Source: Epinephelus fuscoguttatus (taxonomy: Eukaryota; Chordata; Actinopteri; Perciformes; Serranidae). Taken from it: a stretch of DNA of 64,000 bases. The stretch covers positions 16,754,817 to 16,818,816 of the forward strand of contig NC_064756.1 of the NCBI RefSeq assembly GCF_011397635.1, in the 5' to 3' direction. Numbering within the stretch: the stretch's first letter is position 1; each line of letters starts with the position of its first letter. This document shows, piece by piece, positions 1 to 64,000 of this stretch. Under the pieces are notes generated by a model, which made no database searches, was not told the DNA's origin, and saw only the letters and a list, made by a program, of their open reading frames with translations. The position numbers and the translations under genes are program-made.

Positions 1-444
1 TTATGCTCAAGTTCCTGGTTAGTTTTACTCAATTAAAATAAAAAGTATAGTGCAGCTGGTCAGCTTTAAAGCCTGCTCAGATTCAGTTTTACTAGGAACT
101 TACTTAGCTTTCCCACTTTGTTAAAGTGCAGTAAACAAAACATGCTTATATCTAAAGTGCAGCTTAAACAATTTTACTCAACTCCAATGGCATTGGTTAT
201 TTCTTTAGCGCAATGGTCAGGGAAAACACTCTTTCTTTTTAAACGACGACGATATCGTAGTTTGCACCAGATTGCTTTTTCTAGTCGTGCTGGTTAACGT
301 TCAAACTCGGGTGGTATCGCTTTAGATGCGTTAGCATGTTAGACGTGTTTCCAAGTACATACCCGACCGCTGTTCTGCAGTGTCAGCACAGTGCTTTTGT
401 CTTGTCCACTTGTTTATTTCCATCTTCGTATTTTACCCTGAAAC

Positions 445-1510
445 CAAAGTAGGGATGCACCAAAATGAAAATTTGTGGCCGAAGTGGAAGCTGAATATTA
501 TTAAACGCTTGGCCGAATACCGAGTACCGAATACCGAATATCATTGTTTAGTTTTTCATTAGTTTTTGCAAATGAACCCCCTCCAGATTAGTGTTGTCAC
601 GGTACCAAATTGGGACCCACTGTGCGATACCAATGAAGATATCATGGTTCTGAGTAGTATCAGGATACCACAGCGAAAATGAGGCAGATGTGCCTTTTGT
701 CATTTATGAAAAGATAAATCACTTTTCTATAATACATCAATGATATTTCAATGGAATAACTGACTTATTCATACTTCAAAAACAACATCAATAAGTGATT
801 AACATAGGGGGGGTCAAAATAAAATAAATAAATAAAATAAAAATCAACCAGCAACCCTCCTCCCCTGACAGTCCCTTCATAAGTAATGAAGAGTCCCTAA
901 AGTGCGTTGAGGTTTGTGGGCCGTTACCTGCCCCAAAGACAGAAATGTGAACAGCTCCTCTGACACATCACATAGAACTGTGTTAGGCTGGCTCAGCTGT
1001 TCAGGTACTTCTGGGCAGTCATGACACCAAGAAGAGGATATTATTGGAACCGATTTCTCCGTCGCCTGGTAAGCCGATGGCCGCCGTATTTGACAGGATT
1101 ACATTAAGCCTATTTTGCTCGCTCAAAACTATTTTTAGTCGCAAATGCGAGTGCCGTGATGGGCGGTTCGCCACACTGCCGCCATTTTATTGCGCCCGTC
1201 ATGGCACGCCGTTTGATTGCATTATCAAAACAAGCCGCTATTATTCGGCCTTGCTTTTAACTTATTCCACCGAATACCGAATGTGTGGGGTTTTTTTTGC
1301 AATATTCGGCCGAATATATTCGGTTACCGGTTAACTAGATATTTAAAAGGGTTCGGCTCGCAAAAACGGAATTAAAATAAAACAAAATAAAATAGGCTAA
1401 AATAATAGCCTATCCTGCGCCCAGTAATTCGGTACAGGGTCGGAAAGGGTACCGAAAGTCGCGTACCGAACGGTTCGACACAAATACATGTACCGTTACG
1501 GCCCTACTTA
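445..1510. mobile_element. Mosaic of nested MITE-like DNA transposon remnants
   Basis: Beginning at about 452 is a sequence (GGGATGCACCAAAATGAAAA) like the terminal repeat of a common fish hAT-type nonautonomous element. The phrase 'gccgaataccgaatac' recurs near 510-535 and again, in related form, near 1265-1335. At about 590 a second motif (TGTTGTCACGGTACCAAA) starts, resembling the end of another family. At 1430-1507 a third (accgaacggttcgacac ... cgttacggccctac) appears. I infer elements inserted into one another; no transposase is encoded. Boundaries are approximate and family names are from memory of fish repeats, not from a search. Confidence 0.5.
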
Positions 1511-3293
1511 ATATGTATCCATTGCATAATAGATAAATGGCTGTCATCAATTATATTGTTAACTGTTATTTTCTGAAGATGGAAGACCGTGTTGGCACAA
1601 GCAGGACACAGCTGCTGTCCACAGCGAAGGGCCATCACCTAAAGGGATGTTCATTCACCCTATTTTCTCAGCTTTCTTTTTGGGAGCGTACAATTTACTT
1701 TGTGTCAGTTACACTGGATATAAAGATGGACCACGTGTCTCCTCTTCCTCCTACTATACAAAGATGAAGCCAAAATATCCTGGCTAGGGGCACTTGCATC
1801 CTGCGCTGGTGACGTCATTTGGAGCCAGTCTGCACAGTAGTGATTGGGAAGGAGCTGCGGTATCTAGTTTCCACTCATACAAAATAACACTGGATCATAC
1901 AGCAGCATGATAAGACCTAACTAAAATGACAGAAACTATCTTTGGGAAAAATTAGCTTAAGGTGTAGGCTGCTTTGATTTTTTTTGTGTGGCCCATTTCC
2001 CGCTATCACCAGGGGGAACGGGGTTTCTGGCCTATATTGCAGCCAGCCACTAGGGGGAGCTCTCACGTCCATCTTTATACACAGTAAAGGTTTTTGCCCA
2101 AGATGTGCTCAAGAAAAGAAATAAAGCGAACTTGTTGAGCAGCGTAAATACCCATTTTTTGCCCCTATCTTTACACAGCTTCTTAAAAACAAATTTGTTG
2201 TGATTATTTGTGTTTTCTCCTTTTTTCCCCACAGTTACTCCCATAATTACAAAGTTTCTTTGGACAAAACAACCAAAACTCTGTCATTAAGTTTTGTAAA
2301 ATCTATAAGCAGAGAGAACTGTAGAAATTGTAGTGTTTTGCTGAGGCATGTAAAGTGCATTTTCTTTCAAAAATTACAATCTGAAGTACAACATTTCAAA
2401 AATGAACAAAAAATCTGTCAGGAAGTTGGTGATATAATAGCCTTTAAACAAATGATCAATGTGACAAAGTAAGTCAGACTGAGAGAGATGTAAATCTCTT
2501 ACAAACAAAACCTATTTACAAGCGTCAGCTCAAACTTTGACTGGTGTTAGAGGTAATGTCCTGTAACATAATATCTGATGGACATTGGCCTACTGAGACA
2601 AGCATGTTATTCAGGTTCTGACGTGAAACACACAGGTGTATAACTCACCTGTAACATTAAAACGCAACAGCTTTATTTAAGAATTAGAATCTGATGGTTT
2701 TTCACTGCAGTAAAGGTTTTTGTTTCCCCTCTGTAGCATTCAGTTTTGCTCTCATTTCAATGTGACAAATCATCCAAAACTGGGAAGTCACAGCAAAGAT
2801 ACTTACAAATAAACTATATATATATTTACATTGCTGGATGTAACACAAAAAAGCCAAACAAAGAGACTGTAGATGTAACAGAAATAACTGAAGAACCCCT
2901 TAAGCCCTCTTCCCTCACTTATTAGAATTTAAAACATACCCTACAACCTAAATACATTTATTTGTATTCATAATGACTTCATGTGGCATCTCATTTAGAC
3001 ACCAATGAAGACTTCAACAATCAATAATGAACAGATTTACATTACCCTGTAATGAATCCTTCCTGAAGTGATGATCCTACAAATCGGAGTCTCGAGTCAC
3101 CTCTTACACACTTCTCAAGACCAAATAAGCGACATCTGCGCACAAATATGTGTGTGAATGTTTCCAAAGTCCAAAGTCTGCTTCATTTGTGAGGGTGCTT
3201 GAGATAGAACGAAGGAATGCGAAAGAGGTGGTGGGTATTTGGTTATCAGAATTTTATTACATCTTTGTTTGTCTTATCTCAAGGTCTTCCCTT

Positions 3294-3358
<65 letters not shown>
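3294..3358. repeat. Compound (CT)n-(CA)n microsatellite
   Basis: A CT dinucleotide run (about 3294-3324) is followed within a few bases by a CA run (about 3330-3358). Compound dinucleotide tracts of this sort are common in teleost intergenic DNA and are length-polymorphic. Confidence 0.95.
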
Positions 3359-3365
<7 letters not shown>

Positions 3366-4800
3366 TTGACATTTGATGTGACATGTTAGTGTGACTTGGG
3401 AAGGCAGGAAGAGGAGTAAAAAAAGGGGCAGTTAAGATAAGTTTCTGCTGCATCTGTGTTGGTCATCTCGTGATTCAAATAAAACTTTTAATGTTAGGCT
3501 ACAAACACGTTGAAGTGGGCGCTTAATTTGTACAAGTGTCGGTTCAGCAGCTTTCTCACTGTTGGACTTGAAGATAGAGTCAGTGTACGTTTTGATTTCA
3601 TTGATGAGTAACAAAAATAAAGGTTAATAATTAATATATTCAGATTAATCCACCAGTATGGTTTGTCATTAGCATAAGCGTGGACTTCAATGACATAACT
3701 TGGACTCAAGTCAAACAAGAAAGACTTGCAGCCTGACTTGGACTTTAACACCAATGACTCGTGATTTCACTTGAACTTGAGCATTTTGAAATCAAAATAC
3801 TTGACACCTTTCCCCATGCAAAGATTAGAAAGTATGGCATTTAAAGTAGTTTTTAGGTGTTTTCATTTAGACATAAAACATAAAGAGTGCAACAACATAC
3901 AATATTACTTTCAAGGAAGACTAGTCTAACAGAAAATATTGTGCAAATTTGGGAAGAGAACATCTATGGACATTTTTTCCAGTATAAAATGAGTTTGCAA
4001 GAAATCAGGACAGAGACACACAAAATTCATTCTGTTGTAGTACTGATGGATAGCGCTATATGAAAGTGCAATGTCAGCCCTACTTTTATTATTATTAGCC
4101 AGTTGTTTTAACAAATGTGTTTTAAACAAAAAAATCGAATTTTGAAAAGCGTTCATGATATTTGTAAATTTTAATATATTATTTAGGCTACCTGTTATTA
4201 AAATGGCACAACATCTGGTGGTGAAGAGCACACTGCGACTTATTTAAGACTCGAAACTCAAAGTTTCTGATGTGATACAAGAGTCGGGACTTGTTAGTCT
4301 TGACTTGGAACTTGAATCAGCACTTGCCTGTCCTGTCTTTGGACTGGACTTGGGATTTGAGTGCAAAGACTTCAGACTTGAAAACAATGACTCGGACCTG
4401 CACTTTTGGTAACAACTTTAGTTCCTACATTCCCTATTGCCAAATGCTCTGTGTGAAACAAAAGAAGAATGTAATAAATTCAGTCTTCTTCCTTTATATT
4501 TATTTACAATGCAATTTATTGGTCGAAAAATTAACACTCAGGTTCACAGATGGAGGAAAATGCCCATATCATTACCATTTATATTGTTAACAACAGGTGT
4601 CCCTCACTGTTGATTGACATATTAATCAGTATTTTTTCGACAAACTACATCAGATAATATTTGCATTACTATCTACACAGATCATTAACATCACTATTAA
4701 CATACTTAGCAAAGTCTATTCGTGTTTTTGGTTCACTTTCCTGGCTCTACTGCTGCCACACTGGCGGAACCATTGTGAAGTGACACAGGACTAGAGGACT

Positions 4801-4840
4801 CCGGAAGTATTGAGTGATGAACATCAGCGACTTCCGGGTA
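4801..4840 (+). promoter_or_regulatory. anapc15 promoter: inverted pair of ETS-type sites
   Basis: CCGGAAGT at 4801-4808 and its inverted counterpart ACTTCCGG at 4830-4837 lie just upstream of the likely non-coding first exon, which ends at 4885 with the donor CAG|GTAAGT. Paired ETS/GABP sites without a clear TATA box are typical of housekeeping promoters. The motifs are seen; factor binding is inferred. Confidence 0.55.
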
Positions 4841-5223
4841 GGGTTGTTTTGAATTTTTTTGAAAGCTGGAGCGATAGCCTGGCAGGTAAGTACATTATCT
4901 TCAATAACGCAACAAATAGCGGGTATAATACCACATTTTTAACGCTATCTTTTACATTTTAGAGTTTGTTTGTTAACAAAAAACAGGACGACTTAATATC
5001 GTACGTTAGCGATGTGTTAACGTTGCGTTAACTGAACGTTACCATGTCCCTCCACCACTACTTAGTCATTTAAAATTGCGTTTGTATCGACACACACTCA
5101 CTGGCTCCCCTTTTTCTAGAAAACCAGGGCTTTATTGTTTTTTATTTTTAGCGTTAAAACCTCTGGGCTACACACAGGGTCGCTAACTGTCACCGTGTTT
5201 GTCGTTGTCCCCTTGTGACAGAC

Positions 5224-7011
<1,788 letters not shown>

Positions 7012-7660
7012 GACAAAAGACAATTTCAGTCTCCATCAAGCTGTCTGGCAATGATTTTTTACTCCCCACATAAAACACAACTGCTGCTCCTTCAATCTGT
7101 GACACAGATATATTTTTTATTTGTGTATACAGAAAAAGTAGTCACGAGCTTACATCGTGATGTCCTCCAGCGGGAGGTTGGGTGAGTCCAACACAAAGTG
7201 TCTCATTTTAAGTTGCAGTTGGCCTTTGAAGGCCCAGGACGTAGTTGTAAAATGCTGTGAGCATTGCCACCTGGCACACACACACACACACACACACACA
7301 CCCATTCACTCACACACAAGGTCCTGCTGTTTTGTAACCAGTCGGACACACACCCACACGATGACAGCAGTAGCCATCAGCCCAGTGATCTTTCATTTAA
7401 ACTTTGACCTTGTCATATCTCAATCATGTGCCACTTCTCAGAAAGCCTCCAAACAGCTGACTGAGCACCAACAACAGTTCAGTCAGCTAAATAATTTGTT
7501 ACCTATGAAGGAGACTAACAAATACCATATAGTGCAATTCTGTTTCAGAGTGTCGTGTTAGCTGCTAATCTTTTGTTACAGATTTCACATTTGTGGTGAA
7601 ATCTTCATAAATGCTTGCGAAATAATTCAGACAAATCATCAGTTGTTATTTAAATAAAAG
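7012..7660 (+). other. anapc15 3' untranslated region with CA repeats
   Basis: Sequence after the anapc15 stop contains a CA microsatellite at about 7276-7300 and further CA-rich patches to 7360. An AATAAA hexamer at about 7653 is the first good polyadenylation signal. From about 7700 to 8500 the DNA is AT-rich and probably the 3' UTR of the convergent tomt gene. No other gene is seen. Confidence 0.5.
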
Positions 7661-8502
7661 ATGATACTTTTTATTTTTCAACTATGTCAAAGTTAAAAGC
7701 AGCCGTTACTGTTGATGACTGTCAGTTGAAATACATAAAACAGTGTCCATCCAGATACTCACATATTTATCTAAAAGGATTGCTTGCCAAGGCTTTGCTT
7801 ATTTGTACTCAAACGAACAGAGGCCTTGATGTTTTGTATTAAATTAAATAATTTTGATGAAACTGTGTTTTTCTGTTGTCTACATTTTAGTATCTTATTG
7901 ATTGAAAAAACACACTCACAAAATGTAACATGGAAGTAAGGGGTGTGTTGGGATACACCCAGTACTGATAAAGAGATCTGTGAATTTGGTGGTAATAAAA
8001 TTTGATTGGGGTGGTACTGATGTCCACAATTCACTTCATGCCATTAAACATTTGATATCTGGAAAGATTTGAACAGGTAATGTTCACATTTCCCGGCTAA
8101 AGGCCAATATTTTCTTCAGTATTGAACTTGTACAAAGGATATTTATAATAAACTAATAAAAAAAATACGCATCATTAAGTGTAATTTGCATATTTAATGA
8201 ATTGATCCTCTTTTTCTCAGAATTTGTGATATTTTTTGAAGACTTTTTCCTGCTTTTAAAAGACAGGTGGGAGAGGATAATGACAGGGATCCCCAACAGG
8301 AATAAAAAGGTAGATAATATTTCCATATGAAGACAAGTGTTGTGCACATAGGGTTGCAATTTTCAGGTGAATGCAGCTTTTTAGAGAATTATTTAAACTG
8401 TTTTTCATCACATTTTCTTTGAGATTAGTTTTTACATAAGGTTTACTATCATCAGTTCATCCCTCGCTACTCCAAAAATGTGTATCTGTCTAACAGTGTA
8501 GT

Positions 8503-10708
8503 CTATTTGATTCCCTGGTACACCAGCTCAGCCATCCCGTCCCTGATGCCTTTGCTGTACTCAAGTGTGGCCCGATGGACCTTCCACTCGTACAGGCCAC
8601 TCTTGCGAATGTGTCTGAGGAACTTTGGAGCCCCGGGGAACAGCACATTGTCTGCAACGATCATAGACCCTTTTCCCAGCAGACCAGAGCCCTCCAGCAT
8701 CTGTAACACACACACACACACACAGTATCATGTAGCTGAGGGAGTTGACCAGGTAACTAAAAGATATTAATTTAAGAACAATTTCAGTTGCATTTATATT
8801 ATTAACACACCTTGATAATCTTCTAAAAACTGCACAGCTTATTCGTTTTTTTGATTATTTTTGTGGGCTTTTTGCCTTTAATGGACAGGACAGTGTGTGA
8901 AACGGGGAGACAGAGAGAGAGAGAGTGGTGACTGACACGCAGCAGGGGGTCGCAGGCTGGGCTTGGACTATATTGCACACTTTTTCAATAGTATTTTTAT
9001 TGTAATTTCCTCTTACATTTTTTTCTGTTTTTTTGCAATAATTTCTTTTAATTTTCATTACATTTTCTCTTGCTGTGTTCATAATATACACCAATACATC
9101 AAAGAAAATATCTGTTATGTGAAAACCTAGTCTTCTGATTCTATTTTTTTTTTTAAAGCTTTAGCCAACTTAAAATTTATCTTCATAACTCTACTAATAT
9201 AGACAACGTTTACTTACACTAGGTAATATCAGGGTTCCTACAGCTGAAAGTTCTATGTAAGACTTTATATTTTTATTTCCTACCAGCCATCTGATAGAGG
9301 GACAATAAACTATAAAAGAGGATTTTAAAGGAGCAGTATATATGACATCTAGCGGTGAGGAGTGCGGATTACATCTAACTGAAAATTATCCCATGTGTAA
9401 AGTTTAAAATCTCTATTAGAATTCCCTTAGTGTTGAGCCGAATTACTCACAGTGGTCTCTTCCTCTCCAAAATAAACAGACCAGGTGATTAAAAACAGTA
9501 AAAAATACTGAATAAAGCAGTTTCATGTTAAAAATCAGTGTTTTTCCGATGCTGTTTGGCTCATCGTGGAGGAGCTGCTAACTACGGTGGCTGACGCAAA
9601 AACATAAATGTCCCTATCTAGAGCCAGTGTTTGGTTTGTCTTTCTTGGCCACCGTATCATGCTGGAATCCGCGGACAAGGCCTGCTCCCTATGTAGGTAT
9701 AAACACATGCTAAGGTAACAAAAATATGATGATTCTTATTTTCAGGTGATTATACACAGAAGAAAACATACGTATTTTATTAGATTTCACTTCTGCCAAT
9801 ATATTGTGCGTAATCCTACACACTAGACCTATAATTCATATGTAAATGTACTTTCTAATAATTTATTGAGTCACCTGCAGATCAGGGAGGTAGCATTTCT
9901 TCCAGTGGTCCATGAAGACAAAATCTAGCCTTTCCAAACCGTAGTCAGACCGCAGCCGAGGGATCACCTCGTCAGATGGATTCACAATGAGCTCCACCTG
10001 GGGAACACACAGCATGGATGTCTCATTGGTATAAAACTCTCCATATTCAATACATGAAACAGAGAAAAACAGGGATTTATGTAAAAAAATAAAGGTGATG
10101 CTCTGTAGGCAGGTCATTGGGCCTTCAGCACATGGATATATAGGCTACAGTGTTTAAGTTTCTGCTCTCTCACCGTGTCATCGTCAAACCCTGCCAGACG
10201 GATGATTTTCTCAGCGATAGCAGCATTTCTTTGGTCCATCTCGATGCTATAGAGCCTGGCACCCAGGGGTAGAGACCGGGCCATCCGCACAGTGCTGTAC
10301 CCACAGTGGGCGCCCAGCTCCAGCACCGTCAGAGGGCTCTGCTCCATCAGCAGACGATCCAGGATTTTCCCTTCGCATGAAACACATCATGTAAAATCAT
10401 GCCTGTCACCAGATAAATTTCTGTGTAAGGTCAATATCCCCCTCACCTTTCTTAGGCCCAATGTTGCTGATGAACTCCACCTTGCTGCACCAGACATCGA
10501 AGGCGTCCAGGATGCTGTCGGGGTCTCCAGGGGTGGCATGAGTGAGAACGTACTGGTAGGCACGCTCCTCGCGGCTCAGGCCAGTAACACAGTCGTTCCA
10601 TATCCTGACCAGGACCGCCCGATAGAACAGCACGAAGTAGAAGCGGCACCTGATGATGATAGTCAGCAGGAGGGGAAGGAAGGCCAGAGCAATAGCAGGA
10701 GACACCAT
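8503..10708 (-). CDS. tomt: Transmembrane O-methyltransferase (COMT-like)
   Basis: SAM-dependent catechol-O-methyltransferase-like protein, known in zebrafish and mouse to be needed for hair-cell mechanotransduction (TMC trafficking); the human orthologue is encoded by LRTOMT. Four coding exons on the minus strand: 10708-10447, 10370-10174, 9997-9875, 8700-8503. They join in frame to 259 residues. The ATG at 10708 lies 10 bases inside an exon whose acceptor is at 10719-10720. The N-terminus ([19 protein letters not shown]) is a hydrophobic membrane anchor. The methyltransferase follows: [16 protein letters not shown] (SAM-binding glycine motif), [23 protein letters not shown] and [14 protein letters not shown], matching COMT metal- and substrate-binding segments. 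A 5' non-coding exon is likely upstream, near 11.94 kb, where a GTGAGT donor is seen on this strand. It does not overlap lrrc51, which lies 16 kb away. Confidence 0.95.
8846..8970 (-). mobile_element. tRNA-derived SINE, 3' part (reverse orientation)
   Basis: Read on the minus strand, the stretch has the tail signature of the SINEs at 34222 and 55388: a CT-rich run, then 'cctgtccattaaaggcaaaa', then 'agcccacaaaaataatc'. Only the 3' portion is clear; the promoter boxes are truncated or too diverged. It lies in the last intron of tomt. Confidence 0.6.
9325..9833. mobile_element. MITE-like element with terminal inverted repeats (copy 2)
   Basis: Second copy of the 5907-6806 family, in opposite orientation, within intron 3 of tomt. 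Its ends are 'taaaggagcagtatatatga' on the left and 'taatcctacacactagacct' on the right. The body aligns to copy 1 through several 15-25 bp blocks but lacks the central extra segment, so it probably represents the simpler form of the family. Divergence is moderate, so neither copy is recent. Confidence 0.65.
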
Positions 10709-10718
10709 CCTAGCTCAT

Positions 10719-12900
10719 CTGAAGAAACACACAAGTAGATTCATCAGACACTCGTACCTAGTTATGTTCAGTGTTGTTTATGTCAACATAATAGATGTAT
10801 TTATTCTTTGTTTGAATGAGGTGGTAAGGTGGTGATGTCTCCCTGCTCTCTGTACATCAATGGACTAGAATTGCATTGGCCTACTGTATTTGAAATCAAA
10901 CAGTGCTGCCCTGTAGTGTCAAAAAGAAGCTATCACACTGCCATTTCAGCCTCTGGTATAGATGTTCAGGTGCAGTAAGATCCTTAATAGTTTAAAGGAA
11001 GTAAGTAGCAGTTTACTTCAACCATGTAAGTAGCAAATAACCCAAATAATCATACAGTAGTAGACAGACGTTAAAAAAAAACACAGGATACTAAAGGAAG
11101 CATGAAAACTGAAAACAACACATTATGATTTGATTTGCGTGTCCAAAAAGGAGTGGGAGGAAGTACAAACTATAAACAAACTCTGCTTTATCTGTCCATC
11201 AGTGCTGCAAGATCTTTCAGCCATTTCCTCCTGATGCTTGCTGACGCCTGAAGTTTTGTGACTGTCAGGCACATACCAGTGGTAGTATTCTGCAGTGAAG
11301 GCGCAAAAAACTGAAGTGATAGTCCTTTGCAGTAACATCATATGTAATTTCAGTACATTTTTAGAGGCAAATTGATTGCTACCACGTGTAGTCTTCATGG
11401 GCATGGCCTTGAGACTCCACAAATCTCTTTGTGGTATCAAGACTCTGCAGCTAGTGTGGTGCTTTTGTAGTGTTCCATGTGTTAAATGATCAAAGCCATT
11501 AATTAATTACGACAAAACTACTGAACAATCACTCACAACTGACAAAAGATCTTTACTTAATGCAAATAAAGCTGGAAAAGTGTACGTCATTCTAAGGCAC
11601 ATTTTGGGAATACCAAAAAGGGCCATTATTATGAGACCATGTTAATACAGGCTGATATTATTATTTTAATAATCTCTCCCTGAAACAACAAATTTCAAAG
11701 TGATTAAACACATCTGAGACAGACTGTCCTAGTTTTGAGTTATGCAAGATTTCTACAGGAACCATCTTTCATGCTTCGCTCTTGCGGTAGATGTGAGAGA
11801 AAGTGCTGTGCCTCTCTAGATGTTTCTACTGCCTCAGGTAACCACAGGCTTTCTGCACCACACAAGAGATAGTATAACAAAGTATCTGAATCAAAATAAA
11901 GTCTCACTTACTGTCCCATGAAAAACAGACAAACTCACCTGGTGACTTAAAAGTTTGCCGAAAGCGCCGTTGATAAAGATGAAAGAGGAGCTTCAGCCAC
12001 AGAAACACAGAGAGGTGTGTGTGTGTGTGTCTCAGAGAAGGTAAGAGACCTGGAGATGTGAATAATTCATGTATCACGTGCATGACAGTATCTGTCCTGT
12101 AATTATTTCCAAAGAACAGATGTTGACAGTAACGTCACTAACTGTGTGACTGCTAAACACCAGCCTTTGTCATTTCTGATCAGACACACACATTGCCTCT
12201 TGCTCAGATATTTAGAATAGGTGCAGAGACAGTAAGACAGTGAGACAGAGAGAGGCAGCGTGAGACATTTGATATATCGAGTTAACAGCAACAGGTGTGT
12301 GTCTGTGTGGAATCAAATTTCTTTACTGAGTCATGATGGAAAGGTCAAGAAAGAAACAGACACACCTAAAAACCTAATTCATGGAATATAATTTGATGTA
12401 CCTCAACATGATATAAATACATTTTTATTAGTTTGTTTAAATAAAAAAAATCTATTAATTGTGTAAAAAAATCTACATGAGAGTCACATTAGATACAAAT
12501 AATTGTAATAAATGAAAAAAAATAGAGACCAAATGAAGATCTTAATGATTTATTGTTCACACCACGTTTCCTTTCTTTTCAGTGCTTCTCTTTTGACTCG
12601 ACACTGTAGCTGCCTGACGTGATTTCACTCATGAAACTGCTAAGACCTAAGCTGCGGTGAAACTAAATGGTAAAATAGGATGCAATATAGTAATTTATAT
12701 TAAAACAAAACACCATAATAGGAATAACAATTACTCTGCTGCAACCCAAATCTGTATCAATAGAAAACGTGATGAGATCAGCCTAACCCCTGCAATCATC
12801 ACCAAACACTGACTGTTTAAAGGGTTATATTTTTCTCTTATATACACAAATATACACAAAATACCCACCCTCACATCAACCTTTTCATGCCATGTGTAGA
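10719..12900 (-). other. tomt upstream region, no other gene seen
   Basis: This 2.2 kb holds the expected 5' untranslated exon and promoter of tomt (donor-like GTGAGT on the minus strand near 11.94 kb), a short GT microsatellite near 12.02 kb and AT-rich sequence. The minus-strand frame at 11123-11440 has no recognisable protein signature and no splice context. I see nothing else that can be supported. Confidence 0.45.
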
Positions 12901-12924
12901 AGTAACAATTATAACAATGCCTTA

Positions 12925-13515
12925 GGCCCTGGCACACCAAGCCGACAATCAGCTGTCAATGCCAGGCTGTCGGTGAGCATCTGTCGCCCTAGATTTTTGC
13001 GGTTTGTTCAGCACCGTTGGCACTTGTCGGCTGATTCAGCACATTGGATTGGTGGAGCCCACTGATGAGAGAAATCCCTCTGCCAAGTAAGCTCAAAGGA
13101 TGAGAAGAGAAATGGAAGTCAAAAGGACGTGAGATCAAAACAAAGTTGTTAGGTGAGATTATTGTTAACCATTGAGCTCTTTGGCGGAAACAGTTCGTAA
13201 TTGTGTCATTGTTCATGGTAAACATCTTTTGCTTTTTAAACACCAGGTTGTGCTAACTGGCTAACTAGCATCTTGAATCCTCTTCGTCCTCTGGTTTCCC
13301 TTTTTAATGAGGAATATAGACTACCACGGCCTGCTGGTATGGAGAGTTATTTCCGCTCATGCAGGCACAACATATGTTATAGCTGACAGTTGGCTGTAGT
13401 CTATGTGTTGTGTTTAAGTGCAACTCTATGGCCGAGACACAGCTGAAGTGAGGCGATGCAACAGTTGGCCTTTGTCGTCACTAGGTCTCTGATGTCGGTT
13501 TGGTGTGTCTGGACC
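12925..13515. mobile_element. MITE with imperfect terminal inverted repeats
   Basis: Left end GGCCCTGGCACACCAAGCCG (12925 onward) and right end GTCGGTTTGGTGTGTCTGGA (about 13494-13513) are inverted copies with a few mismatches. The roughly 590 bp interior has no transposase. This is a nonautonomous DNA transposon, superfamily uncertain (hAT-like by size). Confidence 0.65.
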
Positions 13516-13552
13516 TTTACCATCGCTGCCTGCGTTACATTTCCAGAATTAT

Positions 13553-13868
13553 GGAGTCATTGGTAATAACAATGAGGTATGTAAACATCAGAGGCCTGTA
13601 GTATGAAGCAAAATTGACAGACAGTTGCTATTTACACTCTGATTCCATCACTGCAGCCCCCTCCCCAATGAACACGCTTGTGGTTGAATATGAAAACCCA
13701 GAGTTGACTGAACTAGTTGATAACCAGCTTTGTAGTGCCAGTTATCCAGACGGCCAATGTTAGGGTCCGTCAAGTCAGATAATGAAAAGATATTCTAGGT
13801 AGGTTGAACTGGTTTCATAGTACAGGCCTCTGATGTTTACATACCTCATTGTTATTACCAGTGACTCC
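13553..13868. repeat. Foldback structure: 55-bp inverted arms around a MITE
   Basis: The left arm (13553-13607, starting GGAGTCATTGGTAATAACAA) and the right arm (13814-13868) are near-perfect inverted copies, differing at about three positions. The inner part of each arm (AGGCCTGTA.TATGAA) matches the end of a common fish MITE. The outer 40 bp or so (containing 'aatgaggtatgtaaacatca') is also inverted, unlike the direct target-site duplication expected. The spacer is about 205 bp and is not coding. Confidence 0.8.
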
Positions 13869-14268
13869 ATCTCTGTCTGATAATCACTAACTTAACAAAA
13901 GAAAACAATAATAATTTGTGAGTTTAGTAAAATGATGCTCTATTTTTACATCAATTGTGAGTAATGGTAAAGTAATCATGGTATAATGATGCATTTGGTA
14001 ACAAGTCAATACACTGCTTAACTTGATGGGACACAAAGTATTATGTACTTAGCAAGGGAGAGTTGATTGGTTATTGAGTGTTGGGGATTTAGCACATTTT
14101 TCAGAGTTAATCAGGAGCAATTCATCAAGAAAGTGGCCAGTATGCAGATTTACAGATCTCTACAAACTCATCTGGCTCATTAACATAGTATCTAACAAAT
14201 CTGTGCTCATGTGATTCACACAAAGCAGCGTCCATGGACAAGGACTGCAATGGTTGATGACTCCCAGT

Positions 14269-16892
14269 CTACAGCTCTGGACAGGACTGTTTAAGGAGCA
14301 CTCTGATGAACTTCTTCAGCTCTTTGTCCCCTCTGGTCCACCTCACCAGTCGAGTCAGCACCAGTCGTCCCTCTTCGGCCTGAGCCAGGGCCAGGTACCA
14401 TGCACTCTGGGCCCCTTTCCCCACCTTTCCTCCTTCTTTTGCTTCTCTCTTGTCCATCTGTTCCTCCTCTAACCACCTCCTGTCTTCGTTGGTCTCTGCA
14501 GAGTCCAAGCCGGGACAAGTACAGGTGCCTCCTTCTTGCAGCCACAAAGCACTGTGGGCCATTGCGCCTCCTATTCCTTCTGCCCTCTCTGCACTTCCCC
14601 CTGCCCACCTCAGAATGCGGCTGCGGGCCGTAGGCACCAGCTGACGGTCCCCTCCCACCATCGACACACTGCCCAGACGCATTTTTAATGCTGCGACAGA
14701 GACAGAGACAGAGAAAACTATTTAACAGGTGCCATTTCAGACACATTGTAAAACAATCTCTATCTCTATGGATAGATCAGTTCTGTTGGCTGCTTTTTTA
14801 AACTGGAGTTATAATACAGAGGGTTATCCTGTGTTGTGCTCCATGTTCAAAAGAAAAAAAGGATGGATTTTGTAGTTAACTTAATCGGTTTGTTCTCACC
14901 GTATGGACTGTGGCAGAAGTTTTCCTGGATGTCATTTTCTCCTTCAGCTGCCAAACTACAGGCGTCACAGATAATACTCCCTGGGGGTAGAAAGGAGAGG
15001 GGATTAGATGACTGCGAGTGTCTCAATAAAGGTAGTGAGATGTAGCACCAGGCCGGCTCAGACCAGGGTGTGACAACAACACAGCTGTGCCCCATTGACT
15101 CTAATGCAATCGTTTCAGAGTTCCTTCATTTTCAGGCTGGTTTTGTGGATTTGGAGCTAAATGTTGTGCCTGGGGCACGTCGTGTATTAATGATACTCGT
15201 TACCTGGAGAGGTTGGAAAAAGATATATGTGTCTTCCCTGTTCCAAAACCAAAATCAAACCCTGAAAAGCTAGCTAGCTACTGAAGATACAGCCTACTGA
15301 ATGTATACACATGCTGCTTTTGCTTTTCAGTGATTATAACAGTGAAAAAAAGGCCAATCCTGCTGTACAGGAACCAGTGAAGGGAAGCAGGGAAACTTGC
15401 TGATATTGAACCAGCTGTGTGTCATCACAGTGTGTGCAGATGAACATTGTTTGACTTCCCCTGGAGATCCCTGCCTGTCCAGCGGCAGAGGTCCAGGTGC
15501 TGGCAGCGGCACAGGGGCAAAGCCAAACACAGTTCATCTGCACACACTGCGATGCCACACAGCTGGTTCAATATCAGCAAAGTTTCCCTTTATATTCATT
15601 GTCTTGTGTGGCGATCAGCAGTGATGTAGTGGTTCACTTTTACACTGTGATCTGTAGCCTATAGTTCAGCTTTAGCTTCTAACTATCTTTGTCTTTTTAA
15701 CCTGTTGTTGCTGCTGAGTCAGTTTGACATCCTGGATATATCCTTCAAACACAGACTGTAGACCCCTCTGTCTGCTTCTCTCTGGAATCACTGTTTCATG
15801 TTTCCAAAGATATGCTTTGTTGATTTGTCAGTTTGTCGGACCACCGCAAAGGGTCAAAGAAAGGTCAGTTTTGATCAAGACATGAAGTTTGCTTCATTTT
15901 ATGTAAAAAAAAACTGAACAAACTTTATAATAGAGACACTTATAAAATGAACTCAAACTTTTCTTTAACATACGTTTTCTTGTTACCTTTAAACAGAAAT
16001 AAGCAGCACTGATACTCCATTAGTAACAAGCTATATCAGCCAGTGGTATGGGCATGCTGATATCGGTCGGACTCAAATTTTTGCATTGTGCAAAGATACA
16101 TTCCAAGATAATAGTAGGCTATAATGATGCACTTGAGGCAGTGTGACTTACTGCAGCAGGGATAGAAATCTAAAGGCCAGTGCATTTAACACATATAATA
16201 ATGTTTATGTAGATATACAACAGTGAAACATGTGTTGAGTGTTATTATTAATATAAAACTGACTTGAAGGTGACAATGATGATTTAAAAGTAGCTGACAG
16301 TTCACCAGTGATAATAAATCAACTTTTGTTTTTTAAAAGGTGAAGCCAAACAGACTATCCACTGACCTTTCAGCGCCTCCTCGTGCCTGACCTCCTCTGC
16401 CGTCCGCCCCTCCTGCTCCCCGGTTACAGGGATACAAAGCTCGGTCGCGCGCGGGAACCGGGTACAGTTGAACATCTCCGGCCAGGGGAACCCGAACGCG
16501 CTCATGACGGGCACGCACCCGTCCCGCACGGCCTCGCACAGGCTCCTGCAGGGGCTCACCGGCCCGCTGAGCTCCGGCAGACACACCGGAGCGAACAGCG
16601 AGCACAGAAACTTCTTGGTGTCCCGGTGGCACAGTTTGGAGATGAGGGGCAGCCAGGCCGCCGACTGCTGCTGGGCCTCCTTCAGCGTGTCATGGCCGAG
16701 CAAGTTGGGGATCCGCATGTTCCTGTAGCCGATCCCGTGGCACAGGGACAAGGTGCTCGGGATGGGTTTACACACCGAACGGACCGAGGAGCTGAACACA
16801 AGCGACGGCGGCCCGAGCTGGGCTGGAGCAGCGGTGTCAGACGCATGGGAAAGCCCAAACAGCAGAATAAAGCTGAGCATAGAGACACACAT
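14269..16892 (-). CDS. szl: Secreted Frizzled-related protein, sizzled-like
   Basis: Predicted secreted antagonist: a Frizzled cysteine-rich domain followed by a netrin-like domain. Sizzled-type members inhibit BMP1/Tolloid proteases and so protect Chordin in the ventral embryo; other SFRPs bind Wnts. Three coding exons on the minus strand: 16892-16367, 14980-14900 (81 nt), 14690-14269, joining in phase 1 to about 342 residues. A short middle exon is the SFRP1/2/5 gene layout. The start chosen gives a signal peptide (MCVSMLSFILLFGLSHA). The CRD shows the expected cysteines: CKPIP, LCHGIGY, KLCHRD, FLCSLFAPVCLP, CRSLCEAVRDGC, FNCTRFP. The second part (SIICDACSLA, NDIQENFC, SVSMVGGDRQLVP, CTCPGL) reads as a netrin-like module and ends in SCPEL. 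Family membership is certain; sizzled rather than an sfrp2-like paralogue is inferred from divergence and not searched. Confidence 0.85.
15391..15586. repeat. Long perfect-stem foldback element in szl intron 1
   Basis: The left arm 15391-15445 and right arm 15532-15586 are inverted copies of about 55 bases with only about four differences; both contain TGATATTGAACCAGCTGTGT or its complement. The loop is about 86 bp and GC-rich. Transcribed, it would fold into a long hairpin. It has the shape of a short foldback MITE; no protein is encoded. Confidence 0.8.
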
Positions 16893-17284
16893 TGTTGTTC
16901 CAGTAAGAACAGAGTGACTGACTGTCTGCAAAGCTTCTGCCTCTCTGTCTGGACTTGACCGGCATGTAGGTGTAAACAAAGAGGTGTGGAGGAAACGGGG
17001 GGTTAATGAGAGGGCAGGCGCCTCCCAGTCATCATCCCTCCCCATCAGACGGGTGCCTGCCTCACTGCATACTGTTTCTGTTTCTTTAGTTTGGCATTCA
17101 TGCTGTAAACAGCACACTTTGTGGCAGACACAGAACAAACAAAGTAAGGATGCTGTTCCTTGTATGCCCACAAGTTACTGTGTAAAGACAGACTAGACAG
17201 AAATATTCGTATGACACATACTTTCACTGAAGTTGCACATTTGTTCTTATGATGTTGGTCAAATATTTAGAAAATTAACATTTT

Positions 17285-17375
17285 TATTTGACCCATATTT
17301 AACCAGGTGAGTCCCATTGAGATCAACGATCTCTTTTACAAGGGAGACCTGGCCAAGACAGCAGCATACAAAAAT
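17285..17375 (+). repeat. Short dispersed repeat of unassigned family
   Basis: The text 'aaccaggtgagtcccattga' followed by 'gatctcttttacaagggaga' and 'cctggccaagacagcagc' is a phrase I recognise as widely dispersed in teleost genomes, probably the 3' end of a LINE or a SINE. Family assignment is uncertain; boundaries are approximate. Confidence 0.45.
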
Positions 17376-19394
17376 TAACAGCCAAACAACCACACAATTT
17401 AAAACACAGAAGATGCACAGTAATGTAAAATATCCTCCTGAGACCCAGACTTTTGTTTGGTATGCATTTTTAATTTCCTCTAGCTATGTGGGATCAGTAG
17501 GACCGGATAAGTATAAAAAACAAAACATTGTCGATGATAATTAAGTCCCAATGTCTTCAAACAAGTACTTCTTAATTAACTGAGTCTTAGCTTGTTGCTG
17601 TTGCTAAAATTGGTCAAATCTGTTGCCATATCAAACTACAAACATTCTTAATCATAAATAAACAAGTTTCAACCATAAAATGTGATCAGGTTTTGGACCT
17701 TGTCAACTTTTGTGTCAGGATCAGCTGCAGACTGACTTGGCAGAGATGGCTGCCATCTTGTATGTACATGGATTAGTGTATTGTGCTCTTACTGCCACTA
17801 GATGGCACAAAAAAGTGTCCACGAATGAGGACAACAGGTCTAAGTCAAGAAGAATGAAGTATAAGGTGCAGGAAACCAAATGTGATGTCCTCATATGAGG
17901 ACACAGGGTCTCAGGAGAATATTAGAACACTTACACACAATGACAAGACCTAGTGGATTCATTCATCTTTGTACTTATAAGAGTTTAAAGTCAGGCAGAG
18001 AGACCAAATCATGTAGTTTCAATTTTTTTTTGAAGGTTATTCAAAGTGGAGCAGAGCACATAAAAGCTTTCTTTCCCAGCTCGGTCCGTGCACTAGGAAC
18101 AGATAACAAAACTAAGTCCTGAGATCTCAGACTGTAGAGTCAGATGTCTGTTCAATCAAAGTACAAATGCACGACGTGAGTTTACCCAGTATGGCTTTTT
18201 AAATGAACAAATACCAGTGATGGAGTCTACGAAAAGTCAAAGAAGGCCAACCAGTCCTGGAATAAAGTGTACAGTGATGAGTGAGGGAACATGTGCAAAC
18301 AGACGCATTCACGTGCAACAAATCACCATAATCCAGAACCAGTAACAACGTAGCAGCAACCAGTCTATTGTAGCGTAAGAATAGAAAGCTGATTTGGTGG
18401 ATGAAGAGTTTTGAAAAACATTAACTGTCAGTATTGTGAAATAAAATGTAACTGTTTTGTGTTAGCGAATTACTGTGTGAGGCACTCTGTCATCATACTC
18501 AGCCACAGGGTGTCAAAGATCCTTTCATCTCTCTCCAGGGAGACGGCCATATGTGCACCAACATGCCTCGTCCTGTTCCCCTCTGCTGCTGCTATTTGAT
18601 TTAGCTCAGTAGCAGTAGTGGTGGTATTATGAGTATAGACGGATCAAACTCACTAAATTTGCAATCCTCTGTTATAGGAAAAGGAGAGAAAAGCAGTGCC
18701 CAGCTTGTGGAATTAAAACTCAAGTATAGTGCAGTGCAATCAAACAGCATAGCACACCAACAATGGCTCATTGGCAGAGTTATTAAAGTATTTGGAGGTC
18801 AAACAGTCACTATTATGATGGGCCCGTGTGCCAGATTTTGTGTCAAAACAGCTACCGCACATTTCATGGTATTGTCACATCAAATACAGACTTGACGTTG
18901 GACAGCATCAACATACATCCTCACACTACAAATCTGCGCATGACAAAAATACCAAATAAGATAAGGAATTATTCCTTAAATTGATTTTAAAATAGTTTAT
19001 TTATAGCTTATATAGTTCATGTAAAATGAACATATAATTTTGTTAAAGATTTCTACTGACTATTTCACAGAAGAAAACAAAAATATACATTGACAGAAAT
19101 GGGTTTGCCTTCTCAAGGGCACATATAGCAGATGACAGCAATAGTATTTTAAGGTGAGTTCCTCTTTGAAGCACAAGTTGGGCAAGTTGAATCACTTGCA
19201 AGGGTCCGTTTTTTGCTCTGGAGAGCGTGGACCCTCCAACCACTCTCTGCACTGCCTGCACTGTTTATATTTACGCTCCTGAACCAGACTATGTTCCATG
19301 AAGGTCTGTATCCTGTCACATCTACATTTCTGTTAAGTACAGCACACAAAGCCAATTACACATGGCAGTGTCAGTACGTGCCAAGAACTAGAGC

Positions 19395-20255
19395 CCTACA
19401 TGTATTCCTATGCTGAAATCACAATCATTAAGTTTGCTGATGACACCACTGTGGTTGGCCTCATAACTGGAAGAGATGAGTCTGCATGCAGTGATGAGGT
19501 GCAGAGGCTGTCGGTGTGGTGCCCCAGGAACAACCTTTCACTCAACACCCATAAAACAAAGGAGACGATCATTGATCAGTTCTTGGGGACCGACATCTCG
19601 GGGGACCTGTCCTGGTCAGCAAACACTCTGACAGTGGTCAAAAAGTCCCAGCAGCGATTGCACTTCTTGAGACTGCTCTGTAAGGTGGCCCTGAAGAAGA
19701 AACTGCTGATGGCTTTCTATTGATCTACCATCAATAATGTCTTGGCATACCATATTACAGCGTGGTATGCCAGCTGCACGGCAGCAGACAGGGAGGCGCT
19801 GCGGAGGGTGATCTCCACAACAGAGAAAATCATTGGCTGCTGTCTGCCCTCCCTGGAGGACATCTCCCACTTCCAGGAAAATCATAAAGGGCCCCTTCCC
19901 CCTGGTCACTCACTGTTCACCTTACTACCCTCCGGCAGGCGGTGCAGGAGCATTAAAAGCAAAACCAACAGACTTACAGTTTCTTTTCCTGGACCATCAG
20001 AGCTTTAAACTCCCATGCCTTATAAACTGTCCTAATTTTCATTTCCAACCTGGGTGACATTATATACATTAAGAGCAATAACATCTGCCTCTTATTATTG
20101 ATTATTTACTTATACTTATTTATTGGTGATGTGATGATGGTATTTTCTGGGTTGTCACTTGTCCCTTTTATCTTGCACTATGTACAGTTGAAGCTTTTAA
20201 ATTGCATTGTACTGGTACAGTGACAATAAAGGGCTTCTATGCTATTCTGTTATGT
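19395..20255 (+). mobile_element. 5'-truncated L2-like LINE remnant (reverse transcriptase C-terminal end)
   Basis: The plus-strand frame at 19400-19723 begins inside a reverse transcriptase, with KFADDTTVVGLI (the catalytic FADD motif), then EVQRLSVWCPRNNLSLNTHK and KTKETIID, typical of non-LTR retrotransposons of the L2/CR1 group. After an in-frame stop at 19721-19723 the reading continues at 19742 (AYHITAWYASCTAADREALR). The element ends in a short 3' tail 'acaataaagggcttctatgc' followed by TTCT/ATTC-like repeats near 20.25 kb, as in L2 elements. It is truncated at the 5' end and inactive. Confidence 0.8.
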
Positions 20256-20399
20256 TCTTAATAACGTTTCAGTCAGTTTGTGGTTGTGCAATTAAACATA
20301 ATTCAATGTACAAATAGCCTAGGCACTGCAGGAGCACAAAATAAACTGCTTTTAATGGGCCCCTGTCTCACATGACCAAAACTATTAAACTGTGTGACT

Positions 20400-20403
<4 letters not shown>

Positions 20404-20438
<35 letters not shown>
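20404..20438. repeat. (AT)n microsatellite
   Basis: An uninterrupted AT dinucleotide run just upstream of the lamtor1 promoter. Confidence 0.95.
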
Positions 20439-20440
<2 letters not shown>

Positions 20441-20500
20441 ATGCATTATTTGGTTTTATTTAGCTGCTCCACAGCTACTCATAATTTGAAAATCCCTCTC

Positions 20501-20582
20501 GTCACGTGACGGAGGCCACAGCTGCCTCTCATATACCGGAAGTGGCCGTTGTGTTGTTGCACCAGAGCTGCTGTCATGTGAT
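20501..20582 (+). promoter_or_regulatory. lamtor1 promoter with CLEAR-box palindrome and ETS site
   Basis: GTCACGTGAC at 20501-20510 is the exact 10-bp CLEAR palindrome recognised by TFEB/TFE3/MITF. A degenerate version, GTCATGTGAT, lies at 20573-20582. Between them is an ETS-type CCGGAAGTG at 20537-20545. All sit 170-250 bp before the lamtor1 ATG at 20752. Motifs are seen directly; TFEB control of this fish gene is inferred from the known regulation of lysosomal genes. Confidence 0.65.
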
Positions 20583-20751
20583 AGCTCGTCCGAGGAGCTG
20601 CTGTTGACAGTAGCTTCCTACCTTCAGATGAAGCTAAAGTAAATCCGAGCAGGGGAAAAGTTTTATGTGTGCTGGAGAACATAAACACGGCTCGTTTCTG
20701 ACGGAGAACAGGGAAGCCGGGGTTGTGTAGCTTCGCCCCTCGGACGCTGAC

Positions 20752-23700
20752 ATGGGTTGCTGTTACAGCAGCGAGAACGAGACCACAGAGCAGGTAGTTA
20801 GCTGCTAGCCGGCTAAAACTGACCCGATAAATATGATATTTTTTTTTATCGAGAAACAAAATACTTGATGGTTTTTGTGTATCAGTGATGTTACATATAT
20901 AAAATGCATTTGAGTGCTGTGCGACGAGGCTCTTAAATGGTCCTGTTTTAGTAGTAAAAGTGAAATGACACCTGAAAAGCAACTTTAGCTCGCTAGTAAA
21001 AGCCTTCGGAAAGGCCTGACTCAAGGCAGGCTGTGAAGTTAGCATGTAGAAGAAAAACGATCATGGATAAGAAAATATTTACAGATCGGAAGGCAAAGAA
21101 ACGTGGAAGAAACCCGTATATATGCCAACATATTTACACTCACTGCTAAGATTAGCATTAGGCATTAAGGTTTAGCTTGTTAACGCTATTTCCTGATACC
21201 AATTTGTTGTAAAGCAATCTGTAAATACATCAATTCACCTTAACTTTATAAGTAAATTACTTAATATTACATCCAACATAAACAGCTCCACCAGTCACAC
21301 AAGTGATTGTTGTTCTGGATGCCATGGTCTTGATGTATTTTGTGTCATATGACCCCAGCTATTTTTAGTTTACGGAAACAAGTCACTTCTGCCTTCATGC
21401 AGCATGTCTTCCTTCTGATGTGGTTAATCTTATCTTTATAGTCGTCCAATGAGAAGTATAGGAAGTCATATCTAACCTCTCTGTTTGTGTCACATTCAAG
21501 TAGTGTTTATTAGTCTGAAAATGTAACTTGTGTATTGTTTGTAAGAAAGCAGAGCACATAAGCCCGATCAAGTTAGTCCAGTTTGTTCAAATCAGTAGGA
21601 ACTTGTTTGTTTATGCTTCCCTTAAGGTTTTCCTGTGAGTGTAAGAGTGGCAAACGTGGTGTAGTGATATGTTTTACGTCATGTGTTGTTGACAAATGCA
21701 TTGCTATGGTTGTTGAGCTGGTACCTCAAGCTTTTGTTGCTACATCTAATTGTTACTTTCCTTACATATGTACTAGAAAAACCACCTTAAATGGGTCACA
21801 AAGTACTGGATTTTTACATCTCATAGACTCGCTCATGTTGTTGTCATGCCAAATGTTATGCAGAATAAAACAGATAGTAGGTAAGGCACATTCTTTTGAC
21901 TTTTTTCTGCTGTACTGAATTGCAACACTGATGGTTTCTTGAAAAGTCACGAGCTAAGAACTTCATCAGCATTTGTTCATAAACTTATCGGGCTGTTCTA
22001 GGACCCTGATGAACGTAAACCGCTGATCCCCCACCCAAACCCTGTCAGCAAACCTCCAAATGGGACCGACTGGATCACTACCAGTGCCCCCTCAGCGCGG
22101 ACAGATGAACAGGCTCTCCTGTCATCCATCCTCACCAAGACAGCACAGTAAGACGCTTCCTCATGCAACCGTAGACGAGTCAGATTTAACACTTGTTTCA
22201 TGGTAACAAGGCAGTTATTTGTGCGCTCCCTTCATAAACCTTACATTATTTCCACTCTGTCAGGAACATCATTGATGTCTCAGCAGCTGACTCTGTCATG
22301 ATGGAGCAGCATGAATACATGGACAAAGCTCGGCAATACAGGTATGTGGGTGAGCAGTGGCTGTTGCTGTTCTGCAGTTTGTTTTGTTTTCTGTATCTGG
22401 GTACGGCGTGGGGTGTGGGTCTATATTGGCCTTATCTTAAGAAGGTTATCATTAACCTGCTGAATCACACATATAGATAGCCCATAAGCCATAAAGATAG
22501 CATGTGTGTTTCAGTTGGTAGAGCCATAATGATAACGTTCTTAGTTAATAAAATGTTGAGCTTAACTTTGTGCTGTTTGTACTGTATGTACATGTGGTTT
22601 CTAGAGCTTAAAGTGAGTTAGATTTAATTTTTTAAAGACTTTTTAATGCCACTTGGAATCAAATTTAAACCAATTTTACATTTTCATGGCAATGTTCTTT
22701 TTCTCAGTCTGCATGTTCCACCACCATCATGCCGAGTTAGTTCAAGTGTTTGCATAAAATACGCAGAGTCTTGTATGTGTTGCCTTGTACTGGTCTCAGC
22801 CAGGCCGCGAATTCTTGGTCAAATAGCCGCCTTTTGTTGAATCTATACTTCCCCATCAATGTCCAGCGTACAGAGACAGCTTGCTAGCAGACAGTGGATC
22901 CTCTGCTCTGATCATCGTGCCAGGAAACACAATATGAGTGTTGTTGGTTCCGATATCCTCATCTGAGTGATATTAATGTGAGAGGCATTCAGTAAATTAG
23001 ATTTAAAAAAGCCATTAGCCATTACCCATTATTACGACATTTTACAATGCAGCATTAGAGAAAAAGATTCATAGAATCAAACTGACCATGTCTAAGCATA
23101 GCCATGCCATTTTGAAAGATTGATTTTAGACATTTTAATACCAATTAAGGCCTTATTTCTCAATGAATGAATTTAGTGCCTTTCAAGACTTTCCGCAGGA
23201 ACCCTGGTACACTGAATGGAGCTTTATGGTGTTGCTTTATCTGGTTGTATCTCAGTAATTCATAGCTTGTGGGAAAGAGATGTTCAGAGACTTAAATACT
23301 ATTAAAAAGTGAGCCAGCTGCATATCCAAAGACATGTACTTATTGGTGGGGACACCTGTGATTGCTTAGATGAATGTGGGAAGAATGGAACGTAAACAGT
23401 GTTTATAAATGCCAACACCAACCCGACAAGTGGAGAAGTCGGGAGGGGGAAGTGATTCAACAAAAAAGAATTGCAACAGCGCAGGCTTTTTCCCTCAGAC
23501 CTAAACCTCAGTTACAATGATACCTCATGGCTGGATTTCTACCAAACACATTGACTTTGTTTAGGCTAAAATACAGGTGCTGATTAAACTGCAGGTTCTC
23601 AGGACATAACAATTGGGTGAAAGAGTCAAGGTGACAAACTGTGTTATCAACTTCAATTCTAAACTGCAGCTTAAGTAATAATAGGGTAACAAAGCCACTA

Positions 23701-24280
23701 AGCTTGTGGTTTTTTTTTTTTGTTTTCAGTACAAAGCTGGCTGTATTGAGCAACAGTCTGCCCCAGAAGAAACCCCTCGCTCTCCCCTCCCTCACCAGCC
23801 AGCCCCACCAAGTGCTTGCGAGTGACCTGGTGCCATACTCAGATGTTCAGCAGGTAATCATACACTAGCACACATGGTAGATATGTCGGCATGTGTTTCC
23901 AGCACCCACATTGCCTCTTGTCATACGTTGTTTCCTCGCTGGCTACATTTAACATCAGAGAGATACTTGGAGACAGTATCCAGCATGTGTAGCTGTGTGG
24001 TATTTCAGTGGGGGGAGCAGGGGACGAGTAAATGCTTGGCTAAAAATAGACCTTAAAGATACATCATGCTTTACTGTCGTTACTGTTTTTGTCCACCTAA
24101 TAAAAAGACATTCTGTTGGTCACACACAGCAAACTAGTATTGTTTCACTTAGTATACACTCCACATAAACTCTGTCTTTCTCTGCAGGTGTCCAAGATAG
24201 CAGCTTACGCTTACAGTGCAATCTCTCAAATCAAAGTGGATGCTAAAGAAGAGCTGGTGGTCCAGTTTGCCATCCCCTGA
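20752..24280 (+). CDS. lamtor1: Ragulator complex protein LAMTOR1 (p18)
   Basis: Membrane anchor of the pentameric Ragulator complex on late endosomes and lysosomes, where it recruits Rag GTPases and thereby mTORC1, and also MEK-ERK through LAMTOR2/3. Five coding exons: 20752-20793, 22002-22147, 22264-22341, 23730-23853, 24188-24280, giving 160 residues (human 161). The N-terminus [10 protein letters not shown] carries Gly2 for myristoylation and Cys3/Cys4 for palmitoylation, exactly the lipid-anchor signature of the family. Then come [14 protein letters not shown] (acidic/dileucine-like sorting segment), the wrapping helices ([30 protein letters not shown]), and the C-terminal [18 protein letters not shown] ... 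ELVVQFAIP. All introns are GT-AG. Its 3' end faces that of lrrc51. Confidence 0.97.
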
Positions 24281-26560
24281 TTCTGCGACCCTGGCCCGCA
24301 TATTGTTCCTCCCATCCCACTCTCTCTGTGTCACTTCTGCATCCTCACCCTCCAGCCTACCCTTTATTAAAGCATCTTGGTCCTTGTGCTTCTTAGCTAT
24401 GCCTCTAACTGCTATAAAGACAGAGACAATGTAGGATTGCACCCTATGGCTGTCCTTTAATGTACTTAATTATGGGTCAGTGACAAATTGTCAGCATGGG
24501 CAGATGGAAGATGGTCTGCTGTAGATGGGCCATGGGGTGTGCTCTCTTATTTACAGCAACAAAGTCTCTTCTGTACGCAATGTGTGGATCACAGACTTTG
24601 TCAGAACCAGCTGTGGAGAAACCATCATTCATCTTTTTTGGTAAATGCTCCAGTTATTTTAAAATGGTTTCAGGGTCATCTCAGTATCCTTAGTTAGTTA
24701 GTTTCCCCTAGCCTGTTTATTCAGGCATGCACCCCACACTCCAGACTGTTATCTAAAGGCATGGTAAAATGTTCAGTGTATTCACCTGGGAGAAACAGGA
24801 GAAATGAGGAATATCTGTGGCATGGAAAGATTAAAATTATCACAGTACCATAGCTGCAAGTGCAGTGGTTGAGTGTTTTAGCCATTTACTAGGATAAAAA
24901 CTTGCAACATGGCATAAAGTTTGCACTTGATGTCTTTTATGCTGTTCTTTTGTCCTGGTGGAAAACATGTAGAAAATGGAGCCAGAAAAATGTGTTGTTT
25001 TCTCTTAAGGTTAAGATGTCATTATAATTTAGAGGATGAGATTTGGGTATCAAGCATCTCACAGTAATCTGATGTCACACTGCAGCAAGAAACGTGTCCC
25101 ATTATGACCTAAACATGAATTGGTAAACCAACCTGACTGAGTAAATTTCATCAACATTTCATTGTAAATTGTTTAAAAAAATCGACAGTGAAACAGGCTT
25201 GGTTGTTTTTTTGTTATTCTGGTTGAGGCTAAATCATGAGTGACCCATCCACGGCTGGTGTCCTCTGGTGGGTGAGGATGCAACACAAGCAAGGGGGTGC
25301 TGGGTGGGCCTACTAATGTCACAGGAGAGGGGGAAGATGGAGCTTTCTTGGGGCAAAAGCTCTCAAGTTTACAGACAGTGATGTGTCCTCTGCAGTTTTC
25401 TAGCACTAAAACAATGAGCTGGCAGACTCTTTGAATCCAATCCCAGAATTTCGCATATTAAATAGCAGTGGAGGTATACAGAGATGAAGGGGGTGGGCGT
25501 GTGGAGGGTGCAGGGACAGATGTGTATTCATGCCGCCTTTGTACAGAATTTTCTGATTGATGATAAAAACAGATGATGGATTGTATGAAGTTCCTCTTTT
25601 TGTAGAGAGTTCATTGGTCAGGATTGGCTGAAGATCTTGTGGTGATTAACAAATGTTTTTATGGAAAAAAAAAACACAAGAACACTTTTAAGGCCTGAGT
25701 TTGTTAGCTTTTAAACAAAGCTTTTCGCTGCAGATTGTAATATGATTGAGTTATTGATATTAATCAGAAACTAACCATTGTAGCAGTGTGGGACAGCGCT
25801 AACAATCTATGTACCACAGCAGATAAAAATGATCTGAGACCTTTTTGTGATTATTTATTTGTGTTTTTAAATGTTTATTTGCTCTTCGGAGGAGAGCGCA
25901 TGACTGTACGCGTGTGCAGGGAGCATGGTGAGCCGCTCTGGAGTCTCTAAAGGGATGATCTGCAAGGCTGTGATTACTTCAACCACGCAACTGATTTTGA
26001 GCTTTTTGCAATGGGTTCTTGGCATTTTTTTTTTCTGTTTTGTTTGTTACTCAAATGTGTTATACTACCTGAAATATGTTTGTTATATCTTAGGCTAGTA
26101 CCAAAACGTTTTAAGATTTTGGTTGTTGTCTTTTATGTTTTTTTTTTTGTTGTTGTTTTTTTTTTGGGTTAATTCATTCATTAAAGATTTTCAACATAAA
26201 CACTCAGTAAGTCTTATTAAATAAATCTTAACATCCACATGCTCTTATCTGGGAAGTAGTTAATTCACTAACATTAGTAAAATGGGACATCAGTTTCTTA
26301 TTACAGGTATTCCAAAACAGTATTCAAATATATGGCAACCCACACCAATGTTTGCAACAATACAGAAACCCTTTGTGGCCTCGTAAATAATAAACCGTTC
26401 ATTTCAGCGGAAAAAATGGAAAAAACAAACATTAAAAACTGCTGAATTCAAACATAGAATCTTTTTAATATTTTAGATGTTTACCAGGAGTGGATGTAGA
26501 GCACAGAACATTTTGGTGAAAGTATGACTTCAACACACGCTGGTGGAGACGAGTCAGCAG
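24281..26560. other. Convergent 3' flank of lamtor1 and lrrc51
   Basis: This 2.3 kb lies between two converging genes and most likely holds their 3' UTRs. Several T-rich tracts occur at 26.02-26.17 kb. Minor frames (24149-24442, 25173-25406 on the minus strand) have no recognisable domains. No further gene is supported. Confidence 0.45.
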
Positions 26561-26895
26561 TCACTGGAGAGTCTCCTTGCAGCTTCTGCGGTTGTTGCTG
26601 CTTTGCCAAATCTTCGCCATGACTCGCTCCTGGCGTGTCACAGCACTGAAGTCCATCGTCTTTAGCTGAGGCAGAGCAGAAATCACACGATTCCTAAATG
26701 CACAGAAACATATGTTAAAGCATGTACATGAAATAGGTACATTTTGTATTTGAAAATGTATGTGGATGTTTAAAATATATATCTCCAATTTTCTGGTGCT
26801 ACACACATGCAATAATTTAAGATACAATTTAATCAAAAAGCATCACTGATTGAAGCAAAACAAGATCACTGGAATAGGCTTTTAACCAGCAGCCC

Positions 26896-26954
<59 letters not shown>

Positions 26955-28289
26955 TAACCAGCGTTGCTACGCAGATACTGGGATATGTACTGTAACATGA
27001 GCTTGATCTGCATTTCAGCACCTGTTACAAAGTTATGCACCTCCATGCTTGCCAAGCATTCATGTCTCACGCACACACACACACACACACACACAATGTA
27101 ATTGCACTCTTGTAGCCTAACAGTAAACCCTCACTCTGCACCTCTGACGTGCATAACAGTATGAAGTGCTGACTTTGTATGTGGTTCTGTTCTGTACTCA
27201 GCAAACCACCAGCAGTTGTGGATTATGGCTGGATGCTTATGGTTGCGATGCATATTCACATTCATTTTTTATAAAGAACCACACAAAAGTGGCAGAGACA
27301 TGAAAGTATCACACATCTAAATGTTTTACAGCAAAGGAAGGATGTGTGTGTGTGTGATTGTGTTCGGGGTATATTTGAAAGAAAGTCTCCACCTGTAGGC
27401 CTTGTTGGTTTCTATGACATTTCCATGTAGAGTGACGGTGTGTAGATGTGGTAGCACGCCCAGCCTGTCCACCTCTGACAGAATAAAAATGTTGTTGCCG
27501 TGCAGATATAACACACGCAGTTCATGTAGCTCGCACAAAACCTGTGACACAAGCACACACATGCACACATTGTGGGTGCACTGTGAGAGAAAGCCACTGT
27601 GCAAGCAAACGTGAACGTGCAATGAACAGAGGAAGCTTACTTGATCTATGTGTGAGATTTTGTTGAAGGAAAGGTCCAGCCAGGCGAGCTGCGATGGCTC
27701 AGCCAGGAAGTGGTTAACAGTCTTGTGGAGGTCATGAATGTGAGTGATGTTGTTGTTATTGAGACGCAGGGAGCAGCTTAGGTACTTCATCTGTGAGTTT
27801 CTTTTTAAAGGCCGCAGAACGGTGCTGGGTTCCTCTGTCCATGCGTCTGAGATCACAAATAAAAGAAAGTAAGTACTAATTTGTGTAACATTTGGTCGAA
27901 TTGTTTCAACGGCATCTAAATCTATGGATCAGTTTCTGAAACACCATACATTGCAGTCGTTAAGTGTGCAACCACAGAGAAGAATAACACTGCCTGTAAA
28001 GTAGAATTTATCACAAACAAACATATACTGACAATTTCTCTATGAGGTGTATTAATCCTGTTTTTTATTTAAGTATAGTGCAGTACACTGTAATGTGCAG
28101 CCATTAGGCAAAGATGCAGTCAGTCCCTAATAGAGATGTAATAATATTGTAATGATAATACTGAAAATAAAACATGAGTGTACAGTACCATAAGGAGAGG
28201 CTGAAAAAAAACTTAGAGGAATATAATAGTGTACTACCTGCCAAACTGCTGATTTGTTTGAAAGATAAATCCACCGGAGCTCCATACAT
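26561..28289 (-). CDS. lrrc51: Leucine-rich repeat-containing protein 51
   Basis: Fish orthologue of the leucine-rich repeat half of the human LRTOMT locus (LRRC51). Four coding exons on the minus strand: 28289-28238, 27846-27641, 27541-27393, 26693-26561, in frame, giving 179 residues (human about 192). A non-coding first exon appears to end at 28595 with the donor G|GTAAGT. The ATG at 28289 is the first available, since that exon contains no ATG. Visible blocks: APVDLSFKQISSLA, EEPSTVLRPLKRNSQ, then LRRs LRLNNNNITHIHDL, LAWLDLSFNKISHID, LRVLYLHGNNIFIL, LHTVTLHGNVIE, and the C-terminal cap NRVISALPQLKTMDFS...TRQERVMAKIW. It is probably a cytosolic scaffold; an X-box upstream fits expression in ciliated cells. 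It forms a head-to-head pair with numa1. Confidence 0.94.
26898..26950. repeat. (TG)n microsatellite
   Basis: An uninterrupted TG run of about 53 bp within the last intron of lrrc51; a related CA run lies at about 27072-27094, giving complementary tracts about 120 bp apart. Confidence 0.95.
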
Positions 28290-28698
28290 ATTCACACCTG
28301 TAATAGAGTCCCTCACCTGTGGGAGGACAGTGACGTCACGGTGAGTAAACTGACCCAGTGATCATCAAACGCCATTAATGTAATAAAACTGTTTTTTTCC
28401 CACTTTAACACAAAAGCTTGGTTATAATAAGTTTTTTTTCATTAACGTTATATATCGTGGTTTCGCAAACTCACTTTGTAGCTATCCTGTTTCTGAACTG
28501 AAAAATAAATCGACAGTGTAGATCAAAACAAGCACAAAATGCCAATATCGTTTTTTTAGCTGGTGACCTATCACAAATTAAATAATATACTTACCAATTA
28601 ACTGAGGGAAAGTATAAAAGCAACACGCTATTTAGCTTAAGTTATTTAGAAAGCTGTATTTCGCCGTAGTTAAGCACCTATTAAAGAGACAACAACAT

Positions 28699-28712
28699 GT
28701 TTCCATGGAAAC
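28699..28712 (-). promoter_or_regulatory. X-box (RFX) palindrome upstream of lrrc51
   Basis: GTTTCCATGGAAAC is a perfect 14-bp palindrome fitting the RFX X-box (GTTNCC...GGNAAC). It lies about 105 bp upstream of the donor-defined end of the lrrc51 non-coding exon (28595), the usual distance for X-boxes that drive ciliary genes. Direct observation of the motif; binding is inferred. Confidence 0.6.
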
Positions 28713-28723
28713 GAACAGGTATA

Positions 28724-28739
28724 TTATGGGACTTGTAGT
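28724..28739 (-). promoter_or_regulatory. ZNF143/SBS-like element
   Basis: On the minus strand the sequence reads ACTACAAGTCCCATAA, one mismatch from the core of the Staf/ZNF143 binding site (ACTACAATTCCCA). It is 11 bp beyond the X-box, within the compact lrrc51 promoter. ZNF143 sites are frequent at bidirectional housekeeping promoters. Confidence 0.5.
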
Positions 28740-28942
28740 AAGAGTTTACATATGATCTAATATGGATTACAGTGAAATCATCTTGCCCATAGACTTCCAG
28801 AAATCTTTGGCGTGTAAAATTCGTTGCCGTGATAAACACACGGTGACAATTATTAGTTCATTAGTTAAAAACTGTTTAACGACTGTGCGTGTAGGATGCG
28901 GTAGGATGTTTATCTTGCTTGCTTGAAACAGCTTGAATTGTG

Positions 28943-28960
28943 TTCCGGTGCACACCGGAA
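28943..28960. promoter_or_regulatory. ETS inverted-pair element between lrrc51 and numa1
   Basis: TTCCGGTGCACACCGGAA contains two opposed ETS half sites (TTCCGG/CCGGAA) with near-perfect dyad symmetry. It lies midway between lrrc51 (transcribed leftward) and the likely non-coding first exon of numa1, which ends at 29388 with AAAG|GTGAGT. A role in a shared promoter is inferred. Confidence 0.45.
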
Positions 28961-29757
28961 TTCATCCTGGTTGGCGGAGTCAGTAGTCAGCACTAATGTT
29001 AAAGCATATTTCACTCGCTGTAATCCGAATGTTTGACGTGTAAAATAAAATAAATCAAAAAACATGTCAAGGTTATGTTTAACAATATGAATGCTGGTTG
29101 CATTTTAAACTTTATACGTCCCCACCTCTCCCAAAATCGAGCACGCCGATGTCATAAAACGAGCGCGTCATTCAGTCGAATTCCGGCTTTTCAACCAATC
29201 AACTACGACTATTTTCACACGCGTCGATATGTGAAGACTGATTGGCTGGTTCAATCTTCAGCTACCCGTTTTGAATTTTACCTAGCTGTAGAGGCAGCAG
29301 TTGTTCGTAGCAGTAGAAGCATTGCATGTTTTTACAGGAGGAGTTGGACGGATAAACACTACAAAAAAGAGGCATAAGCCCTTTAAAGGTGAGTTACTGC
29401 CTGAAAGCAACAATTTATTACCGTCGGTCTTTAAGAATTATCTAACACTTTCTAAGTTAAGCGTTAATGTTACCTTAAGTTAACCAACGTTTGGTTTGAA
29501 CTATCTTACTGTTAGCTTGTTGACCGTAAGTTAGCATTCTGCAACAATAATTCAGGAAGTCTTATCGTTAACTTTAACTGCTTAATCATCGTTAGCTTAG
29601 CAGCTCGTGTATGAACTATATCAGCATTAATAAACAGTGCTAAGTTAATGCGTGCTCATGTGTTAGCTTGATGAAGCTAACGTTAGCTGATACGTTTGTT
29701 TATGCGGTCTTTTTCGCTTATAGGTTGAAATCCCTTGAAAACAAAGGGTCAGCCAAG

Positions 29758-32700
29758 ATGGCTATTAACTGGGGAGTTAAGGCTCTTCTCGGCTGGGTAA
29801 GTTGATAGTAACATTGGTTACAGTGCAAATTTGTTGACTCCAGGAAGGCTTATTAACCAGAGAGATGCAGTTTTATTTCACCAACTTGTAAACTATCTTT
29901 TTGCAGGTCAACACCTTAAAGCTGTCTGATCGAGAAATATCTATCGAGGATTTACAAGATGGGACAGTCTTGCTTAAAGTTGTTAATATGCTGTAAGTAG
30001 GAGCAATGTGTTGAAATGCCTTGTCTGTGTAAACAATAGAAGGTCAGTGATTGCTGATTACATTTGTAGGATATCGGGGTTGTAGAGATGCTGATTCATT
30101 GGAGTAAACCTCAGTTTTACTCTTGTTTTTTCACCTTTGTGCTATCTTAGGAAAAAGGAGCCCAAGTATCGTTTCAGTAATTCCACTGAGGAACGATTCA
30201 AGGTCATTGCAGACTTTTTGGAAAGTGAGTTTGTCTACTCATCTTACATACCTTCACATTTATCTTTAGTGTGATTTTAGTCTTTGCTATATTTACTAAT
30301 AATGTATCACTCCCTTACAGCATATTGCTGGACCTTTTCCTTCCCTCTGCTTCCACTTTGTGTGCTCAGAAACACTTACCATGTCTCACACCTACCACTG
30401 TGATGACTGGATGATGTTGATTTTGTCATCTGGCTCTACAGTATAGAGCACAGTTTTCTGTGACATCATCTTGTTGAAAGTTTTAAATCTGTTGCACCTT
30501 TGACCACACCCAGCATTGGGTTGGGTGTGGTCTCAAGTGTGCCCTTTTGCACTTGTAAACATGCCAGACAGGGAAGTCAAGATGTAAAGAACACACCCTG
30601 ACTACCACTATCTTTTTTATGTATCAGACTGACAGATATTGGATATTGTTGTCCTTTGAGAATTAACTTATCTCTGTTTTATTTTTTTTTAACAGGGGAT
30701 TGCAGATTTAGTGCAGCCAAGGGCACTTCATTATCATGGGCCAGCATTAGAGATGGCTTCAACCTAACAGTAGAAATTGCAAAGGTACAAGATGAAGAAA
30801 AAGAAATAAAACTAAAGACATAAACATAAACGAAGATCCATTCTGACTCATCTTTTTGGTACCACCAGGTGCTTTTGTTGCTCGTTTACCATGACATAAT
30901 GAATGACCGCTGCACTCTGAATGCGTTGGACTGTGATGTGGAGGTGAGTTGAAAGTTTGTTTTTTCTGATTTCCTACAAAGTATTATGTGTCCGCCACTT
31001 AAATACATCATATTTCATTCATCATGTGTGGCGCTGTGCTGCCATTTAACTCTTCCAATTTATTTGCATCCTCACTTTTATCTGTTAGCAAGAGATAGCA
31101 CACCTAACTGGTTCCTTTGTGATGGAGAGCGATGGCTGCGTTTATCTGAGTGATGGACTTGATGCCTATTTGGCAAGGAAACGTAAGTAACAAATTTCTT
31201 ACATTATCCATTTCTTTATTAAAATGACATTCTAGGAAACAAACACGCTCTAATACTTATCGAAATGTATTTCTCCATGAATTTTAGGTTTGCCTGTCCG
31301 CTGTGAAATTTTTCGATCAGCAACCACCTCTACCTCCAATGTGTCGACTATCTCCTCGTTCTCAGATGACGAGTCCCCCGTCTTCCATCGCAAAAAGAAA
31401 ATCACATTTGTGGAGATGCAAACTGTGGCTTCTTCCTCGGTCAGGTACCCACATGGATTCAAATTTATCCAAAACAGTGCTTATCATAGTCATCAAATGT
31501 AAGTAAAGCAATTTTATGGGCAACATTAATCAAAGATTTGGTTTGGCTATTAATCTGTTGAACCTCTTCACTAGACATTTTCCATCTTAATTAGATGCTT
31601 GTCTCCATTGAAAGACCTTTAGCCTGAGAGAATAACAAGTGAGATGAGTTTTGTTTGTATTGTGTAGTTGGGTTTTATATACCTATTAAAGCAGTTTAAT
31701 ATATCATGCTTTGCCAAACCTGCTATAACTGAGATACTTGTTTTCACACCATAACAAAAAGGCTAACTTGCATATCACTATACATTAAAACACTTCCAAT
31801 CCATTTATGTCATGATTTTGCAATTCTTTAGCTTGTCCCATGTGCTTTTATTCCCACAGCAAGTCTCCTCTGCAGGATATCATGAACACACCTAAATTTC
31901 AGTTGAGGAAAGTGCAGCGACAGATGATCAAGGAGAGAGACTACAGAGACGGGTTGGAGAGGGAGCTGGCCAGCAAGCTTGCACTTATTGCAGAGAGAGG
32001 TACCGCATTTGTGTGGATGTGTTTGAATGAAAACATTGTTGGTTAGGCTGGTAAGAGAAATAGTTCAAACTCTTGTGAGTGATGTTTAACAAACTTGGAC
32101 TGTTCTGTCAGAGACCTCCTGAAAATGTGCATGTCCATTCCTTCACACATCACACTGACTTCAAAATGTCAAATCCTTTTCTTTAGAGTCCCATATTAAC
32201 CAGCTGCAGTACCGCCTGGATAAGCTGAAAGAAGAGCAAAGTGATCAGGAGCAGGTTATCAGGGAACAAATCAATGAGCTTGAGACCAAGAACGACATGT
32301 AAGTACCCAAGGATATGCCTATTTATTAGTGCATGACAGAGCTAATGATAAGTGAATAACTTGTAAATCAAAGGTGTGTGTGTGTGTTCAACTTGAGTTT
32401 GAGATAATGTTTACTTCTATAGGCTGCGACACCTCCTCTACTTGTTTTATTCACACACGGCCCATGTTCATTTTGGATTAAAACAGAACAGACTGAGCTC
32501 GTAGCCTATAAGATACAAAATGTTATTTTCTTCAGGCTGTTATGTCATACTTAAACCCGTCCAAAACGCTAAAGGCATATGATGCAGGATTTGTTGCTTA
32601 TTGCTTGTAAACACAACATTCAAACTTGGCCCCTCCTCCTTGGCTCAATGAGACGTTAGTAGAGCGAGGTAGAAAGTGAATGAGGAGAGGTAACAGCGTT

Positions 32701-35700
32701 AATGAGATCAAAGCAGTGAATCAGAGGAACAAAAACATTATTTTGTGACTGTTTTACTGTGGTACGTTCTAAAGCACGAATAAACACACCCTCACCTCCG
32801 CACAACCCAGCTAAAAGTTGCTGCATCACAGGATTTTGTGTGAATTCAGCTGAAGTGCATGCTTGTGTGTGTGTGTGTGGCCCAACCCCACCCCTGATCA
32901 ATCAGGCACACAGACCTGCAGCTGTATTCATACAGGAAAGAGAAAGCTGGTTGCTATGCTTATATAAAACCTCACGCTACTATTGGCTGGGGACTACACA
33001 CCACTACTCAAAGGCTGACACTCAGAAAGGTCCTGAACAAACCAAAATAAGACTTAAATACGAAAATACAGGCAGAGGGCAGGTTCTCTGCACATAGACA
33101 CCACTGCTAGTCGGTCATAAATGATGATTGAGACTGATTACATTTGTGTGAATCTACATATTGTGTGTTTTGTTTGTTTTTTCTTTTGGAAAATCCTGCA
33201 AGCAAGAATGTGCCGTGAAATGGATTTAAAGAAACTGTTTTGCTAACTGTTCTGTTTTTCTTCTTGTCTCAGGTTGCAAACACGTCTTAATGAGATGTTA
33301 AAGCAGAATAAAGACCTCAAGAGTAACTCCTCACTTATGGAGCGCAAAGTGGATGAGCTGTCAGATGAAAACGGTGTGCTTGCATCGCAGGTAATGACAC
33401 ACAGCAAAGGTTTCTCGCTGTTAAATGCTGCTAATCCCCTAAGTGAAAAGACAGTCATGTGCAATGTGTATGTCCTTCAAAGATTCAACACGAGCAGACT
33501 TCTCTTGAAACAAAGTCATGCAAGCATGCTGGTGTATATGGGGATTATGCCAGTCTCAGCAGCACTAGCGAGACAGAACAAAACAGACTCACATGTGTCA
33601 GTGTTGCTGATCCTAAAGACTTTTTCTAACGTATTTGTTGCAGGTGAGAACAGTGTCTTCACAGCTGGCCATCTTTGAGGCAGAAGTTAGCAGGCTGACA
33701 GAGACCCAAGCATTTGCCCAGGAGGAGTGGAGAAGCAAAACAGGCCACTTACAGTCCGAACTTGACCAAGCTACTGCTCAAAAGGTAGATACACATTCAC
33801 AACAGAAGCTGCATTCGAAACTGCTTTTGATTTGTTAAATTTTATCAAATGATGTAGATTGTACTCACTAAAATTAAACTTTTTTGTAAAGAATTAAAGC
33901 AATCCTATTAGTTATGTGTTGATTGAATTCAATCATTTTACTTGTTCATTACTTGCTGATTATATTTCTAGGCAAAGGTGTTTTAATGTATTATGCTCCT
34001 TTTTGTTCCTCAGGAGCTACTGACTGAACAAATTCAGATCCTCCAGGGAAAGATTTCCTGTTTGGAGGATGAAATAAGCAGGGCCACTAAGGAGGAAGTA
34101 GGGGAGAATATGGGGCCTGTAATGGAGGTAAAGTCCATGATTCTGTTTAAAACTTCACAAATGTTTGTAAATCAAAAGTAAAGTCTGCATGTTCTCAATC
34201 TTTTAAAATCTACTTTGGATGGGGCGTCGGTGGCTTAGTGGTAGAGCAGGCGCTCCATGTACAAGACTGTTGCCGCAGCGGCCCGGGTTCAACTCCAGCC
34301 TGTGGCCCTTTGCTGTATGTCACTCCCTCTCTCTCTCCCCCTTTCATGCTTGTCTGTCCTATCCATTAAAGGCTAAAAAGCCCCAAAAAATATCTTAAAA
34401 AAAAAAAAAAAATCTACTTTGGATGAAATTGTTACTAATTGTCTTCTTTTCTTAAATTTCCAGCAAGAAATGTTGACCAGTTTGAAGATTGAGCTGGAGA
34501 ACACATTTTGCTCCCTGAAACAGGCTGAGGTAGAGGTGGTGGCCAAAACACAGCAGCTGGCAGAGTATCAACAAGAAATTAATCAACAGAAAGAGCTCCT
34601 GAAACAGCAGGAGTCCCAAACTGAAGAAATGATTCAAGCCAAGGATGAAATTCTAAACAAACTGCAAAAGGAGATTGTTGAGCAGAGAGTAGCCCTTCAA
34701 CAAGAGATCCAGGATCTTAAGATTCAGCTTGAGCAAGCTGAGCAGCAGAAGGCTGAGCAGATGAGCAGACTACAGCAGCACATTACTGCTTGTGAACAAG
34801 AAGTTGAAAAACTAAAGGAAATTAAGAAAGAAAAGGAAGACCTTCTCTCCCAGACTGAAGAAAATTTGAAAGATCTCAAGACAAAATTATCTGCTGCTAG
34901 TTCCCTCTTAGCTGATAAAGACAAACAAATTGACAGCCTTAAAGGAGAAGCTGACATTCTTAAAGATGAAACCAAAAACAGCAAAAATGAAATTCAAGCC
35001 AAAGAGGAAATGCTTGCCAAATTACTTCTGGAGAAGTCTCATGAGCAAGACATTTTTCAGAATAAAATCCAGACCTTAACAGACCAAGTAGAAGACCTTA
35101 GCTCGTCTCTCAAACAGGCTCAGCAGGAAATTCAATTTAAGCAAGACCAACTGACCAAAACCCAACAAGAGAATGTCCAACAAAGGGAAGTACTCCAACA
35201 ACAGATTGTAACCTGTGAAGAGGAGATTCAGAGGTTAAAAGAAGAGATACAAGAAAGAAACGAGCAGCTTGTTCTTCTAAAGAATGACAGCTCTCGACAC
35301 TCTGAATTGTTGGAGCAAGAGATAACAGGTCTAAAATGCCAACTAGAAAGTTTAAATGACTCTCTCAGAAAGGCTGAGGGACAAGTTCAGGCTCAGAAGG
35401 TCATGCTTACAAACCAGGAGCAGCAAAATGCTCATCAGACCGAGGTCCTGCAGCAACAACTTTCTGCTTCTGAAGAGAGGGTGAGGAGCATGAAGGAGGA
35501 GATCCAGGCTAAAGAGGAACAGATGGACATGTTGAAAAATCAAAGTTCAGAGCAGTCAGAACTCCTACATGAAAAGCTCCAAGATTTAAAGAAACAGGTT
35601 GAGTGTCTCAGTTCCTCACTGAAGAATGCTGAGGAGAAGTTGCAGTCCAAGGAAAACCTGTTTGCTGAACAGCAACTACAGAGGACTCAGGATATGGAGG

Positions 35701-38700
35701 CTCTCCAGGTGCAGATGGTGGCATCTCAGGAGGAGGTGAAGAGGCTCAATGCAGAGATTCACGCTAAGGAGGAGCAATTAGTTCTGCTAAAGCATGACAC
35801 CTCTACACACTCTGAATTACTACAGAAAGAGATTGAAAGTCTGAATAAACAAATAAGTACTATGAGCAGTTCCCTTGAGATCGCCAAGGACCAAGCCCAA
35901 GCCAAAGAAGATGCGATGGCCAATCAGAAGCAGGAGAGTGCTTTGCAGATTGAGGCGCTTGGAAAACACAGTGCAGATCTTGAGAAGGAGGTTAATCGGC
36001 TGAAGGAGGAGATTCAAACTAAAGAATGTGAGGCAGACCTGTTGAAGGCTGAGAGCTGCAAAGAGTCACAAGTGCTGCAGAAGGAGATCCAAACTCTTAA
36101 AGACCAAGTAGAAAGTTTGAACGAATCCCTGAAGACTACAACAGAACAGGTTCAGGTTAAAGAAAACCTGCTGACTCAAAAGGAAATGGAGATTTCTCAG
36201 GAAACAGAAAAATTTCAAAACATGATGGCAGCCTCTGAAGAGGAGATTCGAGGCCTTAAGGAGCAGATCCAGGCTAAAGAGGAACAGATGGACTTGTTGA
36301 AAAATCAAAGTTCAGAGCAGTCAGAACTCCTACATCAAGAGCTACAGGATTTAAAGAAACAGGTTGAGTGTCTCAGTTCCTCACTGAAGAATGCCGAGGA
36401 GAAGTTGCAGTCCAAGGAAAACCTGTTTGCTGAACAGCAACTACAGAGGACTCAGGATATGGAGGCTCTCCAGGTGCAGATGGTGGCATCTCAAGAGGAG
36501 GTGAAGAGGCTCAATGCAGAGATTCACGCTAAGGAGGAGCAATTAGTTCTGCTAAAGCATGACACCTCTACACACTCTGAATTACTACAGAAAGAGATTG
36601 AAAATCTGAATAAACAAATAAGTACTATGAGCAGTTCCCTTGAGATCGCCAAGGACCAAGCCCAAGCCAAAGAAGATGCGATGGCCAATCAGAAGCAGGA
36701 GAGTGCTTTGCAGATTGAGGCGCTTGGAAAACACAGTGCAGATCTTGAGGAGGAGGTTAATCGGCTGAAGGAGGAGATTCAAACTAAAGAATGTGAGGCA
36801 GACCTGTTGAAGGCTGAGAGCTGCAAAGAGTCACAAGTGCTGCAGAAGGAGATCCAGACTCTTAAAGACCAAGTAGAAAGTTTGAACGAATCCCTGAAGA
36901 CTACAACAGAACAGGTTCAGGTTAAAGAAAACCTGCTGACTCAAAAGGAAATGGAGATTTCTCAGAAACAGAAAAATTTCAAAACATGATGGCAGCCTCT
37001 GAAGAGGAGATTCGAGGCCTTAAGGAGCAGATCCAGGCTAAAGAGGAACAGATGGACTTGTTGAAAAATCAAAGTTCAGAGCAGTCAGAACTCCTACATC
37101 AAGAGCTACAGGATTTAAAGAAACAGGTTGAGTGTCTCAGTTCCTCACTGAAGAATGCCGAGGAGAAGTTGCAGTCCAAGGAAAACCTGTTTGCTGAACA
37201 GCAACTACAGAGGACTCAGGATATGGAGGCTCTCCAGGTGCAGATGGTGGCATCTCAAGAGGAGGTGAAGAGGCTCAATGCAGAGATTCACGCTAAGGAG
37301 GAGCAATTAGTTCTGCTAAAGCATGACACCTCTACACACTCTGAATTACTACAGAAAGAGATTGAAAATCTGAATAAACAAATAAGTACTATGAGCAGTT
37401 CCCTTGAGATCGCCAAGGACCAAGCCCAAGCCAAAGAAGATGCGATGGCCAATCAGAAGCAGGAGAGTGCTTTGCAGATTGAGGCGCTTGGAAAACACAG
37501 TGCAGATCTTGAGGAGGAGGTTAATCGGCTGAAGGAGGAGATTCAAACTAAAGAATGTGAGGCAGACCTGTTGAAGGCTGAGAGCTGCAAAGAGTCACAA
37601 GTGCTGCAGAAGGAGATCCAAACTCTTAAAGACCAAGTAGAAAGTTTGAACGAATCCCTGAAGACTACAACAGAACAGGTTCAGGCTAAAGAAAACCTGC
37701 TGACTCAAAAGGAAATGGAGATTTCTCAGGAAACAGAGAAATTTCAAAACATGACAGCAGCCTCTGAAGAGGAGATTCGAGGGCTTAAGGAGCAGATCCA
37801 GGCTAAAGAGGAAGAGCTGATCACACAAAGAAAAGAGGGCTCCATACATTCTGACATACTACAGCAAGAGATCAAATGTCTCAAAAACCAACTTGCTGAT
37901 ATGGGTGACTCTCTCACAAAGGCTGAGGAGAAGGTTCAGACTCACCTGGTTATGCTCACCAATCAGGAGCAGGAAAGTGCCCATCAGAAGGAGCTTCTGC
38001 AGCAACAACTCTCAACTTCTGAGGAAGAGGTGAGGAAAATGAAAGAGGAGATCCGAGCTAAAGAGGAACAAATAATACTGCTGAAGACCGACAGCTCAGA
38101 GCAGTCTGATTTGCGACAGCAAGAGATCCAAAGTTTAAAGACACAAGTGGAGACTCTTGGCTCCTCACTGAGGAAGGCTGAGGAGGATATGAAATCCAAG
38201 GAACATCTGTTGGCTCAACAAGAGCAAGAAAATGCTCAACAGAGGGACGCTCTCAAAAACCTACAGGAGAAAGTCGAACAAGTAGAGATTCTGAATAAAC
38301 AGATTTCTTTACGGGAAGAAGAGATTCAAAAGCTAAAAGAGTCTCAGAGTGAGAATGAAAACCTCCTCCTCAAGGCTGAGGAGAAACTGCAGACACTTCA
38401 AGCAGAGCTGACTGCAGTCAACACACTCATAACCGATAAAGACCAAAGTTTGAACACTCTCAGAGAGGAGGTAGCTGCCCAAGCTAACTTGGTTCACAGA
38501 GCCAAAGAGGAAGCTGAGGCCAATGAGAAAATGCTGGCTAAGATAAAGGAGGAGAGCTCCAACCAGACAGATGCTCTTCACCATGAGATCCAGGATCTGA
38601 AAGGGGAACTGAAAACCACTTCTTTGAATCTTCAGGCTAAAGAGCAGATGTTACTTGAAACTCAGAAGGAGTCCGCTGAGCAGATAGACCTCCTCCAGCA

Positions 38701-41700
38701 TCAGCTTGCCTCTGTAAATGCAGAGCTGAACCAACACAAAGAGACACAAGCTGCAGACCTAAAACTGAAAGAGGCTGCACAGGACGCCACTTTTAGGGAG
38801 AAGGAAGCACTTGCTCAGGAAAAGGAAGCGCTCATGGCCAGGATACTCCAGGCGGAAAACAATCAGAAAGCTCTGGAGAAACAACTTGAAGGCATGGTGT
38901 TTGAAAAGGAGAGACTTGCTCAAGCCAAACAGGCTGTAGAGAGAGAGAACACAGCGTCCCACAAACTGGAATCTTGGCTACGGCAGGAGGTGGAAATATT
39001 AAAAACGGAGAAAGAGAAACTCTTGAGAGTAAAAGCCGAAGAAATTGAGATGCTAAAGAGAGATCTGCAGGAACAGCTCTCTGCTAAATCTGAGGCTGCA
39101 GAACACTACAAGGCACAGGTTGGTGTGACCACAATCCCCACAGAAAAAACCCTCTAGTTTCATTACTTGTATCTCTCTCTATATATGAAATTTGTTTACA
39201 ATCAAAAATTATTGATTTAGATATTTTTCTTTATGCTTGTTACTTATTGATTGCACTCCTTCATATGCATACTCGGTTGATTGACTTGTTTGGTGTCAGA
39301 TGAGAAGTCTGAGATTCATGCTAAGATGTTTATTTTATTACTACAATGTCGCAGATGGAGAAGGCAATGAGTCATTACAATGTCAAGAAGCAGCTTCTCC
39401 AGGAGAGCCAAGAGGAGGTGGCTGAACTCAAGCGTTCCTTAGAGGTTAAAGAGCGTGAAGTGAAGGCTACTACCATGGAAAACAAACTGCTTCAGATGGA
39501 GTTGGACAAGGCCCAAACCAGTGAGAAGGCACTTTTGAACAGGGTGGGCAGTTTGGAGGCACAGGTTGGTACTGTATTTTGGGGTATGAGGAGAACTGAA
39601 ACATGGTCTCTTAAATTACTGTTAAAAAATAGAAATTTTTTAAAGTTCGAGGACACTACAGCAAATGATTGCCGCTGATCACTGTATCTGTTTACTTTTT
39701 TAGCTTGTCTATGCTGACCGTAGCCTGCGGGCACAGAATAAGATTCATGGTAATGAAGGAAGTGCTACAGAGTCTGCTTACCTGGAGGTTCCCAATGCTC
39801 ACTCAAGTGTTCACACTAGAGCACAGGTGAAGAGAACTATGAGCTCTGACAGCCTGGACCAGAGCTCTCTGGAGGACTCTCTGAACAGCACAAGGTACTA
39901 AAAATCTTGGATACAAAGCATGACATCTTTTAGAGCTGCAGATATTTTATTGCATGCAGCTATTTCATAATGTCATTAAAATAACTAAAATATTGTTTAC
40001 AATTGTGCCATTCCAATTTTGGTTTGTGTTTTAGTGGATTATACTTAGGGCTGGGTATCGTTTAAAAATTTTCGATACCAGTACCCTTAAAACGATACCG
40101 ATACCAATTGAGTACTTCATTCGATACTTATTTTTAATAGTTCATTCGATATTAATCATGTGAATAGAAAGCAATCAGTTGCATAAATGTCTCCACTCCT
40201 CCCCATTCAAAAGATTTTTACACAAATACATTTTGAAAATAGCTCCGTCCATATCCCTGCACCCTTTCTCCCTCACACATACTCACAAACAAACAGCCCT
40301 CCACTCCACCCTTTCCCACTGGGTCCTTGGGATGGGCAGTGGACTCAGGGGAAATGAGGTAACCCACACACAGAAAACACAGTGGCAGTGTAGCACCATT
40401 CAGGCCTCTGTTCTGCTCTGTCCATCAAAGTTGTCAATCTCGGGGCATTTCTCATTGCGGCCCCCTGCCCTCTGTCTCTCTCTACTGTTAGCCAAGTAAC
40501 CCTGAAGTTTTCTCCATGTTTGTTGAGGTGCTTTATCATGTTAGTTGTATTCCCGATTTTTCCCCAAAATAATCTTACCTCATTTTATGCATTTGTACCA
40601 GGCGCCACAGGCGTTTAGTACAGCCATACTTTTGAGCGTTTTGCTGGCATCTCGGAACGCTGACCAGCCAACTCCGCTACAGATGCAGCGCGCATGGCTT
40701 CAACCTGCTTCGTCGCCATACAAACTGTTGTTGTTGCGGTGGTGGACCAATCACACGGCGCATTGAAACAAAGAAGGCTTGCGGTGATTGGCTGTGAGCA
40801 AAACCATAGAAACAATTTTTTCTAGATCTGGGTACAAAAAGAACTGATTGCAGGGTATTGTTTGACAGGCGCAGTTTCGATACTACTTGGTACTGGGTTG
40901 TTTCGGTCGATACCTGAAAAGTATCAAGTACCAATACCCAGCCCTAATTATACTCTTATTATTTGTTCTTCTTTGGAGTACGTCAGCTGTCAAAAACTGT
41001 TGCACACTTTTGTGAGTGAGGGAACTGTTACTCAAACCTCAACATGCACAAAATAATGGCATTCAGGTGTATTACGGCAACAATTAAAACTTTTTATATA
41101 TTTTACCTTTTGGGTTTGGGATTTTGGACCATAAAAAAATGGACTTGACTTTATGTTTTCCCTATCGAGGAGTTCCCATTGTCCCAATGACAATGAAGGT
41201 TGGCCTTTTTCTGTGCTCCACGAAAAGCCAGAAAAATCTTTCATCAGAGGCATAGTGGTAATCTGCTGTGATTTTAACGCAACATAATGCTCTGTTTCTT
41301 ACCTTTGCAGGAAACTTTCGGCGCCTGATGAATCAAGCACACCACTTGTTCGCAGTTCAGAGCGCTTGGCAGCCAAACGCCGGGGTCTCAAGGCCGAGTC
41401 CTTGGAAACCCTGTACTTTACACCAATAAACAACAGACAGGTCAACAGGTATGTCAAATGGTTTCGACCATCTTGGTATTTCACAGATTAGCCACCTTTA
41501 GGAGGTTTTTCAGATTACAGTCAGTGAGTGAGAGAGGTGGGTGTTCTAGAGTTCCCCTAAATTTCCTTTCAGTATATTAACTGTAGATGTGGGTCTCTTT
41601 GAATTGCTAACCTTTATTCAGCCTTCTGTGCACTACATTATATAGAAAAGCTTTAGGAGAAAGGCTTTTCTGGTTGTATTCCTGTAAGATTTTATAATTT

Positions 41701-44700
41701 TTAGGAAGACCAGATATCAAAATCAGCAAAGTTAGTTTTTATACAGTATGTGGAAATGCACCGTCATCTAGGGTCAATACCAGCATAATTGCAAAGCAGT
41801 GTTTTTTGAGACCAGTTGAGATTTTTGGCCTTAACCTATAATCAGTCACCAAAAATGAGCTCCATTTATCCTGGCTAGCATTTTCTGTGCTTTTGTTTAA
41901 TTGTAGTGGATCTGATGACAGTTATGGAACTCATCTGACCACAGACAGAGATAAATAAGAGACATAAAGATGTGATTTACACCTGTTAAAATAAAGCTTA
42001 GCCCATCAAAATAAAAATGTGAGTAATGCAAGAGGCGATAGTTGCCCTGACTCGAACTAAAACTATCTGGGCAATTCTCCTTTCCCTGTACATACATTTT
42101 TCTGATTTTAGTGAAACCTAAACCACTGTTTTTTTCATCATACTCTGTTACTGAGAATCTTGTTTTTCTACTTCATCCCCCTCAGGACCAGCACAGAGCT
42201 CAAAATGGAACCGGATTCAGTCCTGAAAAATCCGACTTCATCTGTCAAGCGACGCAGAACCACGCAGGTTATTAACATCACCATGACCAAGGTGGAGGAA
42301 ACTCACTTACACATTCATTGCATGTTTTGCATGTTCACAATAACACACACAGTTGAATCACTGTACACTTTAATAGTCACAATGGTTTCCATCTCACTGC
42401 ATCTCAGAAATCATTATGATGATGAAATTTAATCATTCGTGCATTTGGGGGGTTCAGCTGGTCTTAATTATTTACTAATTAATTTTCATTAACATTTTTA
42501 TCTGAGGTTTTAACCATCATACTACGACAAATTGTAACTGTAGAGCTCTGTGGCTCTACAGATTGTTTGGAGCATTGCTCTCAGTACAGTTCAACAGTGT
42601 TAAAATGCATTCAAAGGGCTGACCCCAAAAGTTTTAACTTGCGCTTTCAAAGCATCTTCACATTCCCACTGAAGTATTACTGTAGCTGAAAGTGACTGTG
42701 AGACTCTGGTCTGTAGAAAACCCCAGGTGGCTGTGAACATGATGAGACTTTCTACAGCCTGGCCTCAGCTCGCTCCCAGCCGAACCTCTCCAGTGCCCAC
42801 TCTGCACGACCCGTGTCTTTGGAGCTGTTTGATACACCTGGAAGAATGACCGGTGCTGCCAGCAACCAACTCATGGGCCTTCCAGGGTACAGACGGAGCA
42901 CGGTGCATTCACAGAGTAAGTAGATCCCCAGCTTACTCACAGAAGGTTTTACTGCAGGGTGAGAAACAGAGTGAGAGGTTGGGCTGAAAAACAAAACAAA
43001 ACATGCAGATCCTGGACCTATGAGGTGAAACAAAGTTTTTTTTGTTTTTGTTTTTTTTTTTTAATTATACTCAGCTGCCTGTAGGTAGTGTGGAACAAGG
43101 GCTGCAATTAAAAATAATTTTCAGTAGCCCTTTTTACACAGTACTGCTACATAGTCCTTTCTTTGTACCTCCGGAGCCACCTACACAGAGCCAAATGACG
43201 ACGGCTTCATTCTGCTCCAGGGTGTTATTATACACTGCAGTGCTGCTTTGCAGAATCAAGAGGCGTGACGTGTAACACATCAGCATATGCCTCTAGTGTG
43301 ACATACAACATGCGTCTGCAGCGCTTTCCAAATAACAACAACATCAGCATTAACGTGTCAACACCAATCATTTACCATCCCTGTTATATGGCAGCTGATC
43401 TCATCCTCTGCTCAGGGAGTAAGGAGGTCCCAGACCTCATTGTTTTCCCAATTTGCGGACATTTACGGTAGCTGTTCTTCTTTCTGCTAGCTGCTAATTG
43501 CTAACAGCTATTATCTATGTAAATCTCCTGTGGTGGGTCGCATGCAGAACGTTGTGATAACGTCACACCCATGCTGCCCATGATCCTGTCCCGCAGACTG
43601 TCCTTTTTCTACAGACACCATTTTGGTGCTGTTTCTACCTTCTGAGGCGGATCAAAGGCAAGGTAACTCTCCCTCCGTTCTGTAATCTCACCTTATATAC
43701 AGCATGGTGAGGCACCATAACAGCATGATATTCCCGCCTTGAACAGGCAGTGTAAAAGGGGCTGTTATCAATTAATTTGCCAACTATTTTGTCTGTTAAT
43801 CTTTTAATTAGGGGTGGGAATCACCAGATGAGCCATGATACTTGAGTCACAATACAATATTATTGCGATTTAAAATATGTTGTGATATGCTGAGTGTTGA
43901 GATAAAATATACTGCGATATATTGCAATTTATTACCTTTTTTCAGCTGTGAATTATGTCCCGAAAGGAAAACGTTGTCAACATCTGTTTTATCGAATAAG
44001 TTTTCAGTCAATTCATCTCACTTTTTTGCAGCATTAAAATGAATCTAGTAGACTGAAAAAGCAACTGACTTTATTATTCTAATGGGCTACATTTAATAAA
44101 TTTTAGGAGGCTAAGTTTAATTTGTATTTGTAATATTAATAATTTATATAATTTTAAAAATCTGTTGTGATGCTATGCTATGCTTTATCAACCCCACCCC
44201 CCCACCCCCACTATTAATCCTATGATCTTAAAAACATTAGAAAACAGTAAAAAGCGTCATCATGTGGTACCAACAAACAGTCCCCAGAGTATTTATTTTA
44301 TAATAAAAGACCAAAAAAAGGTGCAGACTTTCAAAAAAAATATTTTATGTTATTAAAATTATGTTATTTATCTGTTGATTTGGGTTTTGTATTGTCTGTT
44401 ATTTACACAGACAAGAGTTTTTAAAAATTACTGTTTGCTGTTGCTGCATTGGCTTGTGACACGTGTTTGAGTGATTACAGTAAACTTGAGTCACTCAAGG
44501 TTCCTCTTGTGCTGGGAGAGTACCTACTTTAAAATAGCAACCAGAAAAGTCTTTCAAAATGATGTTCAAAGAATCATTCTTCTCTCTTATAGTACGTGCA
44601 CACTATAAAGGGGGGGGTTCTGCTGGTCGGAAAATACCTGCCTTAACACTTTCTTTGTAAATTGAGTAATTTGGAGACAAGATGCAGTTAATTAGTTTCT

Positions 44701-47700
44701 GATTAATGGTAAATGATCTCAGATGGATATTACAGTTGTAGTAGTAAACAACTGAGATTTTTTTTAAAGATGTGTATGTAACTCTTATTTATTTCTTCAT
44801 TTGTTGTCTTCAGCTGCTAGTACGTTCTGCGCAGGGGCAGAGAACGAGCCCGATGGTGCATCTGACGATTGGATGAGGATTGCGGAGCTCCAGTCCAGGA
44901 ACAAGGCCTGCCTTCCTCATCTTAAGAGCAGCTACCCTGTGGAGTCTGAGGTTGGCAGATAGGGACACATGCACACACGGTTAACACAACAGGCATACAG
45001 TTGCATGTACATATTAATTAACACACACTGATGTTCTTGATGGCATTCATTTCCCACTAGTTTTATTAAGTCCCTCTCTGTCTGTTCCTTTTAGACTGGC
45101 CGTGGCGGTGCGTTCGTTTTCACAGACGAAGAACTGCGCACCGGTGACCCTTCTGACACAATCCGTCGGGCATCCATGATGCCTGGCCAGCTGCAAGAAT
45201 CTCTTGCCTCCCATCGACGGTCCTTCATGGTGGGACAGACAGGTGCCGCTGCTGGTACACGTTCTCATCGTCTGTCCTTAATGCCAGGCCAACTGCCATC
45301 AAGAACTGTCAGCTCCTCTCAGGTCAGAAGCCCGAAAGGCACAAAGCGGACTTCATCTACTGCGTCTGTACATCAGACTTCACCTGAGGTTGGTTTGCAT
45401 CAGTGTGCACAGAAATATTTGTCACATCTTGATGTTCTTGTTTGAGCCTGACTGAATCGCAATAGATAAATGTCTTATAGGCTACAGTTATTAGTTCCTG
45501 CAGCTTCAATGTTTTCTTGGACTAGTGTCCGCTATCAGCAGATTTTTTTGAGTATCGTCCTCCAATCATAGTAGTCTGGCTTTGCTTTTGGGTGCTTCTT
45601 ATGGTTGTGATCTGAAAGGTTACTTTTTTTTTACAAGTATGTAAACTTAATAAAAATAGGTCTAAAAACCAATTTCCTGAACCCCCTCTTGTGTTTTTTC
45701 TAACTTGTCTTCCCTTGTCTCTATCTGACAGAAAAAGCCAAGGGCCAGCTGTTTCCCACGTCCACTCACCCCCAAAAATAAAAATGTACTCAGCGAACCT
45801 TATCTTCAGCCTGCCCACAGTCCAGTGAGTGTAATACACACACACACACACACACACAGAATTATCTGGTCGGTTGAAAATAAAGATGAGAGAATTAATT
45901 TATTGATATTGTCATGAACGCAACTGTGCATATAATATTTTGGATTTTTCACAGTTTCACTTGTATTATTCTTTCAGGCTGATCGGAGGCAGTCTATGAT
46001 GTTTACTATTGACAACACGCCTAAAAACAGCAACTACCTTAAGAAAGGCCTGAACAAACTGCGTGGCTCCACCCGGAAATCCCCAGGCAAAAGTTTAAAG
46101 AAGTCGCCTGCTAACGCATCTGCACGCAAGGGCCAGGAAAACATTCGCTCAGGGAATACTCGTACTGGAACAGTACGAGCAGACAGAGCTGGCAGCTTGA
46201 AGTCTCCTGGACTGACGGCCAGTGCTCGCAAGGTAAATACACACATACAGATCCATTCAGGGTTTCACATGGCACCCTTAAATAATGATTTTAAGTTACC
46301 CTGTGGCGTTTTCTCTGACTGCACCGTATGTGCCCATGCCGGCATGATGCCTGTTGTGTCGTAGCAAGGGTGGGAAAGTGCCTCAGTGCAGGCAGCATAT
46401 GAGGCAAGCAGGTATGACGTAGAATCTCCATCAGCTGATTTAAAAAAACTAGGGATGTACCTAACGGCTAAAAGGGGATTTATACTTGTGCGGCAGACCC
46501 CGTGCACGTGGCCTACGCTGTTGGGAGCATTTATACTGTGCAGTTGCGTGTCTGTGTCACTCTGCAGTTACACCTCCAAAACACTAGTTGGCGGCGGAGG
46601 TTTCTGTGAAGTGCTGTAAAGTTTGGTTGATTCAAAACACACCCAAAACACACATTAAACAAGTACACAAATCAGCTTCATTATAACTCGCAGCATTCAC
46701 AGACAAAGCACTTGTCTTTTGCTGGACCCATTTTCCCCACAATTACAACATGCTGATGTTTTTAGCACAAGCCTATGGCTTTACATTGTATAAATTAGTC
46801 TAGCAGCTAGTGGCCTTCTCTCTACTCATATGAAGCCAGGGACAACAGCAGCATTTAACAAACAAATATAAGATGCTAACATTATTAGCACAAGCCTATG
46901 ACATTTTACATTGTTTAAATTAGCCTAGCGACAAGCGGAGATTTCCTCTGCTCATATGAGGCCAGGATGAATCCTGAAGTATAAATCCCCGAAGGACAAA
47001 TCACGCACAAGACTTAAAATGCTATTTTAGTGGAGGCTGTATTGTCTTGACAACTTATTGTTTTTTTTATCTGTGAAATTAAAGTAAATAAAAGCTTTGT
47101 TTCCACTGAGGGAAATGGTTTCAGCTTACAAATATAGACAGGAGGTCTGCGTCGCTGTGTGTAGTTACATTTCTGGGGAGGTGCACGTCACGCAGCGCCT
47201 ACGCCATACGTACAGTGTCGATTCGACACAGAAGTATAAATCCCGCAAAATTTCGTTGATGTTTAAAAAGAAGTTTAAACTAAGACTATCCCAAGAGTCT
47301 TAAAGTTTAAAAAAAAAAAAACCTGATTATTACAATGGCATTTTCATTGAGTAATGGCAATTTCACGAAATAACAATTTATATAATATGTTTAACTGACT
47401 AGTATTTCTGGTGTTGACTAGTCAAAGTAGCAACGTTTATTCGGTAGTCGACTGATCCTGCACATCTTAAACTCAAACCACAGCAGGAAGTGGAGATACT
47501 TTAGTTAACTCTAATCTCACCAGAAGCTTTTTTGAATGTTGAATGTTTCATACCTGTGCCATTCACATTGCTCTTTTTACTGGCGTATTATTATTTTACA
47601 TTTTATTTTAAATTTTATTTTATTTAAGAGTAAGGACCTCTGCTGTCCACAAAAGTATGAGTCATGCAATCAGTAGTTGTCACATTAAGTCATACTATGT

Positions 47701-48826
47701 AGAACTCCAATGAAATGCGATCCTGTTAGCTCCTCCAACTTGTGCACTGTAATATAGTCCTGTCTTTGCTTCCTTTTACATTGTAGGCTGCTGCTTTATA
47801 ATTGACCGTCTTTCCAGATGGTTCTGATGATCCATTATTTTGGTTGTGGACTGACTTCACTGTTGTTTTACAAATTAAATCCACCGCAGACTCAGTGAAT
47901 TCATTGATATCATCGTTGCCGGTGGTGTCCTGGAACGTGCTCCAGACTCTGATTGGCTCCATCTCTCATGTCACTGGGGGGATGTGTTGTAGTTTGTTTA
48001 CATATCTTGACCTCAACAAGATGGCTGCATGGTCGCTTCTCAAATGCCGGCAGGGGCTTTACTCTGTAGCGGCATACAGCACAAATCCAGACTGTTTATT
48101 CTCCTTGTGGCGTGGGGTGATCAGGAACAAGACAGCACCTCACATTCCCACAGTAACACCAGTCCTTATTCACCTTAAAGCACATGCCTCCTCCCCTTCT
48201 CTCGCCAGACTCCTCTGCTCTGTTAGATTTGCATATAGGAAAAGAGTCGCCTGGCTAGATGCGGTCCAGTACTCCAGGATTTAACCAAGTTTCAGTGAAA
48301 CAAGGGAGGTAACAGTTCTAGATATCCTGTTGGAAACTGATGCAGGCATGGAGGTCATCCAGTTTATCATCAAACACTTGAAAGATTATGTTTGGGTGTC
48401 TCTCATTATCGATCCAACTAATGAAGCAAATCTACATGACTGTGAAAGAGACGTTGCTTGAATGTGTTCAATCTTCACATCTCAGTAACTGTTTTCAGGA
48501 CCGTGTGTCGATAAAGGAAGAAAATCTCACTGGAAGTCTTAAAAGGTCAATTAAAAGTAATTTTAATTTAGTTAATGGGGGTTTGCTTCTTTACACGAGT
48601 TGGTGGTTTTCACGTTCTGCCATAATAACTCACGGTGTGTTCATTTCATATCAAAGGGTTGCCCACATGTATCTGTCACACATAGCTAAACACTAACAGC
48701 ATGTGACTTCAGCTTTTACCAAATATAATATTTATTAAAATATGTTTCTCCGGGAGCTTTTATTTAATCTGATTTATCTATTTATTTTGTTTTTTCCCAC
48801 AGATGATGAGCAGGATGAAGGTGTGA
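29758..48826 (+). CDS. numa1: Nuclear mitotic apparatus protein 1 (NuMA)
   Basis: NuMA focuses spindle-pole microtubules, links dynein to cortical LGN/Gai during spindle orientation, and is nuclear in interphase. Coding exons: 29758-29796, 29907-29992, 30151-30224, 30696-30784, 30869-30943, 31089-31182, 31288-31444, 31860-31999, 32187-32298, 33273-33390, 33644-33784, 34014-34127, 34464-39118, 39355-39564, 39704-39894, 41311-41448, 42186-42291, 42717-42915, 44814-44950, 45095-45388, 45732-45824, 45978-46232, 48803-48826. Repairing one missing base (below) gives about 2,513 residues versus 2,115 in human. The N-terminal hook-like domain (MAINWGVKALLGWVNTL) is followed by KKKITFVEMQTVASSS, then SPLQDIMNTPKFQLRK, a long coiled coil, and a C-terminal tail with RRTTQVINITMTK, DDWMRIAELQSRNKACLPHL, ASCFPRPLTPKNK and ADRRQSMMFTIDNTPK, all strongly NuMA-like. 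The giant rod exon is one G short at about 36964, shifting the frame. The final 24-nt exon (MMSRMKV) is the least certain; a polyadenylation signal follows at 48990. Confidence 0.95.
34222..34410 (+). mobile_element. Full-length, young tRNA-derived SINE in numa1 intron
   Basis: Body with A-box-like 'tggcttagtggtagagc' and B-box-like 'gggttcaactcc', a CT-rich middle, 'ccattaaaggctaaaaagcc' and a poly(A) tail. It is bounded by perfect 15-bp direct repeats AATCTACTTTGGATG at 34207-34221 and 34411-34425, a clean target-site duplication. An intact duplication implies a recent insertion. Same orientation as the host gene, 39 bp before the acceptor of the giant rod exon. Confidence 0.9.
34986..38300 (+). 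repeat. numa1 rod: 13 tandem 85-residue coiled-coil repeats
   Basis: The rod is periodic at 85 codons (255 bp). Each unit starts near EEIQAKEEQ.., continues with SELLxxEIxxLKxQ and SLxxAExxxQAKE, and closes with LQxQxxASEEEVxxLK. Starts fall at about 34986, 35241, 35496, 35751, 36006, 36261 and so on, then (after the 1-bp loss) 37025 onward, ending near 38300. The repeats were aligned by eye on conserved E-I and S-L positions. The repeat length is 12 heptads plus one residue. Confidence 0.85.
35496..37789 (+). repeat. Three near-identical 765-bp tandem copies in the numa1 rod exon
   Basis: Copy 1 starts at 35496, copy 2 at 36261, copy 3 at 37025; each equals three 85-residue repeats (255 codons). 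Copies 2 and 3 differ at only a few bases by eye. Copy 1 differs slightly more, for example DLEKEVNRLK versus DLEEEVNRLK and IESLNK versus IENLNK. Copy 2 is 764 bp because one G is missing in 'ctcagaaacag' (36961-36971), where the other copies read 'ctcaggaaacag'. Recent unequal crossing-over or gene conversion is inferred. Confidence 0.9.
40048..40944. mobile_element. DNA transposon remnant with GGGCTGGGTAT termini
   Basis: Left end GGGCTGGGTATCG at 40048 and right end ATACCCAGCCC ending at 40944 are inverted copies, each flanked by TA (40046-40047 and 40945-40946), consistent with a TA target duplication. Just inside both ends are 'cgataccagtacc'-like phrases in inverted order. No transposase is found in about 0.9 kb, so it is nonautonomous. 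It lies in numa1 intron between exons 39704-39894 and 41311-41448. Confidence 0.75.
43126..43763. mobile_element. MITE with AGCCCYTTTTACAC termini
   Basis: Left AGCCCTTTTTACACAGTA (43126 onward) is the inverted counterpart of right GGCAGTGTAAAAGGGGCT (ending 43763). About 640 bp, no transposase, in the long intron between numa1 exons 42717-42915 and 44814-44950. A further phrase at 43809 (TAGGGGTGGGAATCACCAG) looks like the start of another element but its right end was not found. Confidence 0.65.
46474..47244. mobile_element. MITE pair with GGGATTTATACTTST termini
   Basis: The left end 'ggggatttatacttgtgcgg' (46474) is inverted relative to 'cagaagtataaatccc' at 47229-47244. A third copy of the end, 'tgaagtataaatccccgaag', lies at about 46975-46994, so the segment may be two elements in tandem or one nested in another. 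The superfamily is uncertain (PIF/Harbinger-like by end sequence). It is in the last numa1 intron. Confidence 0.55.
47726..47985 (-). mobile_element. Possible LINE coding fragment (weak)
   Basis: Minus-strand reading gives RVWSTFQDTTGNDDINEFTE followed by SAVDLICKTTVKSV and, further on, a short Gly/Ser stretch and AAAYNVKGSKD. The order resembles the segment between the endonuclease and reverse transcriptase in fish non-LTR retrotransposons (W..F, D..EYT..V...C). The match is faint and the flanks show nothing more, so this is a low-confidence remnant. Confidence 0.35.
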
Positions 48827-50204
48827 GGTATGCCTCCCAAATTGGAGTTACGATCGTCTACAGTTCGACTTAATTATACTGTTTTTTCTTTTTCTTCTTC
48901 TTTTGACAATTTCACTTTTAAGATTGTCCTTAAGGGTTTTTTTTTCTTTTTTTTCTACAATCTCTTTGTAATATATTTACATGTTTATCAATAAAAATAT
49001 TTTAAATGACACTGGGAAAGCTCGCTGTTTGAGACCTCTTGCTGCAGTTCATTTGCAGTCCAGCTAATCCTAACTGAGAGCTCATGCTCATGTTTAAGGA
49101 CAGGATTTTGTGACAGATCCTCAAGGGGTGTCCGTTTTGAGAGGGGTAGGTCTTTGACTTGTAATTCAAACATAATTCAGTCCTAAGATTAAAATACAAA
49201 GTTGTGTTTATCCACATGTTAGAGATTGACAAATGGAGGCACAAGAAGTCCAGCATTTCTGCTGACATGTCAGTCTGACGTCATCCATACTATTACAGTT
49301 CATGTAATAATACACTATTACAGTTAATGTGAACCTGGGTCACAGAATAGTGCTATCTCATTTAGCGCATGAATACAGGTCACTTTAGTTTCTGACTATT
49401 GAGCAAGTATTCCGGTATGTGCCTCAAACCTTCACAATAAAAGCAAAAATTTTGAGCTTTAAATTTCAGTGCATTATGTTTAACAGTGGAGGCTAAATCA
49501 TGAACTGAACATGTATTATACATTAATATGTAGATCAAAAACTATATGTCAGCATAGTCCTGACCTAATTTGTTGTTCATTTTGTAGCTGTGTACAAAAA
49601 TGGCTCTCAAAGTAGACCGGATAGTATAATGTAACTTTAAATGTTAACATGAGTGTGTGAGGACAAAGTCATTTGATATCTGATTTGTGCATTGAAATGA
49701 AAGGGTAATGTGTCACCACTCACTACTGTACAATTTGGCAGACTATGAGGGCCTAAAGTTGTTTTAAAATGTTATATCTTGCACAACTACAGATAAAATA
49801 ACAAAATGAGGATAAAGAACTGATCAACTGAGGTTTTTCCACAGTTGACAAAAAGGCTCTGTTGTGTTTTTATCCCAGTTGATTGTGAGTACAAGCAGTA
49901 CATCGCAATACACACTATTGTAATACTCGTTCTGTGTCAGGATGATTGTTTTTGTATAGTTATATACTTATTTGTGCACTGACTGCTTTTGGGTGTTTGC
50001 ATTACAGTTTTTCTCAATTGCTAAGACATGCTGGGATCCACTTGATCTTCATCATCGCCTTCTTAGCGCTGCAGAAGTATTCTCTTGCAAATGTGTGAAG
50101 ACTTTTTCATTTTTCACATTTTTACACCTTTTTTTCAAAACGTTAACTCATAGATCTCATAGAAAGACCCAAACCTCTATTGGATCATCAAAGGTCATGC
50201 AGAT

Positions 50205-50413
50205 TGGGGACTAGGTTAATTGATAACTCTAAATTGTCCGTAGGTGTGAATGTGAGCGTGAATGGTTGTTTGTCTCTATGTGTCAGCCCTGCGACAGTCT
50301 GGCGACCTGTCCAGGGTGTACCCTGCCTCTCGCCCAGTGTCAGCTGGGATAGGCTCCAGCCCCCCCCCGCGACCCTCAAGAGGATGAAGCGGTTAGAAGA
50401 TGAATGAATGAAT
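50205..50413 (+). mobile_element. 3' end of an Expander/RTE-type LINE (or SINE sharing its tail)
   Basis: The phrase order 'gactaggttaattgataact', 'aggtgtgaatgtgagcgtga', 'gcgacctgtccagggtgtac', 'gctgggataggctccagc' and an ATGAATGAATG tail is one I recognise as very widespread in teleost genomes. The tetranucleotide tail repeat supports target-primed insertion. 5'-truncated; no coding part. Confidence 0.7.
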
Positions 50414-50954
50414 GTCAAACAAAATGAAGACATCTATTCACAGCTGATAGAAATTACTTACATAAATATGAATCTAATGCACCTGTGGGAGGCTTTTGTT
50501 TTTACACAAGTCTTCAATCAGCAATCAGTCGATATTCACTGATAAAAGATGCCACCTATGTGTTTGTATTTGCAGGCGTGGATCAAAGAGGCCAAAGGCA
50601 TATACAGATGAATAAAAAAAATGCACTTTATTAGGAAATGCAGCAGCGTTTGTTATCTGTAGTAAAATCATCTTTGGAGAAAATACAGCTCCTTTTTTGG
50701 CACCTACTATAGCTTTGTAAAATATCATCTGATGACAAATCAAGGTTGAGCCGAATCTTGTTAATATCTGTATTATTTTGACCATTGTGTAATGATTTAT
50801 TCAAAGAATATATTCATTTGGCTACAAGTTGTGTTGTAAGATGGAAGTAATTGATTTATTGCATGTTTAACTGTTTAGAAAATGTAACTTCTGAGTGGAC
50901 AAACGTGCTCATGCAACTGAGAAAAACTAACCTTGTTTAGATTATGCTTTTATT

Positions 50955-51025
50955 CTGAAGTAATCCGGAAGTCGCGCTGTTGCTGTCGGGTGCCCAACGA
51001 ACACGCACCGACTAGAAACTGAAAG
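50955..51025 (+). promoter_or_regulatory. Putative NLR-like gene promoter with ETS and IRF-type sites
   Basis: CCGGAAGT near 50965 is an ETS core. GAAACTGAAA at 51015-51024 fits the IRF/ISRE consensus (GAAANNGAAA). Both lie 350-400 bp upstream of the ATG at 51369, next to a local rise in GC. The transcription start is not known, so the element could be in the promoter or the 5' UTR. Confidence 0.4.
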
Positions 51026-51368
51026 TTACAGTGAACACAACGACGCGGAAATGCACTAAAGTAGTTGGCCGGTGATATAATGTTAGAGTTTATAAACTAT
51101 TTTGTCCGGGAATACGATCTTAGAGTTTATAGATTCCTTTGTCCGTGTTGGTAATTTGCTGTGAAACGTTTATTTCTAAAGCGTCCGTGTGTTCATAAAC
51201 ACACCATGTTATGCTAAGTCTTGATGTTAGCAACGGTAGCCGTTACCTTAAAGTAGCGTTAGCATGGTTGCTTCATCTTTTGGATGTAAAGTTATTACGA
51301 TAAATAGGATTCAGTCTACGTAAAATAATTCACCAGCTGCGGTGTGAGAGTCTGCTACCAGCAGAGAC

Positions 51369-54300
51369 ATGGATCTGGACACCGAAGTTGAAAGGTGGGT
51401 GTTGACGCACAGCTTTTTGACAGCGGAGATAAGTTCCCCCTGCCATCTTTGTTACGCTGTCTCTTTAAGAAGACATACTGCACAAGTAAAGTTATTGTAC
51501 TTCCTAAATGCTTAACTTAACTAAATGTTCCATTTTTAAGTTGTTTGCTAATTTGCCTACCTTACTTTGTACTAAACTAACTATAGTACCCAGCTACATA
51601 TGCAGGTATATTAAAGTATGTATACTTATTATTAAACCCTCGTACGCGGAGAGTTAATTCAGCTGTCACTTATGTTTCACATCTTTTCAAATTACTTGAC
51701 CAGTCTTTGGTGATCTACCTGACTTATTGTCCATCAGTGTTCTTAGAGGAGTCTCCTAATAAAATGCTATTGGTCATTAATTAGGGTCCGGGCAGCTAAA
51801 CTGCCAGGACACTATTGTAATCCTAGGTATTCTTCTTCTTTCTTCTTCCGAGGAAATCATACTTCCCATGCGTGAAAACTCACCAAACTTTGCACAAAGG
51901 TCCAGTCCCATGCCAGATATCCTCAGCTGTAAACTCAAGCCAATAGTCCTGATGGTGGCGCTACAGCAAGCGTCTAAAGTTCAAAACTTTGAAAATCCAT
52001 AACAAATCAAGCATACGTGCTACGACTTCACAACTTTCATCAAACTGTAGCCCCAATACTGAAGAAACTTTTGTACATTTAAACCTATTAAAAATTATGA
52101 AATTCATCACTGTTTTTTCAAAAACTGTAAAACTTCTTAAACCTATCTCCTCCCACAATTTTTGCTCAATTGACACCAAACTTGCTACAGAGCATCTTCA
52201 GACTCTCCTACAAAAACTACGTTTCTCAGATTTTTGATTTATCAAAAATTGAGCCGACAGTGCATCAAAATGTTTGACTGTAAACAGTACTGTAAACACA
52301 TACATGCAAATTCTTGGTAAATAAATCTTCAATGTTCATGAAAAAAAGACAAAATTCTAGAGTCATGGTAGATGATGTGTGGCACATTTCAGAATTTTAT
52401 CTCAAAAACTGAATTTTTGACAGCATTTTGAATTTTGCTCTAATGTGAACAATATAAAAATGTCATTTTTGAACATCAGTTTTTCACTTATGGAGCAAAT
52501 CAAATCATTGTTACAAACAAATTACCAACATCTCTATGCTGTCTAGATGCAATATGTGTATTTTCAGATTTTTGTTTCCATAACTGAATTTTTTTTTACA
52601 GTGGTTTAAAATCTGCTTTTCCATGCATGGATGGCTGCTAAACCTGCACGTCTGGCTTAGTCAATTTATGAAGCTGCATATTAATTGTCACTGACTAATT
52701 AGCTCAGTGAGATAGAAATTGATTCTTAGTCTCAGAGGTTGTGAGTTCAAGCCTCAGCTGATGCAAAAGGCAGATTGTGTTGCTAAATTCCTAAATGTCT
52801 TCAATTCTTCTGTTTGTTGCTCAGAATTACCTAAAAATGCCTGGACCCGACCCATCGCTGCGCAGCAGCTATAATTCCCTATTGGATTATTTAAAACAGT
52901 GTCACACCCACTAACATCCTCTTTTCATACCCTCAGGATCTTTAGGCTGGAGGAAGATGATGATGATGAGGAGGAGGAGAAGAAGTGTAAGAGGCCACCC
53001 TCCAGCTATGGCTCAATGAAGAGTGACAGTGATGAGATGGAGGAGGAGGAGGAAGAGGAGCAGGGAAAAGGAGCAGAGGTTGTTGAGGCCTTCACTGCCC
53101 CATTTCCTGTGGCCCTACCTGAATCGACTACTGAGGAGGCGACCGGGTACTGCAGTTTGATTTGATATTTAAGCATTATCCCAGTGTTTCTGTGTTTTGG
53201 CTGTTTCACCACAGATTGTGTTAGGTTGTTCATAACTGCCATCTATACATTTGCTGTACTCCGCACCTGAGCTGGTGTTGACCTTGTTGAAAGCTGCTCA
53301 GTAAAGGCAAAGTTTGGATTAAGTTTTGTGAATCACAGGATGTATTGCTCCTTCCCAGGCTCTGGGTGGCAGTGACAACCTTTTCACAAATTTCCTATGC
53401 ACAAGTCGGATTTCCTTCCTTCAAGGCTGCCCTCGGTATCTGTTCATTTTAGTACAATATGCAAATCAGTTTGCTTGTACATGCCGGTATTCTATATGAA
53501 TTCATTTTTCTAAAAACAGAGGTTTGGCTCTTTATGCTGCTAAAATTCAGTCCACTGTGCTATGTTTTGAAGGGAGATGTTTCTTTCAGTGACTTAAAAA
53601 TTGCTAACAGGAACTTGACCAGGACTTACCAGGTGGACGTTGTCCCTAATTTTTTGCCAGGTTGCAGATGGTTCGCTCAGAGTCTCCAGAGACCCTCTAC
53701 ACCATGACCACACAGCAGACCAAACCACCGGGAGCTCTTGTCATTGACACCAGGTGGAGGACACACACACACGCACACACACAGAGGATTGTCTTTCATA
53801 AATCTGGACAATGTAAATCAAAGCTACAGCTAAGTTTACTTATTGCCTTTTTTGCTGATGCACGCAACTGGCATAATGATGTGTATAACATGTCATTGAT
53901 ATAGTTGTTAACAATCACTGGAATTCTATCTGTCGCTCCCAAATTCACCACTCGCCTCAAATTAAACATTTGTTTATATCAAATCATTTTTGATAATAAT
54001 ATCTTGACTAGCTTTGTTTTTACTTATATGTGAAAACAGTAAAAGACACCCCCATTTTGTAACACCAAGTTTGGGGTAGAGACTTGATAAAGACATCTAA
54101 CACTTGTGTAGATAAATAGAGTATTATTACCTTAACAAAATGATGTATGCGATTTTTGTTTGAGTGGAGTCAAAAAGAGACAACACATCAAAATGATCCT
54201 CAGACAATATATGCAGTGTTCCGTCCTGCATTTCTAACTTTCTTCCTTTTTGTCTCTCAGGTCTTCAGATCTGGGGGATTTTTCGGACAACGATGAGGAA

Positions 54301-57300
54301 GATGCAGATGAAGTTTTGGTAGCTGATTCCCCAGAACCACCTGAGCCTGTTGAACCAGATGATGCAGTGCAGACTGATGAGAATAGCCAGCCAGGCAGAC
54401 TACACCCAGAGCAGGACCTGCCCCATATTTTCAAGGTTGATGCAGCACAGTTGGTCTGCAATGCCCAATGTTTTCATTTCTTTTGTGTCTTGTTGTTTTG
54501 GTCTCAGGACTTTCTTTGACCTGATGATACCTTTTAAATCTATTGTTTGATTTTAATACATCCTGATAATAGTACACATGCCTATTAATATCTATCTCTA
54601 TTTGTTAAAAAAAAAAAAAAAAACATTATATAATGAAAAAAATAATTAAAATTTGACAAGTATTTGTGGCGCTTTACCAGTTTCCTCAAGTTTGTTAATA
54701 AATGATGAAATTTAATTTTTTAATCTTGATATGGCCCAAAGGACATCCACATTATTTCAGCAGGACAATGGCTTAATTACCTTTCTCTCTGTCTGCAGAG
54801 TATGCAGAGTGTTTTAACACGCCTGACCAGAGAAGAGCTCTTCAAATTTAAGATGTGGTATTATCAACGGGAAACAGGCATAACCCTGCAACAGGTGATG
54901 GAGGGAGACATTCTTGATTTTGTGGATAAGACCCTGGAGGTACTTGGTAAGAAAACACAGCCATAGTACATTAATAGTAAAGCCATAGTTATGAAAATAA
55001 GGATTCAGCCTTTGGAGTGCTCATGGACTTACAGGTGTGTTCAAAATAATAGCAGTCCAACATCACTAACCAGGTCAATCACTATTTTTGGTAGAAATTA
55101 TATTCCTACATGGCAAATAATTTACTAGTAGGTGTAGTAGAGTAATAGAAAACCAACAGGCCCAACAGTCATGACATGCATGCTGCTGATTCTGTGTAAT
55201 TAAATAATAAATTGAAAGGGGCGTGTTGAAAATAATAGCAGTGTGGAGTTCAATTAGTGAGGTCATTCATTCTGTGAAAAAACAGGTGTCAAACAGGTGG
55301 CTCTTATTTAAGGACGAAGGCAGTCAATGGGTCGCTCCAGACAATGTTCAGAAGACCTGTGTACTTTGATTAAAAAGTTGACTGGGGGGGGCGTCGGTAG
55401 CGCAGTGGATAGTGCCAGCGCCCCATGTATAATGGCAATGCCTTGCCGTAGCGGTCGCAGGCTCGACTCTGGCTTGCAACCATTTGCTGCATGTCACCCC
55501 CCACCCGCTCTCTCTCCCTCACCCTGTTTCACTCTATCCTGTACAATAAAGGCAAAAAGCCAGAAAAATAATCTTTAAAAAAAAAGAAGTTGATTGGGGA
55601 GGGGAAAACATATAAAGAAGTGCAGAAAATGATAGGCTGCTCAGCTAAAATGATCTCAAATGCTTTAAAATGGAAACCAAAACCAGAAAGACGTGGAAGA
55701 AAACGGAAAACTACCATTCGAATGGATCAAAGAATAGTCAAAATGGCAAAGACTCAACAAATGATCAGTTCCTCGGAGAGCAAAGAAGGTCTTAAGTTAC
55801 CTGTGAGTACTGTAACAATTAGAAGATGCCTATGTGAAGCCAAACTAACGGCAAGAAACCCCCGCAAAGTCCCGTTGTTGCAAAATAGACAAACATTTTG
55901 TGGACTGATGAAAGCAAGATTGTTCTTTTTGGGTCTAGGGGCCGCAGACAGTTTGTCAGACGACCCCCAAACACTGAATTCAAGCCACAGTACACTGTGA
56001 AGACTGAAGCATGGTGGCACAAGTATCATGACGTGGGGATGTTTCTCATATTATGGTGTCGGGCCCATTTATGGCATACCAGGGATCATGGATCAGTTTA
56101 AATACATCAGAATACTTGAAGAGGTCATGTTGCCTTATGCCGGAGAGGACGTGCCCTTGAAATAAGTGTTTCAACAAGACAATGAGCCCAAACACACCAG
56201 TAAGCGAGCAGCATCTTGGTTCCAGACCAACATGATTAGCGTTATGGAGTGGCCAGCCCAATCCCTGGACCTGAATACAATGGAAAACTTGTGGGGTGAC
56301 ATTAAAAATGCTGTTTCTGATGCAGGACTAAGAAATGCAGAGGAATTGTGGAATGTAGTCCAATCATCCGGGGCTGGATGATTTTTTTTGAACAGCCTAA
56401 TATTCCCTTTTCTTCACTGTCTGTGAAGTAGTGACAAATTTGATAAATTTTTCTTTATGTTTGTATTTGGAATAGACTGCGCAGTGTTCCCAGTGCATTT
56501 ACATATATGGAAATAAAAGCTATTATAAGGATTTGGGGCTTTACTCACTTTTTTAAACACACTGCTATTATTTTGAGCACAAATACTGTCTGCAATTGCT
56601 TACTGATGTTATTTATTTTTTATTTTTTAAATGTTATTAAAATTCTGTTCTGCAGGTCAGGACCGGTCTCTGTTGCACACAATAACCACCCTAGAAAATA
56701 TCAACAAGAAAGCAGAGGCAGCCGAACTAAAGGATATGTGCAGTAGAGGCAAGTGCGCGTAGGTTTTATCCCATCACGAGCTTATAAAAGTAAAATTTGT
56801 TTTAATTAAGTCTGAATGTTGTGACTGCATTTTTGACATTTTACAAAAAGTTATTTAACAGAGCATGGAATGTGCTCTCTGAATTTTTGTGTGTGTGTGT
56901 GTCACGGGTCTAAAGTAAGTCAAAATAGATGAGTTTGTATTTTTTCTCCTGAAGACAAGGTGTAACTAATAAAGTATTAAATGCTTCTGGATACCAGTGT
57001 CAAGGTGACAATAAAAATGTCAGCCATGTGATTTAGAACCTTACTTTCCCTACACTTTAAGTGAAGTGGGATTCAGGGGTTTAGGGTTGATTGTGGCATG
57101 TCTCCTGTGGTGAGAATGTGTAGATTATTATTCAGTGTGAAATCCAGATTCTGAACCACAGTTAGTTTTCTCACTTCCCTCTTTATCTTTGTCCACCACC
57201 AGTGTTGATCCGTTTTCACCTGATGCAGGAATTGATCAGAAAATACGAAGTCATCCGTGAGGGGGTCGTTCAAGCCGGAAAGCAGAGTCTTCTAAATACC

Positions 57301-60300
57301 ATCTACGTTGAGCCCCAGATTTCCACCTGTGGTTGTGGAGGCGTTTACCCCTCCCATGAGTACCGACCCCACCCTCCTACACCTCTCCAGGTTCCCAGTG
57401 CCGACACCTTTGTGAGTTTGAACAATCTGTTCCGACTACAGACGAGTGATGGCAAGCTGGTGAGGACAGTTGTGACCACTGGGATTCCAGGAATTGGCAT
57501 GTCTGTCTCTGTGGCAAAATTCTGCGTGGATTGGGCAAGATATCGCGCCAATAAGGTAAATCAACAGAAAATTTAAAGGGGACCTACTATCCTCATTTTC
57601 AGGTTCATACATTTTTATTTTCTAAATGCTTTGATGTTCAAAAAACACTTAATATTGTGTCTATTCTGGAACACCTGTTTTTATCTTTTTTAGCGCCTGT
57701 CTCTTTAAGCCCCCCCCTGAAAAAAAGCCCAATCTGCTGTGATTGGTCGGCATGTGCGGTTTCTGCACTCACTGTCATTGCATTCGGGGAATGACTAATG
57801 AATAGCACCCCTTTCTACGGTGAAAAATCACTAATAAAAGCTTCTAAACCAAAACTTTAACAACTGGACATGTTCCACAAATATGATCTACAGAGAAGGA
57901 GAAGTTAAGCGTGTTATGATAATCACGTAACGTACTCATTGTACGATAAATGAATGTGACCTCAATCATTTTGTTTACCTTAATATTACCAGTTGTGTAG
58001 GGTTTCTATAACTACTTTTGCAGCCATTATAAAACTTGGGCGCAGCAATTCTCCTGAGGTAACTGTGGTGTTCCCGGAGCTTTGCTAGTCAAAAGAGGCA
58101 TTGCTTGGTTTTGTTTTTGTCTGCCACATTTTATATTAAGTCTCAAATGGAGTCATTTTAGGCTACTCCTGTCCACCTTATTCCTGAGGGCACTACTGTA
58201 GAAATGATAATGGGCGCAACTTCCAGTGAGATAGCGGAGGTAGCATTAAGCTAGTGAGCCTCATAGACTGTCTGTGGTTAGTGGCTAACCGCTAGCGTTG
58301 CTTCTTTTTTAAAGTACTTCGCCTTCAATTTAGCAAATACTGATTTCTTTTTTTAACAAATATTAAAGCAATGTTGACCTAGCGTTCTCTAAAATGTCTC
58401 TGCGGAGCTCTGGTACCTGTTGCACTGTCCGTGTCTGTAACAACTAACCAGTCTAAGCTAAATTTTTGTCTTCAGCAGCTGTGTGTTGAACATGTAACCA
58501 GAACAAAAAGGGATTGCTCCTGTTGCCGAAGGTACTGTTGATATGAGAAATAAAACCACAAGAGTTTCACGAGACATAATGAAGAGAATGACACTTAGAC
58601 TGACAGGTCCGCCACTCAAAGTCAGTACATGATATCACCGTCTTTCCCCGTCTGATTTCATTCTCAACCTACATTAGAAAATTGTTCGTTGTAAAATAAA
58701 CTCAGCAACATACCTTGAAATATGTATTTAGTCATAAGGGCTGACAATGTGTTACTGATTTACCGTACTTCCTTTATATCATATAAAAAAAGTTATTGCT
58801 TTTACTCCTACTTTAGATCACTATAACTGAAGTGTGCTGCTAAATTCAGCACCATGCTTTGCTCAGAACAGTTCTTAATAAATCAGAAGCAAAACCTATT
58901 AACGGCGTCATTAACGCAGATGAGCGGAGGATTAGCTGGGAAACATCACATTTATTCACTTTACGTTAAGCTACAGTTAATACTGAATTATGTTTAATGT
59001 TTGGCAAATGTGTTAGTATCTCTTAATAAGTCCTCAGAAATCAGAGGAGCAGATGTTTACCTTAAGCTATCTCAGGCCATGTTAGAGTTAACAACATTTT
59101 AAAGGAGCAAGGCAAGCTAATTGCTAGCGTGCTCGGTTGCTTTGAGATGGCTGTCAGAGATGGCAGAGGTGTGATCACATAATCCAGTTTGAGCTATAAC
59201 AGAGGGTGTGTTCCACGTTTTATCTCCCAGTTGCTCTTGGAAAGTAGCGTTGAGTACCGTTAACAAACTGATACCATTGGAAATCGCCGGTGTCTGTTTA
59301 ACGGCGGATGTTGCGCCTATAGTTCACGCAAGATATCATAGGAGCTAGGAATAAGGTGAATAAAGTTCCTATAATTTTATGTGTACATTCTTGTATATAT
59401 AAACAGGTGTTAATTAAAAATATGTTAAATATATATTTGTAATATTCCACTGTCTAAATATTTTTAAAAAGTTAAAGTTATTATGCCATTATATTATCGT
59501 TATGTCAGTGGCATAAAATGGTCTCAAAATGACAGTAATACTGTAATCGCAATCATCTCTGGGACAATATATCATCCCACAAAAGTAGTTATCATGACAG
59601 GCCTAGAATAAATTAACAACATCGGCAACCAGGATTACATGTTTTCCTGCCGTTAGCATGTAGCTCACCCATTCTTCAGAATTGAGGCAAACCATGTCCT
59701 GTGAAAAGAAAACGTAAAGTTGTAACTTATCGACACTTTAGTTCCATTTCTGGGGTAACACATAATTTTTAAAGGATCTATTTATATGAAATAAATATGA
59801 TTTATGAAATTCTTGAATCTGCGTTCATTTTTTTTTAACTTCTAAACTTGCTAGCTGCCAGAAAAAAACATCTCACACAAGAATTCACAACTTTAAACAA
59901 TTAAAAAAAGTGTTAAAAGCCTTCAAAATCTAAAATGAATGTGCGTACTGATAACATCCGTGTCAAAATGTATAGCTGTTTTCATTGTTGTTTTAATGTT
60001 CTTTGTTTTATCTTTGTTTTATCAGTGTATGTAATGTAAACATTTGCAGTAGTGTGCCTGAGGCAGATGACCATATTGAGAGATTAATTTTGCAAACATT
60101 AACCTCAGTATTTGAAACTTAAGCCATGTTCAATATGAATGTCCGACAGTGTAACATTATATTAACTGTATATGTGACCGAAAATAAGGGAAAGCATGAT
60201 GGGTCCTTTTAAGTTGTTTTTTCACTTGTTTTTTGAAGCTGACATAATTTTCCTCTCCATTTTTTTGCTCAGGATCTGCACTTCATCATCAAAGTCTCAT

Positions 60301-61902
60301 GCCGATGTTTCTGGTACCTGCGAAGCTATGGCGCTCTTTCAGAGAAGATGTCCATCATGGACGTGATAGAATACTATTACCCTGAGTGCAAAGACATGAA
60401 ATACCTGGAGCAAGAGGACTGTAGATTTCTATTCATACTGGACTCAATGGATTGTTACCAAGCTCCTCTGGACTGGGAGGTATCCCATCTGCACACATAC
60501 ACCTGAGATCCATTCACATTTGTAACTGTAAAAAACAACCTAGAACCTGAATTGTAAAGATAACCAACAATATAAAGTTTGAAGTCTTTGTATCAATTAC
60601 CAGTTTTTGGAGATAAGCACTGGTCAAGTGAGCAATCCCGGCATGTTTTAAAGGCTACTTACTTGTTCCTAAGCTAACAAATGATGAGCAGAAACTGATA
60701 TATTTGTCTATTTTTCTCTTTTCTCTCTCTTCAGAATGCCCCAGTAATAAATGACAATTACACCAAAGCACATCCCGACGTCCTGATTGTAAATATCATC
60801 CGAGGCACTGTGCTTCGTGGTGCCCGCGTCTGGATCCTGGGGAGACGGGGGGCTGTCTCACAAATACCATCTCAATTTGTTGACATCGTCACAGAAGTGC
60901 AGGGCTTTAGGTGTGTGTGTACATGCACTGTATGTTGGTTTTGTGTGCAGCCGTTCAAATTTTAGCTTTTGGAAATCTCATTGTATTTGCTGCTGTTTTT
61001 GGCCTTGTGTGTCTACTTTGTGTGCATGTGCAGTAACAGAACTGAAATGGTTCAGCAGCAGAATTCACCCAGTTAAAATCAATTTTAACCTTTTTCGTTC
61101 TGGCCTATTTTAATCCAGTTTTATTTATTTATTTTTTTTGTCCCCTCTTTTCTCTAGTGATGAGATGAAGGATCAATTCCTGACCAAGCGCTATAGCGAT
61201 GCAGCGCTGGCAGCGAAAATCGTGGCCCATTACAAGCGACTACCGACACTCCATATGCTTGCCCGACAACCCTTTGTCTGCTGGATGTTGGCCACAGTTT
61301 TCGAGCGCTGCTTCCGTTATCAGGCCTATGGGGAGCACCCCCCCAGGCTGACGCCCTTCTACGTCAGCATTATGATCATCCAGACCAATCGCAGGCTGGG
61401 GTTCTACTATGGCAAGCAGGATCATGACCTGGTAACATGCAAATTTATTTTCTTTTATTCTTTTTTTTCTAAGGTATGTCACAGTTCCTAGTGGCTTAAT
61501 TCACAAGTACAAAAATAAACCACTAAAATGCTACTGGTCCTGTCGTCTGTATCAGCCTTTCACTTCCCATTAGTAATTTTTTACAATCAGAAATTTATCT
61601 ATCATTAAAATTTTAATATTACAGTATCGTGGCCATCCACGATACTGTGCCACCAATGCAGTCCGATACAGTTGACCTAAAATTATTATTTTTATGAAGC
61701 CTATAAGTTTCAATACTTGCTGACTGTATTATATTGTGGTGTCTGTGTTTTTTGCCCTGCCTCACATTGCAATTTTCTGCTTACCAACAATAATCCAAAC
61801 TGCTGCATCAACAGTTAACCCTAGCTTTGAACACCTGTATCAGAGTATCAACAAAACCAAACATTGAACCTAACTGACTTAATCTCTCAGAAAGCCCGAG
61901 CC

Positions 61903-61936
<34 letters not shown>

Positions 61937-63430
61937 TTTCAAGAAAAGCTAATTAACAGCTTCACTTCAGCGTTAGAACTTGTCACCTCAATGTCCCCTT
62001 TCCACTCAGAAATGGTCCGGTGATGAGAGACACCTGCTGACAAAGATGGGGAAGATGGCCTTTAAAATGCTGGAGAGGAATACCAGCGTGTTCTTTGAAG
62101 AGGACGTGAAGGAATACGGTCTGAAATTGACTGAGGTGACGGTGTTCTCAGGCATGTGCACTGAGCTCCCTGCTGCTGCCTCGGACGAAAAGAGGAAGTT
62201 CTGCTTTATACACTTCACCTTTCAGGTAAAACTCCATTGTCATCTACTCATCATCTAATTTTTTCCATGAAACCTTTTTTTTTTTTTTACGGTGCTGTAC
62301 CATAATATAATATTCTGAAAACCATTTTGCAGTTATCATTCAGTGTTTTTTAAAGTAGCTGAGCCATGGGTTTAATGTCAAAAGAGGTTATATATAAATG
62401 GGTGAGTTTAGCTAGTTGCCTCAAATAAGATATGATCAGATAATTGTATGTGTACACCAAGATGAGTTCAAAAGTTTTAAACCTCTGAACAAGAAAAAAG
62501 GTACATTTTGATATATATACACATATATATTAAATAATTAAATGCGTATAAAGCAAACATCAAGAGATAAAAGAACAATTAACACAAGACACAAGATTAG
62601 GACTTAAAACAACTACATGCTGCTCGTCCAAGCCCACCTATCAGAGACATGTCCTTAGACTGCCTGGCCACCAGAACCCCCCTAAAGATTCACCTGAACA
62701 ATCACCCCATGTCTCGTCTCCTCCAGGAGTTCATGGCCGCTCTGTACGTCTTCACGATGTTTCGCACAGAGTCCAAGAACGTTCTGGACTCTGCACTGGT
62801 GCACAAGCCCAAGATCTTCACACCCAAGGATCAGACCAAGTCAGCAGCAGGCCTGGTCCAGTGTGCCGTGGCACGAACCCTCGGCTCCCCGCTGGGCCAC
62901 TATGACATGTTCCTGCGCTTTCTGTGCGGCATGCTTTCCCGGGACTGCCACGACAATCAGCTCCGTGGGCTACTCTACAGCCACAGCACACCCAAGGTGG
63001 CCGGTCTGGATGACGTGCAGCGCCTGCTGGAGCAGACGATACAGACTGCTAAAGAAGACCGTGTGGAAAACTTGAAGGAGTGCCTCAGAGAAATGACCCA
63101 GGAAGATGAGTGAGTCTGGGATAGATTGCTTCAGATAAATCAGTGACTTTATATGGACATGATTGGTCAAAGAGAAGTACAGTCTGCTCTGTTATATTTG
63201 GTCATAGAAATCATGAGTGATCACAGTGTGTGTGATGTTTATTTATATTGTTAATCATATCACTTTTATTACTAGTCTTTCCATGATGATTTAATTTCAT
63301 TTAATTGAAAAAAAAAATCTCTCATTTAGCAGTTATTACCACACATTTCTTCTCTTCCATTATCCCTCTGGCTACTCTCTACTCATGAAACAGGATTGAG
63401 GAAAGTGGGTACAGACTGATAACTTTGTAA
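51369..63430 (+). CDS. NLR-family protein: PYD-like, FISNA-NACHT, no LRRs, degenerate ATPase
   Basis: Fish NLR-type innate immune protein, exact name not recognised. Coding exons: 51369-51394, 52937-53146, 53661-53753, 54261-54435, 54799-54946, 56656-56748, 57203-57555, 60273-60479, 60735-60910, 61158-61431, 62010-62225, 62727-63109, 63394-63430, all phase-consistent, about 796 residues. Residues 9-168 are acidic and serine-rich (EEDDDDEEEE; RPPSSYGSMKSD, a phrase of fish NLR leaders). Residues 169-248 (LTREELFKFKMW...) look like a PYD-type death fold. From 249: FISNA (LIRFHLMQELIRKYEV..QSLLNTIYVEP), then NACHT. Walker A reads GIPGIGMS (residues 342-349) with Met348 for the invariant Lys; Walker B is FLFILDSMDC (418-427) with Cys at the DE position; sensor-1 is WILGRRGA instead of WITSRPA. 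HD2 is visible (FCFIHFTFQEFMAALYVF). The chain ends where LRRs would begin. Alternatively it stops at 63113 without the last exon. Intron 6 uses a GC donor. Confidence 0.88.
51783..52870. repeat. Dispersed repeat in intron 1 of the NLR-like gene
   Basis: The left margin 'gggtccgggcagctaaactg' with a run of 'ttcttcttctttcttcttcc' and the right margin 'tgcctggacccgacccatcg' are a phrase pair I recall as a fish-wide repeat of about 1 kb, with partially inverted ends (gggtcc/ggaccc). The interior contains 'caccaaactttgcacaaagg'. No recognised protein. Family unassigned. Confidence 0.5.
55032..56588 (+). mobile_element. Decayed Tc1-like (DD34E) DNA transposon in NLR-like intron 5
   Basis: Ends are inverted repeats: left CAGGTGTGTTCAAAATAATA, right TATTATTTTGAGCACAAATA (core TCAAAATAATAGCAGT in both). 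The transposase can be traced in pieces on the plus strand: a helix-turn-helix region (YKEVQKMIGCSAKMISNALK), a basic RRGRKRKTT stretch, and the catalytic triad in WTDESK, QQDNEPKH and NTMENLW. The second Asp and the Glu are separated by 34 residues, the Tc1 arrangement. It is interrupted by a SINE and by frame changes, so it is inactive. It is not host coding sequence. Confidence 0.9.
55388..55585 (+). mobile_element. tRNA-derived SINE inserted in the Tc1 element
   Basis: Shares with the 34222 SINE the opening 'ggggcgtcggtRg', a B-box-like 'ggctcgactctggc', a CT-rich core, 'acaataaaggcaaaaagcc' and a poly(A) end. It is flanked by imperfect direct repeats AAGTTGACTGGGG (about 55375-55387) and AAGTTGATTGGGG (about 55587-55599), the target-site duplication of the Tc1 sequence. 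Confidence 0.9.
57573..60212. mobile_element. Large inverted-repeat element occupying NLR-like intron 7
   Basis: The left end TTAAAGGGGACCTACTATCC (57573) and right end 'catgatgggtccttttaa' (ending 60212) are inverted copies, and inside both lies 'ctgaaaat'/'attttcag' text. This is the signature of a common fish nonautonomous element. At 2.6 kb the interior is much longer than usual and contains at least one other fragment ('tatcatgacaggcctag' near 59590). No transposase is seen. It nearly fills the 2.7 kb intron between exons 57203-57555 and 60273-60479. Confidence 0.6.
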
Positions 63431-63497
63431 AAAAAAAAAAGAAAAAAGAAAATACCAACTGGTTTTCTACTTGTGCTATGTGTCACTGTTTTTTCTC

Positions 63498-63503
63498 AAT
63501 AAA
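63498..63503 (+). terminator. Polyadenylation signal of the NLR-like gene
   Basis: AATAAA at 63498-63503, 68 bp after the stop of the proposed terminal exon, in an A/T-rich 3' region with a poly(A)-like tract at 63430-63450. It supports the gene ending here without LRR exons. Confidence 0.6.
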
Positions 63504-64000
63504 ACGTTTTCGGAAAAATAAAGTAATGTTACTGTCATATCAGTAAAGTTAAAATGTTTTCTAGGAATTCAAGTACAGTTCATGCAATACTACATCATGA
63601 TTATCCACCTTACAATGAGCACTAATGAAAATATTTTTTACAATGGATACTTCTTCATCCATTAGTAATTTTTGATTCAGATATGTTGAGACTTCAATAC
63701 TTGTGACAAAAGAAGAATTGAACCATTGAGAGATTTGTGAAATGTGAGAAGTGAGAGGAATCTGACTTTGTTGATTGACAGTAAACCTCATGAATGAGGT
63801 CATGACATCACCTGAGTGCAAACACACCAACTTGAGCACAGATGGTGAAGGCATACACCATCATTTTTAGCTCCTAACTAGGGTAACAACAAAATATGAT
63901 TAACAATGATTATGTGTTTCTTGATTCTGATTATACACTGATTATTGATACATTCAGTTGAGTAAAATATGAGTAAATATTTCCCACAGAAAGCAAATCA
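63504..64000. other. Intergenic tail, nothing recognised
   Basis: AT-rich sequence to the window edge. A minus-strand frame at 63561-63854 has no recognised domain and no splice context. I see no feature that can be supported. Confidence 0.5.

Follow-up and report, generated by a model that had tools for sequence, protein, structure and literature searches.

The window, a stretch of 64,000 nucleotides from Epinephelus fuscoguttatus, carries on its plus strand an NLR gene of 12 coding exons (51369..63113), which encodes 785 aa and ends with a TGA stop at 63111-63113. After splicing, the reading frame was open throughout these exons, as had been claimed in the original prediction, and the protein of Epinephelus lanceolatus (P0001) is 97.5% identical over 785 aa. 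The name “uncharacterized protein nlrc3l” is given by NCBI to two relatives, P0103 and P0105. From sequence comparison, the gene is most likely the orthologue of teleost nlrc3l (NLRC3-like); the zebrafish sequence lies outside this comparison, no zebrafish-named match being present among the relatives found, where the Ostariophysi are Serrasalmus and Chanos. In zebrafish, nlrc3l has been studied as a negative regulator, linked to ASC and devoid of LRRs, of inflammation in macrophages. The locus is a genuine NLR gene as first proposed, but belongs to this known family and is no new kind of NLR-C. At exon 6, splicing relies on a GC donor (GCAAGT, 56749-56750), and intron 5 (55036-56581) contains a Tc1/mariner-like element having 21-nt inverted repeats (95%) and a short transposase frame (HTH_Tnp_Tc3_2, E = 1.3e-8).

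Upstream, at 33247-46364, lies a neighbour previously named numa1, whose coiled-coil frames, together with a basic stretch containing RRQSM, we take to be reminiscent of NuMA. No match to this identity was obtained by Pfam or PDB for its frames; one nlrc3l relative, P0064, bears the name nuclear mitotic apparatus protein 1-like. Within the long coiled-coil frames of this gene (34377-39157), 300-nt stretches are repeated every 765 nt, with one spacing of 764, three copies being 88-100% identical. One copy is short by a base near 36960, at which point the frame shifts, reflecting either an assembly error or a real frameshift. On the minus strand, frames with a Frizzled domain (16302-17174; Fz, E = 2.6e-30) and with LRRs (27326-27928; LRR_8, E = 2.4e-6) were also observed.

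The domain order of the grouper protein is PYD-FISNA-NACHT-WHD-HD2, without LRRs. Pfam cut-offs were passed by FISNA (aa 257-325, exon 7, 57226..57432; PF14484, E = 2.3e-9), by NACHT (aa 336-508, divided among exons 7-10, 57463..61200; PF05729, E = 1.5e-16), and by the winged helix and HD2 (NOD2_WH, aa 594-651, and NLRC4_HD2, aa 653-784; exons 11-12, 62034..63107). The FISNA-NACHT-HD2 architecture initially described is thereby confirmed, although the pyrin domain (PYD) at about aa 161-250 had been overlooked. The latter is encoded by the end of exon 4, exons 5-6 and the first bases of exon 7 (54412..57207), and was recognised from the Pfam assignment of orthologues, the PDB profile and the fold. 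Pfam PYRIN was found in 32 of 62 aligned orthologues and gave no match in the grouper protein itself, even at E = 1. With a PYD profile built from 8 proteins, the best matches in the PDB were POP1 (3.4e-6), AIM2 (8e-6) and ASC (9.8e-6), the best NLRP domain being that of NLRP6 (0.014), a ranking that is soft, as separate ASC entries range from 9.8e-6 to 0.03. In the predicted grouper-type model, the fold match of the PYD was the NLRP3 PYD (3qf2). Preceding it, exons 1-4 (51369..54435) encode an acidic N-terminus (aa 1-168) that is disordered over most of its length, pLDDT being < 50 across most of aa 1-151 in the Epinephelus lanceolatus protein. The motif RPPSSYGSM(K/R)SD within this region (52937-53146) is distributed from grouper to piranha, its strict pattern occurring in 86 of 129 relatives and its loose pattern in 120 of 129, and presumably recalls the N-terminal repeats of fish NLR-C proteins.

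Regarding the 3' end, a thirteenth exon (63394..63430, no strand assigned) had been proposed but found no support as coding sequence, the TGA closing the frame in exon 12. Its peptide was sought among 138 relatives and occurred in none, and the relatives stop in exon 12, for which reason 12 coding exons and 785 aa are given here. The C-terminus ...MTQEDE is the same in the Epinephelus lanceolatus protein, and among the 129 relatives of at least 675 aa, 126 end 5-7 residues past the same ...CLREM-type motif, the three with differing ends being P0116, P0134 and P0135. No LRR family was detected by Pfam in the grouper protein or in the 62 orthologues, and none was found between the stop and an AATAAA signal at 63498..63503 on the plus strand. 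The claim that the protein stops before any LRR is therefore borne out by Pfam, by the stop and by the AATAAA after HD2. Downstream LRR exons were considered and rejected for the sequence in view, none being seen before the AATAAA; the window, and with it the reach of this result, ends 570 bases past the end originally assigned to the gene. Furthermore, the whole frame of 760-802 aa is contained within “lgn” contigs of 2,498-5,730 nt, the sole source of at least 20 relatives, and given this exon structure these contigs are most simply read as spliced transcripts without LRR.

Relatives were gathered as the best 120 of 136 matches, the best 120 of 174 and 58 of 58. Among the best 120 of 136, identity ranged from 51 to 98% and the aligned part amounted in most cases to 97-98% of the query, with E-values from 0 to 1.9e-208, and outgroup relatives reach Esox, Umbra, Serrasalmus and Chanos. 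Two proteins, P0139 and P0140 (23% identity, source “ena”), were removed before alignment. The resulting 139 rows comprise the grouper protein and 138 relatives, and a core of 130 rows remained after removal of nine partial rows with less than 80% coverage; the counts out of 139, 136, 135 and 130 given here include the grouper row. Alignments A3 and A5 contained 62 and 61 of 140 proteins, respectively. NACHT, winged helix and HD2 were present in all 62 aligned orthologues and FISNA in 60 of them.

The Walker A motif reads GIPGIGMS in the spliced translation, with Met348 (ATG, 57499..57501, plus strand) at the position of the usual Lys, exactly as predicted. Across the 139 aligned rows, residue 348 is Met in 115, Leu in 13, Lys in four, Asn in three and Arg in one, with three gaps, so that Lys is missing in 132 of the 136 sequences having a residue there. 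Asn occurs in Esox, Umbra and Polymixia and Leu in Serrasalmus; Lys is found in Chanos (P0135) and in P0081, P0090 and P0102, the last three placed among Met carriers. Orthologues with Lys at this position, held at the outset to speak against the prediction, do therefore exist, although 132 of 136 sequences lack it. Since four sequences carry Lys, it is tolerated in nlrc3l. A Fitch count gave 16 parsimony changes at this site, whose rate percentile of 0.31 indicates moderate conservation, and the sequence history could possibly be one of a single Lys loss with reversions or of several losses. The open state of the AlphaFold2 model was also considered as a result of Lys loss and was rejected as evidence, because the model of the Chanos orthologue, which has Lys, is open as well.

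The Walker B core, D423-S-M-D426-C427 in the segment FLFILDSMDC (60441..60455, plus strand), corresponds to DGxDE in NLRP3. Both Asp residues are kept, D423 (60441-60443) and D426 (60450-60452) aligning with NLRP3 D302 and D305, with Asp at 423 in 127 and at 426 in 134 of 135 aligned sequences. Gly is replaced by S424 and Glu by C427, and Glu at position 427 (NLRP3 E306) is absent in all 135 aligned sequences having a residue there, those bearing Lys included. The original description of a Walker B without its acidic pair was thus mainly wrong, since D423 and D426 are present, and correct in so far as the Glu is lost. Elsewhere in the pocket, on the same strand, sensor 1 Arg472 (60843..60845; NLRP3 R351) is kept in 129 of 130 sequences, Pro532 of the PhhCW motif (61270..61272; NLRP3 P412) in 130 of 130, and WHD His653 (62211..62213; NLRP3 H522) in 121 of the 129 having a residue there. 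The NLRP3 equivalences derive from a phmmer alignment and from the mutants listed in the part of PMC9633759 consulted. Nine retained pocket residues had a mean site rate of 0.21, in comparison with a mean of 0.84 for pooled sites from NACHT and WHD, and of 20,000 random site sets 1 was as slow, it being noted that the nine were picked after their conservation was seen and that P-loop glycines may be slow for structural reasons. For the three lost sites the mean rate of 0.61 did not differ in this way from that of randomly drawn sites (p = 0.35), and Met as such therefore lacks evidence of selection. The slow evolution of the remaining pocket residues points to a maintained, modified site rather than to decay, and the pocket reads as still constrained, minus its usual catalytic residues, which from sequence would constitute support and no proof.

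It should be noted that loss of these residues need not abolish catalysis. In the NLRP3 data available from PMC9633759, K232A retains 0.34 of wild-type turnover and E306Q 0.22, the latter being hyperactive in speck formation. Because both mutants keep part of their turnover, “impaired” is a safer description than the absence of ATP hydrolysis originally proposed; the Lys and Glu losses behind that proposal were indeed seen. Since K232A keeps ATPase activity and E306Q is hyperactive in specks, the losses alone do not predict a brake.

These considerations bear on whether nlrc3l might still be a nucleotide-regulated NLR, its nucleotide state gating exposure of the PYD and ADP or ATP being held without Lys by the P-loop backbone, Ser349, D423/D426, R472, P532 and H653. 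The retention and slow evolution of the other examined pocket residues, the Lys in four sequences and the residual ATPase of K232A all favour such a mechanism, which we nevertheless regard as rather unlikely, given that Lys is missing from nearly all sequences and the Walker B Glu from every one, the Lys carriers among them. A little less probable again is a constitutively open, nucleotide-independent scaffold, in which a NACHT without LRR and Lys would sit in an active-like shape and cap or titrate PYDs. Decay into a pseudogene with drifting motifs is highly improbable and was rejected on conservation, for although Walker A is altered and the mean site rate is higher in the PYD than in NACHT (1.24 vs 0.79), the pocket residues are slow, relatives from piranha to percomorphs are comparable in length and domain content, and 55 of 617 core columns are at least 98% identical over 130 sequences, predicted-protein sets being such that broken copies would not appear among them. 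The earlier conclusion of selection rather than decay is accordingly supported by the domains of the 62 orthologues and the widespread Lys loss, subject to that same property of predicted proteins.

Comparison with known systems places the protein more precisely. By sequence (8.5e-21) and as top fold match, NLRP3 is the closest solved relative of the FISNA-NACHT-HD2 region, but LRRs, a Lys in the P-loop (K232) and the DGFDE sequence are present in NLRP3 and missing in grouper nlrc3l. Judged against an active NACHT ATPase, the grouper protein keeps the Walker B Asp pair, sensor Arg, PhhCW Pro and WHD His, and is without the Walker A Lys and Walker B Glu. FISNA and NACHT are shared with fish NLR-C proteins according to Pfam, yet the C-terminal LRRs expected in the latter are absent, and GIPGIGMS departs from their Lys-containing Walker A consensus, G[IV]AG[IV]AGK[TS], as given in the consulted part of PMC4852459. 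Mammalian NLRP10 is likewise a PYD-NACHT regulator without LRR; passages of PMC12525115 report a functional ATPase with conserved Walker B, unlike the lost Lys and Glu here. Its PYD (2do9, E = 0.058) is a weaker match to the PYD profile than those of POP1 (PYDC1), AIM2 and ASC, from which the grouper domain differs in being fused to a NACHT body. A PYD followed by FISNA-NACHT, the PYD being recognised by family profile and fold, is what the grouper orthologue contains, and excerpts of PMC9978379 already set out PYD-FISNA-NACHT without LRR as one class within the NLRC3-like proteins of fish. Zebrafish nlrc3l (R4GEV1_DANRE in PMC4852459), likened here by description, similarly possesses NACHT without LRRs (excerpts of PMC9174460) and requires both PYD and NACHT, each essential (excerpts of PMC8105094).

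The function we consider fairly likely, as far as sequence permits, is that of a hydrolysis-impaired PYD-NACHT protein which would restrain ASC or upstream PYDs as a standing brake in macrophages. Without the P-loop Lys and Walker B Glu, nlrc3l presumably does not cycle between ADP and ATP in the way normal for sensor NLRs, and its NACHT may hold nucleotide without effective hydrolysis, or hold none. A POP/ASC-like PYD would be displayed on the NACHT body, could bind ASC or upstream and receptor PYDs without seeding productive filaments, and might in this way keep macrophages quiet. In the published excerpts, zebrafish without nlrc3l lose microglia and activate their macrophages abnormally (PMC9110401), the change in bacterial burden caused by nlrc3-like deficiency is reversed when asc is disrupted (PMC9174460), and Nlrc3-like interacts with ASC (PMC9978379). 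For POP1, however, PMC10803020 reports that it acts on receptor PYDs and has no effective action on ASC, and the PYD of nlrc3l may for this reason target either of the two. The scaffold or decoy role suggested in the original prediction is consistent, by analogy, with that of zebrafish Nlrc3-like and with a POP1/AIM2/ASC-like PYD, binding being a candidate property. In its broadest form, a tentative proposal is that nlrc3l may have been a family-wide pseudo-ATPase NLR since early teleosts, its pocket fold kept without P-loop Lys or catalytic Glu as a hydrolysis-free platform, from which a POP-like PYD would hold ASC inflammasomes in check.

Already known are the nlrc3l gene, its architecture without LRRs and its role as a brake. 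What may be new is the loss of the P-loop Lys in nearly the whole family alongside retention of the remaining pocket; the lost Lys goes unmentioned in the published passages on nlrc3-like and Walker A that were covered, the original 2013 paper being outside this scope. Lys loss common to nearly all fish relatives found suggests that nlrc3l can do its work without using ATP in the normal manner. Should this be confirmed, nature would offer in nlrc3l a tractable example of regulation by an NLR in which normal ATP hydrolysis plays no part, and one open to test by rescue in existing zebrafish mutants.
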